Source: Cytophaga hutchinsonii ATCC 33406 (GTDB taxonomy: Bacteria; Bacteroidota; Bacteroidia; Cytophagales; Cytophagaceae). Taken from it: a DNA stretch of 64,000 bases. The translations under genes were made by a program, and so were the position numbers. The stretch covers positions 2,806,001 through 2,870,000 of the forward strand of contig NC_008255.1 in the NCBI RefSeq assembly GCF_000014145.1, written 5' to 3'. This document shows, piece by piece, positions 1 through 64,000 of this stretch (position 1 is the first letter of the stretch; each line of letters starts with the position of its first letter). The notes beneath the pieces were generated by a model, which ran no database searches, was not told where the DNA came from, and saw only the letters and a program-made list of their open reading frames with translations.

Positions 1-183
1 ACCTGTTGCAAAAACTTCTTCGCCAAAGGATTTTATTAAAGCGGCCCGTATTCCGGGATCATTTTCGGTAAGCCATTTAGCACGGGTATCCGCATCATAT
101 ACAGGAATGCCTAACAACGAAAAAATACGGCACACAGTTGATTTACCGGTTCCGATACCGCCCGTGATTCCAACTTTATACAT
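1..183 (-). CDS. coaE: Dephospho-CoA kinase, N-terminal part (cut by window edge)
   Basis: Reading the minus strand from an ATG at 183 gives 61 residues that run off the window. They open with the P-loop GGIGTGKST (about residues 8-16) and continue with the family's Y-D-A-D segment (VYDADTRAKWL). CoaE phosphorylates the 3' hydroxyl of dephospho-CoA, the last step of CoA synthesis, in the cytoplasm. The start codon overlaps the stop codon of the upstream ybbR-like gene by one base (TGATG), so the two are probably translationally coupled. The identification is firm; the rest of the gene lies outside the window. Confidence 0.93.
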   Translation of the reverse strand, partial: MYKVGITGGIGTGKSTVCRIFSLLGIPVYDADTRAKWLTENDPGIRAALIKSFGEEVFATG

Positions 184-878
184 CAGTTTGAAAACGGTCT
201 TTTATGCCTTGTAACATTAAACGATACCTGAACTTTTCGGGCATTATAACTTACCAGTTCATTGTTGGGTTCCGGTATACGGATCTCTTCTTTATACGCT
301 TCAGAAATATCGGAATCAGAAAGACGGATCAATATTTTATGCTGCATGGTATCAAGGATAGACCCAGGGCCTGTAGCTAAAATATATTCCGGACTGATAA
401 CAACATTGCCATCAATCTTAAAATCTTCGGCTAAGGAAATATCTTCGCGGTCAAGATATACTTTCAGTTTAACTTTTTTTACTTTATCCAAACCTGTATA
501 CAAGGTATCAGAAATGAAATAACGGATTTCAAGCTGCGGCAAATGATCTTCCAGGTAAGGCTTCAATTCAGACGAAAGTACATACCTGTATTTTTTTCTT
601 TTCTGAAGATTGATCTCAATGGGATCAACAAACCAATTCAATTTTAATTTTAACAACTCCCAGCCTTGCCCGTATGCGTGAAAGGCGATTTCAGCTTTGG
701 TATCGGTGTTTGTCATTAACTGCTGATTGTCGTATTTAAAAATAACAGGATACGTAACATCTGCCAAGTGATCTCTACTCATGGAATTCAACAACCAAAA
801 CAACATTGTAGCGATCAGGCATACAAACATTACTTTCCAGTCGTATTTTCTCTTAAATAATCTCAATATAGCTTTCAA
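183..878 (-). CDS. YbbR-like domain protein (CdaR-related)
   Basis: A 231-residue protein with one N-terminal membrane segment (about residues 16-32, VMFVCLIATMLFWLLNS) followed by a soluble extracytoplasmic part containing YbbR-like repeats (V-I-S-P-x-x-I-L-A-T-G-P motif near residue 165). In Firmicutes the related CdaR regulates a c-di-AMP cyclase; that role is not shown here. It sits between yajC and coaE, an order typical of Bacteroidota. Family assignment is likely; function is open. Confidence 0.8.
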   Translation of the reverse strand: MKAILRLFKRKYDWKVMFVCLIATMLFWLLNSMSRDHLADVTYPVIFKYDNQQLMTNTDTKAEIAFHAYGQGWELLKLKLNWFVDPIEINLQKRKKYRYVLSSELKPYLEDHLPQLEIRYFISDTLYTGLDKVKKVKLKVYLDREDISLAEDFKIDGNVVISPEYILATGPGSILDTMQHKILIRLSDSDISEAYKEEIRIPEPNNELVSYNARKVQVSFNVTRHKRPFSN

Positions 879-912
879 TGTATTCGCTGTTTAGAAAAAT
901 CTGGTTAAAACT

Positions 913-956
913 AAACCTCCAGCGATGTTGGAATAATCCTTTATCGTTGGAGGTTT
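913..956 (-). terminator. Probable terminator after yajC
   Basis: Stem of 14 pairs with one G-T wobble (913-926 with 943-956) and a 16-base loop, lying between the end of yajC and the start of the ybbR-like gene. On the minus strand it runs into AGGTTTAGTTTT, a modest T-rich tail. Read-through to ybbR/coaE may still occur. Confidence 0.55.
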
Positions 957-971
957 ATTTATACATGGGTG

Positions 972-1277
972 TTATTCAGCTTTTGTAGAAAGGCCCTGAA
1001 CAGCACTTTTTTCAAATTTCATACGAATACGATCTACCAATAAAACAATCGTCCCATCACTTTCGATACTTGCAATTGTTCCGTGTAAACCTCCGATCGT
1101 TTGCACTTTATCGCCGGGTTTTAAGTTTGAGCGGAATGTCTCCTGTTCTTTCGCTTTCTTTTGCTGCGGACGGATCATAAAGAAATAGAATACCGCGATC
1201 ATTACAGCAATAAAACCAAATTGTAAATAGTTATTGCTTCCTTGTGCTTGTAATAAGATTAATTGAACGTTTGACAT
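972..1277 (-). CDS. yajC: Preprotein translocase subunit YajC
   Basis: 101 residues with the YajC signature: one N-terminal membrane helix (GFIAVMIAVFYFFMIRPQQKKAKE) followed by a small cytoplasmic domain with G-D-K-V-Q-T-I-G-G-L-H-G. YajC is the small accessory subunit of the SecDF-YajC complex that supports Sec-dependent export at the inner membrane. Length and motif match the family. It follows a DUF1573 lipoprotein gene on the same strand with a 41-bp gap. Confidence 0.95.
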   Translation of the reverse strand: MSNVQLILLQAQGSNNYLQFGFIAVMIAVFYFFMIRPQQKKAKEQETFRSNLKPGDKVQTIGGLHGTIASIESDGTIVLLVDRIRMKFEKSAVQGLSTKAE

Positions 1278-1318
1278 TGTAATATATATTTGGTTTAAAT
1301 TTTTAAGTATTCAGCAGA

Positions 1319-1816
1319 TTAATTTGCATCCTTTAAGTAAGGGCCTGTGATTTCTTTTTGTTTTCCGATCACATGTCCTTTAATGGTAATGACTGTTGCT
1401 TCCGGATCTGTATTGGCTAACACGGTTACCGTTTTAGTAAAATCTCCCGGACGGCCTTCGCTGTTGAACTGAACAAGGATCTTACCTTCAGCCCCCGGAG
1501 CAATGGTATCTTTCGTCCATTCAGGAGTTGTACAGCCGCAGGATGCTTTCGCATCTCTTACATACAGCGGCTCACTGCCAGTATTCTGGAAAACAAATTC
1601 GTGTTTGGCCATTTCCCCTTCTTTCACATCACCGAAAGCATGTTCCGGTTCTTTAAATGTGATCGCGGTTGTTTTTAATTCCTGTACCAAAGCAGGGCTC
1701 TGCGTAACAGCTGCTTCTTCACTTTTTTTCTCTTCGTTGTTGCTACATGATACTACAGCGAATGCTGCAGACAATAAAAATGCATAGGTCACAATACGTT
1801 TCATAGTAGTAATCAT
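1319..1816 (-). CDS. DUF1573 lipoprotein
   Basis: 165 residues. A signal sequence ends in a lipobox-like VVSC (Cys24 from the first ATG; a second ATG at 1804 gives a shorter n-region and may be the true start). The mature part has the DUF1573 core: F-x-E-P-x-H-x-F-G-D-V, V-F-x-N-T-G-S-E-P-L, C-G-C-T-T-P-E-W and P-x-A-E-G-K-I-L-V-Q-F. This is an Ig/MSP-like fold domain common in Bacteroidota envelope lipoproteins. The family's molecular role is unknown. It lies within the nusB-coaE cluster. Confidence 0.88.
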   Translation of the reverse strand: MITTMKRIVTYAFLLSAAFAVVSCSNNEEKKSEEAAVTQSPALVQELKTTAITFKEPEHAFGDVKEGEMAKHEFVFQNTGSEPLYVRDAKASCGCTTPEWTKDTIAPGAEGKILVQFNSEGRPGDFTKTVTVLANTDPEATVITIKGHVIGKQKEITGPYLKDAN

Positions 1817-1872
1817 TATTTATTTTTTAATACCTCTAAAATAGTTAAAACTTAGCTTAATTGGGCTGTTGA

Positions 1873-2733
1873 TTACAAATTTATACATTCTACCATCATA
1901 GCCATATATTTTTCTGTATTAAGCACACCTCCCTGATCGGGTGTTGTTTGATCACGATTTTCATAAAACGCACTTTCAATTTGATTTTCAACCTGTTGAG
2001 CCAATTCTTCATAACCGGCAACAGTTAACAACCGGCAGAAGGCCATTAGTAATGCATATGGATTAGCAATGCCCATACCCACAATATCGGGTGCATGCCC
2101 GTGCATGGGCATGGTAATATAGCCATCTTCTACTTCAATCAGTGTATGCGCCCTGTTTAATGATTTATAAATCGAAGCGTATAAAGCCTTCAGTACGTTT
2201 GCTCCTTCCATAGAACTCACCACCTGGTTGGCTTTACTGTATTGGCTGTGCTTGATGAATGAAAGTACGTTTGCATCTTCAAACTTCCAGTCGTGATTGG
2301 AAAAGGCAAGCTTGGTCCACGCTTTCATAGCATCTTCCCAGATCTGCGGCTGTTCCTGGTATTGCTGCACCATCACAACTTTATGTGCCGGATCAAAACA
2401 GGCTGCAATAACCGACAAATCCTTTAATGCGCCTGTGGTTTGTTTTTGTGTTAACGGCAATGCGAGTATACTGGCATTCCCTTTCTTATCATGTGGTACA
2501 AGCGTATGCGCATAAAGCGGATGTAACGGATTCAATACATCTGTTTGCTCCTGTTCAGAGGCAAAAGGACCGCACAATACATAATACGGTTTATTCAAAG
2601 AAGACAGATCCTGAAAGGATGCTAAATAATGATATTCAAGTTTGTCGTTGAACAGACTAAAAAAAGCCCGAAGCGATTCAAACAGCTCCGGGCCTATGCC
2701 TTCTCCTGGGTATAGAAATATATGTGTTTTCAT
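1873..2733 (-). CDS. Divergent isocitrate/isopropylmalate dehydrogenase-like protein
   Basis: 286 residues. The N-terminus FLYPGEGIGPE resembles the GDGIGPE nucleotide-binding start of isocitrate/isopropylmalate dehydrogenases. The segment HGHAPDIVGMGIANPYALLMA (about residues 212-232) resembles the family's HGSAPDIAGKGIANP motif. The middle is strongly diverged and the protein is shorter than active family members (about 330-420 residues); the usual arginine-rich substrate-binding stretch is not evident. It may be a retired or re-purposed paralogue. It sits one base from the ytxH gene, in an operon with nusB, DUF1573 and yajC. Fold assignment is likely; enzymatic activity is doubtful. Confidence 0.7.
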   Translation of the reverse strand: MKTHIFLYPGEGIGPELFESLRAFFSLFNDKLEYHYLASFQDLSSLNKPYYVLCGPFASEQEQTDVLNPLHPLYAHTLVPHDKKGNASILALPLTQKQTTGALKDLSVIAACFDPAHKVVMVQQYQEQPQIWEDAMKAWTKLAFSNHDWKFEDANVLSFIKHSQYSKANQVVSSMEGANVLKALYASIYKSLNRAHTLIEVEDGYITMPMHGHAPDIVGMGIANPYALLMAFCRLLTVAGYEELAQQVENQIESAFYENRDQTTPDQGGVLNTEKYMAMMVECINL

Positions 2734-2734
2734 T

Positions 2735-3025
2735 TCAGGCTTTTCCTGATTGAATTTTCTGGATCAGTTCTTCTATTTCAGCAACCAATTTTTCTGCTGT
2801 TTCTTTGGACTCAGCAACGTCTTCTGAATTTTTGAACGCTTCTTTACCTGCTTCAAATTCTTCTATAAAAGATATAAGCTGTTCTTTGTACCGGCTCAGT
2901 TTAAATTTTAAACGGGCACGTGTATTTGAACCTTTATCCGGAGCAAATAATACACCTAATACTGCACCTGCTGCAAGGCCTATTAAAAGTGCGGGTATGA
3001 TGTTGTTTGAGTTTTTGTTTTCCAT
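2735..3025 (-). CDS. YtxH domain protein
   Basis: 96 residues with one N-terminal membrane segment rich in Gly/Ala ([21 protein letters not shown]), then a charged helical tail likely to form a coiled coil. The A-P-x-x-G-x-x-T/N-R pattern after the helix is the YtxH signature. Members are small stress-associated membrane proteins of unknown mechanism. Lies between nusB and the IMDH-like gene. Confidence 0.85.
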
Positions 3026-3053
3026 GTTTCTATTAGTTCATTCCATGGTATGT

Positions 3054-3112
3054 AACACACAGAACATTTTTATGTATAGGAACGTAAATTTCGGTCTGTG
3101 TGCCACAGATCG
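3054..3112. repeat. Degenerate copy of the CTGTG..CACAG palindromic repeat
   Basis: Between nusB and ytxH. It contains CACACAGAAC and the imperfect palindrome GGTCTGTGTGCCACAGATC (3093-3111). Nearly the same palindrome, GGTCTGTGTGCCACAGACC, closes the 298-bp element at 51.1-51.4 kb. It looks like a diverged member of a dispersed palindromic repeat family. Confidence 0.5.
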
Positions 3113-3131
3113 AGGAACTGGCTATACGCGA

Positions 3132-4301
3132 CTACTTATTATCCATCAAACCTCTGCCGCTCTTCTGAATAAGGCCGCTCTTCTGCAGGTCGATAGAAAT
3201 AGTATCCAACAGACCATTTACAAATTGCTTACTCTTCGGTGTACTATATGATTTCGATAACTCAATATACTCATTAATGGTTACTTTTACTGGAATATTC
3301 GGGAATTTCACCATTTCTGTCAATGCCATTTTCAGTATAATGCGATCGGTAAAAGCAAGACGCTCAATGTCCCAGTTTTGTACCTTATCTGTTATTAATT
3401 TTTCAGCGGCATCATCAAACGCGGTAGACTCTTTGTATAATTCCAGCATAAATTCCTGATCATCTTCCCAGTTTGGCGACAATGACGGCAGTTCATACAT
3501 TTCATCTGTTGTTTCAACAATGCCCTTAACTGCTTTTAGTGTAAGGCTTCTGATGGCTTCATCGTTTTCACTCCAGTTGTAATCCAGATCTTCCCAGTAT
3601 GCATCCAGCTGTTCATTTTTAAACAAATATGTTTTAACTAAATGCTGAACGATTTCTTTATCTTTTTCAAACGTTGATTCGGGAAATTTCTGATACTCGA
3701 TGTACAACGGATCCTGCTTGATCTTTTTCTTGTAAACCGTTTTTAACAAATCAACCGGCGGGTTCAGTTTATTTTTTTCTACGAACAGCCTCAGTGATTT
3801 ATTTTTTTCGATGGCCAGTAAAACAGGATTGTTTTTCAGCTTATAAAAATATTCCGGCACTTCGCTTTTAACAACGGTATGTATCCCCTCTTTGGCATCT
3901 GCTTCAGCAATTGCCATAAGGCGTGTTGCACTGAACAAAACGAGTTTATACATCATTTCAACACGTGCTACATCTTCAAGCAGCATGTTCTTAAAATGAT
4001 TAACATCTCTGGTATGCGCGTTGTGGTACTGATTGATTGCTTCTGTAACTGCTTTGCGAATGTCCGGTGCAGCTTCGGTATAGCCGGTATCATGCTTTTC
4101 AAAAAATGCTTCGTAGGAAGCATGGGCAGTTTTCTTTTTTAATTCTAATGCTGGAACATCCTGTACGTCAGGTGACATTAAATCAGGAGCAAATAACTCC
4201 GTAATTTCATCCATACCTAAATGGTAATTTGATACTTTCGTTTGGTATAATGCATATAACGACTGCATTACCTTGATACGGAGAATTCTTCGATTCAGCA
4301 T
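3132..4301 (-). CDS. nusB: Transcription antitermination factor NusB (long Bacteroidota form)
   Basis: 389 residues. The N-terminus MLNRRILRIKVMQSLYAL and the C-terminal half (AFTDRIILKMALTEMVKFPNIPVKVTINEYIELSKSYSTPKSKQFVNGLLD) are characteristic of NusB. NusB binds boxA RNA with S10 and supports rRNA antitermination. The protein is more than twice the length of E. coli NusB (139 residues) because of a middle insertion, which is usual for Bacteroidota. First gene of the minus-strand cluster. Confidence 0.95.
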   Translation of the reverse strand: MLNRRILRIKVMQSLYALYQTKVSNYHLGMDEITELFAPDLMSPDVQDVPALELKKKTAHASYEAFFEKHDTGYTEAAPDIRKAVTEAINQYHNAHTRDVNHFKNMLLEDVARVEMMYKLVLFSATRLMAIAEADAKEGIHTVVKSEVPEYFYKLKNNPVLLAIEKNKSLRLFVEKNKLNPPVDLLKTVYKKKIKQDPLYIEYQKFPESTFEKDKEIVQHLVKTYLFKNEQLDAYWEDLDYNWSENDEAIRSLTLKAVKGIVETTDEMYELPSLSPNWEDDQEFMLELYKESTAFDDAAEKLITDKVQNWDIERLAFTDRIILKMALTEMVKFPNIPVKVTINEYIELSKSYSTPKSKQFVNGLLDTISIDLQKSGLIQKSGRGLMDNK

Positions 4302-4371
4302 ACTATTTAAAAGAACATTTTTTGTTTTACAGAGTAATTTCTGTGAATTATTATAGAAGTAAATCTGTTTG

Positions 4372-4403
4372 TTGATTTAAAGAAACAGAAATTTCTTACT
4401 TTG
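4372..4403 (+). promoter_or_regulatory. Possible promoter for the ABC transporter gene
   Basis: TTG at 4372-4374 followed after 21 bases by TTACTTTG (4396-4403), seven of eight matches to the Bacteroidota -7 element TAnnTTTG. The distance to the GTG start (about 70 bases) is plausible. Match is imperfect. Confidence 0.35.
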
Positions 4404-4474
4404 TGTTGAAATACAAAGGTACTCTTTTTTAAAAAAGATTCCAACGGATAATTTTATTGAAACATACATAATTT

Positions 4475-6259
4475 GTGAAGAACTGGGCATTAAGTCATTT
4501 AAATAAATATCTTTTCCAATACAGATATTACCTGCTTGCAGGTATAGCATTCGTGTTTTTAAACAATTTTTTCGGAAGTTATCAGGGGCCGGTTATCCGC
4601 GAAACCATCGATTATCTGGAGCAATCCTTACCTGCCTTAAAACAGGCTGCAGGAACTGAAAAAGTTACTCTCCAGGCTGAATTCGGTTCAAAAGTAACGT
4701 TTCTGGTACTGCAGATCCTTGGTTTAACCATATTGAGCGGTATTTTCCTGTATCTGCAGCGCAAGATCATTATCGGCACCTCCCGCCGCATTGAATACGA
4801 TGTAAAAAATGAAATCTACGATCATTACCAGCAGCTTCCGGTAAGCTTTTATAAGCGCAACAACACCGGCGATATCATGAACCGGATTTCAGAAGATGTG
4901 AACCAGGTGCGTAACTACCTGGGCCCTGCCCTGATGTATGGCATGAACCTGTTTGCCATATTCATTGTAACTGTTCCGATCATGCTTTCGGTGAGCACGG
5001 AATTAACGTTATATACACTCATTCCATTGCCGTTCCTGGTGATCAGTATTTACACCGTACAGAATGTTATTACCAGGCACTCTGAAGAAATACAGCGCAG
5101 CATGTCGCGTTTATCTTCGCTGGTGCAGGAAACATTTTCAGGTATCCGTGTGGTGAAATCGTTTGGCAGAGAAACTTCCATGACAACACAGTTTGATGCG
5201 CAAAGCAACGAGTATAAATCAAAATCCATTCACCTGACACAGATTAATGCCTTGTTTTTTCCGCTAATGGTCTTTTTGATCGGTGCTTCCATCATCTTTA
5301 TTGTCTGGATCGGTGGTAAAAAAGTAATTGCCGGTGAAGGTGTAACGAATGGAAATATTGCAGAATTTATTTTCTACCTGAATAAACTGGCCTGGCCGGT
5401 TACTTCTCTGGGCTGGATCACTGTGATGATAAAGCGTGCCGAGGTATCGCAGGAACGTATCAATCAGTTTTTAAAACAGAAAAATACCCTTCTTAAAGGA
5501 AAAGAAATTACTACCCCTATTAAAGGCGCGATCGCATTTAAGGATGTTTCTTTTACCTATCCCGATACGGGCATTGAAGCCAGTAAGCACATCAGCTTTA
5601 TGGTTGCACCGGGTCAGACACTTGCAATTATCGGCAATACCGGTTCAGGTAAATCAACCATCGCTTCATTGCTTTGCCGCTTGTACGATACAAGTTCCGG
5701 CGACATTGAAATTGATGGCATATCCATACGTGATTATAACCTGCAATTCCTGCGCAGCCAGATTGGTTTTGTACCACAGGATGTATTCCTGTTTTCCGAT
5801 ACCATCCGCAACAACATTGCCTTTGGTTTTGACAATGTAACGGAAGAACAGATCATTGAAGCAGCAAAATTTTCCGACCTGTACACCTCCATTCAGCATT
5901 TCCCGATGGGTCTGGATACCATTTTAGGTGAGCGCGGCATTACCTTATCGGGCGGTCAGAAACAACGCCTGTCGCTGGCACGTGCATTTATCAGAAATCC
6001 ACGTTTATTTATCCTGGATGATTGTTTATCTGCTGTTGATACCAAGACAGAAGATACCATTCTGAATAATTTAAAAGTTGTCTTAGGAGACCGCAGTACA
6101 ATTATTATCTCACATAGGGTCTCTTCGGTGAAACTTGCGGACAAAATTATCGTTTTAGAAGATGGACAGATTGCTCAAAGCGGCTCGCATGAAGAATTAA
6201 TGGATAAAGAAGGTATTTACCGGAATATTTATCTGAAGCAATTACACGAAACGGTGTAA
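4475..6259 (+). CDS. ABC exporter, fused membrane and ATPase domains
   Basis: 594 residues starting at GTG (no in-frame ATG nearby upstream). Membrane domain of six helices (about residues 15-320), then a nucleotide-binding domain with Walker A GNTGSGKST (near 390), Q-loop, signature LSGGQ (near 490) and Walker B LFILDD. The residue after the Walker B aspartate is Asp, not the usual catalytic Glu (ILDDCLSAVD), as seen in degenerate sites of some heterodimeric exporters. Probably exports lipid or a hydrophobic compound (MsbA/LmrA-like class); the substrate cannot be told. Single-gene unit, divergent from nusB. Confidence 0.93.
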   Translation: MKNWALSHLNKYLFQYRYYLLAGIAFVFLNNFFGSYQGPVIRETIDYLEQSLPALKQAAGTEKVTLQAEFGSKVTFLVLQILGLTILSGIFLYLQRKIIIGTSRRIEYDVKNEIYDHYQQLPVSFYKRNNTGDIMNRISEDVNQVRNYLGPALMYGMNLFAIFIVTVPIMLSVSTELTLYTLIPLPFLVISIYTVQNVITRHSEEIQRSMSRLSSLVQETFSGIRVVKSFGRETSMTTQFDAQSNEYKSKSIHLTQINALFFPLMVFLIGASIIFIVWIGGKKVIAGEGVTNGNIAEFIFYLNKLAWPVTSLGWITVMIKRAEVSQERINQFLKQKNTLLKGKEITTPIKGAIAFKDVSFTYPDTGIEASKHISFMVAPGQTLAIIGNTGSGKSTIASLLCRLYDTSSGDIEIDGISIRDYNLQFLRSQIGFVPQDVFLFSDTIRNNIAFGFDNVTEEQIIEAAKFSDLYTSIQHFPMGLDTILGERGITLSGGQKQRLSLARAFIRNPRLFILDDCLSAVDTKTEDTILNNLKVVLGDRSTIIISHRVSSVKLADKIIVLEDGQIAQSGSHEELMDKEGIYRNIYLKQLHETV

Positions 6260-6345
6260 GCTTAATGCATAAGGCGGAAAGCTTAAGGCCGGGCGACCTT
6301 GGTCTGTATTACACAGTCCGCTTACAATAAAATTTGACCATTTTT

Positions 6346-6380
6346 GTACTTAGTACTATGTACTACGTACTCTATACTTA
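6346..6380. repeat. AGTACT-rich dispersed repeat, copy 1
   Basis: A run of overlapping GTAC/AGTACT motifs just before a secreted-protein gene. Its reverse complement shares TAAGTATAGAGTAC and the general motif run with a copy at 32690-32744, so it is a short dispersed repeat in inverted orientation. Confidence 0.5.
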
Positions 6381-6388
6381 TTAAAACT

Positions 6389-6886
6389 ATGAAAAAATCA
6401 AAACTGCTTTTTGCGCTATTTTTAAGCGTTGTTTCTTTTGCATCGGTTGCTCAGAAACAACTGGAACTGACGAGTGCTAAAAACGGAAAAGTTAAAACTT
6501 TTGTGATCGGTAAAACAATCCGGTTTAAAGCGTTTGATGATACAGATTTTGAAAAAGGAAAAATTCAAAACATTACGGCCACTTCCATTACGTTTTATTT
6601 ACCCAACGAAGATGAAGGAAGCACTATTAAAGAAATTCCATTGTCGGATCTGCATGCATTGCAAAAGTCTACCACCATACATAGCGTAACCAAAGCGGTG
6701 GGTGCATTTTTCATTTTGGGAGGCGCTTACACCATGGCAAGCTCCAGCGCATTAGCAGGCGAAGATGGTTCTACCGGCACTTACCTGGGATTAGGTGCAG
6801 GTATGGTTGCACTGGGTGTCGTGCCCTATTTATTTAAACCAAAAATCTACATCCTGGGTGTTACACATACTGCAGCAATCAAATAG
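6389..6886 (+). CDS. Secreted/envelope protein of unknown function
   Basis: 165 residues from the ATG at 6389, chosen because it opens a clean signal peptide (KKSKLLFALFLSVVSFASVAQ, cleavage after the AQ). A further in-frame ATG lies 45 bases upstream, in the AGTACT-rich repeat. The mature part has a beta-rich stretch (FKAFDDTDFEKGKIQNITATSITF) and a Gly/Ala-rich hydrophobic C-terminal third (about residues 105-150) with two likely membrane segments. The family is not recognised. Confidence 0.75.
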   Translation: MKKSKLLFALFLSVVSFASVAQKQLELTSAKNGKVKTFVIGKTIRFKAFDDTDFEKGKIQNITATSITFYLPNEDEGSTIKEIPLSDLHALQKSTTIHSVTKAVGAFFILGGAYTMASSSALAGEDGSTGTYLGLGAGMVALGVVPYLFKPKIYILGVTHTAAIK

Positions 6887-6938
6887 CTGCTGCTGCATCC
6901 GTAGCGAAACGGTACCGGTTCACTAACTTCTATTCTGA

Positions 6939-7742
6939 ATGAAAATAATTCTTATCAGTACCTTAAAAGTACTTGCAGGCATTTATGTGTTTGTATGCGG
7001 ACTTTTATATTTTTTTCAGGAAAAATTAATTTTCTTTCCTCAAAAATTAGATGCCGGCTTTAGATTTGACTTTGATCAGCCATTTGAAGAAAAAAATATT
7101 GAAATGGCTGATGGAAAAAAATTAAATGGCTTACTGTTTAAAGCGGAGCATTCAAAAGGTTTAATTTTTTATCTCCATGGAAATGCCGGTTCACTGGCTT
7201 CATGGGGCTATGTTGCCAGCGTTTATACCGATTCCAACTACGATGTATTTATACTGGATTACCGCGGTTACGGAAAAAGTGAAGGCACTATAAACGGACA
7301 GGTACAATTATTCGAAGATATACAGATCGTTTACGATGAATTAAAAAAGAACTATGCAGAAAATAAAATCATTGTATTAGGTTATTCTATCGGCAGCGGG
7401 TTGGCTTCAAAAACAGCTTCGGCAAATAACCCTAAACTGCTGATTTTACAGGCGCCTTATTATAGCCTCGTAGATATTGTGCAGCAACGGTTCCCGATTA
7501 TTCCAACGTTTATTTTAAAATACAAATTTGAAACAAATCATTATCTCAAGAGCTGTAAGATGCCGGTTGTCCTCTTTCATGGCGATCAGGACCAGGTTAT
7601 TTATTATGAATCGTCGCTGAAACTGCAACAAGAGTTCAAGAGTGGAGATACCCTGATCACGATAAACGGACTTGGTCATAACGGAATGACGGATCATCCG
7701 GATTACAGAGCGGGAATAAAAAGGATATTGGACAATAATTAG
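6939..7742 (+). CDS. Alpha/beta hydrolase, membrane-anchored (BEM46/YfhR-like)
   Basis: 267 residues. N-terminal membrane helix (about residues 3-25), then an alpha/beta hydrolase fold: oxyanion motif HGNAG (80-84), DYRGYGKSEG, nucleophile elbow GYSIGSG with Ser150, probable Asp in HGDQDQV and His in GLGHNGM. All catalytic residues are present. Such proteins are probable serine esterases or peptidases facing the periplasm; the substrate is unknown. It is followed by a small secreted protein gene after 15 bases. Confidence 0.88.
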   Translation: MKIILISTLKVLAGIYVFVCGLLYFFQEKLIFFPQKLDAGFRFDFDQPFEEKNIEMADGKKLNGLLFKAEHSKGLIFYLHGNAGSLASWGYVASVYTDSNYDVFILDYRGYGKSEGTINGQVQLFEDIQIVYDELKKNYAENKIIVLGYSIGSGLASKTASANNPKLLILQAPYYSLVDIVQQRFPIIPTFILKYKFETNHYLKSCKMPVVLFHGDQDQVIYYESSLKLQQEFKSGDTLITINGLGHNGMTDHPDYRAGIKRILDNN

Positions 7743-7757
7743 TCGAAAAACAGAAGT

Positions 7758-8228
7758 ATGAGAATTTTATTGGTGTTTTTCTTTTTTCTAATTACTTCCG
7801 CTTACGCTTTAGCACAAAATACTATTGAATTCTCATATACATTAAAAACACACGAAACGGATACATCAATTATTAATGTTGAGGCGATGATCATTAATAA
7901 AAGCGACAAACCTATTTATTTTTTATCCGAATCCTGCAATGAACTTGATTATTATATCTTAACAAACGACTCTAGTGTCGAATCTTACATCATGCTTCAT
8001 TGTAATATATCATTTCCATTAAAAATAGAAGTAAACCCAAATGCATCTTTCAGATTTTTAACACAGCTCTTAGTCACAGCACCAATTGACCATCTTCAAT
8101 TAACGTTAATGCTGGTGCAATTAGATGCAGATACTGAAGTCAAAGGAAAAATGATTCATCAAATCCGAAAAGAATATATTGATCAGACTATTGAAATAAA
8201 AGGACCGGTTATATTCCTTAAAAATTAA
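7758..8228 (+). CDS. Secreted protein of unknown function
   Basis: 156 residues with a signal peptide (MRILLVFFFFLITSAYALAQ). The mature part reads as a beta sandwich (FSYTLKTHETDTSIINVEAMIINKSDKPIYFLSESCNELDYY), a pattern of alternating strands seen in small Bacteroidota envelope proteins. No family was recognised. Probably co-transcribed with the hydrolase. Confidence 0.7.
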   Translation: MRILLVFFFFLITSAYALAQNTIEFSYTLKTHETDTSIINVEAMIINKSDKPIYFLSESCNELDYYILTNDSSVESYIMLHCNISFPLKIEVNPNASFRFLTQLLVTAPIDHLQLTLMLVQLDADTEVKGKMIHQIRKEYIDQTIEIKGPVIFLKN

Positions 8229-8259
8229 ACTGTTCATTATTTCAAAAAATATTTGTAAA

Positions 8260-8817
8260 ATGTCGCAGCAATTTCCGGACTGGCAACCGCAAGGCCTTGA
8301 AAACAATCTCTTAAAACTTGTACCGCTTGCTAAAGCTGATTTTGACACGTTGTTCGAAGTCGCTTCTGATCCGCTGATATGGGAGCAGCATCCAACCAAA
8401 GACCGCTATAAAAAAGAGGTTTTTCAGCTTTTCTTTGATGGTGCATTGGGAGGAAACACAGCCTTTATAATCATAGATAAAGCAACCGGAAGAATCATCG
8501 GATCTACCCGTTATTACGATTATAAACCGGAGCAGGCGAGCATAGCCATCGGTTATACGTTTTTGAACAGGGACTACTGGGGTGGCAGATATAACAGGAG
8601 TGCAAAAAAACTGTTACTTGATTATGCCTTTCACTATGTTGATACGGTTTATTTTCACATTGGTGCAAACAACCTGCGTTCACAAAAAGCAATTCTGAAT
8701 ATTGGCGCAACCAAAGTAGGTGAAGTAGATTTCGACTATTATGGAAAAAAAGTACTGCATTATGAATATGCAATTACCAAGGCAGATTGGCTACATACAC
8801 TGAAACAGCAGCTATAA
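8260..8817 (+). CDS. GNAT-family N-acetyltransferase (RimJ/RimL-like)
   Basis: 185 residues with the GNAT layout: N-terminal L-V-P-L-A-K-A-D-F-D-T-L, central strand I-I-G-S-T-R-Y-Y, acetyl-CoA-binding region G-Y-T-F-L-N-R-D-Y-W-G-G-R-Y-N and the C-terminal N-L-R-S-Q-K-A-I-L-N-I-G-A-T-K-V-G. This is the RimJ/RimL type that modifies alpha-amino groups of proteins or small amines. Substrate unknown. Followed after 3 bases by a small gene, so likely co-transcribed. Confidence 0.87.
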   Translation: MSQQFPDWQPQGLENNLLKLVPLAKADFDTLFEVASDPLIWEQHPTKDRYKKEVFQLFFDGALGGNTAFIIIDKATGRIIGSTRYYDYKPEQASIAIGYTFLNRDYWGGRYNRSAKKLLLDYAFHYVDTVYFHIGANNLRSQKAILNIGATKVGEVDFDYYGKKVLHYEYAITKADWLHTLKQQL

Positions 8818-8820
8818 ATC

Positions 8821-9174
8821 ATGTCGGATAAACCTTTATATGCCTATCACTGCCGGCCCGGCTATGGTTCTGAAAATTTACTTATTGAATTCATCCGTGG
8901 TACGGAAACATCCACATTTACAACAGATGTATTAGATGCGCTGCAAGAGATTCTGCCGACAGTAGCTGGACTTGAAGACCTGTGGATGAATGATGAGATT
9001 ATTTACTCCATAAATTCTGTTTTTGGATCATTCACCTTATCTAAAGATATCTGGGATTTTGCATTTATTATGGCCGATATGAATCAGCCTTGTATTGTCA
9101 GAATCGATGCTATCCTGCTTGCAGATAAACGGTTCGAAAAAATCAATGTAAATTTTGATGATTATAAAACATAA
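8821..9174 (+). CDS. Small conserved-looking protein of unknown function
   Basis: 117 residues, soluble, no signal peptide. It begins 3 bases after the acetyltransferase stop codon. Aromatic- and acid-rich with an alternating strand/helix pattern; no recognised motif. Good codon use and tight spacing support a real gene. Confidence 0.65.
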   Translation: MSDKPLYAYHCRPGYGSENLLIEFIRGTETSTFTTDVLDALQEILPTVAGLEDLWMNDEIIYSINSVFGSFTLSKDIWDFAFIMADMNQPCIVRIDAILLADKRFEKINVNFDDYKT

Positions 9175-9225
9175 CAATTTATGTAGTCATTATATTTTAC
9201 ACATGAACTGCAGATGTTTCTGAAC

Positions 9226-9852
9226 TCAAAATGTTTTTGTCTTAATTACCTTTCCTTTTTTATTATAATACTGCCAGCAGCCCACCGGTACATCTTTTTC
9301 CATCTTGCCTGCAGCAGATAAGATTCCGTTGTTGTATAATTTTGCCGGACCGTTTAATACACCATTTACATATGTGTACTCTTCGGTTATAACACCTGCT
9401 TCTGAATAAAATACCCATACACCATTTGGTGTTCCATTCACATACGGTCCAACAGATTTCAATTTTCCGTTTTCATGGTAACTGTGCCACACACCTTTGT
9501 ACATGCCAAATGCATATACACCTGCACGCTTCAGGTTTCCATTGCTGTAGTAATACCAGGCACTATCCTGCTCCATGCCCCGCTTCCACTGTTCTTTCGC
9601 TACCACATGATTAAGTGTATCGTAATACCAGGAAGTACCATCAAGCATATCACTCTTATATTGTTCCCGTGCAGATAAGTTTCCATTGGGATAATAATAA
9701 AACCAATTTCCTTCTCGTAACCCTTCCTGTTTTATTCCTTTTGATTTCAGTTTTCCATTAGAATAAAATTCTTTAAGCGTATCGCTACTTTGCGCACTAA
9801 CCGGCAGGAGTGTGTACATAAAAAAGATTGTTACAGATAGTTTTTTTATCAT
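9226..9852 (-). CDS. Secreted MORN-variant (YwqK-type) repeat protein, 208 aa
   Basis: Signal peptide (MIKKLSVTIFFMYTLLPVSAQ), then about seven repeats of roughly 23 residues built on the pattern W-x-Y-Y-x-x-N-G-x-L-K-x-x-G-x-Y-x-x-G-x-x-x-G. This is the MORN-variant repeat that databases label YwqK antitoxin; the label comes from a Bacillus toxin pair and need not apply here. Likely an extracytoplasmic beta-repeat protein. It lies 2 bases downstream of a larger protein with the same repeats, so they form an operon and arose by duplication. Confidence 0.85.
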   Translation of the reverse strand: MIKKLSVTIFFMYTLLPVSAQSSDTLKEFYSNGKLKSKGIKQEGLREGNWFYYYPNGNLSAREQYKSDMLDGTSWYYDTLNHVVAKEQWKRGMEQDSAWYYYSNGNLKRAGVYAFGMYKGVWHSYHENGKLKSVGPYVNGTPNGVWVFYSEAGVITEEYTYVNGVLNGPAKLYNNGILSAAGKMEKDVPVGCWQYYNKKGKVIKTKTF

Positions 9853-9854
9853 AA

Positions 9855-11930
9855 TTATTCTTCCTCTTCTTCGTCTATATCCATGTTCTGAATACGAACG
9901 AGTTTTCCCTGATCATAGTATTTCCAGATACCGGAAATCTCATCGTCGGTATATGCTCCTTCAGCCTCCAGCAAGCCGGCTTCTGTGTAGAAGCGCCAGT
10001 GTCCCTGACGCATGCCTTCCACATAATCTCCATCGCCGGATAAAAAACCATTGTTGTGATAATACTTCCATTTACCATCCGGCAATCCGTTTTTAAAATT
10101 ACCTTCGGCAGAAAGTTTTGTATTGTAATGATAACTTTTCAGTATGCCATTTCCATCTTTAAATGAACCTTTAGACAGCTTTGCGCCTGCCATAGATGTG
10201 ATGTCGCTTACTGCAACAAGGCGTCCCCTTTCATATGTTTCTTCATCCATCAGCAAACTATTGCTCCAGTAATTTTTCCATTTGCCATCTTCCAGTCCGT
10301 CTACATAACTTCCTTCAGAAGCAAGTTTACCATTTGAATGGTATTCTTTCCAAACACCTGTTTCTTTGCCCATCACAAAAGCCCCTTCCAGATTTACTCT
10401 TCCTGTTTCAAAATAAATTTTCCATGGTCCGTCTTCATATCCCTGTACAAAATTCCCTTCCATGGAAACCTTTCCATTAGCGTGGTAGCTTTTCCAAAGA
10501 CCTTCTTTCATGCCGTCCACATAATATCCTTCTGTTGTTTTTAAGCCTGTCGGGTAATAATCAATCCAGAGGCCATCCGGTTTACCATTCTTATATGAAC
10601 CTCTGGAAGCTAAGGTATCATTGTCATAATGTTCCAGCCATTCGCCTTCTTTATTCCCATTTACATAATAACCTTCGCTGAATACTTTTCCGTTTGCATG
10701 AAATTCAAACCACACGCTATCTTCAAGTCCTTTTTTATAAAAACCATATACTGATACGGTGCCATCTTTTCTAAACTGCTTGAAAGCTCCTTCTTCCACT
10801 CCCTTCTCATACGTTGTAATAGCTGCCAGTGTACCTGTTGAATAATACTCACGCATTACAGCTTCCTGTACCCCATCCACATAAAATATTTCTGCTTTAA
10901 TAAATCCGTTTTCATAATAGCTTGTTGCCAAGCCATTCTCCAGGCCATTTTCAAAAGGAATATCCATCAACAATGCGCCTTTCGGATAATAAATATTCCG
11001 CGAACCTTTTCCATCTTTCAAGGTACCGGCATCTAGCGACACACCCGCTTCGGTATATGCTTCCGGCGCAGACTGTAATTTGCCCATGCTCCATTGCTCT
11101 ACGCTCTGCTTTGAACCTGTTTGATTATCGTAATAGTATGTCCAGGTGCCATCAGGCTCGCCTTGGTTGTAAGTACCCGAAAATGTTTTAACACCTGACT
11201 CTGCATATTCTTCAAACAACCCGTTTTCTAAACTATCGGTGTAATATGAACGTGTTTCAAGTTTGCCGGATGCGTAATAATGTTTCCATTCTCCATTCAT
11301 ATTGCCTTTTGCATATGAACCCATGATCTTTGGTTTGCCTGTTGAATAGTTCCAGAATACCGTTCCTTCAATTTTACCATTTACGTATTGTGCTTTGTGA
11401 TATACCGCACCATTCGCATAATATTCCTTCCATTCTGCGATGCGTGACCCATTGGCATATACGCCATCAATTTTTATTTGCCCGTTTGGGTAATATTCTT
11501 TCCATGAACCGTCTTTCGCATCCAGTTTGTATGTACCCTCAATAGAGATTTTCCCATTGGCATAAAATTCTTTATACGTTCCGTTGCGTTTACCATCGAT
11601 AAATGCAGCATCAACCGACTGCTGCCCGTTGTTGTAAAATTCTTTCCATGCTCCTTCTTCTCTTCCGTTTACATAATTTCCCTGTAGTGCAACTTTACCG
11701 TTCGGATGGTACGTAACCACACTTCCATTGAATTTATTTGCTGTATAGTTTTCTTCTGCTTCAATTTTACCGGAAGAATAATAGGATTTCCATAAACCAT
11801 CCCGCTTACCATTGAGCAGATTTCCTTCAGCCTTTACGGTTTTACTATTCGCATAGTATTCTTTTGTCTGCTGTGCCTGAAGTAAAAAACTAAAAAACAG
11901 GAATAGAACTACAGATAAATATCGATACAT
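9855..11930 (-). CDS. Large secreted MORN-variant repeat protein, 691 aa
   Basis: Signal peptide (MYRYLSVVLFLFFSFLLQAQ) followed by about 28 repeats of about 23 residues with the core N-G-K-x-x-x-E-G-x-Y-x-x-G-x-x-x-G-x-W-K-x-Y-Y, ending in an acidic tail (DIDEEEEE). The repeats should stack into one long beta structure. No catalytic domain is visible. The exported location and length suggest a surface or periplasmic scaffold; function unknown. First gene of a two-gene operon, divergent from the barrel gene at 12.2 kb. Confidence 0.85.
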   Translation of the reverse strand: MYRYLSVVLFLFFSFLLQAQQTKEYYANSKTVKAEGNLLNGKRDGLWKSYYSSGKIEAEENYTANKFNGSVVTYHPNGKVALQGNYVNGREEGAWKEFYNNGQQSVDAAFIDGKRNGTYKEFYANGKISIEGTYKLDAKDGSWKEYYPNGQIKIDGVYANGSRIAEWKEYYANGAVYHKAQYVNGKIEGTVFWNYSTGKPKIMGSYAKGNMNGEWKHYYASGKLETRSYYTDSLENGLFEEYAESGVKTFSGTYNQGEPDGTWTYYYDNQTGSKQSVEQWSMGKLQSAPEAYTEAGVSLDAGTLKDGKGSRNIYYPKGALLMDIPFENGLENGLATSYYENGFIKAEIFYVDGVQEAVMREYYSTGTLAAITTYEKGVEEGAFKQFRKDGTVSVYGFYKKGLEDSVWFEFHANGKVFSEGYYVNGNKEGEWLEHYDNDTLASRGSYKNGKPDGLWIDYYPTGLKTTEGYYVDGMKEGLWKSYHANGKVSMEGNFVQGYEDGPWKIYFETGRVNLEGAFVMGKETGVWKEYHSNGKLASEGSYVDGLEDGKWKNYWSNSLLMDEETYERGRLVAVSDITSMAGAKLSKGSFKDGNGILKSYHYNTKLSAEGNFKNGLPDGKWKYYHNNGFLSGDGDYVEGMRQGHWRFYTEAGLLEAEGAYTDDEISGIWKYYDQGKLVRIQNMDIDEEEEE

Positions 11931-12218
11931 AATGTGTACTGTTAGGTCAGTTATTGCTTAGTAAAATACAAAAAAGGTTTGATTAATAATAATGCTTTTG
12001 ATCCCCCTTTTTCTATTAAACGTTGTCTGTACTAACAGAGTTGGTTTTCCTTTTCCTGATTTATGGCTACGGCTATTTATTGTCAGAGATATGCGCATAT
12101 ACAAAATTCCTGTATATCCTATTTTCATTGACAATTATTAACATTTGCTACCAAATAGCTACATGCTTTCACAGGTCAGGTAAAAGGTTTTTCTTTGAAT
12201 ATATTTTTAAATACTGTT

Positions 12219-13028
12219 ATGAAATTTTTTATCGGGTTAGCACTTTTTGTACTAACATATTTCCACCACAAATCCTATGGACAGGATTTTGCTTCAGGGG
12301 CACGCACCCGTTCACTTGGATCGGGCTGTACGGCAGATAGTACTGTATGGTCATTGTTCAATAACCCGGCTGGTATTGCTTCTCTGAAACACGTCGCGGT
12401 ACTGATCAGCGATGAAAAAATATACGGTATCCAGGAAATAAAAAATTTTTCCGCAGGAATTATTTGTCCGCTTAAAAAACAATTGCTGCTTGCTGCGAGT
12501 TTTTCCAATCAGGGCTACAAATGGTTCAATGATCAGCAGATAGGAATACACGCGGCACACAGAAAAGGTCCGTATAGTTTAGGTATCAGTTTTATTTTAT
12601 GGCAGCGCATTGCAGGAGAAACATTTCGGGAAACATATCCCTTGTGTAATATTGGCGGTACAATGTCTGTAAACAAACACCTGCAGATTGGTTTACATAT
12701 AAGCAATGTGAGCAATACTCAAAATACTGTTCAGACATTACCGCTGCGTATCAAAGGCGGCATGTTGTATAAAATTTCCAATGACGTATTGTTTTATGCG
12801 GATATCATAAAGCAAAGCAACAGCAATGTCTTTTTCAGTTCCGGTCTGGAATACCGTATGCACCGATTTTTTTACCTGCGAACGGGACTGCAATTAAAGC
12901 CCATGCGCCTGCATGGCGGTGCAGGCTTTTCATCTAAACGCTTGTCTATCGATTACAGTTTTTCCTGGCAGCAGCCGTTGGGCAGTAAACATCAGCTTTC
13001 TATGTACATCAATCTTCGTAAGAAATAA
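12219..13028 (+). CDS. Outer-membrane beta-barrel protein, PorV/PorQ-like
   Basis: 269 residues from the ATG at 12219, preferred over 12195 because it opens a normal signal peptide (KFFIGLALFVLTYFHHKSYGQ). The start of the mature protein, GARTRSLGSGCTADSTVWSLFNNPAGIA, is the hallmark of the PorV/PorQ/UPF0164 barrel group. The remainder is alternating amphipathic strands. PorV and PorQ are type IX secretion components, but this is a distant member and its exact role is not known. Its stop overlaps the start of the next gene (ATG inside TAATG), indicating coupling. Confidence 0.78.
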   Translation: MKFFIGLALFVLTYFHHKSYGQDFASGARTRSLGSGCTADSTVWSLFNNPAGIASLKHVAVLISDEKIYGIQEIKNFSAGIICPLKKQLLLAASFSNQGYKWFNDQQIGIHAAHRKGPYSLGISFILWQRIAGETFRETYPLCNIGGTMSVNKHLQIGLHISNVSNTQNTVQTLPLRIKGGMLYKISNDVLFYADIIKQSNSNVFFSSGLEYRMHRFFYLRTGLQLKPMRLHGGAGFSSKRLSIDYSFSWQQPLGSKHQLSMYINLRKK

Positions 13029-15019
13029 TGCGTCAGCTACTTTTATTATTTTTTTACAGCATACCTTTTATCCTTCAGGCACAGTTAAGTATAGAAGATT
13101 CAGGCATTCTTGAAAGTTTAACCGGTAATGAAGAAATTATGCAAACCAATTCAGATGCCGCTGAAAACCTGGCATTGTTAGTAAAAAATCCTATGAATAT
13201 AAATAAAGCAGATGAGTCGGTATTGCTGGGTGTAGGCTATTTAAAAGAAGTTCAGATCACGGAAATCATGCAGTACATACATGCATACGGACCGCTGATC
13301 AATGTGCATGAATTGCAAACGCTTCCGTCCATGAACGAACAAACTTTTTTCTGGCTCAAAAGCTGTTTTACAATAACAGGTTCAACACAGGACCAAAAGC
13401 TGCTGCATCATCTGGCGGGTAAAGAACACAGCATGCTGCTTATCCGCTATAGTGCTGCTCCTGTAACTATTCCGAAAGAATGGACCGGCAACGGAGATAA
13501 AGCGTCCATCCGTTTTCAAACCATGATACCAAATAAAATGCGTTTTGGTTTGTGTCTTGAAAAAGATGCGGGTGAACAGATCCGCTGGAATGCCGCAAAA
13601 AATTACTATGGATTTGACAATGTTAATTTCTATCTGCATTATCTGCCATCAAAAAAGTGGAAACACATAACCATCGGCGCACAACGCCTGCAATTTGGAC
13701 AGGGATTGCTCATGGGCGGTGGTTTCTATGCAGGCAAAGGATCTGAAACCATTACCACACTCCGTAAAACCGGCCGCGCTATTATTCCCGTTGGGGGCAC
13801 AACAGAGTATGGAAGACTGTTTGGAATAAGTTCTACCTATTACTTTACACGGCACATTTCACTTACCGGTTTTTATTCAAACACAAAAGAAGATGCCGGC
13901 ATCGATACAACCAACGATAATGTTCCTTTTATACAATCCATTTCAGAAACAGGGTATCACCGTTCACTTGCAGAACTTGCCAAACGTAAAAACATTCATG
14001 TTCAGTTAGCAGGTTATCATGTACGGTATGAAAGCAAACATTTTTCGGTTGGCAATACATTTCTGTACCGTGCCGTTTCTCATGCCATTCAACCCAAAGA
14101 AACATATTACAATCAATTCTACAACCGCGGGCAACTATTCTCCGGTACGTCTCTTGATTTTCAGGGAAGGTATCAAAACATGCTGTTATTTGGAGAAGTT
14201 TCATTTACAGCGACGGGCGGAAAAGCTTTTCTGGCAGGCGTCATGATGGCTCTGCACCGTAGTACGGATCTTTCCTTTTTGTACCGGAATTATGGGAAAG
14301 AATATATCAGCCCGTATGCACAGGCATTTGCAGAATCAAGTGCTGTGTCTAATGAAAAAGGCATGTATGTAGGTATAAAAATACGGCCAAAGAAAGAATG
14401 GAGCATTCATGCATATGCTGATCTCTTTGTATTCCCGTGGTTGAAATACCGCATCCACACACCATCAACAGGTGAAGAATATTTTATAAAAATTGAATAT
14501 AAACCTTCCAAAAAAACGATGCTGTATTTTCAGCACCGTAATGAACAGAAGTCGTGGGATGTAACCGGAACAACCCTTACCCTGCCTGCGTTCAGGCAAT
14601 CTTCGATTCTGTATTTCGAGCACAAACTTTCCCTTGCCATAACATTGCGGACACGTATCCAATGGGGCAGTTATGAAACAAATGCAACAACTTCAACAGG
14701 CAGTTTGTATGCTCAGGACATTATGTATAAAAAAAGAAAATATCAATTGACCTTTCGCTGGATGTGGTATGAAGTAGCAGATTACAATGCGCGGCAGTAT
14801 GCGTATGAGCCCGATGTTCCATATAGCTTTTATATACCGGCTTATACAGGAAAAGCTATTCATCCGATGTTGATTATTAAGTACAATGTGTTTAAAAACA
14901 TTGATTGCTGGTTTAAACTTTCCTTAACCAAACCACTGGCAGCAACTGTGCTTGAATCAGCGGCAACTTCATTGAAATCGATTTACAGCGGCACGTGGCA
15001 GATACGATGGACATTTTGA
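13028..15019 (+). CDS. Secreted helix-hairpin-helix protein with C-terminal beta-barrel
   Basis: 663 residues. Signal peptide (RQLLLLFFYSIPFILQAQ), then two HhH motifs (NPMNINKADESVLLGVGYLKEVQITEIMQY and PLINVHELQTLPSMNEQTFFWLKSC, about residues 55-118) like those of ComEA. The remaining 500 residues are strand-rich and end in WQIRWTF, a terminal-Phe barrel pattern. HhH modules usually bind DNA, so an outer-membrane DNA-contacting protein is conceivable, but the HhH could serve protein contacts. Overlaps the preceding barrel gene by one base. Confidence 0.78.
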   Translation: MRQLLLLFFYSIPFILQAQLSIEDSGILESLTGNEEIMQTNSDAAENLALLVKNPMNINKADESVLLGVGYLKEVQITEIMQYIHAYGPLINVHELQTLPSMNEQTFFWLKSCFTITGSTQDQKLLHHLAGKEHSMLLIRYSAAPVTIPKEWTGNGDKASIRFQTMIPNKMRFGLCLEKDAGEQIRWNAAKNYYGFDNVNFYLHYLPSKKWKHITIGAQRLQFGQGLLMGGGFYAGKGSETITTLRKTGRAIIPVGGTTEYGRLFGISSTYYFTRHISLTGFYSNTKEDAGIDTTNDNVPFIQSISETGYHRSLAELAKRKNIHVQLAGYHVRYESKHFSVGNTFLYRAVSHAIQPKETYYNQFYNRGQLFSGTSLDFQGRYQNMLLFGEVSFTATGGKAFLAGVMMALHRSTDLSFLYRNYGKEYISPYAQAFAESSAVSNEKGMYVGIKIRPKKEWSIHAYADLFVFPWLKYRIHTPSTGEEYFIKIEYKPSKKTMLYFQHRNEQKSWDVTGTTLTLPAFRQSSILYFEHKLSLAITLRTRIQWGSYETNATTSTGSLYAQDIMYKKRKYQLTFRWMWYEVADYNARQYAYEPDVPYSFYIPAYTGKAIHPMLIIKYNVFKNIDCWFKLSLTKPLAATVLESAATSLKSIYSGTWQIRWTF

Positions 15020-15021
15020 CA

Positions 15022-15175
15022 AAATTCCAAATAACAAAAAACAAATTTCAATATAAAATAGTAAGCGGAAATTATTCACGAGTTGAAACTAATAATTAAT
15101 AATATTTGATTGTTACGAATTAAACTCAAGCTAAGATTTACGTATTTGTAATTTGTTTTTTGTTATTTGGAATTT
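15022..15175. repeat. MITE-like element with 26-bp perfect inverted ends
   Basis: 15022-15047 is the exact reverse complement of 15150-15175 (26 of 26 bases; arms built on ATTCCAAATAAC and the A-rich AACAAAAAACAAATT). They enclose about 100 AT-rich bases without a gene. It lies directly after the HhH gene and before the J-domain gene. It could be a miniature inverted-repeat element or a long-looped terminator. No clear target duplication was seen. Confidence 0.6.
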
Positions 15176-15215
15176 ATTCAATGTTGTTCGTACTTGCAGT
15201 TGAAATAGCTGGAAT

Positions 15216-15755
15216 ATGTCTGCAGGAAATTACTACGATCTGTTGGAAATACCGAAAACTGCTACTGTACAGCAGATTCGTAAAGCCTATCGATCTAAGG
15301 CAAAACTCTATCACCCGGATATGAACCTGCAATCGAATTCGCATCTGCATTTTTTAATTCTCACGCAGGCATATGAAACGTTGATGGACCCCAACAAACG
15401 TCACCTGTATGACATGGCAATGGTTTCAAATTCAGAACATCTGCTGACGTATGCGCAATGGAAAGAAATTGAACGCAGGAAAATAAAAGAAGAAGAAGAA
15501 ATTGCGTATGCTGCGTTTCTCAAACGCAAAGAAGCGTTTCAGCAATCCGCTTTTTTTAAACCTGCACGCATAGCCTATTATATTGCACCTATAGTTACCT
15601 ATTTACTCAGTGCTGCCATATTTTTATTTTGTATCTGGATCATGTGGCAATATCACCCGATGTTTATTTTTGTGTTTTTACCTGTTTTGTGCCTTTCTAT
15701 TTATTTGTTTTTTTCCACAAAAAAATGGCGTAATCAGGCAAAAAGATATTTCTAA
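15216..15755 (+). CDS. J-domain (DnaJ-like) membrane protein
   Basis: 179 residues. J domain at residues 5-68 with the HPD tripeptide at 33-35 (YHPDMN) and YETLMDPNKRHLYD. A charged helix (about 85-115) is followed by two membrane segments (about 125-145 and 148-168). It should recruit and stimulate Hsp70 (DnaK) at the inner membrane. It lacks the Gly/Phe and zinc domains of true DnaJ. Client unknown. Confidence 0.88.
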   Translation: MSAGNYYDLLEIPKTATVQQIRKAYRSKAKLYHPDMNLQSNSHLHFLILTQAYETLMDPNKRHLYDMAMVSNSEHLLTYAQWKEIERRKIKEEEEIAYAAFLKRKEAFQQSAFFKPARIAYYIAPIVTYLLSAAIFLFCIWIMWQYHPMFIFVFLPVLCLSIYLFFSTKKWRNQAKRYF

Positions 15756-15846
15756 TATTTTTAGTTTTGCCATTTTTTTTAGTATTTTTGATTTAAATAA
15801 GATCCAGCCTTATTAATACAGCTCCATTTATCACACTCCTCACATC

Positions 15847-16911
15847 ATGGAAGATAATAATGAATTAATTAAAGGCAGAGGTGCGCAGATGCAGGCAAAG
15901 AGCCGTTTTCATGCACAGGAAATTGTTCAAGAGCATATGGAAGGTATTGATGAAATTACAGACATCAACACCCCTACTCAATATCTGTATGAAAATGCAA
16001 AACAGATCGTAAATAAAGTTGACAGTCCGGATATTGGCCTTGCTTATTCCATGAACCCCTATCAGGGATGTGAGCATGGCTGTATTTATTGTTATGCGCG
16101 GAACAGTCATGAATACTGGGGCTACAATGCAGGAATAGATTTTGAGAAAAAAATAATTGTGAAGCGCAATGCTGCAAGTGTATTGGCTAAGACATTTGAA
16201 AAACCAAACTGGGAAGTATTACCCATTATGTTTTCAGGCAATACAGATTGTTATCAGCCTATTGAACGTAAATTACAGATTACCCGGAACATGCTGCAAG
16301 TAATTGCAACCTATAAGCACCCGGTTGGTATGATCACCAAAAATCATTTGATCACACGAGACATAGATATTTTAAAAGAACTTGCCGCACAACAGCTTGT
16401 ACATGTGAGTATCTCCATTACTTCTGCACGGGATGAGATCAGACAGAAATTAGAGCCGCGAGCTTCGGCTATTTCGCAGCGCTTAAAAACGGTTGAAGCG
16501 TTAGCAAAAGAAAACATACCGGTGAATGTAATGATCGCGCCGATCATTCCTGGTATCAACCATCATGAGATTCCACAGATCATGAAACAGATTGCAGACG
16601 CAGGAGCATCTTCAGCAGCTTATACCATTGTGCGGCTGAATGGTTCTATTGGCGTAGTGTTTGAAGACTGGATCCGAAAAGCCTATCCCGACCGTGCAGA
16701 TAAAGTACTGAATCAAATTAAAGAATGTCATGGTGGTACGCTTAACGACAGCCGTTTCAGCACCCGCATGCGCGGACAAGGAAATATTGCTGCAAGTATA
16801 CATGACCTCTTTTATGTATCCAGAAAAAAATATTTATCGGGCAGAGAATATCCACCATTACGTACAGATTTATTTGTGCGAAGTAACAAAGGGCAATTAG
16901 GTTTGTTCTGA
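15847..16911 (+). CDS. PA0069-family radical SAM protein
   Basis: 354 residues. Radical SAM cluster motif CEHGCIYCYARN with Cys75, Cys79 and Cys82, preceded by the family's N-P-Y-Q-G. Downstream are F-S-G-N-T-D-C-Y-Q-P and E-P-R-A, typical of the PA0069/Rv2578c family related to spore photoproduct lyase. The motif order and length are complete. It should cleave SAM to a 5'-deoxyadenosyl radical; the substrate of this family is not established. Confidence 0.9.
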   Translation: MEDNNELIKGRGAQMQAKSRFHAQEIVQEHMEGIDEITDINTPTQYLYENAKQIVNKVDSPDIGLAYSMNPYQGCEHGCIYCYARNSHEYWGYNAGIDFEKKIIVKRNAASVLAKTFEKPNWEVLPIMFSGNTDCYQPIERKLQITRNMLQVIATYKHPVGMITKNHLITRDIDILKELAAQQLVHVSISITSARDEIRQKLEPRASAISQRLKTVEALAKENIPVNVMIAPIIPGINHHEIPQIMKQIADAGASSAAYTIVRLNGSIGVVFEDWIRKAYPDRADKVLNQIKECHGGTLNDSRFSTRMRGQGNIAASIHDLFYVSRKKYLSGREYPPLRTDLFVRSNKGQLGLF

Positions 16912-17086
16912 TACATAGTCAGTCACATCATTAATCATCAGATAGTAGCCTTCAAAAAAAATATATGTAACCTATTCAATATTTGTAATATTGCATTCAC
17001 AGAAAATATATTTAAGATATGAAGGTTACTTATATCCTATGTATTTGTATTCAATCATAGATCTGTGCTATCTTTATAGACTACTT

Positions 17087-20000
17087 ATGATGAACTTCCC
17101 CCCCTGTTACTTTTCATTAAATAATAGAGTATCTGATTACTTATTAAAAGGTAATTTCAGCCCGGATACAGATAAAACAAAATCAAAAAAATATTCTTTT
17201 CATAACAAGAATATAATCTCTTATAATAAGGCACTTTTTATTTTACTAGTGATTTTTACATTTTTTCTTAACGTTAATTTTTCTAATGCAGCAATTACAA
17301 TCAGCTCAATAACAACAACAGAAAGTACTTGTGGGAACAATGGCACAGCAACAATTTCAGCAACAAGTAATAAATCCAATCCTTCCCTGATGTACGAGAT
17401 TTTAGGTACGGCTGCCATACAAAATAATCCAACGTTTCCTTCTTTATTCCCCGGAACATACACAGCGCGTGTATATGATATTGACTTCGTATATAAAGAC
17501 CAGCAATTTACTATAACCGGAAACTATACATTACCGGATATGCAGCCTGTAACAATTAATCCCATATGTCCGGGTGCTTCAGATGGAATGATCATAGGTA
17601 ACCCGGTAACGGGAAGCGGCCGTGCTCCTTTCACATGGGAAATTGTAGATCCTGTTGCCACAGCGCCACAGTCAAGTGACAGTTTAAAAAATTTAACAAC
17701 CGGCACCTATACCATCAAAATGACCGATGCATGTCTCAATTACCAGACACGCACAGCCGTGCTGGTAAATGGCGGTACAGGCCTTTCGCATTTTTATGAT
17801 GGAGTTCCTTCAGTGCAAAAGATAGGTTGTGATACGGTTGCCTTCGCTATGCAGATAAAGCTGTTTAAAGACAAAGCGCACATGCCTTTAAAGCTTACTG
17901 TTAATACCAGTACAGGTACACATGTAAGATACATCTATCCTACTCCACTTGACACGATCAGTTACAATCCGGCCTTTTATGAACTTCGCGATACCATTCC
18001 GGGAATAACCTATAGCAGTTATATTTATGCATATATTACGGATACATGCGGAAATTCTATTTATGCCACCAGGGCATCAACAGCTCCTTTTGAATTTGAT
18101 CTGGAATACAGTAGTGTTGTAAACTGCGGTAATAAATTAGCAGCAACGTTACGGATGAAAAATCCGCCATTTTACCCATACGTCTGGACAGCATTCAATG
18201 CGCCTCTTACCTATACATTAAAAGACAATTCAAATACAACTGTAGATTCATCTGCTTGTACATATAGCTATTGCAATATGTTGATCAGTCCGCAGGTAGC
18301 CGGAAAAACATACACGTTAAAAGTAACAGACGGCTGCGGAACCGTTTATAATAAAACATTTGTATGGCAAGTAATTGCTCCGCCCAGAGTTGATTATTCC
18401 ACAGGTACCGGTTGTATGGATTCAACAGCAACCGGGTCTTTTAATATTTATAATTTTACTTCTGCTGTAACTGTTACATTATTATCAGGACCAACGTCTG
18501 TTCATAGCAGCAAGCCTAAGTATGCATTTTCAGATGTCATTACCTATCCCAAGATATTCATACCAAATGCCTATAATGGGCTTTCCGTTAAAAATCTTAC
18601 TGCAGGAACATATACATACCGAGTGGCTGATACCTGCGGAAATCTCGTGAACGGATCTTTTACCGTACAACCCGAACAACTGACAGACTTTAATTATTCA
18701 TACAAAATAAAACGCGGATGTCTTGGCAATAATATGTTGTATTTCGATGCACGAAGCAGCAATACCATTAGTGTTTATGTGAAAAATGTAGAAACAGGAG
18801 TTACCCTGTATCAGCGCAGAGGCTTTGATGCTGTTGATTCCATTCCTTCGGTGGCTCCGGGAAAGTATGTAATGAGTATTTATTATGGATATGATCCCAT
18901 GGGTGGCGGTGTATACAATGGTTCAGCTACAGATAATAATGCTGATTGCTGGCATGTAGACGATACGATCACTGTGCTTCCATACAGCAGTAATGTATTC
19001 CAATCCAATACAACTATTTTTTGTAATGGTACAAGTTATGTAGAACTTAATGTAGACAGTACCCGTGGTGTGCCACCTTACAGGTACGAGATCATTTCAG
19101 GTCCGGCTACATTTGGTTTGCAGGATAACAATGTATTTCAATTACCAACATATGGAACATATATTATCCGGATCCGTGATGCCTGCGGCAACAGTAATAG
19201 CAGACAGATCTCCGTTGACTCTGCTAAATTTCCGCCTATTATAAAAAAAGGTGCATCCTGTACCGGGAGCAGGATTGTATTGAAAGGAACCAGTGCACGA
19301 TTTTTTTCTTATGAATGGAAACGACCCAACGGCACCACCTATGCCGGAGATTCGCTTGTTATTGATCCGCTGGGGCCTGCAGATACGGGTACATACAGCA
19401 TCACTAAAAAAGTTACCATCAACGGCTGTACAGATATTTTCAAATCAACCTACCAGGTTTCATTGCATGATCTTTCCGAACAAACGTTTCCGTTTTGTGT
19501 AGGTACTGCAATCCATGTCGGTACACATCTATACACCTTACCGGGTATATACAGAGATACATTAAAAAATGGGCTGGGATGTGACAGCATTATTATTACA
19601 ACAATAAAAAAGATGCCGCAAAAAACAGATACTACTAACGTATCTATTTGTAAAGGAAATCACATTACTGTAGGAAGCAATACGTACAATACAACTGGTA
19701 TTTACAAAGATTCTGTACAGAATATATCCGGATGTTACGATTTAATTCTTACAAAATTATATGTATATGGAGATCCTGATACAGTAAAAATAAACACATG
19801 TGTGGGGTATCCATTAGTGGTCGGGGCACATACGTATACGACTACAGGCATGTATACAGACACATTAACATCCTCCCTTGGGTGTGATAGCATTATTGTA
19901 CATGACCTCACCGTTACCCCTTATCCGGAATTTCCTGTAGCAAAAACAATTTGTGCAGGAGAAAGTTTTGCCTTCTTAACACATACGTATACGCAAGCAG

Positions 20001-21457
20001 GTATTTACCGAGATACGATCCAATCTGCATCCTGTAAAAATATTATTGTGCTTACACTAACGGTTAATCCTTACAAAAAAGATTCAATTGTTAAAGTTAT
20101 ATGTGAAGGTGAAAAATATAGTACAGGCGGACGCACCTACATACAAACCGGCATATACAGAGATACGGTATCCACTTCCGGATGCGACAGCATTACAATT
20201 GTAAATCTTACCGTACTTCCACTTAAACGGAATACGCTTGTACGCAGCATCTGTGAAGGGCAAAGCGTAACAATCGGCACACATAGCTATAAACAAACCG
20301 GTATTTATAAGGACACACTTGCAACAGCAGGCTGCGACAGCATTGTTACTCTTGACCTAACGGTACATCCGTTCAAACGAAATATGCTCAGCAAAACAAT
20401 TTGCGCAGGAGAAAGTATACAGGTTGGCCCGCATATTTATAATCAGACAGGCATTTATGCAGATACCTTAGCAACAACAGGCTGCGACAGCATTGTTATA
20501 CTCAACTTAACAGTGACAGCTCCTCCGGATGTATCACTCGGAAAAGATACCTCTCTCTGCACGGGCGCATCCTTAGTGTTACAGGCAAATACAGGTTATG
20601 CCGCTTATTACTGGAACGATAATGTACTTGCTGCTGCTTCTTCAATTACTGTAACAGCTGCCGGAAAATACTGGGTGAATGTACAGGATCAATTTGGATG
20701 CACGAAAAATGATACGATGGAAATACTGCATGTATACCCATTACCAACGGCCGATGCAGGTCCAAATACAACAGCCTGCTACGGTGAAAGCATTCAGCTG
20801 TCTGCGGGTGGTGGCATCAGTTATGTATGGATGCCCGGTAATATGCAGCAAGAAACGGTAACCGTGTCGCCGCTTACACATACAACGTATCGTGTAACAG
20901 TAACTGATATAAATCATTGCTCGGCTTCAGACGATGTTGCTGTAACTGTATACCCTAAGCCGGCCTCCCTCTTTTCTGCCGCAACAATCGATCATTGTTT
21001 TGACGAAGGCCCGACAGCACTTACCGCAAACTGGGGACAATCTTTTCTCTGGCTTCCTTCCGGAGAAATCACCCAAACCATTCAGGTAGCGCAGGAAGGT
21101 ATTTATACTGTTACCGCAACCGATCTAAATCATTGTTCCTATTCAGAACAGATTTCATTAAGAAATATTTGCGAAACAAAAATTTTCGTTCCTACCGGGT
21201 TTACACCTAATGGAGACGGTCTGCACGATGATGTAGAAATTTTCGGAAAAAATTTTACAAATTTTAAAATAACCATTTTCAACAGATGGGGTGAAATCAT
21301 ATTTATTTCTACAGACAGAGAAATACGCTGGAACGGTATGTATCGCGGAGAAGAAATGCCTATTGGCAGTTATCCCTGGATAATAAGTTATGAAAGTATC
21401 TTCGATACAAATCATACAGAACAGAAGTTAAATGGCAGCATTACACTTATACGTTAA
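17087..21457 (+). CDS. Giant secreted T9SS type B (CHU_C) repeat protein, copy 1
   Basis: About 1456 residues from the ATG at 17087; the frame is open from 16991 and the exact start is uncertain. A hydrophobic export segment (ALFILLVIFTFFLNVNFSNA) follows a long n-region. The mature part begins with a module on STCGNNGTATI, then long beta-rich regions with paired cysteines. Next come seven repeats of about 50 residues (about 19485-20520) with the core IC-x-G-x-x-x-x-x-G-x-x-x-Y-x-x-x-GIY-x-DTL-x-x-x-GCDSI-x-x-x-x-LTV, and PKD/Ig-like domains. It ends with the CHU_C domain (FVPTGFTPNGDGLHDDVEIFG ... NRWGE), the type IX type B sorting signal. Probably a surface adhesin or polymer-binding protein. 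It is paired with a PorP/SprF gene, and both are duplicated at 22.9-27.4 kb. Confidence 0.87.
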   Translation: MMNFPPCYFSLNNRVSDYLLKGNFSPDTDKTKSKKYSFHNKNIISYNKALFILLVIFTFFLNVNFSNAAITISSITTTESTCGNNGTATISATSNKSNPSLMYEILGTAAIQNNPTFPSLFPGTYTARVYDIDFVYKDQQFTITGNYTLPDMQPVTINPICPGASDGMIIGNPVTGSGRAPFTWEIVDPVATAPQSSDSLKNLTTGTYTIKMTDACLNYQTRTAVLVNGGTGLSHFYDGVPSVQKIGCDTVAFAMQIKLFKDKAHMPLKLTVNTSTGTHVRYIYPTPLDTISYNPAFYELRDTIPGITYSSYIYAYITDTCGNSIYATRASTAPFEFDLEYSSVVNCGNKLAATLRMKNPPFYPYVWTAFNAPLTYTLKDNSNTTVDSSACTYSYCNMLISPQVAGKTYTLKVTDGCGTVYNKTFVWQVIAPPRVDYSTGTGCMDSTATGSFNIYNFTSAVTVTLLSGPTSVHSSKPKYAFSDVITYPKIFIPNAYNGLSVKNLTAGTYTYRVADTCGNLVNGSFTVQPEQLTDFNYSYKIKRGCLGNNMLYFDARSSNTISVYVKNVETGVTLYQRRGFDAVDSIPSVAPGKYVMSIYYGYDPMGGGVYNGSATDNNADCWHVDDTITVLPYSSNVFQSNTTIFCNGTSYVELNVDSTRGVPPYRYEIISGPATFGLQDNNVFQLPTYGTYIIRIRDACGNSNSRQISVDSAKFPPIIKKGASCTGSRIVLKGTSARFFSYEWKRPNGTTYAGDSLVIDPLGPADTGTYSITKKVTINGCTDIFKSTYQVSLHDLSEQTFPFCVGTAIHVGTHLYTLPGIYRDTLKNGLGCDSIIITTIKKMPQKTDTTNVSICKGNHITVGSNTYNTTGIYKDSVQNISGCYDLILTKLYVYGDPDTVKINTCVGYPLVVGAHTYTTTGMYTDTLTSSLGCDSIIVHDLTVTPYPEFPVAKTICAGESFAFLTHTYTQAGIYRDTIQSASCKNIIVLTLTVNPYKKDSIVKVICEGEKYSTGGRTYIQTGIYRDTVSTSGCDSITIVNLTVLPLKRNTLVRSICEGQSVTIGTHSYKQTGIYKDTLATAGCDSIVTLDLTVHPFKRNMLSKTICAGESIQVGPHIYNQTGIYADTLATTGCDSIVILNLTVTAPPDVSLGKDTSLCTGASLVLQANTGYAAYYWNDNVLAAASSITVTAAGKYWVNVQDQFGCTKNDTMEILHVYPLPTADAGPNTTACYGESIQLSAGGGISYVWMPGNMQQETVTVSPLTHTTYRVTVTDINHCSASDDVAVTVYPKPASLFSAATIDHCFDEGPTALTANWGQSFLWLPSGEITQTIQVAQEGIYTVTATDLNHCSYSEQISLRNICETKIFVPTGFTPNGDGLHDDVEIFGKNFTNFKITIFNRWGEIIFISTDREIRWNGMYRGEEMPIGSYPWIISYESIFDTNHTEQKLNGSITLIR

Positions 21458-21464
21458 TATGCAT

Positions 21465-22475
21465 ATGCTGAAAATGTATATCTGTTTGCTATCGTTCTTT
21501 CTTTGCAGTATACATGTGTTTGCACAAGATCCACAATATTCCCAGTCGTATGCGAATGCCTTATATTTAAGTCCGGCGTTTGCAGGCGCAGAACAAAATA
21601 CACGTGGCATATTTGCTACCCGTTACCAATGGCCCGGTATAGATGCTTCTTTTATATCGAATACATTTTCTGCCGATCATTATATAGACCGCTATAAAAG
21701 CGGTATTGGCTTTATTGCAACTTCTGATTTTTCTACAGCAGCTAAGCTGCGTTCTACAGAAGCAGGATTAATCTATGCTTTTCAGGCAGACATTTCAAAA
21801 AAACTTGTCTTCAGGCCGGCACTGCAGCTTTCATATGTAAACCGAAGCATTAATTTTAACCGGCTCACATTTGGTTCTCAATACACCAACGATGGATTTG
21901 CAGGCGGTGCATCGAATGAAACGTCAAACATTCCAACCGTTTCGTATCTGGATGTTTCTGCCGGCGGTCTGTTATATGCAAAAAATTATTGGATCGGAAT
22001 TTCCGTAAATCATTTGAATACGCCTGAACAAACATTCATGAAAGGCCAAAGCCCGCTGCCAATCAAAGGTTCTTTATTCGGAGGATATAAATTTTCATTT
22101 ACACCTGAATGGAAAAAGAAACATGTGAATCCGGACGAAGAAAAAAGCATTACCCCAACGTTCATTTATAAAATGCAGGGAAAATCCGATCAGCTTGACA
22201 TTGGGCTGTACGGGCAATACAATGTACTGGTCGTTGGCTTTTGGTACAGAGGAATTCCTGTTAAACTGTATGCCCCGGAGCGAACAAATCATGATGCGTT
22301 AATTTTCCTTGTAGGCTTTTTACACAAAGGTTTTGCCATGGGGTATAGTTACGATTATACCATATCAAAACTTGCACGCATTTCAGGAGGCGCACATGAG
22401 CTGACACTATCCTATGGATTTAAAACAAAAAAAGCGAAGCGTATACAAAAACGTGCCGTGTGTCCGAAATTCTAG
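21465..22475 (+). CDS. PorP/SprF-family outer-membrane protein, copy 1
   Basis: 336 residues from ATG 21465, chosen because the signal peptide (MLKMYICLLSFFLCSIHVFAQ) aligns residue for residue with that of copy 2; an ATG at 21459 is also possible. The mature start QDPQYSQSYANALYLSPAFAGA and the strand-rich rest are typical of PorP/SprF, 14-strand-type barrels tied to export and surface anchoring of type B cargo such as SprB. It starts 7 bases after the giant CHU_C gene, so this barrel probably serves that cargo. Confidence 0.92.
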   Translation: MLKMYICLLSFFLCSIHVFAQDPQYSQSYANALYLSPAFAGAEQNTRGIFATRYQWPGIDASFISNTFSADHYIDRYKSGIGFIATSDFSTAAKLRSTEAGLIYAFQADISKKLVFRPALQLSYVNRSINFNRLTFGSQYTNDGFAGGASNETSNIPTVSYLDVSAGGLLYAKNYWIGISVNHLNTPEQTFMKGQSPLPIKGSLFGGYKFSFTPEWKKKHVNPDEEKSITPTFIYKMQGKSDQLDIGLYGQYNVLVVGFWYRGIPVKLYAPERTNHDALIFLVGFLHKGFAMGYSYDYTISKLARISGGAHELTLSYGFKTKKAKRIQKRAVCPKF

Positions 22476-22963
22476 TGATTCATAAAACAGTAAGTGAAAC
22501 CCTAGAAAAAACAAATTATTGCACAATTACGGGTATATTTTTTTATGCTTAATTTTAACAAAAAACTAATAACCATAAATTTAAACCCCATTAGTCCTAT
22601 TTTAAATTTTGAGTGACAAAAACTAATATACCCTCCTATATTATAACAAATCAAAATTTAACTTTTTAAGGAAAGTTTTTTTTACATCAGATACGCATAA
22701 TTTTTATATGTTGGTTGAGTTTCATTTTCAAAATACACACTTCCATTTTTTGATTTTTTTTACTATATTCATATAGGTTTAACCAGCCTGCACAATACCT
22801 ACCCTATCCTTCTACCCCCTTTACGAATATTGATTCAATCGCATTTCACGATGTAATTGATGTGATATGCTATACATTAACATACATTATGTTACAGACT
22901 GTTTTGTTTTCACATAACATACCCAACCGCATATCCGAACCTATTTCGGCAGGGCAAAGCAGT
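22476..22963. other. AT-rich spacer between the two duplicated modules
   Basis: About 490 bases without a supported gene, very AT-rich with many T and A runs. It should hold the promoter of the second module. No perfect TAnnTTTG element with a properly spaced TTG and no strong hairpin stood out. Confidence 0.5.
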
Positions 22964-25900
22964 ATGTACTGCGTTGAAAAAAAAGTCTGTCTCTTCGCGT
23001 GTTTTTTTAAAAACAGTATATCTAAACTAACCATATTGTTGAGCATTGTTTTTTTACTCTATGCACAATTTTCCTACGGAACAGTAACAATACAATCCAT
23101 TGCTGTAACTGCCAGTACATGTGGAAATAATGGCACGGCAACCATACTGGCAAAAAGTACGAAAGTAAATCCGGTATTATTTTATGAAATCATTTCAGGT
23201 CCGTCTTTAGCTCCCTTACAAAATACACCCGTTTTTTCTTCTTTGTTTCCTGGTACCTATGTGATACGTGTGTATGATATTGATTTTGAATTTAAAGAAC
23301 AGGAAATTAAAATTGATGGGAACTATGAGTTACCTGACCTTACACCCAAAGCAGCAAATCCAGTGTGTACAGGAGGCTCTAATGGCAGCATCATTGGCCA
23401 GGCCGTTCCGGGTAAAGGCAAAGAACCTTTTATCTGGGAATTAATTTCTGCTACATCTACTGTAAAACAATCTACAGACGTATTCACAAATTTGTCTGCC
23501 GGAAATTATAACATAAAACTAACCGATGCCTGCGGAAATTATCAAACACGTTCGGTAACCATTTCTAAAGGCGGGACCGGACTTGTGCATGCATCTGATG
23601 GTATCCCAACCATATCGAAGATAGCGTGTGACACCATGCTGTTCACCATGCAACTAAAACTTTTTAAAGAACGCGCCCGAAGCCCGCTTACGCTATCGCT
23701 CACCAGAAGAGATGGAAGTGTTTCCATAAAAACAATTACAGCCATTCCGGTTGACACGGTTAATTATATTCCTGGCCTATATTCCATAAGTGATACCGTT
23801 CCTGACATAACGTACGAAGATTATCTGCATGCCTGTATCAAAGATGTATGTGGTTATGAAATCTGTGCTACCAGGGATTTGATTGCACCTTTTACTTTTG
23901 ATGTTCAATTCAATACTTCCTATATTTCCTGTACAAATAAATTAACCGCTACTGTTTCACCTGCATCTGTTACAGCTACACCTTATATGAAGACAGGATT
24001 CCAGACACCGGTATCTGTAACATTACGAAATGCCGCTACAAATACATTAAGTGATTCTACCGGCTGCAGCAGAAGTTTCTGTACACTTTCATTAAAAGAA
24101 CAGACACCAGGAGAAAATTACAACCTGCGTATTGTGGATGGCTGCGGCACTGTTTTTCAAAAAACAATTCTATGGCCACCTCCTGTTATACTTCCTGAAG
24201 CAGTGTCTGTTTCTCTCGACAAAGGTTGTTTGGATTCTACAGCGGTTGCGTACTTTAATTTAAACAATTTTGGTTCACCGGTAACCATAAACATCCTGTC
24301 CGGCCCACAAACAGTGAGCAGCACAAAACCCGGCTATGCGTTTTCTTACTCCATTACCTATCCTAAAACCTATTATGCAGGTCGTTCAACACGGTATTCA
24401 ATAAAAAATCTTTCGGCAGGTGTGTATTCCTATAACGTTACAGACACCTGTGGAAATACGTTTAACGGTACCTTTGAAGTACGACCTGCAAATGTATCCA
24501 ATTTATTTTATTCGTATTCCGTAACCAAAGGATGTGTAGGAAAAAATGTTTTATACTTTGATCCCGTAAGCAACAATGCCGCAGGTGTGACCATTAAAAA
24601 TGCTTCTACAAATATTGAATTATACAAACGCATCGGAAGACTGGCTTTTGATTCTATCATAAACATAGAACCGGGAAAATATGTTTTTCAGATTTATTAT
24701 GGCAATGTTCCGGGTTATTCAACACAACCATATAACAGCACCATAACAGACGGGCCGCTTGATTGCTGGTTTTTAACAGATACAATACAGGTGCCCGAAT
24801 ATTCAAATAATTCCTTTGAGTCCAATACATCCATATTCTGCAACAATAGTAGTTATGTTGAAATCAATGTAGATAGTTCACGTGGTGTTGCGCCATACCA
24901 ATATGAAATAAGCAGCGGGCCCACAACATTTCCGCTTCAATACAGCAATGTCTTTCAATTGCCCATCTATGGTGAATATGTTATCCGTATCCGCGATGCA
25001 TGCAGCAACAGCAATACCCAACAGATCTCTGTTGACTCTGCTAAATTCTCTCCGATATTAAAAATCGGCGGCGCCTGCCGGGGAAACCGTATTGTATTAA
25101 AAGCAATTACTTCTGCTTTTTTTGAATACGACTGGAAAAAACCAGATGGCACTATGTATACAGGAGATTCTATTATAATTAATGCGTTATCGCCCGCAGA
25201 TACTGGTATTTATACCATTGCAAAAAAGGTATCCATTAATGGCTGCACAGATACTTTCTTAGCAACATATCACCTTGAATTGCGGGATGTGTACCGCCAA
25301 ACAATTTTCTTTTGTGAAGGAGGTTCTGTAAACATTGATACGGCAACATTCACCGCTTCGGGTATATATACAGATACATTAACAAATCTTGCTGGCTGCG
25401 ATAGCATACGTATCATTACCTTAACGATGCGTCCTAAAAAAATAGATACGGTTGCGGTACGCATCTGTAATGGCGAATCTATTCTGATCGGTACAAATAC
25501 CTATAACAGTCCGGGCTATTATAAAGACTCAACATTAAATGCATTCGGCTGCTATGAAATCACTGTAACAAATCTGGATGTAAACGGATATCCTGAAATA
25601 TTTCAGAAAAGTATCTGCGAAAACGAACAGCTGCAGGTAGGCATACACAGTTATTCGCAAACGGGCATCTATACAGATACCCTGCTCTCTTCGTTTGGCT
25701 GCGACAGTGTTGTAATTACTGATCTCACCGTAGTACCGCTCAAACGTACTACCGTTAAAACAGCCATTTGTATCGGAGAAAGTATAACCATTGGTACGCA
25801 TAGGTACTATGAAGCAGGTATTTATCAGGATACACTTTCTACACTTACCTGCGACAGTATTGTTACCTTAGATCTTACGATACTCAAACCTGAAGCCATA

Positions 25901-26386
25901 TTTACTGCAGATATGCTGAATCATTGTTTTGATGAAGAACCTGCTATTCTTACAGCCAACTGGGGTGAAGTATTTATATGGACACCTTCAGGCGAAACCA
26001 CACAAAGCATACAGATAACAGAACCCGGTATCTACAGCGTATCAGCAACGGATGAGAATCAATGTACTTCCACAGAAAAAATACAGGTGAATAACTTCTG
26101 CGAAACAAAAATATTTGTACCGACCGGATTTACACCTAACGGAGATGGTTTGCATGATGATGTAGAAATATTTGGCAAGAACTTTACCGCGTTTAAAATA
26201 ACAATCTTTAACCGATGGGGAGAAGTAATTTTTATTTCAACCGATAAAAACATGCGTTGGGATGGTACTTATAAAGGTCAGGAAATGCCTTCGGGCAGTT
26301 ATCCGTGGATCATCAACTATCAAAGCACTGTTGATGCTGAGCATTCGGAGCATGTAGTTAAAGGCAGTATAACTCTTGTGCGTTAA
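22964..26386 (+). CDS. Giant secreted T9SS type B (CHU_C) repeat protein, copy 2
   Basis: About 1140 residues from the ATG at 22964, chosen because it leaves a 39-residue signal sequence ending LLYAQFSYG; the frame is open from 22862. It is collinear with the 17.1-21.5 kb protein: same first module (STCGNNGTATI), same middle, and an almost identical CHU_C domain (FVPTGFTPNGDGLHDDVEIFG). It has only four of the 50-residue GIYxDTL/GCDS repeats (about 25305-25890) instead of seven and lacks the PKD/Ig-like part before the sorting domain. These two differences account for most of the 314-residue size difference between the two frames. Role as for copy 1: exported surface protein. Confidence 0.87.
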   Translation: MYCVEKKVCLFACFFKNSISKLTILLSIVFLLYAQFSYGTVTIQSIAVTASTCGNNGTATILAKSTKVNPVLFYEIISGPSLAPLQNTPVFSSLFPGTYVIRVYDIDFEFKEQEIKIDGNYELPDLTPKAANPVCTGGSNGSIIGQAVPGKGKEPFIWELISATSTVKQSTDVFTNLSAGNYNIKLTDACGNYQTRSVTISKGGTGLVHASDGIPTISKIACDTMLFTMQLKLFKERARSPLTLSLTRRDGSVSIKTITAIPVDTVNYIPGLYSISDTVPDITYEDYLHACIKDVCGYEICATRDLIAPFTFDVQFNTSYISCTNKLTATVSPASVTATPYMKTGFQTPVSVTLRNAATNTLSDSTGCSRSFCTLSLKEQTPGENYNLRIVDGCGTVFQKTILWPPPVILPEAVSVSLDKGCLDSTAVAYFNLNNFGSPVTINILSGPQTVSSTKPGYAFSYSITYPKTYYAGRSTRYSIKNLSAGVYSYNVTDTCGNTFNGTFEVRPANVSNLFYSYSVTKGCVGKNVLYFDPVSNNAAGVTIKNASTNIELYKRIGRLAFDSIINIEPGKYVFQIYYGNVPGYSTQPYNSTITDGPLDCWFLTDTIQVPEYSNNSFESNTSIFCNNSSYVEINVDSSRGVAPYQYEISSGPTTFPLQYSNVFQLPIYGEYVIRIRDACSNSNTQQISVDSAKFSPILKIGGACRGNRIVLKAITSAFFEYDWKKPDGTMYTGDSIIINALSPADTGIYTIAKKVSINGCTDTFLATYHLELRDVYRQTIFFCEGGSVNIDTATFTASGIYTDTLTNLAGCDSIRIITLTMRPKKIDTVAVRICNGESILIGTNTYNSPGYYKDSTLNAFGCYEITVTNLDVNGYPEIFQKSICENEQLQVGIHSYSQTGIYTDTLLSSFGCDSVVITDLTVVPLKRTTVKTAICIGESITIGTHRYYEAGIYQDTLSTLTCDSIVTLDLTILKPEAIFTADMLNHCFDEEPAILTANWGEVFIWTPSGETTQSIQITEPGIYSVSATDENQCTSTEKIQVNNFCETKIFVPTGFTPNGDGLHDDVEIFGKNFTAFKITIFNRWGEVIFISTDKNMRWDGTYKGQEMPSGSYPWIINYQSTVDAEHSEHVVKGSITLVR

Positions 26387-26396
26387 AGAAATCTGT

Positions 26397-27407
26397 ATGA
26401 AAAAAATATTCATCTATACGTTTCTGTTACTTTGCAGCATATACAGTGTCTATGCACAGGATCCTCAGTATTCGCAGATGTATGCAAATGCCTTGTATTT
26501 GAGTCCGGCCTTTGCCGGTGCAGAAGAAAACACGCGCGGCATTTTTGCAACCCGCTATCAATGGCCGGCATTAGATGCGTCGTTTATTTCCAATACATTT
26601 TCTGTGGACCATTATATAGACCGTTACAAAAGCGGTGTGGGTTTCATTGCTACATCCGATCTTTCAACAGCTGCTAAACTACGTTCTACTGAAGCAGGCC
26701 TCATCTATGCGTTCCAGGCGGAACTCTCAAAAAAAATCGTTTTCAGACCGGCGCTGCAGCTCTCTTATGTAAACAGAAGTATTAATTTTAATAGCCTTAC
26801 ATTTGGTTCTCAATATGATAATAATGGTTTTACCGGCGCCCCAAGCAACGAAGTATCTAACGTGCCAACCGTGTCTTACCTTGATATATCTTCAGGCGGG
26901 ATTCTGTATTCAGAAAATTTCTGGATTGGTGTGTCTGTAAATCATTTAAACACACCGGAACAAAGTTTTATTAAAAGTCAAAGTGAACTCGCTGTAAAAA
27001 CATCTTTTTTTGGCGGATACAAATTTTCATTTACACCCGAATGGCGTAAGAAACACGTAAACCCCGATGAAGAAAAAAGTATTACACCTACCCTGCTTTA
27101 TAAAATGCAGGGAAAATCAGACCAGCTGGATGTTGGCTTATATGGGCGATACAATACATTAATTGTAGGTATGTGGTATAGAGGAATACCCGTAAAAGTT
27201 TTTAAACCTGAAAAAATGAACAACGATGCGCTGATCTTTTTAATCGGCTTTGTTCACAAAGGCTTGTCTGCAGGTTATAGTTATGACTACACCATATCAA
27301 ACTTAACACGTGCTTCCGGCGGTGCGCATGAGCTTACGGTATCGTACGGCATTAAATCAAAAAAATCTAAACGGGTTTCAAGACGGGTGGTCTGTCCACA
27401 GTTCTGA
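26397..27407 (+). CDS. PorP/SprF-family outer-membrane protein, copy 2
   Basis: 336 residues from ATG 26397 (signal peptide MKKIFIYTFLLLCSIYSVYAQ). Highly similar to copy 1 along its full length (for example DPQYSQ, ALYLSPAFAGAE, RGIFATRYQWP, HVNPDEEKSITPT, YKMQGKSDQLD). Starts 10 bases after the partner cargo gene. Together with copy 1 it shows that cargo and barrel were duplicated as one unit. The two barrels have diverged mostly in the middle loops. Confidence 0.92.
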   Translation: MKKIFIYTFLLLCSIYSVYAQDPQYSQMYANALYLSPAFAGAEENTRGIFATRYQWPALDASFISNTFSVDHYIDRYKSGVGFIATSDLSTAAKLRSTEAGLIYAFQAELSKKIVFRPALQLSYVNRSINFNSLTFGSQYDNNGFTGAPSNEVSNVPTVSYLDISSGGILYSENFWIGVSVNHLNTPEQSFIKSQSELAVKTSFFGGYKFSFTPEWRKKHVNPDEEKSITPTLLYKMQGKSDQLDVGLYGRYNTLIVGMWYRGIPVKVFKPEKMNNDALIFLIGFVHKGLSAGYSYDYTISNLTRASGGAHELTVSYGIKSKKSKRVSRRVVCPQF

Positions 27408-27409
27408 TA

Positions 27410-27841
27410 TCACAGATAGGCATTAGCAACCGTTGTTGTTTGTGTTGTAATATTTATAGAACCTATTACAATACGTGGGTTACAGCCTGTATTGGTTCCT
27501 GCGGCACAAATTTTTTCTACGGAAATATCATACGTATTCGCCCATACATATGGAATAAATAATTGTTTGGTACCCGTCTGCATGGTATAGGTTCCAACGC
27601 CATAAATGCTTACAACATAATATTCATAATTGATATTAGTGCTGTTGGAATACACATTCACAATGATAGCGCCTTCCGTAAGACTTGTACCCGTGCCGGA
27701 ATAATAATTCGTAAAACTAATACCGTTAGGTATAACACCATTATTATAGTTGTAGGTTTTATTTTTGCAGGAAAACAACATACCTGTTATGCTGCCCAGA
27801 AACAGAAGGATTAAAAAACGTATGTGTGATTTTTTTACCAT
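27410..27841 (-). CDS. Small lipoprotein of unknown function
   Basis: 143 residues with a lipobox LFSC (Cys25) after a hydrophobic segment. The mature part is rich in Tyr, Asn, Thr and strands, with a Cys pair near the end (EKICAAGTNTGCNP). No family recognised. It is convergent with the PorP/SprF gene, only 2 bases apart. Confidence 0.72.
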   Translation of the reverse strand: MVKKSHIRFLILLFLGSITGMLFSCKNKTYNYNNGVIPNGISFTNYYSGTGTSLTEGAIIVNVYSNSTNINYEYYVVSIYGVGTYTMQTGTKQLFIPYVWANTYDISVEKICAAGTNTGCNPRIVIGSINITTQTTTVANAYL

Positions 27842-27937
27842 AATACGATTACGCTCTATGTAAGTTAACGATTTATCAGCAGTAAAAGTATTCCTGCTCT
27901 ACGTCATTAAACTATTCTGAATTCTTTTATTGTTTAT

Positions 27938-27976
27938 AAAAAAGCCTTCCTGCAAATTTACAGGAAGGCTTTTTTA
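27938..27976. terminator. Bidirectional terminator downstream of bioB
   Basis: Perfect GC-containing stem: AAAAAAGCCTTCCTG (27938-27952) with CAGGAAGGCTTTTTT (27961-27975), 8-base loop, A-run on one side and T-run on the other, so it can act on both strands. It lies 40 bases past the bioB stop. Confidence 0.85.
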
Positions 27977-28015
27977 TAAATATGCATACAAACAATATGT
28001 TTGTAAGGGTTCGTA

Positions 28016-29029
28016 TTATTTTACCAATGCACTTGGGATCTGTTCAAATTTAATCTTTGGCGCGTCGCCGTTCTTAAACGATTGACGCGGTTTTAGATTT
28101 AATACCTGAAACATTTCTTTATCGGCGTTTACTTCAGGATTTGGTGTAGTAAGCAATTTATCACCGGCAAAGATTGAATTAGCACCTGCCAGGAAGCACA
28201 ATGCCTGTTCTTCTGTATTCATACGCACGCGGCCGGCAGATAAACGTACCATTGCTTTCGGCATGATGATACGTGCTGTAGCGATCATACGAACCATTTC
28301 CCAAACAGAAACACGGGGCTGATCTTCTAATGGTGTACCTTCAACAGGTACCAGTGCATTTACGGGAACAGATTCCGGATGCTCAACCATATTAGCTAAC
28401 GTATGCAGCATACCTACGCGGTCACCGTGGCTTTCGCCCATACCGATGATACCTCCGGAACATACAGATATTTTTGCATTACGCACGTTATCCAATGTTT
28501 CCAACCGGTCGTCGTATGTTCTGGTTGTAATTACTTTATCGTAGTGCTCTGCGCTTGTATCCAGGTTGTGATTGTATGCATACAAACCGGCGTCTTTTAA
28601 TTTATCAGCCTGTTCAGGAGTTAACATACCAAGTGTACAGCATACTTCCATACCCATTGTACTTACTCCTTTCACCATATCAATCACTTTATCAAAGTCT
28701 TTATTATCTCTGACTTCTCTCCAGGCAGCACCCATACAAAAACGTGTGCTTCCGGATTCCTTCGCTTCCAATGCTGAGTTCAATACATCTTTCACATCCA
28801 TCAACTTCTCTACTTTCACATCTGTGTGATAGCGGGCAGCCTGCGGGCAATAAGAGCAGTCTTCCGGGCACCCCCCCGTTTTGATAGACAACAATGTACA
28901 AACCTGTACTTCTTGCGGATCATGGAATTCACGGTGTACTGTAGCACCACGATACATTAAATCCAATATTGGGCTGTTGTAGATTGCTGAAATTTCTTCT
29001 TTTGTCCAGTTATTGCGAATTTCTGTCAT
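28016..29029 (-). CDS. bioB: Biotin synthase
   Basis: 337 residues. Radical SAM motif with Cys54, Cys58 and Cys61 ([12 protein letters not shown]), the family's N-H-N-L-D-T-S and S-G-G-I-I-G-M-G-E segments, and R-x-S-A-G-R near the end for the second [2Fe-2S] cluster. BioB inserts sulfur into dethiobiotin to make biotin, in the cytoplasm. Full length. No other bio gene is adjacent and no BirA-type operator was recognised. Confidence 0.96.
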
Positions 29030-29052
29030 TTCTTTTTCTATAAGCTAATCAA

Positions 29053-29060
29053 CAAATATA
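29053..29060 (-). promoter_or_regulatory. Probable -7 element of bioB
   Basis: On the minus strand this reads TATATTTG, a perfect match to the Bacteroidota -7 element TAnnTTTG, 24 bases before the bioB start. No TTG was found at the expected -33 distance, so the promoter is only half supported. Confidence 0.4.
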
Positions 29061-29154
29061 CGAATTATTGAGTTTTGTATACGTACTCGGGAGTCTTACG
29101 TTTCCTCTTGAATGCTAAGTAATTCAGCGTGAAGATATAATATTTAGACTTTCC

Positions 29155-30906
29155 TTATTTTATTTCCATAAAATAAGGAATCCGGGCCTGTACGCCTTGA
29201 TATTTAGGTAAAGACTGTAGCGTTTTGAAATGTGTATAGTATGCGCCGAAGGTTTTTATTTTTGCTTCTTCATCGTCTGAAAAAGCATTCATCAGAGCAA
29301 TCAAAGCCTGATTTTTTTGTTCCGGATAATACACCAACGCATATTTTTCTCCCATATTTGCTGCTTTAGCAGCCAGCATAACAGCATCATTCATGCCTCC
29401 GAATACATCAATCAGGTTGTTTTCTTTGGCATCTTTCCCTGCCCATACACGACCGGATGCGTGTACTTCTATCGTTTCAACAGAAGTGTGTCTTCCCTCT
29501 GCCGCTTTTCTGATAAACGTAGCATAAATGGCATTTACTTCATTCTGAATAATCATACGTTCCGCGTCTGTTACCGGGCGTGTAAGCGAACCAAGGTCGG
29601 AATATAAACCGGTCTTTTCACGATCGGTAGAAATGCCCAGCTTGTTGTTCAGCAAATCTTCTGTATTCATCAATAAACCGAATACGCCAATGGAACCGGT
29701 TATTGTTGCCGGTGAAGCCACGATTGTATCACAGGCCATAGCAATGTAATAGCCTCCTGATGCAGCTACATTACCCATAGAGGCAATCACGGGTTTCACT
29801 TCACGTGCCAGCATAATTTCTCTCCAGATAAGATCCGATGCCAGTGCACTGCCACCCGGTGAGTTCACACGTAATACAATTGCCTTAACATTTTTATCTT
29901 CGCGCAGCCTACGTAAATCTGTACAAAATGTCTCTGACCCGATTGTTTCATTATCACCTTTGCCCGATTGAATTTCTCCGTTGGCAAATAAAACAGCGAT
30001 ATGCGGTTCACTTGAGGTTGTTTTTTCAGGTTTGCCTTTTATTATTTTTTTGTATGAAACAAAATCAATTTCCTGATCCGGTTCAACAGTTAGTTTTTTC
30101 TTCAGAGAAGATAACATCTCATCGTAATAAGCTACGTTTGTAACCAGGCCATATTTCTTTGCATCATGCGCATTGCGTACCAGCATTGAATCTGAAATAT
30201 TTTTTAATGACGCTAACGGAATATTTCTGGACGACGCAATATCATTCAGCATGACTGAATACAATGAGTTTATATATAAGTGTACCTGTTCTCTGTCTTC
30301 GTCACTCATGTGATCGTTAACAAGCGGTTCAATTGCACTTTTATATTTACCTACACGGAACACTTCTGTCTTAACCCCTATTTTACTCAACAGGTTTTTA
30401 AAATAAAGCATGTTTACACCAATGCCATTAAACTCAAGCATACCTGATTCAGGCAAATATATTTCATCTGCCACAGATGCCAGATAGTATCCTGCTTCGG
30501 TGTACATTTCACCATAAGCAATAATAAATTTCCCAGATTTTTTAAATGCAGTCAATTCATCTCTTAATTCTTTCCAGGTAGCAATACCGGTATTCGCAAA
30601 TTTAATCTCAATAACAATACCTTTGATCTTATCATTTACAGCGGCTTCCTGTATGGCTTCTCTTAATTCAAGCAGGCCGATCTTTGAAGCAGCACCTCTC
30701 GGATCCAGCAACCCATCGAATAGTTTATCTGATTCACGTTCAATAATTTCGTTATCCAGCGTAAGCCTTAATACAGAATTTTCTTTTACGGCTGCAGAAA
30801 CATCTTCTTTACCGGATGAGAACAATGCTACGATAATGAGAATGCCCAGCACAACAAACAATACAAACGCAACAAAAACAGCCAGAACTTGTTTTATAAA
30901 ACTCAT
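29155..30906 (-). CDS. sppA: Signal peptide peptidase SppA, 67K type
   Basis: 583 residues. N-terminal membrane anchor (VLAVFVAFVLFVVLGILIIVALF), then two tandem S49 domains. The first carries the catalytic lysine region (VGKYKSAIEPLVNDHMSDEDREQ), the second the nucleophile region (NVAASGGYYIAMACD). Ser/Lys-dyad membrane protease that digests cleaved signal peptides. The double-domain length matches the 67K form of E. coli. Monocistronic by spacing. Confidence 0.94.
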   Translation of the reverse strand: MSFIKQVLAVFVAFVLFVVLGILIIVALFSSGKEDVSAAVKENSVLRLTLDNEIIERESDKLFDGLLDPRGAASKIGLLELREAIQEAAVNDKIKGIVIEIKFANTGIATWKELRDELTAFKKSGKFIIAYGEMYTEAGYYLASVADEIYLPESGMLEFNGIGVNMLYFKNLLSKIGVKTEVFRVGKYKSAIEPLVNDHMSDEDREQVHLYINSLYSVMLNDIASSRNIPLASLKNISDSMLVRNAHDAKKYGLVTNVAYYDEMLSSLKKKLTVEPDQEIDFVSYKKIIKGKPEKTTSSEPHIAVLFANGEIQSGKGDNETIGSETFCTDLRRLREDKNVKAIVLRVNSPGGSALASDLIWREIMLAREVKPVIASMGNVAASGGYYIAMACDTIVASPATITGSIGVFGLLMNTEDLLNNKLGISTDREKTGLYSDLGSLTRPVTDAERMIIQNEVNAIYATFIRKAAEGRHTSVETIEVHASGRVWAGKDAKENNLIDVFGGMNDAVMLAAKAANMGEKYALVYYPEQKNQALIALMNAFSDDEEAKIKTFGAYYTHFKTLQSLPKYQGVQARIPYFMEIK

Positions 30907-31102
30907 AGGAAATAGTGGTTAATTCATTCAAATATACAAAACCTGAAAGAGAGTTGAATACTTTAAAAGCCTGATTATTTAGCTGATAAAGTTATTTATG
31001 CGTATAGTCGTGTGAAGTCTGTTTTTTATTGTACCCATACATCTGTTTTCCCCATATTTATTTTACAGAAATTACCTATTCAGTACCTATCTTTACAGCA
31101 TA

Positions 31103-31609
31103 ATGAAAAATCAGCAATTACATAGCGCTGTACTTTTGCTTGGCAGCAACCTGGGTGAACGTAAGAATTTTCTGGAGCAGGCTGCCGGTAAAATTGCTCA
31201 GCAGATCGGTTCTATTACAAAAATATCTTCATACTATGAAACCAAATCCTGGGGACTTGAAGATCAGCCGGATTTTTTAAATCAGGTATTGGTTTGTCAA
31301 ACGGCATGTACAGCAGAGAAAACATTAGCGTTGTGTCTATCGATCGAAAAAGAACTGGGCAGAAACAGAAAAGAAAAATGGGGCAGCCGCACAATTGATA
31401 TTGATATCTTATATTTTAACCGGGATATTATTGCTTCCGGAATACTAAAAGTACCGCATCCCTTCCTGCAACAACGCAGGTTTGTGTTAGTGCCTCTTTG
31501 TGAAGTGATGCCGGATTTCATACATCCGATATACAATTTTTCAAATCAGCAGCTGCTGGAGCGGTGTACGGATATGTTGGAAGTGATAAAGCTTAATGCC
31601 AAAAGCTAA
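31103..31609 (+). CDS. folK: 2-amino-4-hydroxy-6-hydroxymethyldihydropteridine diphosphokinase
   Basis: 168 residues. The N-terminal LLLGSNLGERKNFLEQA, S-S-Y-Y-E-T-K-S-W-G, and the signature W-G-S-R-T-I-D-I-D-I-L-Y-F-N with metal-binding aspartates are all present. FolK transfers pyrophosphate from ATP to hydroxymethyl-dihydropterin in folate synthesis. Full length; stands alone on the plus strand between divergent sppA and convergent fabD. Confidence 0.95.
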   Translation: MKNQQLHSAVLLLGSNLGERKNFLEQAAGKIAQQIGSITKISSYYETKSWGLEDQPDFLNQVLVCQTACTAEKTLALCLSIEKELGRNRKEKWGSRTIDIDILYFNRDIIASGILKVPHPFLQQRRFVLVPLCEVMPDFIHPIYNFSNQQLLERCTDMLEVIKLNAKS

Positions 31610-31674
31610 AGGCTTAAAGCTTGTGGCTCACATTTTCAGCATTAGGCTCTGGGCCTTAGGCATTGTAAAAATAA

Positions 31675-31710
31675 AAAAGCGCACCCAATCATAAGATTGT
31701 GTACGCTTTC
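31675..31710. terminator. Bidirectional terminator between folK and fabD
   Basis: Imperfect stem: AAAGCGCACCCAATC against GATTGTGTACGCTTT around an ATAA loop, preceded by an A-run and placed between the convergent genes folK and fabD. Confidence 0.65.
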
Positions 31711-31726
31711 ATTAATACTAAAATTA

Positions 31727-32602
31727 TTAAATCGAAGCTACCTCCGTGCCGGATTCAATTTTCTTTACAAGACCTTGTAATACTTTACCCGGACCACATT
31801 CAACAAACGTTGTTGCGCCATCTTTTACCATATTCTGTACAGACTGTGTCCAGCGGACCGGAGCCGTTAACTGAGCAATCAGGTTTAATTTGATTGCTTC
31901 AACATCTGTTGAAGGCTTGGCATTTACGTTTTGGTAAACGGCACATGCAGGCTTGCTGAACAATGTATTTTTAATTGCGTCTTCTAACTCAATACGGGCA
32001 GGTTCCATTAAAGGCGAATGGAATGCGCCACCAACAGGTAATACCAACGCACGTTTTGCACCGGCTGCTTTCATCAGCTCACATGCTTTTTCTATTCCTT
32101 TTACACTGCCGGAAATAACTAATTGTCCCGGACAGTTATAATTCGCTGCGACAACAACTTCATCTGCAATAGATGCACATATCTCTTCAACCTTTTCATC
32201 CGCTAAGGCCAATACAGCTGCCATTGTACCCGGTACAAGTTCACATGCTTTCTGCATGGCAGCAGCACGCTTGGATACTAATTTTAATCCATCTTCAAAA
32301 GATAATGTACCATTTGCAACTAAGGCAGAAAACTCGCCCAACGAGTGACCTGCCACCATTTCAGGTGCAAATGTTTCGCTGATCTTAGCAAGTATAACAG
32401 AATGAATAAATATAGCCGGTTGAGTTACATTCGTTTGCTTTAATTCTTCGTCTGTACCTGTAAACATTACTTTCGTAATATCGAATCCCAGAATATCATT
32501 TGCCTGAAGAAATAATTCTTTTGCTTTCGCAGAGTTTTCAAAAAGGTCTTTACCCATTCCTGAAAATTGAGACCCCTGACCAGGGAAAACGTATGCTTTC
32601 AT
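31727..32602 (-). CDS. fabD: Malonyl-CoA:ACP transacylase
   Basis: 291 residues. FPGQGSQFSGMG at the start, nucleophile motif GHSLGE with Ser87, and histidine in GGAFHSPLM. It loads malonyl groups onto acyl carrier protein for fatty-acid synthesis. Full length. It is not next to other fab genes here, which is usual in this phylum. Confidence 0.96.
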   Translation of the reverse strand: MKAYVFPGQGSQFSGMGKDLFENSAKAKELFLQANDILGFDITKVMFTGTDEELKQTNVTQPAIFIHSVILAKISETFAPEMVAGHSLGEFSALVANGTLSFEDGLKLVSKRAAAMQKACELVPGTMAAVLALADEKVEEICASIADEVVVAANYNCPGQLVISGSVKGIEKACELMKAAGAKRALVLPVGGAFHSPLMEPARIELEDAIKNTLFSKPACAVYQNVNAKPSTDVEAIKLNLIAQLTAPVRWTQSVQNMVKDGATTFVECGPGKVLQGLVKKIESGTEVASI

Positions 32603-32689
32603 AGTATGTTCTTACTGTTTAAACTAAGTATAAGGGAACAAAACTATTCCTTTATTTACTTATTTCCAAAGTAAAGAACTGTGACAGAT

Positions 32690-32744
32690 TTAGTACTAAG
32701 TATAGAGTACTGAGTACTAAGCACTTTATACTGAGTACTCAGAA
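32690..32744. repeat. AGTACT-rich dispersed repeat, copy 2
   Basis: Several overlapping AGTACT/GAGTACT motifs between fabD and the DCC-family gene. Shares TAAGTATAGAGTAC with the reverse complement of the copy at 6346-6380. Confidence 0.5.
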
Positions 32745-32748
32745 CTTC

Positions 32749-33174
32749 TTATAAAAATCGCTCGCGCATTTCCGGTGTAGGTATGCGGCATGCTTCCATT
32801 TTGCCAAACCATTTATATCTGTTTTTAGCAATAAAATTATAAACAACATCCCGTATAAATCCGGGTATGAGAATAAACATATAACACAATGGCCACAAGC
32901 CATTAAGTCGCCTGGCTATTTCCAGTGCAGCTCTTGAACGCTTGTATAGCTTATTGTTGCGGATAAGGATCACCGTATAAACAGAAGCATTGTACGCACC
33001 TAGTTGGGTCAATCGTTCTTTTGCATAATCTGATTGAAGCGGAGCAAATACAAATTTCTTTTCAGGATCGCGGTCAATCACAAAGTTCACTGAATTGTTA
33101 CAGAAATGGCATACACCATCAAACAAGATCAATGATTGGGACGTATTTATTTTGTTGTCAGTAACTGTACCCAT
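32749..33174 (-). CDS. DCC-family thiol-disulfide oxidoreductase-like protein (DUF393)
   Basis: 141 residues. The family's D-G-V-C-H-F-C-N motif (DxxCxxC) follows strand LILF, then FVIDRDPEKKFVFAPLQS and the later YKRSRAALEIARRL. Thioredoxin-like proteins of unproven function. The start overlaps the end of the upstream CHU_C gene by 28 bases, so translation is probably coupled. Confidence 0.88.
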   Translation of the reverse strand: MGTVTDNKINTSQSLILFDGVCHFCNNSVNFVIDRDPEKKFVFAPLQSDYAKERLTQLGAYNASVYTVILIRNNKLYKRSRAALEIARRLNGLWPLCYMFILIPGFIRDVVYNFIAKNRYKWFGKMEACRIPTPEMRERFL

Positions 33175-35810
33175 CCCTTAAGATTTTTTACTTCATCGTC
33201 TTTATTCACACGTCCATAGAAATGAACCTCTGCATTGTAATAATAAATACCATCTGAAAGCGGCGTACCATTTAAAGAACCGTTCCACATAATATTAGGG
33301 TCTGTATCTTTAAAAAACACAAGCGCTCCCCAGCAGTTATAGACAGAGAAACGTACAAGCTCTGCTCCTCTTGGTGCACCTTGCGGAACATCAAACGGTC
33401 TCATCAAGTCATTAAACCCATCGTTATTGATGGTAAGCAAATTGGGAAGCCTGTAATCAACACAATCGTCCACACAGATTTTATCACTTCTGGCTCCTTC
33501 CACTCCGGCAACATTGGTTGCTGAAACCTGATAACAGCCAGCCGTTGTCTGCATGTTTATGTGTGTATATGTTGTCGTACCTGTTGGAATTGTACGCAGC
33601 AAACCTAATTCATCTGTATTATGTGTAGCAAAATAAATGTTATAATGATCAATGATATCACATTGCGGGTTTGATAAATTTGTCCAGTTTAATACATTCT
33701 GAAATACCGTAATATCTCCATTACAGCCAACTACTGATAATGCAGGCGCAGGCGGAGGATTATCATCCAGCGGAAGAACGGAATCAATGGCTGAAATCTG
33801 TGTAGCAATGGCTTTTAAGGCATCGTCGCAATAAGAGCCATACTGGTGTAAATAGTAATATACCGTATCACAATTCGTAACAGCATTATCTGTATAGGTA
33901 ACCGCTGAACTTGGCAGCGTAATCAATTTGGTAAAGGTACCGGCAACATTTATTTTTCTGTATATCTGCACAGAATCTGTTGTCCAAGGTGTTTTATAGG
34001 TCCAGTTGAGTATTGCCTGTGCATTGCCTGCCACTGCTGTTAAATCGAACAGCGGAACATAAGTTGTTTTCAGGTTGTTGTTTAACAGTTTTATTCGGTA
34101 AGAATAAATGGTGTTTTTGGTATCAATGTTTGTGTCGGTGTATACCGTGTCACTGATACCCGCAGCAATCGTTGTAAATGTAGTTGGATTTAAACCAACA
34201 CCTCTTTCTACATCATAGGTATATGACCCGGGAACACTTGCTGCTGAAGGTTTGTACCATTTCAAAAACACTTCACCGGCTGTGGCAGATGTTACAGTTA
34301 CATCCATCTGTGAAAATACAGGAACATCCCGGTTCAGCTGCGCACATACCTGATCTGAAGGATAACTTTCGCCATACGCTGGTGCCGGGTATTCAGCAAC
34401 CAGTATATAACAATACGATTTGCCTTTGCTCAATCCTGTGCCTTTATTCGTATCTGTGAATGTAATGTCTGTACCTTTCGCGTTTCCAACCAGTACATAG
34501 CCGGCTAAAGGACCTGTAGTACAAGGGTCTGATACAGGTACTGCCGGATCACAGTCTTTCCGGTAGATATTAATTTTAGTAGCATCTGCACTGCAGGTAT
34601 AAGGAGACCAGTTTAAGGTAACAAAATCAAAACCCGGTGTTGCAGTGACGCCGGTTATTTTAGGACCTTTCACATAAATCAGCCACGTACGCACATCGGT
34701 TAAAATAGGTGTTGCATCCTGATCGCTTGCTTTGAAGATTACCTGATACGGTTGTCTGCGCACATCCGAGCAGCGTGTTTGCCAGGTATACTGACCGGTT
34801 GGATTGATAACGGGGCCAATAGTTGGAAACGTTGATTTTACAGACGGAGCACTCAATTCAAAGGTTTGTCCATACGCTTCAAGTTTCACTCTATTCCCAT
34901 CCGGATCAGAGGCGGAAACCGTTGAAAGCAATAATTTACCTGCTTCAATACAGGTATCTTTTGGCATTGCCAGTACAGGGGGAAAATTATCTTCCTGTTT
35001 TATTTCAATCTGCATATCGCGCACAATGTAACCGATTGCCGTGCCATACCTCCATTCCGTAATCTTTATGGCAAGATTGTAATATCTCGGTACAGCCCCT
35101 GCATCACTAGGTGTATTCCATACGATATCACCTGTGCTCGCATTAAGCGTAAGAAAAGCAGGTCCGCCGAGCGTGCTTTGTCCGCCAAACACGGGTGATC
35201 CCGGATAATTGTATCCTGCAATCTGGGCACCAATATTACTTTGTGCCGGAATTAATTCATATGAAAGACTATCACCATCAGGATCATACGCCCCCGGGTT
35301 GTGTGTGTAAATTTTATTTACGTTCCCGAAATCAACAGGCGGTACCGTCATAACCGGGCTATCATTCAGTCCAAAAGAAGAATTGATCCAGATCTGCATT
35401 TCTACATAAAACCGTACAAAATCGGAGTTCGGTATGTTTACAATGTTCCCATTGCGGTTAGCTTCACTCATCCGCACAATATATTTGCCCAGGCCACCAT
35501 AGAGATGTTTTGTAACAAATACATTTTTAGACGTATTATTGCCCACATCAATGGGCGCGCTTCTATATACTCTTGCGCTTTCCCCATCTCCGAATTCAAC
35601 TAAAACATCACCACCATATGGCGGAATCGCGGCAGCACTTAATGAATTATAATACAATACCAATGTAATTTCATATTCAAGCGTAGTTGAAGAAAGCCTT
35701 CTGGCTGAAAATTCTCCCGCCCGGATGTGCGTTGCCTGGCTTGAAAACGTGCAAATCATTGCAAGTATAACTACGTACGTAAATTTTCTTAGATTTTTTA
35801 AAGTTTCCAT
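33147..35810 (-). CDS. Secreted fibronectin-like protein with T9SS type B (CHU_C) sorting domain
   Basis: 887 residues. Signal peptide (KFTYVVILAMICTFSSQATHIRAGE), an N-terminal beta-rich domain with the Y-D-P-D-G-D-S-L motif, several fibronectin type III-like domains (for example GVTATPGFDFVTLNWSPYTC and DVTVTSATAGEVFLKWYKP) and a C-terminal CHU_C domain (LLTINNDGFNDLMRPF ... VYNCWGALVF). Exported by the type IX system and attached to or released from the surface. It has no PorP/SprF partner beside it, unlike the two giant proteins. Its end overlaps the DCC-family gene. Confidence 0.9.
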   Translation of the reverse strand: METLKNLRKFTYVVILAMICTFSSQATHIRAGEFSARRLSSTTLEYEITLVLYYNSLSAAAIPPYGGDVLVEFGDGESARVYRSAPIDVGNNTSKNVFVTKHLYGGLGKYIVRMSEANRNGNIVNIPNSDFVRFYVEMQIWINSSFGLNDSPVMTVPPVDFGNVNKIYTHNPGAYDPDGDSLSYELIPAQSNIGAQIAGYNYPGSPVFGGQSTLGGPAFLTLNASTGDIVWNTPSDAGAVPRYYNLAIKITEWRYGTAIGYIVRDMQIEIKQEDNFPPVLAMPKDTCIEAGKLLLSTVSASDPDGNRVKLEAYGQTFELSAPSVKSTFPTIGPVINPTGQYTWQTRCSDVRRQPYQVIFKASDQDATPILTDVRTWLIYVKGPKITGVTATPGFDFVTLNWSPYTCSADATKINIYRKDCDPAVPVSDPCTTGPLAGYVLVGNAKGTDITFTDTNKGTGLSKGKSYCYILVAEYPAPAYGESYPSDQVCAQLNRDVPVFSQMDVTVTSATAGEVFLKWYKPSAASVPGSYTYDVERGVGLNPTTFTTIAAGISDTVYTDTNIDTKNTIYSYRIKLLNNNLKTTYVPLFDLTAVAGNAQAILNWTYKTPWTTDSVQIYRKINVAGTFTKLITLPSSAVTYTDNAVTNCDTVYYYLHQYGSYCDDALKAIATQISAIDSVLPLDDNPPPAPALSVVGCNGDITVFQNVLNWTNLSNPQCDIIDHYNIYFATHNTDELGLLRTIPTGTTTYTHINMQTTAGCYQVSATNVAGVEGARSDKICVDDCVDYRLPNLLTINNDGFNDLMRPFDVPQGAPRGAELVRFSVYNCWGALVFFKDTDPNIMWNGSLNGTPLSDGIYYYNAEVHFYGRVNKDDEVKNLKGWVQLLTTK

Positions 35811-35896
35811 TCAGGTTCAAAACAATGAAAGACAGTTTGTTGTTAGCTAGAGAACGAAAAAACTTAATTTAGAATATATACAAATAATAATTTAGG

Positions 35897-35927
35897 TTGC
35901 AAGATTTCAAGTCTGAAGTTAACTTTG
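35897..35927 (+). promoter_or_regulatory. Promoter of sdhCAB
   Basis: TTG (35897-35899) and a perfect TAnnTTTG element TAACTTTG (35920-35927) separated by 20 bases, the layout of the main Bacteroidota promoter. The expected start of transcription near 35934 leaves a 5' leader of about 45 bases. Confidence 0.7.
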
Positions 35928-35978
35928 GCAAGATAATAAAAAACATTTATCGAACAGGTAAAAATAAAAGGATAAAAG

Positions 35979-36683
35979 ATGAGTTGGTTTACACAGACGA
36001 TTTTCTCTACCAGTGTTGGTAGAAAAGTAATTATGGCCCTTACAGGCTTGTTTTTATGCACCTTTCTAGCAGTGCATCTGGCAGGTAATTTTCAATTACT
36101 GCATAATGATGGCGGAGAAGCTTTTAACTTGTATACCAAGTTCATGACTTCTAATCCATTGATTAAGGCAATATCGTATGTAAACTTTGCCTTTATCTTT
36201 GGGCACGTTGTATGGGGTGCATACCTTACCATCCAAAACAAAAAAGCACGTCCAGTAGGTTATGCTTACAACGATCCGGGTAAAACAAGTTCTTTCTCTT
36301 CCCGCTGGATGGGTGTTTTGGGTACAATGATCCTGATCTTCCTGATCATTCACCTGAAAGATTTTAAACTGGCTTACATGGGCTTAACGCATGATTTACC
36401 AATGGTTACATACACATTGGAAAACGGTGATGATGTTACTGTAAAAAACATGTATGCTGAAGTTGTGGAAGAATTTCATGAGCCGGCAGTTGTAGCGATC
36501 TATGTACTTTCCATGATCGCGTTGGGCTTCCACTTATACCACGGCTTCCAGAGTGCTTTCCAGACATTGGGTTTAAGACATCCTAAATATACTCCGGCAA
36601 TCAAAGCAGTAGGTTTTGTTTTCTGGGGCCTTATCCCGCTTGGCTTTGCCATTATTCCTATTATATTTCTCTTCTGTAGATAA
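35979..36683 (+). CDS. sdhC: Succinate dehydrogenase/fumarate reductase cytochrome b subunit
   Basis: 234 residues with five membrane helices and heme-ligand candidates in them (for example LAVHLAGNF, IFGHVVWG, IHLKDF, FHLYHGF). This is the single fused di-heme b558 anchor typical of Bacteroidota (one subunit instead of SdhC plus SdhD). It passes electrons to menaquinone at the inner membrane. First gene of sdhCAB. Confidence 0.94.
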   Translation: MSWFTQTIFSTSVGRKVIMALTGLFLCTFLAVHLAGNFQLLHNDGGEAFNLYTKFMTSNPLIKAISYVNFAFIFGHVVWGAYLTIQNKKARPVGYAYNDPGKTSSFSSRWMGVLGTMILIFLIIHLKDFKLAYMGLTHDLPMVTYTLENGDDVTVKNMYAEVVEEFHEPAVVAIYVLSMIALGFHLYHGFQSAFQTLGLRHPKYTPAIKAVGFVFWGLIPLGFAIIPIIFLFCR

Positions 36684-36708
36684 TTATTAAACCTTCTGTT
36701 ATAGCATT

Positions 36709-38622
36709 ATGATATTAGATTCGAAAATACCAGACGGACCGTTAGCTGAAAAGTGGACCAAACATAAGTTCAATCTTAAATTGGTAAACCCTGCCAACAA
36801 AAGAAAGTACAACATTATTGTTGTAGGTACTGGTCTTGCAGGTGCTTCTGCCGCTGCCTCATTAGCAGAACTAGGTTACAACGTACAGGCATTCTGCTTT
36901 CAGGATAGTCCGCGCCGTGCGCACTCCATCGCAGCACAAGGCGGTATTAATGCAGCAAAAAATTATCCGAACGATGGTGACTCTGTTTACCGTCTGTTCT
37001 ACGATACAGTAAAAGGTGGTGACTACCGTGCGCGTGAAGGAAACGTTCACCGTTTAGCGGAAGTCTCTGTAAATATTATTGACCAGTGCGTTGCACAGGG
37101 TGTTCCGTTCGCACGTGAATACGGTGGCTTATTAGATAACCGTTCATTTGGTGGTTCTCAGGTATCCCGTACGTTCTATGCCCGCGGCCAGACAGGACAG
37201 CAATTATTATTAGGTGCTTACAGCGCACTTAGCCGTCAGATTCACACAGGCAAAGTAAAAATGCACACGCGTGAAGAAATGCTGGATCTGGTAATGATTG
37301 ATGGGGAAGCAAAAGGTATTGTAACACGTAACCTTGAAACAGGTAAAATTGATACACACGCTGCACACGCCGTACTTCTTTGTACAGGTGGTTACGGTAA
37401 CGTATTCTTCTTATCTACAAACGCGCAGGGTTCAAACGTAACTGCAGCATGGAGAGCACACAAACATGGTGCATTGTTTGCAAACCCATGCTTCACACAA
37501 ATTCACCCTACATGTATTCCGGTTTCAGGTGATCATCAGTCTAAATTAACATTGATGTCTGAATCACTTCGTAACGATGGCCGTGTATGGGTTCCGAAAG
37601 CAAAAGGCGATAAACGTAAAGCAAGCGAAATTCCCGAAGACGAAAGAGATTACTTCTTAGAAAGAAAATACCCGTCATTCGGTAACCTTGTTCCGCGTGA
37701 CGTGGCATCACGTAACGCAAAAGAACAATGCGATGCAGGCAAAGGTGTTGGTACAAGCGGCTTAGCTGTTTATCTTGACTTTGCTGAATCCATCAGCCGT
37801 TTGGGCGAAGACACCGTACGTGCCAGATACGGCAACTTATTTGACATGTATGCGCAGATCACCGGTGAGAATCCGTATAAAGAACCAATGCGTATCTACC
37901 CTGCCGTTCACTATACAATGGGTGGTCTTTGGGTTGATTACAACCTGATGACTACGATTCCAGGTTTGTATGCATTAGGTGAAGCGAACTTCTCTGATCA
38001 CGGTGCAAACCGTTTGGGAGCATCAGCATTAATGCAAGGTTTGGCTGATGGTTACTTTGTAGTGCCATATACAGTTGGTGATTACTTAGCTAAGATCGGA
38101 CCGAAAGCGGTAGATACGAAACACCCTGCATTTGCTGAAGCAAAAGCGAAGGTTGAAGAACAGACGAAAAAACTATTAGCAATAAAAGGAACGAAAACGG
38201 TTGCCGAATACCACCGTGAATTGGGCCACATCATGTGGGAATACTGCGGTATGGCCCGTAATGAAGCAGGTCTGAAAAAAGCACAGGTATTGATTCAGGA
38301 ATTACGTGCCGATTTCTGGAAGAATGTAAACGTAACCGGAACAAACGAAGAACTGAACCAGCAGCTTGAGCGTGCAGGCCGTGTAGCTGACTTCCTGGAA
38401 CTTGGAGAGTTGATGGTGGTAGATGCCTTGAACCGCTCTGAATCCTGTGGTGGTCACTTCCGTGAAGAATCACAGACAGAAGAAGGCGAAGCATTGCGTA
38501 ACGATGACGATTTCTGCTACGTAGCTGCATGGGAATACAAAGGCGATAATCAACCGGAAGTATTACACAAAGAAGTATTGAATTTTGAAAGTGTTAAATT
38601 AACTCAAAGAAGTTATAAGTAA
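36709..38622 (+). CDS. sdhA: Succinate dehydrogenase/fumarate reductase flavoprotein subunit
   Basis: 637 residues. FAD-binding [15 protein letters not shown], the flavin-attachment histidine in [14 protein letters not shown], catalytic stretch [13 protein letters not shown], and [12 protein letters not shown]. Oxidises succinate to fumarate. Length and motifs fit the Bacteroidota/epsilon-type enzyme. It lies 25 bases after sdhC and 1 base before sdhB. Confidence 0.96.
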
Positions 38623-38623
38623 T

Positions 38624-39388
38624 ATGTCAGGTCACATGAATTTAACGTTAAAGGTTTGGCGTCAGAAAGATGCTAAATCTTCAGGTAAACTTGAAACATA
38701 CGAAGCGAAGGATATCTCTCCGGATATGTCTTTCCTTGAAATGATTGATGTTGTTAACGAAGGTCTGATTAAAAAAGGTGTTGAACCCATCGCTTTTGAT
38801 CACGATTGCCGCGAAGGTATCTGTGGTGCGTGCAGTATGTACATCAACGGACATGCACACGGGCCTAAAAAAGGCATTACAACGTGTCAGCTGCACATGC
38901 GCAGCTTCAAGGATGGCGAAACCATTACCATTGAACCATGGAGAGCGAAGGCCTTCCCTATTATAAAAGATTTAGTTGTTGACCGTTCTGCGTTTGACCG
39001 TATCATACAGGCAGGTGGTTATGTGTCTGTAAACACGGGCGTAACCATTGATGCAAATGCGATCGCAATCCCTAAAGAGCATGCAGACAATGCCATGGAT
39101 GCAGCAACCTGTATCGGCTGCGGTGCCTGTGTAGCAGCATGTAAAAATGCTTCTGCTACGTTGTTCTTATCTGCAAAGGTTTCTCAGCTGGCATTGTTAC
39201 CGCAAGGTCATCCGGAAAGAGCTTCGCGTGTTGAAGCAATGATCGACCAGATGGAAGCAGAAGGTTTCGGTAACTGTACAAACACAGAAGCATGTTCTGC
39301 TGAATGTCCGAAAGAAATCGGCCAGGAACACATCGCCCGTATGAACAGAGAGTTCTACGCAGCGAAATTGGCTTCTTCAAAAAAGTAA
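38624..39388 (+). CDS. sdhB: Succinate dehydrogenase/fumarate reductase iron-sulfur subunit
   Basis: 254 residues. [2Fe-2S] ligands in [29 protein letters not shown], then the ferredoxin-like cysteine groups [14 protein letters not shown] and [15 protein letters not shown]. Carries electrons from SdhA to the heme subunit. Last gene of the operon, followed by a strong terminator. Confidence 0.96.
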
Positions 39389-39412
39389 GATCTTTTTACA
39401 AGATATAATCTA

Positions 39413-39442
39413 AAGCCTCCTGCTAAAACAGGAGGCTTTTTT
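39413..39442 (+). terminator. Terminator of sdhCAB
   Basis: Perfect 10-pair stem AAGCCTCCTG (39413-39422) with CAGGAGGCTT (39429-39438), loop CTAAAA, then a T-run. It lies 25 bases after sdhB. Confidence 0.88.
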
Positions 39443-39492
39443 ATTGAGCCATAAAACTAAAAAGAAAAAATATAAATTGAAGGCTTCTTTGA

Positions 39493-39544
39493 TAAATCTG
39501 ATAGTGTATGGAAACAGGTTTATTGGTGATTTATAAAAAATTTC
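39493..39544 (+). pseudogene. 3' remnant of a second copy of the YwqK-like cassette
   Basis: About 51 bases are identical to 48040-48090, including the codons for the last residues KSDSVWKQVYW and the stop. The homology continues through the following attC element. The body of that cassette is gone, so the array's left edge is a deletion scar. Just before it, AGGCTTCTTTGATAA (39481-39495) matches the left arm of the family B attC sites, suggesting a mosaic junction. Confidence 0.75.
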
Positions 39545-39733
39545 TGGTAACAATACCTACAATTTATAGCGGTTCGTTGGTCAGTAAACACTAGTACCCT
39601 TGCCTGCTCCGCCAAATTCCTGCGGAATTCTGATGGTAAAATAGAATATGATTTCCGCAGCAATTTGTTTACGCTGTTCCGTTAAACTTCTTATCTTTAA
39701 ATACCGCTACAAATTGCATGTTAACCGTTAGTG
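39545..39733 (+). repeat. attC-like element 1 (family A)
   Basis: About 189 bp. Left box TGGTAAC, right box GTTAGTG. Inverted arms CAATTTATAGCGG and CCGCTACAAATTG (12 of 13 pairs), and an inner hairpin CTGCGGAA/TTCCGCAG. Closely similar to the elements at 45648 and 48092. Confidence 0.75.
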
Positions 39734-39835
39734 GCAATTTTACTGACCGACACACTCCGACAAAAAAAAATGCGACTTTTGTCCCCGTTCTGAAATTCAA
39801 ATCGTCATTAGGACGAACAATAAAATTTTAAAAGA

Positions 39836-40180
39836 ATGAAAGAATTTGCGTTAATTTTCAGACTGAAAAACATTACTGACTTCAAACCATCACCTGAACA
39901 AATGCAGGAACGAATGAATTGGTTAGCGGGCATCGCCTCACAAAACAAGTTAGTGGACAAAGGCAATACACTTTTACCCATTCCAGGAAGTGCGAAAACC
40001 GTAAAGCCTAACAATGTGGTAACGGACGGACCTTACACCGAAATCAAAGAATTTATAAGCGGTTATGTTATTGTAAAAGCTGAAACAATTGACGAAGCAG
40101 TGGAAATTGCTAAAGCCAATCCGATTTTTGACCAAGTCGGAGGAAACATCGAAGTTCGTGAAGTTTTAAAACGTGACTAA
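39836..40180 (+). CDS. DGPF/YCII-domain protein (partner of ECF42 sigma factor)
   Basis: 114 residues with the YCII-related DGPF motif as TDGPYTEIKEFISGY (about residues 62-76), followed by D-E-A-V-E-I-A-K-A-N-P. DGPF proteins are regularly encoded next to ECF42 sigma factors and are thought to act with them; the mechanism is not known. The sigma gene follows after 2 bases. Both lie in the first intact cassette of the array. Confidence 0.9.
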   Translation: MKEFALIFRLKNITDFKPSPEQMQERMNWLAGIASQNKLVDKGNTLLPIPGSAKTVKPNNVVTDGPYTEIKEFISGYVIVKAETIDEAVEIAKANPIFDQVGGNIEVREVLKRD

Positions 40181-40182
40181 TA

Positions 40183-41433
40183 TTGGACGAAACGAAATCA
40201 CATAACGAACTTTTACCTCACTTATTCCGACAGGAATACGCTAAAATGACGGCTGTTTTATGCCGTCATTTTGGTTTAAAGCATATTGAAATTGCAGAAG
40301 ACATAGCAAGTGAAACTTTTCTGAAAGCATCCGAAAATTGGGCAATCAACGGAATACCTGAAAACCCGACAGCGTGGCTTTACGCAGTTGCCAAAAACAA
40401 GACCAAAGATTATTTCAAACACATTTCCGTTTTTGAAACGCAAATCAAAGAAGCAATAAAACCAAATGAAATTGAAACTGAAAAAGATTTTGAGTTTAGT
40501 AGTCAAAACATTTCAGACAGTCAGTTGGCAATAATTTTTGCGGTTTGTAATCCAAGCAATTCAACGGAAAGTCAAATTTGTTTGGCACTTCAAATTCTTT
40601 GCGGTTTCAGCGTGGAAGAAATCGCCAACGCTTTTCTTACAAAACCTGAAACCATTAAAAAACGCTTGCAAAGAGCCAGAACCAATCTTCGTAACGACAA
40701 TTTTAAAATCAAAACATTAGGCGAAACAGAAATCAAATCAAGATTAAACACCGTTTTAAAAACTTTATACTTGCTGTTTAACGAAGGTTATTTTTCCAAA
40801 ACCAATCATCAGTTAATCAGAAAAGAACTTTGTTCGGAAGCTGTAAGACTAACTTTAATCCTGACAGAAAACAATTACACCAACATACCGCAAACAAACG
40901 CATTACTTTCCTTAATGTGTTTTCAAAGCTCACGGCTTGAAGCAAGAACAAACGACAAAGGCGAAGCCATTTTGTTTGACGAACAGGACAAAAGTTTGTG
41001 GGACAAAACGCTGATTGAAAAAGGGAATTACTATTTGGTAAATGCCTGCAACGGAATCGAAATTTCAAAATATCATTTGGAAGCAGGCATCGCTTATTGG
41101 CATACTACACCGACAGACCAGAACAAATGGCAACACATTTTACAGCTTTATAATCAACTTGTTCTTATTGAGTATTCGCCCATAACAGCATTAAACAGGA
41201 CATTTGCATTTGCCAAAGTTTACGGACATAACCAAGCAGTATCCGAAGCCGAAAAACTAAAACTGACAGGCAACAACTATTATCACGAATTGTTAGGTTA
41301 CTTGTATGCTGATACAGACATTGACAAAGCAATTTCACATTACGAACAGGCAATCGGACTAATAAAATCCAAGACAGAAAAACAAACGCTGACAAAAGAA
41401 ATTGAACGGCTGAAAGAAAAAAACAGCAGGTAA
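40183..41433 (+). CDS. ECF42-type RNA polymerase sigma factor with C-terminal TPR-like extension
   Basis: 416 residues from a TTG start 2 bases after the DGPF gene; an ATG at 40246 would remove part of region 2. Sigma region 2 (ETFLKASENWAINGIPENPTAWLYAVAKNKTKDYFK) and region 4 (LQILCGFSVEEIANAFLTKPETIKKRLQRARTNLR) are clear. A long C-terminal extension of about 230 residues with TPR-like helices (SPITALNRTFAFAKVYG, ELLGYLYADTDIDKAISHYEQAI) marks the ECF42 group. Its stop codon lies inside the left box of the next attC element. A two-gene regulatory pair is unusual cargo for a cassette. Confidence 0.88.
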   Translation: MDETKSHNELLPHLFRQEYAKMTAVLCRHFGLKHIEIAEDIASETFLKASENWAINGIPENPTAWLYAVAKNKTKDYFKHISVFETQIKEAIKPNEIETEKDFEFSSQNISDSQLAIIFAVCNPSNSTESQICLALQILCGFSVEEIANAFLTKPETIKKRLQRARTNLRNDNFKIKTLGETEIKSRLNTVLKTLYLLFNEGYFSKTNHQLIRKELCSEAVRLTLILTENNYTNIPQTNALLSLMCFQSSRLEARTNDKGEAILFDEQDKSLWDKTLIEKGNYYLVNACNGIEISKYHLEAGIAYWHTTPTDQNKWQHILQLYNQLVLIEYSPITALNRTFAFAKVYGHNQAVSEAEKLKLTGNNYYHELLGYLYADTDIDKAISHYEQAIGLIKSKTEKQTLTKEIERLKEKNSR

Positions 41434-41576
41434 CATCGGTTTTGCGTAATGGCGAGTTAAGTGTAATTTAGCCAACGATAAAAAAAGCATTGGCTACGGT
41501 AGTGCTGAATTGAACATTTGTGCTTCGATTTCCGCCACTTCGCAAAGCCGCGGACCGGTAGGTGCAACCGTTGTGA
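41428..41576 (+). repeat. attC-like element 2 (single type)
   Basis: About 149 bp. Left box AGGTAAC overlaps the sigma gene's stop; right box GTTGTGA. Arms TTTTGCGTAATGGCG and CGCCACTTCGCAAAG pair with few mismatches, and an inner hairpin TAGCCAA/TTGGCTA is present. Box sequences are less standard than in the other elements. Confidence 0.55.
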
Positions 41577-41641
41577 ATCCAAAAGTGCAGCATTACGATA
41601 TTTTAAGACAGTCTTTATAATACAACTTAAACCCAAGCAAA

Positions 41642-41977
41642 ATGAAAACATTATTCAAATCTATTCTTCTGACAAGTATTTTATTTCTTAGTATTTTAAA
41701 TAATTTACAAGCTCAGAATAAGTATGACTATGCAATGGTTACATATAGATTTAAAGATAAAATAGTTGAAGTTGATATAAATGGTGAGGTATATACTAAA
41801 ATTGATGTAGATGTAAAAGAAAATGGCAACTCGTATTACCTTGTTTCACCGGCATTAAAACAAGTAAAAAAAATGAATAATGAAGGTTGGGAATTATTTG
41901 ATACAGCAATAACAGAACCTAATGGAGGGTATTCAATTTATCTTCTATTTAAGAAAAAAAGCAGATTGACAATTTAG
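41642..41977 (+). CDS. Cassette gene: small secreted protein
   Basis: 111 residues with a signal peptide (KTLFKSILLTSILFLSILNNLQAQ). The end K-M-N-N-E-G-W-E-L-F-D-T-A resembles the DUF4177-type E-G-W-E-L motif, but the match is short. Function unknown. The 200 bases after it, up to the next attC, hold no supported gene. Confidence 0.68.
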   Translation: MKTLFKSILLTSILFLSILNNLQAQNKYDYAMVTYRFKDKIVEVDINGEVYTKIDVDVKENGNSYYLVSPALKQVKKMNNEGWELFDTAITEPNGGYSIYLLFKKKSRLTI

Positions 41978-42179
41978 AATTTCCACTTTGTTTACATTGA
42001 ATAATCACACTAAACATTTTGGCAAATGGATTTTCGATTTGGTGTTGTGAGTAAATTGGATTTGCAGTTAATCCAGATTTAAATAGTAAACATAATAATA
42101 ACTAAAAAATATGGACTGCAATAAATATGATAATCAATAAAAATAAATGGCTTTTAAATAAGCATTCATATACGCCAGC

Positions 42180-42354
42180 ACCTAACAATAGGTAGCATTT
42201 ATTGTAGGCTTGTTTGATAATATTAATAGCGGTGCTTTCATCCGCCGCGGCGGACCGCACACAATAATTAAATTTAAAAGGTTGTGCGGGTTTGGAGTCA
42301 AGGAAATCTTGGCGCTTTCAAGGCCTACAACAAATGTAACCAGAAACGTTATAG
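42180..42354 (+). repeat. attC-like element 3 (family B)
   Basis: 175 bp. Left box ACCTAAC (fits RYYYAAC), right box GTTATAG. Arms GCATTTATTGTAGGC and GCCTACAACAAATG are complementary with one mismatch; centre has the palindrome TCCGCCGCGGCGGA and a CCGCACA/TGTGCGG hairpin. Confidence 0.8.
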
Positions 42355-42362
42355 CCAATTTT

Positions 42363-43094
42363 ATGAAGACAGCTAAATCAACGATAATTTTGACTTTGAT
42401 TATTTTCATTGTAATGACTTTGTTGACAATGAAACATGAAGCAATCTCGGATGGTATTGATACTTATGGTTTTCCATATATCTTCTATGAGCATTTTGAA
42501 GGCAAATGTGATAATTGCTATGATGATTTTGGTTTTAAACCTAGATTTTTATTTACAGATTTTTCATTAGCCTTATTATTATCATATTGTGTTATTTGGA
42601 TTAAGAATAAATTTTCAAAAAGTGAAATGCTAACACAAGACAATAATTACGTTAAAGTATTATTTCGTTTTCATAGTAACGTCTTGGACGAAGAAACAGT
42701 CGAGACAATGTGGGCGACAATAGTTGATAAAGAAAAAGGATTTTACAAACTTGACAGCATTCCATTTTATGCACCATATGTTGCATCAGACGATATTGTA
42801 TTTGCAGAGTTTGACGATCAAGAACAAATGCTAACATACCGCAAGACCGTTGGATATTCGGGCAACTCAACAGTTCAAATTGTGTTAATTGACAAGTCAA
42901 AAGATATAAATCAAATCCGTGACTTATTCAAAGAACTTGGTTGTGTTTCAGAAAAAGTGAATGAAGGATATTTTGCAATGGAAATTCCTTCAACAGTCGA
43001 CTATAAAAATATAAAGAAGAAGTTAGTCGAGCTAGAAACACAAGAGACAATAGGATACGCAGAACCTTGTTTAGCTGACGGTCATAAACTCTGA
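42363..43094 (+). CDS. Cassette gene: membrane-anchored DUF4265 protein
   Basis: 243 residues from ATG 42363. The frame is open upstream to 42210 only because it crosses the attC element. An N-terminal membrane helix (TIILTLIIFIVMTLLTM) and a second one near residue 75 precede a DUF4265-like domain (VLFRFHSN, GFYKLDSIPFYAPYVASDDIVFAE). DUF4265 proteins are of unknown function, often in accessory regions. Cassette ends are complementary (GTTATAGCC and GGTTATAAC). Confidence 0.78.
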   Translation: MKTAKSTIILTLIIFIVMTLLTMKHEAISDGIDTYGFPYIFYEHFEGKCDNCYDDFGFKPRFLFTDFSLALLLSYCVIWIKNKFSKSEMLTQDNNYVKVLFRFHSNVLDEETVETMWATIVDKEKGFYKLDSIPFYAPYVASDDIVFAEFDDQEQMLTYRKTVGYSGNSTVQIVLIDKSKDINQIRDLFKELGCVSEKVNEGYFAMEIPSTVDYKNIKKKLVELETQETIGYAEPCLADGHKL

Positions 43095-43107
43095 GAATAA
43101 CAAATGG

Positions 43108-43280
43108 TTATAACAATAAGTAGCATTTATTGTAGGCTTCTTTGATAATAAGAATAGCGGCACTTTCATCCGCCGCGGCGGACCGCACAAAATAATTAAA
43201 TTAAAATGCATGCTGGTACAGTGTTAAGGAAATCTTGGCGCTTACAAGGCCTACAACAAATGCAACCACAACCGTTATAA
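43108..43280 (+). repeat. attC-like element 4 (family B)
   Basis: 173 bp. Left box TTATAAC, right box GTTATAA. Same arms and central TCCGCCGCGGCGGA palindrome as element 3. Its left box mirrors the start of its own cassette at 42348. Confidence 0.8.
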
Positions 43281-43302
43281 GCAACCTTAGGCACACAACA
43301 AC

Positions 43303-43971
43303 ATGGACAAGACACTTTCTTATTTTGTTTATAGCCCGCCAAAGTCAAATTCTCATGGACATGGTGTACGTGACAAAAACGTAAGACGAGCAACTCAAAG
43401 ATTAATTGACAGTTTTGTAAGCAGTTTTAAAGCTACAACCGACAACAGGCTTCAATTGACTTTAAGCCACGACAAGAACAACGAGTTGCAAAAGGCACGT
43501 AACACAATTGAGAAGCTAAACAATTTCTTAGGTACTGCAAAAAGAGAATGGGACAACGCAGGATTTGAGAAAATGGAAAATACAATGACCTGGGAAAATG
43601 AAAATGCAAATATTCTCGACCTATTAGATTACATAGACAAACTAAAGGACGACAGTTTTTTGCCTTTATCTAAATACTGGATTTCTTGTTTTTATCATTA
43701 CGGAAAAAGTCCAGAGCCATATGGACATATTATGTGTTCAATTGAATCGGGAAGGCTTTTTGTCAGACTGCATTTAATTATTCCTTATCCTATCGATAAT
43801 GATAAATGTTACGAGCTGATATACAAATTTCACAAATCCCTACCGTTTAAATTAAATGGCAATCATTTTAGACGACTTGGGCCGAGCAAAAGAGGCTATG
43901 GTCAATGGAAACTGGACGAAGAAACTCAAAATCGACTTAACGAATGTTTAATAAAATCGAAGATGAAATAA
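43303..43971 (+). CDS. Cassette gene: protein of unknown function, 222 aa
   Basis: Soluble protein without signal peptide. Helical N-terminal half (RRATQRLIDSFVSSFKA, NELQKARNTIEKLNNFLG) and a mixed C-terminal half (YGHIMCSIESGRLFVRLHLIIPYPI). No recognised family. Cassette ends are complementary over 11 of 12 bases (GTTATAAGCAAC at 43274 against GCTGCTTATAAC), which supports that the cassette is one unit. Confidence 0.7.
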   Translation: MDKTLSYFVYSPPKSNSHGHGVRDKNVRRATQRLIDSFVSSFKATTDNRLQLTLSHDKNNELQKARNTIEKLNNFLGTAKREWDNAGFEKMENTMTWENENANILDLLDYIDKLKDDSFLPLSKYWISCFYHYGKSPEPYGHIMCSIESGRLFVRLHLIIPYPIDNDKCYELIYKFHKSLPFKLNGNHFRRLGPSKRGYGQWKLDEETQNRLNECLIKSKMK

Positions 43972-43978
43972 AGGCTGC

Positions 43979-44110
43979 TTATAACAGCACAGTTGCAATA
44001 GGCGGGGTTTCGTGCTTCTTAGACAGCTTTGTGGTAACGAAAAGTTCAGTTCTCCAAATGAACTTTTATGCTAAAAATCCCGCCCATCGCAAATCTGCAA
44101 ACCGTTAGCG
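43979..44110 (+). repeat. attC-like element 5 (single type)
   Basis: 132 bp. Left box TTATAAC, right box GTTAGCG. Arms TTGCAATAGGCGGG and CCCGCCCATCGCAA pair with two mismatches; inner hairpin AAAGTTCA/TGAACTTT. Length is in the classic attC range. Confidence 0.75.
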
Positions 44111-44119
44111 TATATATTA

Positions 44120-44665
44120 ATGATGAAACATTTTCTTTTTATAATTTTGATTATCTGTACTCTTTCTTGCGAAAATAGGATAGAAAAAAATCATTCGTCA
44201 ATTTGTAAGTCAGATTCAACTAATGAGAATTGGTTAAATTTTAAATATGATAGTGTAATTACCTTTGCAACTATTGACCCTTTTTATAGAATTTTAAATA
44301 AAGGGAATTTGATTGATTTATCAGAAATAAATGATACAATTTCTGTTTCATTGTCAGAAAGACAAATTGAAACTTTAGATTCAATTATAAATGGTTTGAA
44401 AAATAAGCCTGGAAAAAAAATCTTTCCAGCCGATTGTTTTAATCCTAGACACAATATAATTTTTCTAAATAGGGACACTTTAGTCAATTATATTTCGGTT
44501 TGTTATGAATGCGGATATTATCGATCAAGTAAACCTAATATTAAAGGTGATTTAAATGCATTTAAAACTTTATTCGACAATTTAGGATTAAAGGTTTTTG
44601 ACAGGCCAGATTATCATAGCAAATACTATGACTCAATCATTCAAAAACGAAAATACATACGCTAA
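44120..44665 (+). CDS. Cassette gene: lipoprotein of unknown function
   Basis: 181 residues. Hydrophobic start and lipobox-like TLSC (Cys17), then a polar mature part (VSLSERQIETLDSIINGL, ISVCYECGYYRSS). Two adjacent ATGs at 44120 and 44123 can serve as start. The stop TAA is part of the left box of the next attC element. Cassette ends are complementary over 10 of 10 bases (GTTAGCGTAT and ATACGCTAAC). Confidence 0.72.
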   Translation: MMKHFLFIILIICTLSCENRIEKNHSSICKSDSTNENWLNFKYDSVITFATIDPFYRILNKGNLIDLSEINDTISVSLSERQIETLDSIINGLKNKPGKKIFPADCFNPRHNIIFLNRDTLVNYISVCYECGYYRSSKPNIKGDLNAFKTLFDNLGLKVFDRPDYHSKYYDSIIQKRKYIR

Positions 44666-44834
44666 CAATAAGTAGCATTTATTGTAGGCTTCTTTGATAA
44701 TAAGAATAGCGGTGCTTTCATCCGCCGCGGCGGACCGCACAAAATAATTAAATTTAAAAGGTTGTGCGGGTTCGGTGTTTAGGAAAGCGCAGCGCTTACA
44801 AGGCCTAAAACAAATGCAACCACAACCGTTATAG
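44660..44834 (+). repeat. attC-like element 6 (family B)
   Basis: 175 bp. Left box CGCTAAC (overlapping the stop codon of the preceding gene), right box GTTATAG. Arms and TCCGCCGCGGCGGA palindrome as in the other family B elements. Confidence 0.82.
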
Positions 44835-44844
44835 CCAATCAGGA

Positions 44845-45246
44845 ATGAAGTCATACAAAGCAATAAAGAGCATTAGTGATAGTTTATATCTTAACCTAAT
44901 AGATGAAACGGACATACAAAAAAGACTTCAGGATGCGGTGCACCAAGTTCATGTGCAGATATCTGAAGACTTCAAATGTTTATTTGGACAAGAATTGAAT
45001 CTAAAAGACTTTCATATCTATGTAGATGACGAGACCTATCGACAAAGTGCGACCGGATTAATCTTGAACGAGACAATTATTGATTATGAAGATTTAATAA
45101 TAAGAGTTGAATGCTTGATTGATCATGGAAGAATATTAATTACAGTAAGGAAAGGAGAAGGATTTTCAGACTTTGAAGATATGGTTTTTCGAATAGCGAG
45201 AGTTCAAAACTCTGAAGGATCTAGTGAATTAAGAGATATTATATAA
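44845..45246 (+). CDS. Cassette gene: protein of unknown function, 133 aa
   Basis: Soluble, acidic, no signal peptide; starts 11 bases after the attC element. Mixed helix/strand (SISDSLYLNLIDETDIQKRLQDAVHQVHVQ, LIIRVECLIDHGRILITVRKG). Family not recognised. The cassette continues for 400 bases beyond it with a broken reading frame. Cassette ends match in 9 of 10 bases (GTTATAGCCA and TGGCTACAAC). Confidence 0.68.
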   Translation: MKSYKAIKSISDSLYLNLIDETDIQKRLQDAVHQVHVQISEDFKCLFGQELNLKDFHIYVDDETYRQSATGLILNETIIDYEDLIIRVECLIDHGRILITVRKGEGFSDFEDMVFRIARVQNSEGSSELRDII

Positions 45247-45396
45247 TCAAAATGAAAATGAATTTAGTAGAAGCTGTAAAATAAAAATCAAGAGGATCTA
45301 AGCATTTGTCTCAATTTTGATAATTAAAAGGGAATCAATTATAGTCATTATGATTACATTGCGTAAGCTCTCAAAGCCACTTGGCACAGCTAATAT

Positions 45397-45642
45397 GAGG
45401 ACTTGGTTAATATTATTTATTTAGGAAGTTTCAGTGATGATCGATTCATAGAGCCAATTATCGAGATTGTTCTTTAAAAGGATATTTTTAGGTGGTATGA
45501 TGATGAGTTGGAATCTACATTAAGAAAATGTGTGCATGCTCTTAAAACAATTGATTCTGAAAAATCATTAATAACTTTTAAAAGACTTGAAAGTCTAAAC
45601 AATGACAATGTGAAATTCGTATTGGAGATGTATGGAAAATAG
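45397..45642 (+). pseudogene. Degenerate second gene in the 44.8-45.7 kb cassette
   Basis: One frame reads EDLVNIIYLGSFSDDRFIEPIIEIVL, a stop (TAA 45475-45477), then KDIFRWYDDELESTLRKCVHALKTIDSEKS and LESLNNDNVKFVLEMYGK to a stop at 45642. It looks like a helical HEAT-like protein interrupted by a nonsense codon and lacking a start. This suggests cassette decay. Confidence 0.55.
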
Positions 45643-45647
45643 ACTGG

Positions 45648-45831
45648 CTACAACAATACCTGCAATTTATAGCGGTTCGTTGGTCAGTAAACACTAGCCC
45701 CCTTCCCTACTCCTCCAAATTCCTGCGGAATCTGATGGTAAAATAGAATATGATTTCCGCAGCAATTTGTTTACGCTGTTCCGTTAAACTTATTATCTTT
45801 AACATATCGCTAACTATGTTAAACGTTACCA
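45648..45831 (+). repeat. attC-like element 7 (family A, altered right end)
   Basis: 184 bp. Left box CTACAAC, right box GTTACCA. Shares the CAATTTATAGCGG arm and CTGCGGAA/TTCCGCAG hairpin with elements 1 and 10, but its right arm is replaced by TATCGCTAACTATG, so outer pairing is weaker. Confidence 0.68.
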
Positions 45832-45842
45832 GCAAGCATAAG

Positions 45843-46391
45843 ATGATAAAATACACAAATATATCCTCGATTGACTATATAAATAATTTGCCATTTGACT
45901 ATGTTGAGATGTATTCATTTCAGCGAGGAACGGAGTTTGAAAAAAGTAATAAGACAAGTCAACAAGAATATGAGAAGTTAAAGATTAGAAAAGAAAAGCA
46001 TAATGATTTGACAATCCTCGAAGAAAAGCGTTTTTTTGAATTACAGCAACTTTTTGGGGTTACACAATATTTAGTCAATGACAAAGGACAATTTCATCCT
46101 TCCAGCACAAAAACAAACACTTTTAAAGCCACAGACCCTCAAATAAACATACTGAAAAATATCTTGAGGACTGAAATTAAGGACGTACCATCTTGGATGT
46201 GTGCTCCTATTTATCGTGATGCAATAGTTTTTTACGACAAATTGAACCAAATCATATCTACTTTAAATATCTGTTTAAGTTGTGAATATATGGAAACGAA
46301 AATGTTTTCCCGCATAAATGGAGACAATAAAACTTACGACTTATTAAGGCATTTTTTTATTGAACTAGGACACAAAATTGAAGACCGATAA
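45843..46391 (+). CDS. Cassette gene: protein of unknown function, 182 aa
   Basis: Start ATG 45843 is the first after the attC right box; the frame is open upstream only across the attC element. Soluble protein, Lys/Glu-rich helix (EYEKLKIRKEKHNDLTILEEKRFFELQQLFG), then SWMCAPIYRDAIVFYD and two cysteines (LNICLSCEYM). Family not recognised. Confidence 0.68.
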   Translation: MIKYTNISSIDYINNLPFDYVEMYSFQRGTEFEKSNKTSQQEYEKLKIRKEKHNDLTILEEKRFFELQQLFGVTQYLVNDKGQFHPSSTKTNTFKATDPQINILKNILRTEIKDVPSWMCAPIYRDAIVFYDKLNQIISTLNICLSCEYMETKMFSRINGDNKTYDLLRHFFIELGHKIEDR

Positions 46392-46399
46392 ATGCCAGT

Positions 46400-46531
46400 T
46401 GGTAACAGCTACTACAACGGATTGAGGTAATTGGTTTAATGAAAAAACGGTTTTGTATTTTTGATGATTTGGCAAATCCGAATAATGGCTTAATTTAGTA
46501 TCAAACCCGCTGTAGTACCAGAACGTTAGGT
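46400..46531 (+). repeat. attC-like element 8 (single type)
   Basis: 132 bp. Left box TGGTAAC, right box GTTAGGT (fits GTTRRRY). Arms ACTACAACGGATT and AAACCCGCTGTAGT pair with few mismatches; short inner hairpin GATTTGGCAAATC. Confidence 0.72.
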
Positions 46532-46573
46532 GTAGTACTACTAGTTAAAATCGAATCATTCAACATAATAAAT

Positions 46574-47110
46574 ATGGAACATTTTATTTTATCAATATTA
46601 ATATCTACATTAATTTTTATCATTATACCTCTATTGTGCGTCGGATTTGTTTTTTTTATTTTTAAGAAAAAGTTAGGACTAAAATTAGCCGTATTTGTAA
46701 GCGTCATTTTATTAATAATATTTAGCTTTTTTATTATTACAAACTTCTACCCTTTAGAATCATTTTATTCAAATAATTTTGAAGAAAATACAAAATTAAC
46801 TTTACCTGATTCTGCTAAACTAATTCGATATTCTGGGAACAATACGATTTATAGTTTTGGGGACTATAACATATCTTATATATATCAATTAGAGACAACA
46901 GATTATAATCATATATACTCTCAATTATTGACTAAGGGATTTCATAGTAGTGATGTGTATCTTGAAACATCTGAAAATGAATATTTAATAAATTCTCCCT
47001 TAAAATATAAGAGAAAGAAAATATTGACAAAAAATTTTGGATTTAAAAACTTTGATATTTTGTTTTTAATAGACAATAAAACAATAATTTGCAATTCAAA
47101 TAAATGGTAA
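46574..47110 (+). CDS. Cassette gene: small membrane protein
   Basis: 178 residues. Two N-terminal membrane helices (FILSILISTLIFIIIPLLCVGFVFFIF and LAVFVSVILLIIFSFFIITNF) and a polar extracytoplasmic domain of about 115 residues. AT-rich codon use. Family not recognised. Confidence 0.68.
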   Translation: MEHFILSILISTLIFIIIPLLCVGFVFFIFKKKLGLKLAVFVSVILLIIFSFFIITNFYPLESFYSNNFEENTKLTLPDSAKLIRYSGNNTIYSFGDYNISYIYQLETTDYNHIYSQLLTKGFHSSDVYLETSENEYLINSPLKYKRKKILTKNFGFKNFDILFLIDNKTIICNSNKW

Positions 47111-47120
47111 TGAATAATAA

Positions 47121-47284
47121 ACCTAAAAATGGACAACATTTATTTTAGGCTTTTTGATAATAGTAATAGCGTTACTTTTATCAGCCACGGCAGACCGCAC
47201 GAAGTAATTAAATAAAAATGTTGTGCGGGTTCTGAATCTTTGCGCTTTCAAGACCTACAACAAATGTTACCACAACCGTTACCA
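47121..47284 (+). repeat. attC-like element 9 (family B, decayed left box)
   Basis: 164 bp. The left box reads ACCTAAA instead of ending in AAC; the right box is GTTACCA. The central palindrome is also altered (AGCCACGGCAGA). It is the most diverged family B copy and is probably a poor recombination site. Confidence 0.65.
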
Positions 47285-47293
47285 GAAACTTTA

Positions 47294-48076
47294 ATGAGAT
47301 ATCGACTAATAATCATATTGACTTTTTTAACTATAAAATCCTATGGGCAATGTGGGCAAGAATATCCATCAGGGTTTTGTCATAGTTCAATATTTGTAAC
47401 TCATCAAGGAGATACGCTCAATAAACTTGATAATTTAGGATTTTATCAAGGCCTTCATTTATATACTTATAGTAGTGACAGCAATACATTTATTATTGGA
47501 AACTACCGTCACGGACAACCTGTAGGAGAATGGAAATATCATTGTAGTGATAGTTCGTACTCATTTGGGCAATTTAAGAGTGGTATACAATCAACTTCAG
47601 ATGGTAACGGAGGCTGGGTTACTAAGAAACAAGGTATCTATTCAAAAGATGGAGTTTGGAAATACTTTGACAAAGACAGCCAATTAATCAAAACTCAACG
47701 TTTCGAACATTTTGATTATAAAAATGGATGGGCAAAAAAGATTTTTATAGTAGACACTAACGGTACTTTCATTTTAGTCAATTTTGAAAGTAAATATAAA
47801 TATTATTCAAAATTTAGAAAGGAAACAACAATCCATTACACCGAGGATGGAATAATTTTATCAGCTGAATATAATAGTTTTTGGAGGGATGTCACTCTTG
47901 AATATTATAATAATAGTCAGGTAAGTAAAAAGACTAAAAGAAGAAAGTTTTTAGGTAAAGCATTAAATAAAACAATTGAAAAAGAATATAATTATAAAGG
48001 ACAATTAGAAAATAAGATAAAGACAACTTGGCATAATCGTAAATCTGATAGTGTATGGAAACAGGTTTATTGGTGA
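47294..48076 (+). CDS. Cassette gene: secreted YwqK-like repeat protein
   Basis: 260 residues from ATG 47294 (signal peptide RYRLIIILTFLTIKSYGQ). Contains MORN-variant elements (GNYRHGQPVGEWKYH, GIYSKDGVWKYFDKDSQLIKTQRF), as in the chromosomal pair at 9.2-11.9 kb but with fewer repeats. Its last 12 codons recur at the array's left edge. Cassette ends are complementary over 8 bases (GTTACCAG and CTGGTAAC). Confidence 0.75.
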   Translation: MRYRLIIILTFLTIKSYGQCGQEYPSGFCHSSIFVTHQGDTLNKLDNLGFYQGLHLYTYSSDSNTFIIGNYRHGQPVGEWKYHCSDSSYSFGQFKSGIQSTSDGNGGWVTKKQGIYSKDGVWKYFDKDSQLIKTQRFEHFDYKNGWAKKIFIVDTNGTFILVNFESKYKYYSKFRKETTIHYTEDGIILSAEYNSFWRDVTLEYYNNSQVSKKTKRRKFLGKALNKTIEKEYNYKGQLENKIKTTWHNRKSDSVWKQVYW

Positions 48077-48091
48077 TTTATAAAAAATTGC

Positions 48092-48282
48092 TGGTAACAA
48101 TCCATAAAATTTATAGCGGTTCGTTTGGCAGGAAACACTTGAGCTCTTCCCTACTCCTCCAAATTCCTGCGGAAATCTGATGCTTAAAAAGAATATAATT
48201 TTCCGCAGCAATTTGTTTACGCTGTTCCGTTAAAGTTCTTATCTTTAAATACCGCTACAAATTGCATTGTTAACCGTTAGGC
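48092..48282 (+). repeat. attC-like element 10 (family A)
   Basis: 191 bp. Left box TGGTAAC, right box GTTAGGC (fits GTTRRRY). Arms AAATTTATAGCGG/CCGCTACAAATT and hairpin CTGCGGAA/TTCCGCAG. Near-copy of element 1, including the upstream gene tail. Confidence 0.77.
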
Positions 48283-48293
48283 ACAATTTTAAA

Positions 48294-49697
48294 ATGAAAA
48301 ATACGACCTTGTTACTTTTTATTTTTGCTATTATTTCTTTTTCCATTTATGGACAGAATGAAAATTTATTATCTATTCAACAGCAATTAAATGATATTGA
48401 TGAATTAGAGCAAAAATTAAAAACTATTCACCCTTCACTTTATAGATTTTGTACTCCAATGGAATTTGATAGCACTTTAAGTGCTATCAAAAAAGGAATA
48501 TACAAAACAAATACAGAGAAAGAATTTTCAGTATTAATATCTCCTATCTTTTTATTAATCAAAGATGCACATACTTGGCAACAATTACCCAATCGTGAAG
48601 AATCAAATACGTTAATACCTTTAGATTTTAAAATTTATAAAAATCAATTGTTTGTTTATAACAACTGTAGCTATAATAATGAATTATCCCCAGGAACAAG
48701 AATTTTAGAAATAAACAATGAAAAATCAGAGGAAATTATAACACGATTAAAAGCATCTGTTGTAACCGATGGATTTATTGAAACTACAAAAGAGAGAGTT
48801 GCAGAAGAATGGTTCAAGTACATATTTCAACCTCAAAATCAGTATTCAATTAAATACCAAAGTAAGAATAAATCAAAAATAGTTGAATTAGAACCATTAA
48901 CTGAACATTTAATTGATTCAATAAGAACAAATCGAACAGAAAACAAAATTCACTTAAAACCAGAACCTTTTAATATAGGTCCATATACAAAGTTATCGAT
49001 TAACAAACGTGATAACTATGGAACTATTAAAATCAAATGGTTTGATAGGGTCCCTTTTACAGAATACAAAAGTTTTTTGGATTCAAGTATTCATAATTTA
49101 AATACAAGACAAATAACTAATCTCATAATTGATCTACGCTGGAATATAGGAGGACCTAGAGAGTACCCAATTTATTTACTTTCCAAGATATTGAATCAAC
49201 CCTTTCGGTATTGCGATTCTTTAATTACGACAAAATTTACTTTTGAAGAAAAAATAGCTTTTGATTCTACAAAAGTTTTTGTTCCAATGGACAATGGATT
49301 CTACAAAGTTGTTAAAAATGCCAGAGGATTAGGGCAGCAAAATCCATCAAATGTAACTTTCACTGGAAATATATACTTGTTAGTAGATGGACAATCAAAC
49401 TCGTCTTCTGCTCAAGTAGCATCCCTAATTTATCAAAATCGAAGAGGAACAATTATTGGAGAAGAGCCAGGTGGCTTATTTGAAGGTGGAACAGGAGAAC
49501 ATCATTATTATTTAACGTTAACAAACTCTAGAATTAAAGTTCAGATTCCACGATATCGAATAGTATTGCATGTAGACAGGTCAAAATTTCATGGACACGG
49601 GGTTAAACCCGATTATGAGGTGAAACCAGATATTACTGATATGATTCAAGGAAAAGATCCTGTAATGGAATTTACAATTGGATTAATAAAAAAATAA
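48294..49697 (+). CDS. Cassette gene: S41-family peptidase (C-terminal processing protease-like)
   Basis: 467 residues from ATG 48294 (signal peptide KNTTLLLFIFAIISFSIYGQ). An N-terminal helical region, a PDZ-like part (PGTRILEINNEKSEEII) and the S41 core: LIIDLRWNIGGP, then GQSNSSSAQVASLIYQNRRGTIIGEEPGG with the Ser nucleophile in S-S-S-A-Q. Probably a periplasmic serine peptidase. It is the largest cassette gene and an unusual cargo. Cassette ends are complementary over 10 bases (GTTAGGCACA and TGTGCCTAAC). Confidence 0.88.
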   Translation: MKNTTLLLFIFAIISFSIYGQNENLLSIQQQLNDIDELEQKLKTIHPSLYRFCTPMEFDSTLSAIKKGIYKTNTEKEFSVLISPIFLLIKDAHTWQQLPNREESNTLIPLDFKIYKNQLFVYNNCSYNNELSPGTRILEINNEKSEEIITRLKASVVTDGFIETTKERVAEEWFKYIFQPQNQYSIKYQSKNKSKIVELEPLTEHLIDSIRTNRTENKIHLKPEPFNIGPYTKLSINKRDNYGTIKIKWFDRVPFTEYKSFLDSSIHNLNTRQITNLIIDLRWNIGGPREYPIYLLSKILNQPFRYCDSLITTKFTFEEKIAFDSTKVFVPMDNGFYKVVKNARGLGQQNPSNVTFTGNIYLLVDGQSNSSSAQVASLIYQNRRGTIIGEEPGGLFEGGTGEHHYYLTLTNSRIKVQIPRYRIVLHVDRSKFHGHGVKPDYEVKPDITDMIQGKDPVMEFTIGLIKK

Positions 49698-49704
49698 AAC
49701 ATGT

Positions 49705-49879
49705 GCCTAACAATAAGTAGCATTTATTGTAGGCTTCTTTGATAATATTAATAGCGGTGCTTTCATCCGCCACGGCGGACCGCACGAAATAATTAAATGG
49801 AAAAGGTTGTGCGGGTTTTGTGTTTAGGATATCTAGGCACTTTCAAGGCCTACAACAAATGCAACCGCTACCGTTACCT
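49705..49879 (+). repeat. attC-like element 11 (family B), last of the array
   Basis: 175 bp. Left box GCCTAAC (fits RYYYAAC), right box GTTACCT. Family B arms with central TCCGCCACGGCGGA. No attC matching its right box was found downstream, so the array seems to end here or the following cassette has lost its attC. Confidence 0.8.
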
Positions 49880-49903
49880 ACAAGTTTGATGCACAAATAA
49901 ATT

Positions 49904-50470
49904 ATGAAAATTATAACCGCTATAAATGAAGATGAATGGGCTTCAATAACACATATTGCAACTACAGTCCATTTGAAGAAAGATCAACTAATCATTCGAA
50001 AAGGCGACCCTGGCAACAAGGAAGTTTTTTTGGTAAATGGAATCGTTAGAGGCTTTATTACAGATGAAAATGGTAATGAGAAAAGTACGTCCTTTTTTGA
50101 AGAAGGAGAGTTTATGAGCACGCAGGCACTTAGAACTAAAAAAGGTATTTCCCTTTATAATTACCAAGCTTTGTGTCGTACAAAGTTATTGATATTCGAC
50201 TCAAAACAATTGAAGGACTTACTATCTGCAACCAAAAAATTATCTGAAATAGGTAAAGCAATAAAAGAAAGAGAACTGACCAGACTTATGAACAGAGATG
50301 ATTGTTTGATGCAAGTAAAAGCCCTTGACAAATACCAGAAATTCATTACGTATTATCCCGCTTTAGAAAGGCAGATTTCTCAACGCTATATAGCCTCGTA
50401 CTTAGGCATCACCCCTGTTTCGCTCAGTCGCTTAAAAAAATCAATGATTGTACGAACTGATAACAATTGA
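49904..50470 (+). CDS. Crp/Fnr-family transcription regulator
   Basis: 188 residues. Cyclic-nucleotide-binding-like domain (VHLKKDQLIIRKGDPGNKEVFLVNGIVRGFITDENGNEKSTSFFEEGEFMS) and C-terminal winged helix (QISQRYIASYLGITPVSLSRLKKS). The helix-turn-helix is short, as in Bacteroidota members. Lies between the last attC and a membrane-protein gene, which it probably regulates. It may be the last cassette or the first flanking gene. Confidence 0.88.
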   Translation: MKIITAINEDEWASITHIATTVHLKKDQLIIRKGDPGNKEVFLVNGIVRGFITDENGNEKSTSFFEEGEFMSTQALRTKKGISLYNYQALCRTKLLIFDSKQLKDLLSATKKLSEIGKAIKERELTRLMNRDDCLMQVKALDKYQKFITYYPALERQISQRYIASYLGITPVSLSRLKKSMIVRTDNN

Positions 50471-50495
50471 TAACAGAATTAGAAATACATTGGAA

Positions 50496-50516
50496 TAATT
50501 TTGTGATTATTAATCA
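50496..50516 (+). promoter_or_regulatory. -7 element and palindromic operator before the membrane-protein gene
   Basis: TAATTTTG (50496-50503) is a perfect TAnnTTTG element. It is followed at once by the palindrome TGATTA-T-TAATCA (50504-50516), placed where a repressor or the neighbouring Crp-type protein could control the start of transcription. The -33 TTG is not well spaced. Confidence 0.5.
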
Positions 50517-50533
50517 TAAAAATTTATTCCAAG

Positions 50534-51076
50534 ATGAACAAACTAACGCGTTTCTTTTTTAAAAATGGGGAATATAAAATTGCCCTTCCGGTATTGGGAT
50601 TGGGATTTACGTTACAAGCTTTATTAATAATGGCTTATCTTCCTGAATTTCTTCACTATTCAGATAACATGAAAAATCCTGACCAGTTTTTTACGTATAA
50701 CTATGAATACATCGTGGACTTATATCAAAAACTAGGCGAAGAAGGAAGAAAATTCTACTTTAACATGCTTGTAGTGGACTTTTTATACACCACGATCTCC
50801 GGTGCAGGTTATTCCCTATTACTTGCAGCCTTAGCCAAAAAGGAAAAATGGTATATTATTCTGCCTCTTGTATTAACGCTTTCAGATATTTTTGAAAATA
50901 TTTCGCAAATTATTTTGATGAATAATTTTCCTGCAATATCGCCTTCAGGAGTGGCCATATCAAGTACGTTCAGCTCTATTAAAATGACAGGCGGTGCAAT
51001 CATTCTTTCATTAATTTTATTCTTTATAGGCAGGAATATAATCCATTGGGTAAAAAATAAAAAGACAACGGTATGA
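50534..51076 (+). CDS. Integral membrane protein of unknown function
   Basis: 180 residues with four likely membrane helices (about 18-38, 85-105, 108-128 and 148-170). Family not recognised. Follows the Crp-type regulator by 63 bases with its own promoter candidate. Confidence 0.72.
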   Translation: MNKLTRFFFKNGEYKIALPVLGLGFTLQALLIMAYLPEFLHYSDNMKNPDQFFTYNYEYIVDLYQKLGEEGRKFYFNMLVVDFLYTTISGAGYSLLLAALAKKEKWYIILPLVLTLSDIFENISQIILMNNFPAISPSGVAISSTFSSIKMTGGAIILSLILFFIGRNIIHWVKNKKTTV

Positions 51077-51139
51077 GAACTTCAACTACAAAGTGGTTGG
51101 ATATTAGAAACTAAAGTTGCTGCACGCACTCATTTATAT

Positions 51140-51437
51140 TTCACCGTGGTCTGTTTCACCGTGTTCTGTGGCACACAGAACACCAGGGGTAAAATGAATT
51201 AAAAAAGAATTTATTCATGTGTTAGATATATTACTTATTAGGTTGAAGTGATAGTAATTATTAACTTGATGCAGCAGTGACTTTCACCGTGTTCTGTGGC
51301 ACACAGAACACCAAGGGTAAAATGAGTTAAAAAAGAATTTATTCATGTGTTAGATATATTACTTATTAGGTTGAAGTGATAGTAATTATTAACTTGATGC
51401 AACAGTGAATGGTCTGTGTGCCACAGACCACGGTGAA
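51140..51437. repeat. 298-bp element with inverted ends and a 128-bp tandem duplication
   Basis: TTCACCGTGGTCTG (51140-51153) is the exact reverse complement of CAGACCACGGTGAA (51424-51437). Inside, 51154-51281 and 51282-51408 are two copies of a 128-bp unit with only a few differences. Each unit starts with the palindrome GTGTTCTGTG-GC-ACACAGAACAC. A related palindrome GGTCTGTG-TGC-CACAGACC closes the element, and a diverged relative lies at 3093-3111. No gene is inside. Confidence 0.75.
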
Positions 51438-51560
51438 TGTATGTTAGACATTGCACTACATCAGGCGGAGTTTACGCCGGACGATATTTCTCGTCTTCCT
51501 ATTTGTTCATAGCTTTCAACATGGTACCTTCGTCTAATAAATAACTCATCATTCTCTTCC

Positions 51561-52979
51561 ATGCTCTTCAATTCAATACCATTTGCTCTTTTTTTAATAC
51601 TGGTATTTTATGGCTATTGGTTTATCTTCAATAAAAATCTCCGTGTTCAGAATGCGTTTATTTTTGTAACCAGTTATGTATTCTATGGCTGGTGGGACTG
51701 GCAGTTTCTTTTTTTAATTTCAGGCAGTGCCCTTGCAGGATTCTTTGCAGGTATCTTACTGGAAAAAAATGAAGACCCATACAAACGAAAGCTACTCGTA
51801 AGCAGTGCAATCATAATGAACATACTTTTTTTGGCCGTATTCAAATATGCCAATTTCTTTACCGATTCGCTGGAAGCATTATTAAATCAGATGGGGTTTC
51901 AGGCAGATTTCATCACCTTAAAAATTATTCTGCCTATTGGTATTAGCTTCTATACCTTTCACAACATAAGTTATATCATTGATGTATACCGAAAAACCAT
52001 TCCTGCAACAAAGAATCTCATTGTCTATGCATCTTTCATGAGCTACTTCCCGCAATTAGTTGCAGGTCCCATTCAGCGCGCAAAAACACTTATACCGCAA
52101 TTTCAGAAAGAACGAAAATTTGACTATGCAACTGCCGTTGCCGGCATGCAGCAGATACTCTGGGGGCTTTTCAAAAAGGTAGTCGTTGCCGACACCTGTG
52201 CCCCGCATGTAAACACAGCCTTTGCACACTATGAAACCTTACCTGGAATACAACTTCTGCTTGCAGCCATATTATTTGCCTTTCAGATCTATGGTGATTT
52301 CAGCGGCTATACAGACATGGCTTTAGGCATCAGCAAACTATTCGGCATTGAATTAACAACCAATTTCAAAACACCTTATTTTGCACGCTCCATCCCCGAC
52401 TTTTGGAAACGCTGGCACATTTCATTAACAACATGGTTTAAAGATTATGTATACATTCCGTTAGGCGGAAATAAAAATGGATTGGTCACGACCTTACGCA
52501 ACACGTTCATTATTTTTTTAGTCTCCGGTTTCTGGCATGGCGCAAACTGGACCTTCATTTTCTGGGGACTGCTTAATGCCTTGTATTTTATACCATATTT
52601 ATTTTTCAAATCTACTCCCAAGTCCGGGCACTATGCACTACCGGATTACATTCAGATGATTTTTGTTTTTGTTTGTATCTGCTTCTCGTGGATCTTCTTT
52701 CGCGCCAACAGCCTTACAGAAGCATTTGCGTATATCACACATGTATATTCAAATCCGTTTATAACTAAACCTTTTCTGGCCATATTACCACTAAGTGTAG
52801 CAGCACCCATTCTCTTTTTATTAGCTGTGGAATGGCACTATTTCAGGACGGATGGCTTCCGTGCAATTGCATTTAACTACCAATGGCTGGCATGGGCATT
52901 TTATGTATCAATGATAATTCTTATATTAATGAATATGTCATTTCATCAAACCAGTGATTTCATTTACTTTCAATTTTAG
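51561..52979 (+). CDS. MBOAT-family O-acyltransferase (AlgI/DltB-like)
   Basis: 472 residues, about ten membrane helices. The MBOAT core SIPDFWKRWHISLTTWFKDYVYIPLGGN and active-site histidine in SGFWHGANWTFIFWG are present. Transfers acyl groups across the inner membrane to an extracellular glycan, as AlgI does for alginate. The acceptor polymer is unknown. The partner gene follows after 4 bases. Confidence 0.93.
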   Translation: MLFNSIPFALFLILVFYGYWFIFNKNLRVQNAFIFVTSYVFYGWWDWQFLFLISGSALAGFFAGILLEKNEDPYKRKLLVSSAIIMNILFLAVFKYANFFTDSLEALLNQMGFQADFITLKIILPIGISFYTFHNISYIIDVYRKTIPATKNLIVYASFMSYFPQLVAGPIQRAKTLIPQFQKERKFDYATAVAGMQQILWGLFKKVVVADTCAPHVNTAFAHYETLPGIQLLLAAILFAFQIYGDFSGYTDMALGISKLFGIELTTNFKTPYFARSIPDFWKRWHISLTTWFKDYVYIPLGGNKNGLVTTLRNTFIIFLVSGFWHGANWTFIFWGLLNALYFIPYLFFKSTPKSGHYALPDYIQMIFVFVCICFSWIFFRANSLTEAFAYITHVYSNPFITKPFLAILPLSVAAPILFLLAVEWHYFRTDGFRAIAFNYQWLAWAFYVSMIILILMNMSFHQTSDFIYFQF

Positions 52980-52983
52980 CCAG

Positions 52984-53979
52984 ATGAAATTATTCAAACA
53001 TAAACTATTTTTATTAGCGGGCATTACACTGGCAGCCAGCTACGTGGTTTATTTCGTATTGAATGCCTATCAATTGAGTTATTATAAGCAAAGTTTAAAA
53101 ACCCGCTGGGCGCTTGAATTAAAGGATCAACATGTTGATTATATATTCTTAGGTTCTTCAAGAATGGCTAATATGATTTCCTCAACGGCATTTGACAGTT
53201 CTTTACATCAAACCTCTATCAATCTGGCAACACCAGGTTCTTCTTATGGTGAAAGTTATGTACTCTTTCAACAATACCTGGCAAATGGAAATACCGCAAA
53301 AACACTCGTACTTTCATTTGATTTATTTAAATCACGACACCTGGATTTAAGTGCCGAACCAATCACTCCGCTTGTGTTTAAACAATTTGATTTTTTCCCG
53401 TATCAGGAAATCCCTGAAATAAAATCCGTATACAACAGCTACACGGCACCGTGGCATATGTATCTGTGGAAATACCTGCCTTTCTCCCGGTTCGCAGAAT
53501 TTAATACCTACTTCAAGGCAGACTCCATGCTGCAGTTTGTCATGGATGGGAAACCGCAGCATGCATCGTTTAATACACATACAGGAGAACAGCTTATCCA
53601 TAATTTTACATTCAAAGGCGAACGTATCTCAGCGCCAGGCGTAGTGCGGTTAGGACCGAGAAGTGAAAAATACTTATTAAAAATTCTTAGCCTTGCTAAA
53701 AAAAACAACATTTCAATTATACTTGTAACTGCGCCTTATTATAAAATGGCCACGTTTGACCGCACCATACATAACACCTATGTATCTTTTTTAAAAAATA
53801 CCTTCAATACGCGGTATATTGATTTTACAGCATCCGGCGCATGGAATTCATACACATATTTCTCAGATCCTATCCATACCAATGTGTACGGAAGCAAACT
53901 ATATACAAAAATGCTGTGTGACAGTTTGAACGTGAATAAAATAACAAACACATCTTCTGAAAATGAAACTTATTTTTAA
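52984..53979 (+). CDS. SGNH-like partner of the MBOAT acyltransferase
   Basis: 331 residues from ATG 52984, chosen because it opens an N-terminal membrane anchor (HKLFLLAGITLAASYVVYFVL). It has a GSSRM motif (block I-like serine, FLGSSRMAN) and a late DPIHTNVYG resembling the Asp-x-x-His of SGNH hydrolases and AlgX/AlgJ. It likely completes the acyl transfer begun by the MBOAT protein in the periplasm. Family-level match only. Confidence 0.72.
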   Translation: MKLFKHKLFLLAGITLAASYVVYFVLNAYQLSYYKQSLKTRWALELKDQHVDYIFLGSSRMANMISSTAFDSSLHQTSINLATPGSSYGESYVLFQQYLANGNTAKTLVLSFDLFKSRHLDLSAEPITPLVFKQFDFFPYQEIPEIKSVYNSYTAPWHMYLWKYLPFSRFAEFNTYFKADSMLQFVMDGKPQHASFNTHTGEQLIHNFTFKGERISAPGVVRLGPRSEKYLLKILSLAKKNNISIILVTAPYYKMATFDRTIHNTYVSFLKNTFNTRYIDFTASGAWNSYTYFSDPIHTNVYGSKLYTKMLCDSLNVNKITNTSSENETYF

Positions 53980-54017
53980 TAAGTCTCACAAAGTCAACAG
54001 ACGAAAAATTTTTGAGA

Positions 54018-54380
54018 TCAGATGTTGTTTTTTAATGTAACCTCCCCCCATTTATCCATTAAATTCAGTAATTCCTCTAGCGAATAGCCAAGCTCTGTTA
54101 GCTCATATTCCACTTTAGGAGGCACCTGCGCATGAATTATTTTATTTATCAATCCATCCTGTTCCAATTCTTTTAATTTTGAAATAAGCATGCGTTCTGA
54201 AATGCCAACAAGCTTATTTCTTAGTTCAGAAAACCGCAGCTTTTTTTCATGCAACAGAAATGAAAGAATATTTATTTTCCACCGGCCTCCGATTACAGAC
54301 AATGTAAATGCGATACCACAGTTGTCTTTCCAGTATACTTCATTAACACTATTTGTTGAATTTTCTTTCCGTTTTGCCAT
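54018..54380 (-). CDS. HxlR-family transcription regulator
   Basis: 120 residues from the internal ATG at 54380 (MAKRKENS); the longer frame to 54479 reads through a hydrophobic, gene-unlike stretch and overlaps the divergent doxX start. HxlR winged-helix signature: CGIAFTLSVIGGRWKINILSFLL, LRFSELRNKLVGISERMLISKLKELEQDGLI and VEYELTELG. Divergent from the DoxX gene 90 bases away, its probable target. Confidence 0.92.
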   Translation of the reverse strand: MAKRKENSTNSVNEVYWKDNCGIAFTLSVIGGRWKINILSFLLHEKKLRFSELRNKLVGISERMLISKLKELEQDGLINKIIHAQVPPKVEYELTELGYSLEELLNLMDKWGEVTLKNNI

Positions 54381-54400
54381 ACATACTTTTTTGTTCGTTC

Positions 54401-54416
54401 CATACAATTCTGTATG
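54401..54416. promoter_or_regulatory. Palindromic operator candidate between hxlR-type and doxX-type genes
   Basis: CATACA-ATTC-TGTATG, a perfect inverted repeat with 6-base arms in the 90-bp divergent intergenic region. HxlR regulators commonly bind such sites beside their own gene. Confidence 0.55.
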
Positions 54417-54469
54417 CGCTGCTATTAATACAAGTAAATAAAGATATTTATAAAAAAATAAATCTAAAA

Positions 54470-54844
54470 ATGGAAACAATTAAAACAACCGTTCATTGGT
54501 TAAGTTATACCTATTACCTGTATGTATTTGGATATGCTTCATTATTCAAAGTATTTCAGAAAACAACGATGATGCAGAGTATGCAATCATTCGGATTTAA
54601 TAAAACATGGACAATCAGCATCGGTATTCTGGAACTTACAGGTGTGCTGCTAATCGTTGCAGGCATAGTTATACATCGGTTAAAAGCCATTGGCATTTTA
54701 CTTTTGCTTCCCTTTGCAATCGGTGCTTTCACGGCACATATGGCACATCAGGAATATAATCATTTCTATAACTCTTTAATTGTTTGTGTACTGAGTATCA
54801 TACTGCTTGCAACAGACAAAAACGTTAAAATAACCTTGTCCTAA
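54470..54844 (+). CDS. DoxX-family membrane protein
   Basis: 124 residues from ATG 54470; the frame is open from 54353 but that part overlaps the regulator. Four membrane helices with the DoxX-like pattern (YASLFKVFQKTTMMQSMQSFGF, IGILELTGVLLIVAGI, ATD end). Membrane proteins often induced by redox or electrophile stress; exact role unknown. Confidence 0.83.
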   Translation: METIKTTVHWLSYTYYLYVFGYASLFKVFQKTTMMQSMQSFGFNKTWTISIGILELTGVLLIVAGIVIHRLKAIGILLLLPFAIGAFTAHMAHQEYNHFYNSLIVCVLSIILLATDKNVKITLS

Positions 54845-54850
54845 AAACTA

Positions 54851-54885
54851 AAATGGTGGTAGCGCATACTTAGTTACCGCCATTT
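54851..54885 (+). terminator. Terminator of the doxX-type gene
   Basis: AAATGGTGGTA (54851-54861) pairs with TACCGCCATTT (54875-54885) with one T-G wobble, then TAATTTAT. Lies 7 bases after the stop codon. Confidence 0.6.
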
Positions 54886-54957
54886 TAATTTATGTATTTT
54901 TCTTAGAATCAAAACCAGAAATTATTGTGTATTTTTACATAGTAAAATCCCATACCG

Positions 54958-57114
54958 TTGAAATATACCATTCCTACAACCACACTGCCTGTACAGGAAA
55001 TTGTTCCGCAGGTTATCAATCACTTTCAAGACAATACCACCCTTATTGTAAAGGCTCCGCCGGGAGCCGGTAAAAGCACCTTGCTTCCACTGACTTTTTT
55101 AAATGAGTCGTGGCTGGAAGGTAAAAAAATCATCGTACTGGAACCCCGCAGACTTGCAGCAAAAACGATTGCTACGCGCATGAGCCAGTTGCTGGGCGAA
55201 CAGGCAGGAGAAACCGTTGGCTACCGTATCCGCTTTGAAACAAAGATCAGCGATAAGACGCGTATCGAAGTTGTTACAGAAGGCATACTTACACGTATGC
55301 TGCAAACAGATAATACGTTAAAAGATGTTGCGTTGGTAATCTTTGATGAGTTCCACGAACGCAGCATCCATGCAGATGTTGCCCTGGCGCTATGTAGGGA
55401 AGCACAGCTGACCAAGCGGAATGACCTGCGCCTGCTGATTATGTCTGCAACAATGGATCTGCCGGAGTTATCTGCCAAACTGAAAGCGAAAATCATTGAA
55501 AGCGAAGGTCGCCAATACCCCGTCGAAATTCATTATACAGGTGTAACAGACATGCACCTGCTGCCCGAGCTAACCGCACGTGTGGTGAGCAAAGCCAGCA
55601 AAGATAATAAAGGAGATATTCTTGTTTTCCTGCCCGGCCAGGCAGAAATAAATGCCTGCAGAGATCTGCTTGACAATAAACTTAGCAATACCGTTGTTCA
55701 TACCCTTTACGGACAACTTCCTTTTGCACAGCAGCAGGCAGCGCTCCTGCCCGATCAGACAGGCAAACGTAAAGTTGTACTCGCAACTTCCATTGCAGAA
55801 ACAAGTTTAACAATCGAAGGTGTCACAACGGTTGTTGATTCGGGTTTTGGCAAGCGTTCTAAATTTGATCCGCAATCCGGATTATCCCGTCTTGAAACAG
55901 TGAATATTTCTGTCGATGCTGCTGATCAGCGTGCAGGCCGTGCGGGGCGGTTATCTGCTGGTACCTGTTACCGCATGTGGTCGAAGGCGCAGCATGAAAC
56001 CTTACAGAAGCACCACCAGCCGGAAATAGAAATTACAGACCTCTCTTCCCTGGTACTTGAAATGGCCGTGTGGGGAATCTCCAATATTTATAACATGGTC
56101 TGGCTTACACCGCCGCCGCAATCACATGTAAAACAGGCCAAAGAAACGCTGCATTACATCGATGCACTCGATCGCAATAAAGTTACTGCGCATGGAAAAA
56201 AGATCCATCAGCTGCCTTGCAACCCACGTATCGCACACATGCTGCTGATGGCTGAAAAACTGGAGCAGGAAGCCTTAGCAACAGATATTGCGGCAATCAT
56301 TGAAGAGAAAGATCCGCTTACAATCAAAGAAGCAGGCGTTGACATCAACGAACGGATCAAAGCGCTGCGCCGCTTCAGAAGAAATGACGGTAAAGGGCGT
56401 GCCTTTGGATTGATTGAACGTGTTGCCCGATCATACAGAGACCTCATGGAAATTGAAGTAGAAAATGAAGGCTTTGATTCTTTCATGACAGGTTTGTTAT
56501 TGGCACATGCATATCCGGAACGTGTTGCATTTGCACGCCCCGGTAATCAATCACAGTTTCAGCTTGCAAATGGTACCTATGCGCAGTTCAGCCACAAGGA
56601 TTCTTTGTCGCGCGAATCATGGGTATCTGTTTCACACATTGATGCACGCGAAGGAACCGGAAAAATTTTTATGGCTTCACCGTTGAATCCAAAAGATCTG
56701 AAGGGCATGGTTAAAACTGCTGTATCGGTACATTGGGATCTGATCAGCAATGATCTGATCGTACATACAGAATTACGTATCGGCAAGATTGTCTTAAAGT
56801 CTTTCCCCATGGATGATCCAACCGATGAAGAACGTTCAAGAGCCTTATGTGATGTGGTAAAAAAAGACGGCAGAGAATTATTACATTTTACACCTGAATT
56901 TGAACAGTGGCAAGCAGCTATGTTTAGAGCACAGCAACAGCACCCGCTGGCACAGTTTCCCGATGTAGATACAGAATCGCTCTTGCTTACCTGCGACGAC
57001 TGGCTCACGCCTTTCGCAGACGAGATCGAAGAAAAAGATGATCTGAAAAAACTGGATCTGCTGCAGATCATTTCTGCACGGATTCCGAAAGAGCTGCTGA
57101 AGCTTGTTGATTAG
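54958..57114 (+). CDS. hrpB: ATP-dependent helicase HrpB-like (DEAH/RHA family)
   Basis: 718 residues from a TTG start; no ATG is available before the conserved ATPase. Walker A APPGAGKSTLLPL, DEFH box (FDEFHERSIHADVALAL), SATMD, and motif VI DQRAGRAGRL. The C-terminal half matches HrpB rather than HrpA. The E. coli protein is about 820 residues, so this one is somewhat shorter. Predicted RNA helicase; physiological substrate unclear. Confidence 0.93.
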   Translation: MKYTIPTTTLPVQEIVPQVINHFQDNTTLIVKAPPGAGKSTLLPLTFLNESWLEGKKIIVLEPRRLAAKTIATRMSQLLGEQAGETVGYRIRFETKISDKTRIEVVTEGILTRMLQTDNTLKDVALVIFDEFHERSIHADVALALCREAQLTKRNDLRLLIMSATMDLPELSAKLKAKIIESEGRQYPVEIHYTGVTDMHLLPELTARVVSKASKDNKGDILVFLPGQAEINACRDLLDNKLSNTVVHTLYGQLPFAQQQAALLPDQTGKRKVVLATSIAETSLTIEGVTTVVDSGFGKRSKFDPQSGLSRLETVNISVDAADQRAGRAGRLSAGTCYRMWSKAQHETLQKHHQPEIEITDLSSLVLEMAVWGISNIYNMVWLTPPPQSHVKQAKETLHYIDALDRNKVTAHGKKIHQLPCNPRIAHMLLMAEKLEQEALATDIAAIIEEKDPLTIKEAGVDINERIKALRRFRRNDGKGRAFGLIERVARSYRDLMEIEVENEGFDSFMTGLLLAHAYPERVAFARPGNQSQFQLANGTYAQFSHKDSLSRESWVSVSHIDAREGTGKIFMASPLNPKDLKGMVKTAVSVHWDLISNDLIVHTELRIGKIVLKSFPMDDPTDEERSRALCDVVKKDGRELLHFTPEFEQWQAAMFRAQQQHPLAQFPDVDTESLLLTCDDWLTPFADEIEEKDDLKKLDLLQIISARIPKELLKLVD

Positions 57115-57148
57115 GATTCGCCGGATTAAAAAATTATTGGATTTCACA

Positions 57149-57203
57149 CAGGAGTTTATAACATTTTCGAAATTTAACATCTTGACACTGTTATAAACTC
57201 CTG
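57149..57203. terminator. Terminator-like inverted repeat after hrpB
   Basis: Perfect 15-base inverted repeat CAGGAGTTTATAACA (57149-57163) and TGTTATAAACTCCTG (57189-57203) with a 25-base loop, followed by CCTTTTG. Located 35 bases after hrpB. The long loop leaves open that it is a small dispersed repeat. Confidence 0.5.
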
Positions 57204-57262
57204 CCTTTTGTATGTATAATATTTGTTCAGTATCTTAATCGTACTAATTACTATTGAGTTCT

Positions 57263-58420
57263 ATGAATAAGTCAATTCAAAAATTATCACTTATTATTAT
57301 ATTTTTTTTCCTATTCCTTTCTTCTTTCTTTTCTACTGCACAGCACGCCACTACAATCTTATTGGAAGGTACGGTTGGCAAGGCTTCTATCGTAATGGAA
57401 ATTACCATGAATGGATCAGAAATATCCGGTAATTATTATTACAAACGGTTCAAAAAAAATATTCCTCTGGAAGGTCGCTATACTGACGGAAAGGGGATTG
57501 AACTCACCTACGAACACTGGGACACAAAAGAAACATTTACCTTGCTTGATATTGGTTCATCTTCACTGTTTTATTCTGGCACCTGGCAGAATACAGCACA
57601 GGACGAAAACGGAACTGTTACATCAAAATCATTACCTGTTAAATTAAAACCCTTTGATGTTTCCAAAATACCTGCGCGCAATTCGTTTGTTAAGCGAAAT
57701 AAACTTTCTGAATATGAGTACAGCATCCTGGCCCCTATTCTTCTTATACAGGATTCGATTCAGCAGGTAACTCCTGAATTTTCCATTACGTGGTTGCGAG
57801 ATACCATTGCAGATTTTCGCTGTTTTCGCATAATTACAAAAACAGCTTCAAAGGCAATTGATTCTATTAATATTTTTCTTGAAGATCTTCAATTTTATGA
57901 AATTTCATCTTTCCTGAATTGCGAAGGAAGCGAATACACAAGCGATATTTCCAGCGTGTACATACGCGGACACGTATTAAGCTTTGCAATATCCAATAGC
58001 TATGAGTGCGGCGGTGCACACCCCGATTTTGGTACTATGGGCCGTACATTTAATCTGGAAACAGGTAAGCGAATTGAATTGACAGATCTTTTATATTTTG
58101 GGAAAACAGAAGCAGACTATAAAAAAGAGGATTCATATAAATTCAGCATTGAATTTACGAAACCACATGTTGCTGCATTACTCACAAAACTTTATCCGGA
58201 AGAAATGAAGAAGCCTGAAGATGGGGACGAAGTATGCGATTATAGTGACCCGGATGTATGGGGCGCATACTCCTGGTATCTAACAGAAGAAGGACTATAT
58301 ATCTATCCCTATTTTTACCGTGCAGCGCGCTGCTGCGATGGTGCAGAATTCTCTACCATCCCCTACAAGGTTCTGGTAAAATATAAAAATCCCAAAGTAG
58401 TGATTCCGATGAAATATTAG
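57263..58420 (+). CDS. Secreted protein with DUF3298-like C-terminal domain
   Basis: 385 residues from ATG 57263 (signal peptide NKSIQKLSLIIIFFFLFLSSFFSTAQ); a TTG 9 bases upstream is also in frame. N-terminal beta domain (VGKASIVMEITMNGSEISGNYYY), C-terminal domain with HPDFGTMGRTFNLETGKRIELTDLL and the final YKVLVKY, as in DUF3298/RsiV-type proteins. Exported; function unknown. Its stop is 50 bases before the next probable start. Confidence 0.78.
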   Translation: MNKSIQKLSLIIIFFFLFLSSFFSTAQHATTILLEGTVGKASIVMEITMNGSEISGNYYYKRFKKNIPLEGRYTDGKGIELTYEHWDTKETFTLLDIGSSSLFYSGTWQNTAQDENGTVTSKSLPVKLKPFDVSKIPARNSFVKRNKLSEYEYSILAPILLIQDSIQQVTPEFSITWLRDTIADFRCFRIITKTASKAIDSINIFLEDLQFYEISSFLNCEGSEYTSDISSVYIRGHVLSFAISNSYECGGAHPDFGTMGRTFNLETGKRIELTDLLYFGKTEADYKKEDSYKFSIEFTKPHVAALLTKLYPEEMKKPEDGDEVCDYSDPDVWGAYSWYLTEEGLYIYPYFYRAARCCDGAEFSTIPYKVLVKYKNPKVVIPMKY

Positions 58421-58470
58421 TGAACTCATTTCCCTTAGATTTTGTATTATCAGCAACAAAAAAGAATTTC

Positions 58471-59199
58471 ATGGAAGCAACAAATAAAATGAAGGTAGAA
58501 GTATGGAGCGACATTATGTGTCCCTTCTGCTACATCGGAAAAAGAAATTACGAAGCTGGTTTAAAGCAATTTGCAGACAGCAATAACATAGAAATCATCT
58601 GGAAAAGTTTTCAGCTTGACCCGAACATTCCTCAGGATACAGCTGTAACAGAAAATGTATATCAATATCTTGCAGAGCGCAAAGGCATGAGCTATGAACA
58701 ATCGGTACAGATGCACGACAGTGTAGTTGCAACCGCAAAAAAGGCCGGGCTGGATTACAATTTTGATAAAGCTGTTATTGCAAATTCATTCAACGCACAC
58801 CGCATGATTCAGCTGGCAAAAACCAAAGACTTGGGTGATGCTGCAGAAGAACGTTTATTTTATGCTTATTTCACGGAAGGCAAAAACGTTGGCAACTCCT
58901 ATGTATTGATTGAATTAGGTAAAGACATTGGGTTAACCGAAGCAGAAGTTCAAACAGCTCTAACGGATGATACGTATGCCTACAAAGTAAGACAGGATGT
59001 TGAGGAAGCACAGCACTTAGGCGTACGCGGTGTTCCATTCTTTGTATTCGACCGTAAGTATGCTGTTTCAGGTGCACAGCCTCCGCAGGCTTTTCTGGAA
59101 ACGCTGGAAAAATCGTTTTCAGAATGGCGCAAAGAACATCCGGCTTCTCCATTTGAAGTATCCGAAGGACCATCGTGTTCTGTTGATGGCTGCGACTAA
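58471..59199 (+). CDS. DsbA-family oxidoreductase (FrnE-like)
   Basis: 242 residues from ATG 58471; a GTG at 58420 overlaps the previous stop and an ATG lies at 58492. Redox motif C-P-F-C (Cys17 and Cys20, SDIMCPFCYIGKRNYE), thioredoxin fold with helical insertion, and cis-Pro loop RGVPFFVFD. No signal peptide, so probably cytoplasmic like FrnE, acting on disulfides. A Cys pair near the C-terminus (PSCSVDGCD) may be an extra redox or metal site. Confidence 0.9.
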   Translation: MEATNKMKVEVWSDIMCPFCYIGKRNYEAGLKQFADSNNIEIIWKSFQLDPNIPQDTAVTENVYQYLAERKGMSYEQSVQMHDSVVATAKKAGLDYNFDKAVIANSFNAHRMIQLAKTKDLGDAAEERLFYAYFTEGKNVGNSYVLIELGKDIGLTEAEVQTALTDDTYAYKVRQDVEEAQHLGVRGVPFFVFDRKYAVSGAQPPQAFLETLEKSFSEWRKEHPASPFEVSEGPSCSVDGCD

Positions 59200-59268
59200 T
59201 TACAATAGATCTATTTTTCATTCGATATCCGGCGTACAATTATTCTCCGGAATTCAGTACAAACTTTT

Positions 59269-59296
59269 AGCCCCGGGATGAATCCCGGGGCTGTTT
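59269..59296 (+). terminator. GC-rich terminator after the DsbA-like gene
   Basis: AGCCCCGGGAT (59269-59279) pairs with ATCCCGGGGCT (59282-59292); the loop will open to about six bases. Followed by GTTTT. The rest of the region to 59479 shows no gene. Confidence 0.7.
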
Positions 59297-59479
59297 TACA
59301 AACATACATTATTATCCTATCTTAAATAATGTAATTCAAGCTCATACATTATTCTGTTTCTTAACAGCAACTATTGGTGCATCTTTTGCTTTTCTGCTTC
59401 AGTATGTGGAACTTAACCCTGTATTCGTTCTATACGTTAACTGTGTGGGCGAAATCTGTATACGTAACCCTGAGATCTT

Positions 59480-62400
59480 ATGAGATTTTTAACTTTAACC
59501 ATTTTATCATTCTTTACACTTACTCTTGCAATGGCACAAACAGATGGTATGAAACAACGTTGGGACAAAATTGACGCTTATTTAAATGAATCCTTACCTA
59601 AGTCTGCGTTAACAGACCTCACGAAACTTTACAGCGAAGCAAAAGAAAAAAAAGATGCAGATACGCAGATCAAAGCATTGATGTATATCATGCGCTGCAC
59701 GGATATGTCTGAAGAAGATGCTTTTGAAAAAGACATTGCTTTTATACGCAAAGAAATTAAGACTTCTGCCTTCCCGGTTAACGCTGTTCTTGAATCCATG
59801 CTGGGAGAAATGTACTGGCAATATTTTCAGCGCAGCAGATACCGTTCTGATATCAGTGCTTCTACCAATGCAGATGATACGGATATTCAGACATGGGATC
59901 TGAAAACAATTCTGGAAGCGGCTATCAACTCCTATCATGCATCGCTCAAAGATAAAGAGCTGTTGCTGAACTATCCGACAGAAACATTAAAAGAAGTTAT
60001 CTATAAAAGCAGTAATCATGTTTATACAGCCAATCTGTACGACTTTCTGGGTAAAAGAGCACTGACATTTTTCCAGTCGTCAGAATCAAGTGTAAGCCGC
60101 CCTGCGGAACAATTCAATCTGAATGATGCACGGTATTTTTCACTGCCTGCTGTATTCACCACATTAACCATACAAAGCGAAGACACGCTGAGCCTGCATT
60201 TATATGCCATGCGATTGATGCAGGACCTGGAAAAGATCCATCTGAATGATAGCAACCCAACTGTACTTGTTGATCTGGCTATAAGCCGTTTAAAGTTTAC
60301 GTCAGCACATTCAGGCCTTCCAAATGCTATTGAGCTTAAACTTGCTGCACTTGAAAATCTGGAAGCATCTTCCTTACCCTATCCGATCTCAACGGAGGTA
60401 AGTTATGAGATCGCGGTGATCTGGCATGAACGTGCTGCGGATATGAGCGGCTTGAAAAACAGTCCGAAGTATCCGGATGCAAATATTAAAAGCATACAGA
60501 CGTGTGATGCAGCCATTAAACGTTTTCCGGGCTCTGAGGGTGCCAACCACTGTGAATCTGTAAAAGAAACAATCCTTAAACCATCGCTTGAATTAAAACT
60601 GGAAGAAGTTAATATTCCGCAGGCACCTTTCCGCACGCTGGTTGCTTATAACAATATCAAAACCCTTTCACTTCGTGTGATCCGGTTAACCGCGGAAGAA
60701 TCGGAAAAATTAAGAAATGATCTCGACTACCGGTACGATGAACGTTTCGAATCATTCAAGCCTTATCTTGACCGCACACCTGTAAAAAAATGGTCGGTTG
60801 GTCTGCCGCAGGATCCGCAGCTGCGCGGGCATCACACAGAAGTTGTTATTGACCCGCTTGCAGAAGGTTTTTATCTGATCATTGCTTCAGATGTTGAAAA
60901 GATTGAAAAACAGAAAGCGCTTTTTGCATATACGTTTACAACCGTTTCAAACATTTCATATGTAGCACGTACTACGGAAGGCAAGGTGCAGCTGTATGTA
61001 TTGAACAGGCATACAGGCAAACCCATTAAAGATGCACAGGTAAGCGCTTATACAAACGAATATAATTATGAAACACACCGGAACCGGAAAAAAGTAATAG
61101 GTATCTTTCCTACCGATGAAACTGGTTACACAGAAGTAAAGGCTGCAAAAGATAGCTATTCGTCTTATGTAAATTTTGATATTAAAACAAAAACAGATCG
61201 CTTGATCAGTGATAACAGAAATTCCTCGGGGTATTATATCTACAATGAAAAACATCCGACCGGTAATTCTTTTTATCATACGTCTATGCTGGTGTTTACA
61301 GATCGTGCCATCTACAGACCCGGACAAACAATCTATTTCAAAGGCATTGTATTTAATACGGATGTAAAAAATACATATAACGTTAGTAAAAATACTCCCG
61401 TACGCATTTATTTCTATGATACGAATAATAAAGAAACGGCATTTGCAGATCTTGTCACGAATGAATTTGGATCTGTGCAGGGAACTTTTACCGCACCAGT
61501 CGGATCGCTTACCGGAAGCATGCATATTGGCAATGACATGGGGAATGCCTATTTCAATGTAGAAGAATATAAGCGCCCGAAGTTTGAAGTAAAGATACAG
61601 CCGCTTACGGGGCAATATAAACTGAATCAGGAAGTAGAAGTTAACGCTTTGGCAAAAGCCTATGCCGGGAATGCTATAGATGGTGCAGAAGTTAATTATC
61701 GTGTAGTACGTCAGGTACAGATCCCTTATTGGTACGCGCGTTACTGGGGTTACCGCAACCCGCAGGAAACGGTTATTATGACCGGAAAATCTGTTACAGA
61801 TGCAGCTGGTGCATTCTCCATTAAATTCGCTGCCCTGCCTGATGCCTCCGTTTCTCCGGAAAGCAAATCAACATTCCTGTATACCGTATATGCGGATGTG
61901 ATTGACATCAATGGTGAAACACACAGCGACCAGCTCTCTGTTTCAATCGGTTATTCTTCTCTGGTATTAAACATTCAGGCTCTTGCCGTTGTTGAAAAAG
62001 GAAAGCCATCCGCATGCACTTTTTCTGCTGCCAATCAATCCGGAGAACCTGAAGCCGCAACCATACAGGTAAAAGTTTTCAAGCTGGCAGCGCCTGCTAA
62101 AGCATTACGTGAACGTTTATGGGAAGCACCGGACAAGCCCCTGTTAAGCGAGGAGGCGTTCCGGAAATTATTCCCGGAAGATGTATATGCAAATGAAACG
62201 GATCAGGAAAATTTTCCTCAGAAATTAATCTTCGAAACAACCCTGCAGGCAACCAAAGAAAAAGGCGCGGTATGGAATGTACCTGAAAACTGGGAAACCG
62301 GACAGTATCTTGTAAAAGCAACAGCACTGGATAAAGATAAAACCGAAAGTGAAACACAAACGACATTCACTAAAACAGATCCGTCAGGCAGCAAACTTCC

Positions 62401-64000
62401 ATATGCCATGCAAAAATGGACAAACGTTTTACCTGCCAGTACACAACCGCTGCAGAAAGCCATGTTTGAGATCGGCTCATCTTTCTCTGACGTACATGTG
62501 ATCTGCGAAGTGGAACGTGACGGAGTAATTATCCGCAAAGAATTTATTACACTGAAAAATGATATTAAAAAATTTGAACAGCTTATTACTGAAGCAGACC
62601 GTGGCGGCTTAGCTGTGCATTATGTATTCGTGCATAATAACCGTTTGTACGGCGGCACAGAAAACATATCCATACCGTTTAGCAATAAAGACGTAACGAT
62701 AAAATGGGAAACCTTCCGAAGCAAGCTGCAGCCGGGGCAGGCAGAGCAGTGGCGTGTAATCATCAATAAAAAGGATGGAGAAAAACAGGCTGCAGAATTT
62801 TTAGCTACGATGTATGATGCTTCGCTGGATGCCTTTGCATCCCATTCCTGGTTTGTAAACCTATACCGTGCCAATTACGGCAAACTCAGCTGGATGAATA
62901 ATCCCGCTACTTTCGGTTCCGAAGCGTTTACCGTATGGGATTATTATGGACATGGAGGTTATGGTTCGTATAAGTATTATGACCAATTCAACTGGTTTGG
63001 TTATTCCTTTGGCTATCACTATGGCGGCCGTACACGCAATGGAGAGCTGCGTAAAAAATCAGCACCTGGCGGCGGCGGGGAACTTCACGAAGAGGCGGAA
63101 ATGGATATGGCAGCCCCAATGATGTCGGCTGTTGCAAAAGAAGAATCCAGAAATGAACGTGTAAATTTTCTTCCGCCTGTTGTAAAAGCAGATTCAGAAG
63201 TGCTTGCTGTGAAAGAACCTGAAGCGGTTGAACAGCCTGCGATCCGGAAAGATTTCCGTGAAACGGCTTTCTTTTTCCCGGATCTGAAAACAGATGCTGA
63301 AGGCAATGTAGTGTTAAACTTCACCATGCCGGAAGCACTCACACGCTGGAAAATGTTGGGGTTTGCGCATACCAAAGATATGAGCTACGGCTTCACGCAA
63401 CAGGAAGTGGTGACGCAGAAAGAGCTGATGGTAGTGCCGAATGCACCACGTTTTTTACGTGAAGGAGATCAGCTTGTTTTATCTGCAAAAGTAACAAACC
63501 TGAGCGGTGCACCAATGAAAGGTACAGTAACACTACAGCTGTTTGATGCGGCAACCATGCAGCCGATTGATAAAGAATTAGGAAACACAGCACCATTGAA
63601 AGTATTTGGCGATGCCAACACACCAAGCGAAGTTAAAACATGGTCGATCCAGGTACCGGGGGGCTTTCAGGCGATTACTTACCGCGTAGTTGCCGCGGCA
63701 GGAAACTATAGCGATGGCGAAGAAAACGTAATACCGGTATTTTCAAATCGCATGCTGGTAACAGAAAGCATTCCAATGGTGATTACCAAAGGCCAGACCA
63801 AAACATATAATCTGGATAAACTTGCCACCACTACATCTAAAACACTTGTTAATCATCGTCTGACCTTAGAGCTGACGCCAAATCCGGTATGGTACGCCGT
63901 GCAGGCCTTGCCGTATCTGGCGGAGTATCCGTATGAATGTGCGGAACAAACGTTCAGCCACTATTATGCAAATTCGCTTGCAGGCTTTGTTGCCAACAGC
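59480..64000 (+). CDS. Alpha-2-macroglobulin family protein (partial, runs off window)
   Basis: At least 1507 residues; the frame is open from ATG 59480 to the window end. Signal peptide (RFLTLTILSFFTLTLAMAQ), then a helical region, an MG2-type domain (FTDRAIYRPGQTIYFKGIVFN, about residue 610), further macroglobulin domains, and an A2M domain (DFRETAFFFPDLKTDAEGNVVLNFTMPEALTRWKMLGF). Near the end is YECAEQTFS, the Cys-x-Glu-Gln thioester motif at about residue 1486. A Gly/Pro-rich, acidic stretch near residue 1200 may be a bait region. Probably a periplasmic or surface protease trap. Bacteroidota members reach about 2000 residues. Confidence 0.92.
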   Translation, partial: MRFLTLTILSFFTLTLAMAQTDGMKQRWDKIDAYLNESLPKSALTDLTKLYSEAKEKKDADTQIKALMYIMRCTDMSEEDAFEKDIAFIRKEIKTSAFPVNAVLESMLGEMYWQYFQRSRYRSDISASTNADDTDIQTWDLKTILEAAINSYHASLKDKELLLNYPTETLKEVIYKSSNHVYTANLYDFLGKRALTFFQSSESSVSRPAEQFNLNDARYFSLPAVFTTLTIQSEDTLSLHLYAMRLMQDLEKIHLNDSNPTVLVDLAISRLKFTSAHSGLPNAIELKLAALENLEASSLPYPISTEVSYEIAVIWHERAADMSGLKNSPKYPDANIKSIQTCDAAIKRFPGSEGANHCESVKETILKPSLELKLEEVNIPQAPFRTLVAYNNIKTLSLRVIRLTAEESEKLRNDLDYRYDERFESFKPYLDRTPVKKWSVGLPQDPQLRGHHTEVVIDPLAEGFYLIIASDVEKIEKQKALFAYTFTTVSNISYVARTTEGKVQLYVLNRHTGKPIKDAQVSAYTNEYNYETHRNRKKVIGIFPTDETGYTEVKAAKDSYSSYVNFDIKTKTDRLISDNRNSSGYYIYNEKHPTGNSFYHTSMLVFTDRAIYRPGQTIYFKGIVFNTDVKNTYNVSKNTPVRIYFYDTNNKETAFADLVTNEFGSVQGTFTAPVGSLTGSMHIGNDMGNAYFNVEEYKRPKFEVKIQPLTGQYKLNQEVEVNALAKAYAGNAIDGAEVNYRVVRQVQIPYWYARYWGYRNPQETVIMTGKSVTDAAGAFSIKFAALPDASVSPESKSTFLYTVYADVIDINGETHSDQLSVSIGYSSLVLNIQALAVVEKGKPSACTFSAANQSGEPEAATIQVKVFKLAAPAKALRERLWEAPDKPLLSEEAFRKLFPEDVYANETDQENFPQKLIFETTLQATKEKGAVWNVPENWETGQYLVKATALDKDKTESETQTTFTKTDPSGSKLPYAMQKWTNVLPASTQPLQKAMFEIGSSFSDVHVICEVERDGVIIRKEFITLKNDIKKFEQLITEADRGGLAVHYVFVHNNRLYGGTENISIPFSNKDVTIKWETFRSKLQPGQAEQWRVIINKKDGEKQAAEFLATMYDASLDAFASHSWFVNLYRANYGKLSWMNNPATFGSEAFTVWDYYGHGGYGSYKYYDQFNWFGYSFGYHYGGRTRNGELRKKSAPGGGGELHEEAEMDMAAPMMSAVAKEESRNERVNFLPPVVKADSEVLAVKEPEAVEQPAIRKDFRETAFFFPDLKTDAEGNVVLNFTMPEALTRWKMLGFAHTKDMSYGFTQQEVVTQKELMVVPNAPRFLREGDQLVLSAKVTNLSGAPMKGTVTLQLFDAATMQPIDKELGNTAPLKVFGDANTPSEVKTWSIQVPGGFQAITYRVVAAAGNYSDGEENVIPVFSNRMLVTESIPMVITKGQTKTYNLDKLATTTSKTLVNHRLTLELTPNPVWYAVQALPYLAEYPYECAEQTFSHYYANSLAGFVANS

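Follow-up and report, generated by a model that had tools for sequence, protein, structure and literature searches.

The Cytophaga hutchinsonii genome carries a row of short genes separated by elements that resemble the attC sites of integrons, which raises the question of what these elements are and which recombinase could have placed them. A preliminary description of the 64-kb window (the whole stretch of DNA that was analysed) had read them as an integron cassette array without an integrase (CALIN). All eleven attC-like elements were found where that description had put them, on the plus strand at 39545-49879, two of them with damaged boxes (GGT for GTT at 41557 and AAA for AAC at 47125). 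They bound plus-strand cassettes of 0.56-1.7 kb with one attC each, and every main open reading frame between them is codirectional, as had been claimed. At intact boundaries, genes start 15-49 bp past GTT and end 12-20 bp ahead of AAC. The GC content is 0.33 inside the array versus 0.40 in the remainder of the window, and an Rfam search of the window gave no match.

With spans given as AAC...GTT plus 4-nt flanks, three of the eleven sites measure 132-136 bp and eight fall within the 164-191 bp range noted earlier. The shorter ones are attC 2 (41428-41563, 136 bp, with the GGT box), attC 5 (43979-44110, 132 bp) and attC 8 (46400-46531, 132 bp), matched by a covariance model with E values of 2.7e-13, 1.5e-21 and 8e-5, respectively. 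Direct-repeat comparison revealed that several copies share sequence and defined two families. Family 1 includes attC 3 (42180-42354, 175 bp, E 7.5e-6), attC 4 (43108-43280, 173 bp, E 2e-4), attC 6 (44660-44834, 175 bp, E 3e-3), attC 9 (47121-47284, 164 bp, the site with AAA; direct repeats D1/D3) and the last site, attC 11 (49705-49879, 175 bp, E 6e-5). Family 2 includes attC 1 (39545-39733, 189 bp, E 0.05, also recognized by arm pairing), attC 7 (45648-45831, 184 bp, direct-repeat families D5/D7, right arm divergent) and attC 10 (48092-48282, 191 bp, E 3e-3). The model missed attC 7 and attC 9. An attC of array L115, from another Bacteroidota genome, is 87% identical to attC 5 over 125 bp. 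Placing the right end of attC 2 at GTT 41570 was rejected, since this left a non-matching cassette; the covariance match puts it at 41557, and the ends then match. An inverted repeat at 51259-51449 that passed a crude attC scan was excluded because it is repeated in tandem and its ends do not match.

Ahead of attC 1 lies a leftover cassette 3' end on the plus strand (39493-39545; ORF tail plus spacer), which is homologous to 48040-48092 at the tail of ORF 47240-48076 (88% direct repeat D4). Cassette 1 (39727-41432) encodes a YCII-domain protein and an ECF sigma factor/DUF6596 and, as the sole cassette with non-matching ends (3/7 bases), is probably fused or rearranged. The small exported protein of cassette 2 (41557-42184, ends 6/7) has a homologue (tblastn, 35%) in L061, a second array that C. 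hutchinsonii carries in decayed form. Cassette 3 (42348-43112, ends 6/7) encodes a DUF4265 protein (Pfam E 1.5e-31), cassette 5 (44104-44664, ends 7/7) a lipoprotein-like protein of 181 aa, and cassette 10 (48276-49709, ends 7/7, with 10 consecutive bases including GTT) an S41-family peptidase (Pfam E 1.5e-17). Proteins without an assigned function are encoded by cassette 4 (43274-43983, 222 aa, ends 7/7), cassette 6 (44828-45652, ends 6/7), which also holds about 400 bp that are non-coding or decayed, cassette 7 (45825-46404, ends 5/7), cassette 8 (46525-47125, a membrane protein, ends 6/7) and cassette 9 (47278-48096, an exported protein, ends 6/7). A Crp/Fnr-type regulator gene (49904-50470, plus strand) begins 31 bp past the last GTT and is possibly a former cassette gene that has lost its own attC; similar genes sit within arrays L045 and L115.

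A covariance search had been proposed in the preliminary description, with at least four sites on one strand and no nearby intI as the outcome that would support a CALIN. Our home-made model (R1), trained on attC sites from other genera only, picks up nine of the eleven sites in the 64-kb window (E 1.5e-21 to 0.05), all on the plus strand, and beyond these gives no window match better than E 1.1. With the Infernal filters off, just three sites of about 132 bp remain strong (E 3e-22, 6e-14 and 2e-5) and the long ones are weak or split, so that the case for the long sites is made by cassette-end complementarity, repeat identity and arm pairing. Among 50 sites, 11 of them from the window, arms pair at -16.7 kcal/mol with their own partner versus -8.4 kcal/mol with a swapped one (p 7e-24), and bottom-strand folding of attC sites gave z scores of -0.8 to -5.1.

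Complementary cassette ends are the signature of circularised cassettes, and they are present around G^TT in nine of the ten window cassettes (59/70 bases; 0 of 200,000 permutations as high). At other loci, cassette ends match at 166/231 bases versus a permutation maximum of 112. These observations bear on whether the elements could instead be REP- or MITE-like interspersed repeats, or terminators, whose cassette-like look is accidental. Such repeats can be abundant, and the sequence shared within families 1 and 2 would suit them. However, the boxes of one and the same site in the window match at only 30/77 bases, so that the agreement is between the two ends of a cassette rather than between the two boxes of a site; provided that the sites are correctly assigned, the permutation test refutes this alternative. 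Unrelated sequence families also share one outer-box geometry (RYYYAAC and GTTRRRY), the copies lie between codirectional genes, and junctions on plasmids fall exactly at GTT, all of which makes accidental repeats an exceedingly improbable explanation. Scattered copies unrelated to cassettes had been named beforehand as a possible refutation. The remaining attC-like copies found in the genome, bar a possible lone site at 1.68 Mb, form the second array behind a dead integrase and thus are not repeats of that kind. The window thus holds a CALIN: eleven tandem sites on one strand, folding hairpins, matching ends in nine of ten cassettes and no intact integrase.

Which recombinase served this array? 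No integrase gene is present in the 64-kb window, and the complete genome holds no canonical IntI above the TIGR02249 cut-off. The genome-wide search suggested earlier did uncover, at 1.514 Mb, the C-terminal remnant of a decayed recombinase together with its attI. It lies 1.33 Mb from the window array and has the second, decayed attC array downstream. This match (G000:C1:1514271) is not a stray phage-integrase fragment, because comparison with C. aurantiaca reveals a decayed integrase followed by attI; the attI is conserved between the two over about 70 bp up to GTT. The preliminary description had also pointed to sdhCAB directly upstream, where an intI gene would be expected. The position is correct, but it carries no meaning, because sdhB has no adjoining array in two other Cytophaga genomes; for the same reason, sdhCAB was rejected as an ancestral integron neighbour.

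Intact relatives of the remnant lie directly upstream of attI and an array in C. aurantiaca, Pedobacter, Cesiribacter, Winogradskyella, Flavobacterium and others, and integrase, adjoining attI and attC array occur together at loci L064, L066, L072, L076, L081, L123 and others. The attI is a conserved inverted repeat immediately past the integrase stop codon. Sites around these integrases lie downstream, with almost none upstream and about none in shuffles. Among the sites listed phylum-wide at up to 25 kb from an integrase, 35/43 are downstream on the same strand, and in 7/43 the array is on the other side and on the opposite strand.

The linked protein is a tyrosine recombinase (Pfam PF00589, E 3.7e-43) with an RKHRHY-type catalytic core, in which R, HxxR, H and Y are conserved in A1/A4. 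Its closest relatives among tyrosine recombinases are canonical IntI (TIGR02249; VchIntIA, PDB 2a3v) and archaeal XerA, but in our tree the recombinases form their own clade (support 100/98) outside IntI (100/99) and Xer. Both halves of IntI align to clade members (NCBIfam 191-202 bits), which nevertheless score under the 265-bit cut-off and leave profile positions of about 180-238 unmatched. The additional domain of IntI (about 42 residues, around patch III) is missing, as seen in an alignment gap against 2a3v residues 187-245, and the catalytic Arg to HxxR spacing is 89-91 aa in almost every one of about 60 homologues versus 131 in five IntI. Because the additional domain has been described as necessary for IntI activity, its absence here calls for explanation. 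Many clade members carry an N-terminal extension of about 50-270 aa; a HARP-like assignment of this domain was dropped, as there was no Pfam match and no significant fold match.

Host XerC and XerD, both intact in C. hutchinsonii, might be thought to move the cassettes, as has been proposed for pdif modules of Acinetobacter plasmids. This seems very unlikely, since the sites form long hairpins bounded by AAC/GTT boxes rather than 28-bp dif-like sequences and the attI-like repeats follow a different recombinase, from a clade apart from Xer.

Alternatively, the array could be an ordinary CALIN assembled by a canonical IntI that has since disappeared, with the atypical recombinases as bystanders. 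CALINs are common, and within the GTDB phylum canonical IntI does occur in classes besides Bacteroidia (85/296 genomes). Among 73 Bacteroidia genomes, however, just one has a canonical IntI, and it lacks an attC match. The atypical recombinase occurs in 41 of these genomes, attC in 55 and both in 39 (odds ratio 19.5, p 9e-6), meaning that 39 of 41 recombinase-bearing genomes have attC. A strong integrase match is missing in 16 of the 55 attC-positive genomes, C. hutchinsonii included. The association is also seen phylum-wide (296 genomes, odds ratio 15.5), but we limit the claim to class Bacteroidia because of the canonical IntI in other classes. With attI and array directly behind the atypical recombinase in many orders, we consider loss of a canonical IntI unlikely.

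The window is thus very probably an integrase-less cassette array of a Bacteroidia-type integron served by a separate recombinase clade. Each cassette would once have been a circle carrying one attC, and the attC bottom strand, presumably the one used, would fold into a long hairpin. The recombinase would catalyse attI x attC joining, and would join the circle to attI or another attC at G^TT. In C. hutchinsonii, it has decayed to the C-terminal remnant beside the second array, and the window array may have moved behind sdhCAB by rearrangement or integration in trans.

Like known integrons and CALINs, these arrays have codirectional cassettes with one attC each, RYYYAAC/GTTRRRY boxes, folding hairpins, complementary cassette ends, G^TT crossover and an attI adjoining the integrase gene. 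Unlike them, the integrase lies outside IntI and lacks the additional domain, it is usually codirectional with the cassettes and has attI at its 3' end, attC is mostly about 132 bp (up to 191 bp in Cytophaga), matching ends are 10-bp rather than 7-bp, and almost the entire class lacks canonical IntI. In reverse-orientation and archaeal integrons (Spirochaetota, Archaea; PMC9668308), attI likewise follows the integrase gene immediately, but their IntI, unlike the Bacteroidia clade, have the additional domain (PMC9668308). Surveys found integrons nearly absent from true Bacteroidetes, with Salinibacter as the only complete case (PMC9024848), and we found no earlier description of the Bacteroidia type in open-access papers. 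With attC in roughly three of every four Bacteroidia genomes sampled, plus a candidate integrase, such integrons are widespread yet overlooked. On this basis, tests can address the origin of integron integrases among Xer-type recombinases, the purpose of the additional domain, and the way in which tet(X) and other resistance genes initially gained mobility in Bacteroidota.

Taken together, Bacteroidia probably hold a separate, widespread integron lineage whose integrase acts on folded attC without the additional domain, possibly aided by the N-terminal extension and, in some lineages, by an SSB gene between integrase and array, and from which, as their native platform, tet(X), aadS and blaOXA-347 have spread in cassette form. 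Plasmids carry tet(X2), aadS and blaOXA-347 as cassettes with Bacteroidia-type attC, and tet(X3) at a Bacteroidia-type attI. Natural plasmid junctions, in which the same cassette start stands behind different attC sites or attI, fall exactly at GTT. A 2025 study reported that IntegronFinder detected no integrons in Chryseobacterium isolates carrying blaOXA-347, tetX and aadS (PMC12382657). Two reports attribute tet(X) movement to ISCR2 and, in the parts searched, mention no attC or integron for tet(X) (PMC7722449, PMC7530245). In the tet(X3) region with tpnF/xerD and ISCR2 that they describe, the tpnF/xerD product nests in the atypical integrase clade, and its gene is followed by an attI-type repeat and then the tet(X) cassette start.

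The window lies within a complete, single-contig genome of 4.43 Mb (G000:C1:2806001-2870000) and carries at 39545-49879 eleven elements, some grouped in two or more sequence families and others unrelated singletons. Each possesses outer boxes resembling RYYYAAC and GTTRRRY, inner arms that are long and complementary to each other, and a middle that varies. All genes of the array are encoded on the plus strand, and those of intact cassettes start 15-49 bp past the GTT and stop 12-20 bp ahead of the AAC. These boxes, arms, and gene orientations bear out the preliminary description of eleven attC-like elements bounding plus-strand cassettes. The covariance-model search that it proposed, conducted with a home-made attC model trained on 27 sites from other genera, matched nine of the elements on the plus strand (E 1.5e-21 to 0.05), with no match better than E 1.1 in the rest of the 64 kb. 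Because only the three 132-136 bp sites were strong with search filters off, assignment of the longer sites rests on tests of cassette ends and arm pairing.

If a cassette circle integrates at G^TT, the two ends of the cassette, which come to lie in different sites, must be complementary. We therefore compared the bases after the GTT at each cassette start with those before the AAC at its end. For the window cassettes, 59 of 70 bases match, a value reached by 0 of 200,000 permutations. Taken singly, nine of the ten cassettes agree at 5-7 of their 7 positions. Boxes paired within a single site agree at only 30 of 77. Cassette ends in other loci match at 166 of 231 bases, versus a permutation maximum of 112. 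Likewise, among 50 sites, arms pair with their own partner at -16.7 kcal/mol versus -8.4 when the partner is taken from a different locus (p 7e-24). Both features are signatures of integron cassettes rather than MITE or REP repeats. The window thus holds an integrase-less cassette array. Separately, a tandem duplication of ~120 bp at 51140-51450, holding the inverted repeat CACCGTGTTCTGTGGCACACAG, passes a crude attC scan, but its ends do not match and it was rejected as an attC.

The absence of an integrase, also part of the preliminary description (CALIN), held in a genome-wide search for canonical IntI (TIGR02249), in which nothing exceeded the cut-off and XerC/XerD were the best matches. 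At G000:C1:1514271 there is a 45-aa fragment of a different, atypical recombinase, reading LEAGTDLSCIQQLPGHSSSKTTEVYT...KSPLNDLSI*. About 70 bp 3' of this remnant are nearly identical to DNA following the integrase gene of C. aurantiaca (DSM 3654, scaffold NZ_KB903630.1), and the similarity stops at TTTACTA|GTTRGYTGC. In C. aurantiaca, an intact 473-aa recombinase is followed directly by the ~70-bp sequence, after which come a single cassette and an attC with 85% identity to window family 1. Downstream of the remnant, on the same strand, are three attC-like sites with damaged boxes (one at E 8e-19) and a homologue of window cassette 2 (41557-42184, plus strand). The remnant, its attI, and the three damaged sites constitute a second, decayed integron on the minus strand (L061:2534-9771; G000:C1 about 1.507-1.514 Mb), so that the degraded platform sits at 1.5 Mb, with the window array lying at 2.85 Mb. 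Neither C. aurantiaca nor a third Cytophaga genome has an array beside sdhB. One further attC-like match (E 3e-6) lies at G000:C1:1682907-1683036 on the minus strand, near another Crp/Fnr gene. Regulators of the Crp/Fnr type recur inside or at the end of arrays, as at L045:14711-15238, at L115:13078-13620, and at 49904-50470 in the window.

Searching named genomes with four integrases yielded 69 loci, nearly all from Bacteroidota, with arrays downstream of the integrase in Cesiribacter, Winogradskyella, Pedobacter, Flavobacterium, Saprospiraceae, and others. Sites in these arrays are mostly 119-146 bp long and spaced 0.3-4 kb apart; almost none occurred upstream of the integrase, and shuffled sequence likewise gave almost none. 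In many loci, an inverted repeat, TATATACGC...GCGTATA, lies past the integrase stop codon and ends about 8-12 nt before the GTT at which the first cassette starts. This repeat represents an attI. Among 73 evenly sampled Bacteroidia genomes, 41 have a strong match to the recombinase, 55 have attC sites (E <= 1e-5; counts per genome are at least-values, with at most 11 candidate sites scored each), and the two occur together in 39 (odds ratio 19.5, p 9e-6). One genome of the 73 carries canonical IntI, and it has no attC matches. Because other classes within this GTDB phylum do contain canonical IntI, our claim is restricted to the class Bacteroidia. Phylum-wide, 43 listed sites lie no farther than 25 kb from an integrase: 35 downstream of it on the same strand, seven upstream on the opposite strand, and one in neither arrangement. 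In some genomes (G020, G025, G056, G064, G214, and G254) the array is on the opposite strand and on the other side of the integrase, an arrangement known from classical integrons.

The recombinase can be aligned with XerA and, except for 2a3v residues 187-245, which are skipped, with both halves of VchIntIA (2a3v). Between the catalytic Arg and HxxR, nearly all of about 60 homologues have a spacing of 89-91, compared with 94-96 in Xer and 131 in IntI1, an IntI3-like protein, and three IntI proteins of the same phylum. The shorter spacing and the skipped residues indicate that the recombinase lacks the IntI additional domain, which has been described as exclusive to IntI and required for activity (Messier and Roy 2001, cited in PMC9668308). 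In a maximum-likelihood tree, for which some references were partial PDB-derived sequences, the recombinases, IntI, and Xer form three well-supported clades. The recombinases score just under the NCBIfam NF040815 cut-off and also under that of TIGR02249. Pfam has no match for their N-terminal extension, which is about 50-270 aa long; an AlphaFold model of the C. aurantiaca extension predicts two similar alpha/beta repeats, with no significant match in the PDB. In Saprospiraceae/Cytophagales-type integrons, a single-strand binding protein (SSB) gene directly follows the integrase at least at L115:10874-11212 and, by sequence, in seven more loci (L085, L087, L089, L090, L095, L101, and L117). 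In known integrons, SSB opens the folded attC and IntI counteracts SSB (PMC8946536).

An integron mechanism is likely the best for the window array. The bottom strand of attC would fold, and the recombinase would cut it at G^TT and join it to attI or another attC, with the product resolved through replication. Anatomy, linkage, and natural junctions are directly observed. Catalysis by the recombinase clade, strand choice, and the roles of the N-terminal domain and SSB are predictions. We found no earlier description of such Bacteroidia integrons in open-access papers, and one may exist elsewhere. A 2025 study that applied IntegronFinder 2.0.5 to Chryseobacterium isolates with blaOXA-347, tetX, and aadS reported finding no integrons (PMC12382657).

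Window site 43979-44110 resembles Bacteroidota plasmid DNA that adjoins tet(X2) and aadS. The chromosomally trained model gives a match at each end of tet(X2), aadS, and blaOXA-347 (E 1e-13 to 1e-22), whose cassettes, with flanking attC, lie at L136:5976-7436, L137:5976-7138 and 8579-10099, and L153:5794-7316 and have ends that match across 10 consecutive bases. The tet(X) cassette start, GTTATGTGCCATTTTTG, is found behind three different partners: one attC precedes tet(X2) in Sphingobacterium, a different attC in Bacteroides/Empedobacter, and the attI-type repeat behind TnpF/XerD precedes tet(X3) on Acinetobacter plasmids. A single attC precedes tet(X2) in one plasmid and aadS in another, and the attC of tet(X2) precedes two different cassettes. 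All of these switches are located at GTT. TnpF belongs to the Bacteroidota recombinase clade; after its gene (tpnF/xerD; L133:4016-4890 and L134:2967-3822) comes an attI-type inverted repeat that runs up to the GTT of the tet(X) cassette. Transfer of tet(X3) has been described as ISCR2-driven (PMC7722449, PMC7530245). On an E. coli plasmid (L152:4140-4200), the tet(X4) cassette breaks off within its attC box (CGGCACATAA), less than 400 bp from an ISVsa3 (ISCR2-type) gene.

Follow-up and report, generated by a model that had tools for sequence, protein, structure and literature searches.

A sigma-factor operon probably packaged as an integron gene cassette in Cytophaga hutchinsonii

Can an integron gene cassette carry a sigma factor together with a partner gene and a promoter of its own? 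The question is raised by Cytophaga hutchinsonii ATCC 33406, whose genome is a single contig of 4,433,218 bases. A stretch of 64,000 nucleotides of it (NC_008255.1, positions 2,806,001 to 2,870,000; the window, to which coordinates refer unless stated otherwise) contains a ~10-kb cassette array at 39.5-49.9 kb, in whose first intact cassette the initial annotation had placed a DGPF/YCII protein and its ECF42-type sigma factor. Sequence comparison indicates that this is probably a self-contained regulatory operon in the form of an integron gene cassette. The annotation took one gene without regulators to be the norm for cassettes, which needs softening: passages in PMC8618304 and PMC8876359 describe cassettes with two ORFs, toxin-antitoxin pairs among them, and promoters carried by cassettes. 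The locus shares with toxin-antitoxin cassettes, as these passages present them, two genes, an own promoter and one attC, but its cargo is a sigma factor with its partner, and its promoter would be read by the cassette's own sigma. Two-ORF cassettes, cassette promoters and ECF42-YCII operons are known already. What was not found in print is a sigma factor as an integron cassette; among the open-licence papers, which give no proof of absence, there was also none with ECF42 and DGPF together.

The cassette extends from a GTT core at 39727 to a core at 41557 and contains, on the plus strand, a 109-nt leader, a YCII/DGPF gene and an ECF sigma gene. The first gene (39836..40180) encodes a DGPF/YCII protein of 114 aa (PF03795, E 6.8e-10), and the second (40183..41433) an ECF42-type sigma factor of 416 aa with matches to Sigma70_r2, Sigma70_r4_2 and DUF6596 (2e-33). 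The sigma gene starts with TTG, 2 nt past the DGPF stop, and is probably translationally coupled to the DGPF gene. Its own stop, TAA (41431-41433), overlaps the AAC of the R'' box in the following attC-like site, a1, and so lies inside the next attC box, as had been read from the sequence. In the AlphaFold2 model of the sigma protein (mean pLDDT 83) the C-terminal part is all-helical, and its best structural alignments are with TPR domains (Z up to 14.6, rmsd 3.8 over 195 residues); a profile search with the protein matches designed TPR proteins. The Pfam matches, the model and the position of the TTG together bear out the annotated two-gene cassette with a TPR-like extension.

This organization is that of the ECF42 group, for which sections of PMC8999054 and PMC6180224 describe, in S. 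venezuelae, P. putida ECF-10 and S. meliloti RpoE10, a sigma2-sigma4 core with a ~200-residue TPR extension and a YCII gene directly upstream. Sigma70 regions 2 and 4, the C-terminal TPR/DUF6596 extension and an adjoining YCII/DGPF gene are all found here. The domain layout, the upstream YCII gene and a TGTC-N19-CGTC promoter are common to those operons and the present one. However, attC sites are not mentioned in these sections, whereas here operon and promoter are bounded by attC-like sites.

The array is separated from sdhB by a strong terminator-like hairpin (39412-39439), located 3' of sdhB, which would isolate the array from the sdhB side. Its cassettes lie in uniform orientation between palindromic repeats of 120-183 nt. 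A truncated cassette tail on the plus strand (39493..39548), which together with its attC is 88% identical to 48040-48201, stands ahead of the sigma cassette, and the description of the latter as the first intact cassette is therefore correct. The site a0 (39543..39735, plus strand; arm pairing equalled by 2 of 500 shuffles) ends in the core GTTAGTGGC at 39727 that opens the cassette. At the other end, a1 (41426..41565, plus strand; 1 of 500 shuffles) carries the core GGTAGGTGC at 41557; an alternative core, GTTGTGAAT at 41570, was dropped, as GGTAGGTGC fits the end core of the next cassette at 6/6 variable positions. That cassette (41558..42190, plus strand) contains a 111-aa ORF (41642-41977), and the remainder of the array (42178..49881, plus strand) consists of a2-a10 and eight more cassettes, again in one orientation. 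The other cassette ORFs (41642-49697) are mostly without Pfam match, the exceptions being DUF4265 (42210-43094) and a peptidase S41 (48267-49697).

The palindromes behave as attC sites in several respects. Our own blind scan, whose only requirements are TAAC or CAAC at the start, CGTTR at the end and paired arms, returns eight sites on the strand of the array, none on the opposite strand and one in four control stretches of the same length. It recovers 8 of the 11 sites identified by eye, including a0, and misses a1, a6 and a8. In all 11, only 0-21 of 500 shuffles pair their arms as well, the weakest being a6 (19/500) and a7 (21/500). Across 10 cassettes, the cores at the start and end of the same cassette are complementary at 49 of 60 positions, against a mean of 25.6 when cores are re-paired at random (0 of 20,000 shuffles as high); such complementarity within cassettes is the trace expected from cassette circles. 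The array thus shows gene units between attC sites, paired R and L boxes and a single orientation, as integron cassettes do.

Further elements accompany the array. The last attC is followed by a gene with a cyclic-nucleotide-binding domain (49904-50470), and 51154-51440 contains a 127-nt unit in two tandem copies (98%), then an inverted 28-31 nt copy of the unit's start. Elsewhere in the genome, three further attC-like copies of the a0 type, 78-83% identical, lie at G000:C1:1507033-1507219, 1511372-1511551 and 2689014-2689197 (L083, L084 and L082, respectively). These stretches are perhaps small clusters; the blind scan finds only one site in them.

If the unit is a cassette, its edges should be found again in other surroundings. 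The loci sampled comprise 65 with relatives in named genomes and further ones from a class search, in which 30 of 395 genomes encode relatives at E 1e-100 or better. Edges could be compared at 66 loci, the window included. Five of them have 9-nt start and end cores that are exactly complementary, where 0.28 would be expected: L009 (Pedobacter), L013 (Chitinophagaceae), L048 (Arachidicoccus), L058 (Ulvibacter) and L111. The last is taken as chance, with no attC-like site found beside it; at L048 the pair picked by the script is not that of the cassette, and the true pair, GTTAGCGGC/GCCGCTAAC, is likewise exact. The cores differ by one mismatch at six of the 66 loci, of which three (L012, L052 and L065) are laid out like a cassette. 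In the window, too, the script picked an unrelated pair; the true cores match at 3/6 positions.

Identity between the cassettes drops sharply to background at the GTT core. The leader (39727..39835, plus strand) is 72-91% identical to those of six relatives, and 70-91% across all 21 pairs of the window, L009, L012, L013, L048, L024 and L065, while the 100 nt ahead of the core remain within the range of shuffles in 20 of the 21 pairs (the exception is L048-L065, 66 vs 63). An attC flanks the pair at either end in L013 and L065, and in L024 the two flanking sites are degenerate; L009, L010, L048, L052 and L058 show an attC on one side. In the blind scan of 78 loci (593,083 bases), the strand of the sigma gene has 18 sites and the opposite strand 8, and at eight loci a site directly adjoins the pair (L009, L013, L022, L048, L049, L058, L065 and L107). 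The apparent attC of L022 is not accepted, since it looks like a terminator hairpin, and the 3' attC of L012 receives no support from arm pairing (227 of 500 shuffles as good). The genes behind the cassette differ, being a SnoaL-like ORF in L013, a Crp-like gene in L012 (L012:5463-6038) and an EthD-like ORF in L024, all named by eye. The check proposed with the initial annotation, for the pair between attC sites of other genomes, supports its occurrence at cassette edges elsewhere, in changed surroundings. Some copies are modified: a third gene lies between DGPF and sigma in L010 (RidA-like) and L058 (DUF1569-like, both names by eye), L049 is an enlarged version with a membrane-protein gene behind the sigma factor, and the sigma genes of L048 and L065 are broken, possibly by assembly error as both are MAGs.

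The proteins point in the same direction as the edges. Sigma and sdhB identities between the window and its relatives are 90/72% for L009, 90/68% for L048, 87/66% for L013, 87/71% for L010 and 86/73% for L012. In the sigma tree, from which rows below 380 aa (L048 and L065 among them) were dropped, the window protein belongs to a clade of eight rows (100/82) with four other cassette-borne copies and three without edges seen. ECF42 proteins of its own family fall in other clades, and the ECF42 of the same genus is only 54% identical, a foreign placement in line with the suspected mobility. Synteny with sdhB in relatives would have spoken for an ordinary chromosomal pair; in four related genomes (L142-L145), two of the same genus, no DGPF-ECF42 pair was found beside sdhB. 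In G416, the helicase gene located here beyond the array follows sdhB at a distance of ~4.7 kb, and other genes fill the interval. From the shared edges in different surroundings, a sigma factor closer than sdhB and this absence at the sdhB side, the pair appears to have moved horizontally as a self-contained cassette. As carriers, phages were rejected (0 of 6 candidate stretches in viral contigs encode a relative), and so were plasmids (246 records, all below 60% identity).

The window copy itself is in a different state. Its start and end cores, with 3/6 matches, are one of the two worst fits among the 10 cassettes, and the core at 41557 reads GGT where the other cores read GTT. A search of the host genome for integron integrases gave 0 matches over the TIGR02249 cut-off, so that the intI gene next to the array that marks a complete integron is lacking. 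Because of the missing integrase, the poor core fit and the GGT, excision of the window copy is unlikely. With at least two attC and no integrase nearby, the array corresponds, by our own attC scan, to a CALIN, with which it shares several attC-like sites and a genome without integrase over the cut-off. Its host is a member of the Cytophagales, whereas the part of PMC9024848 (IntegronFinder 2.0) on Bacteroidetes calls integrons scarce there and names only In0 at first and a single complete integron (Salinibacter) since. The term mobile, used in the initial annotation, therefore suits the cassette, whose horizontal movement is suggested by the comparisons above, but for the window copy probably refers to the past. 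This copy is probably a stranded version of a cassette with present or past mobility in other Bacteroidota. That the attC travels along with its cassette is weakly indicated by a1, which is 68/66% identical to the attC of L009/L010 and 64% to a4 of its own array.

The leader includes a predicted ECF42 promoter, TGTCCC-N17-CGTCA (39780..39807, plus strand), upstream of DGPF, the position at which ECF42 systems have a TGTC...CGTC promoter ahead of the YCII gene. With at least 10 of 11 positions matching, this motif occurs in 42 of 67 loci and in no shuffle, nearly always 52-75 nt ahead of the DGPF start. Three promoters listed with RpoE10, an ECF42 member of S. meliloti, in Table 1 of PMC6180224 have TGTC and CGTC, and by our own count on that table the spacing equals that of the cassette motif. 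Given this conservation and spacing, the cassette likely supplies its own cognate promoter. An exact match to the motif occurs only once in the host genome, which the annotation had suggested searching for it, and lies upstream of DGPF at the cassette. The further proposal that the sigma factor rewires host transcription through additional promoters of the recipient draws on its being whole and the sole DUF6596 protein of the genome. However, besides this one exact promoter there are only 10 one-mismatch sites against 46 in the backwards control, no excess, and rewiring is rejected as very improbable.

How the cassette would work can be outlined from its parts. A DGPF-ECF42 operon with an ECF42-type promoter would have gained an attC whose R'' box overlaps the sigma stop, an anatomy visible in the window. 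Recombination by an integrase at attC sites, together with wider horizontal transfer, would then have carried it through the Bacteroidota, as suggested by edges that stay constant while the surroundings change and by sigma proteins that are more alike than a housekeeping protein is. In the host genome it probably became stranded in an integrase-less attC cluster. The sigma factor would be held and released via the TPR extension, perhaps by the DGPF partner; for ECF42, a passage of the review PMC8999054 proposes that the TPR part mediates control through contact with a protein, for which YCII is a candidate. Once released, it would switch on the promoter of its own cassette and require no integron promoter. 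Results for RpoE10 given in PMC6180224, in which this factor did not raise its own YCII operon in S. meliloti, count against self-activation.

Two other accounts of the attC-like sites have to be weighed against an integron cassette. The recombinase for the cassette is mostly unseen: an IntI over the cut-off is present in just 1 of 20 genomes with close relatives and in 1 of 395 class genomes. This scarcity, the length of the window sites and the lack of any Rfam family match leave a modest chance that the sites belong to another Bacteroidota mobile system, moved by a different tyrosine recombinase. Yet in core, arm pairing and start/end complementarity the sites correspond to attC, and the genome of L024 does encode an integron integrase that exceeds the cut-off (291 bits), on a contig other than that of the cassette. 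Two Bacteroidota genomes have integron integrases over the NCBIfam cut-off, at L117 (a Chitinophagaceae MAG, 291 bits) and L167 (a class member, 422 bits). An ordinary chromosomal ECF42 operon might also have landed between attC-like repeats, the cassette being incidental. The majority of DGPF-ECF42 pairs do lie outside attC sites, cassette edges being absent in most relatives examined (e.g., L014-L019), and the cores in the window fit poorly. But edges that recur in several families, the end of identity at GTT and the missing pair at sdhB in relatives make this account quite improbable. The integron cassette remains the probable reading.

A further possibility concerns its neighbors. The cassette could be a portable, self-switching array promoter: on release of the ECF42 factor, transcription from its promoter would pass through its own attC and activate the cassettes downstream. 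No intact cassette precedes it in this array, an attC looked for upstream of the pair in L009 was not found, and no plus-strand terminator-like sites were found between the sigma cassette and 43.7 kb; we give this possibility only a small chance. If true, an integrase-less array would have a regulated promoter in place of the integron's Pc.

As a packaged operon, the cassette would unite an initiation factor, its likely target promoter and a partner gene in one recombination unit, so that a whole regulatory circuit, and not just an enzyme, could be exchanged. It also indicates cassette traffic across the Bacteroidota, in which integrons are reported as very rare in the relevant part of PMC9024848, and the array is itself of interest for this group. 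The function of ECF42 and DGPF becomes testable in isolation, as the unit should work alone in a naive host.
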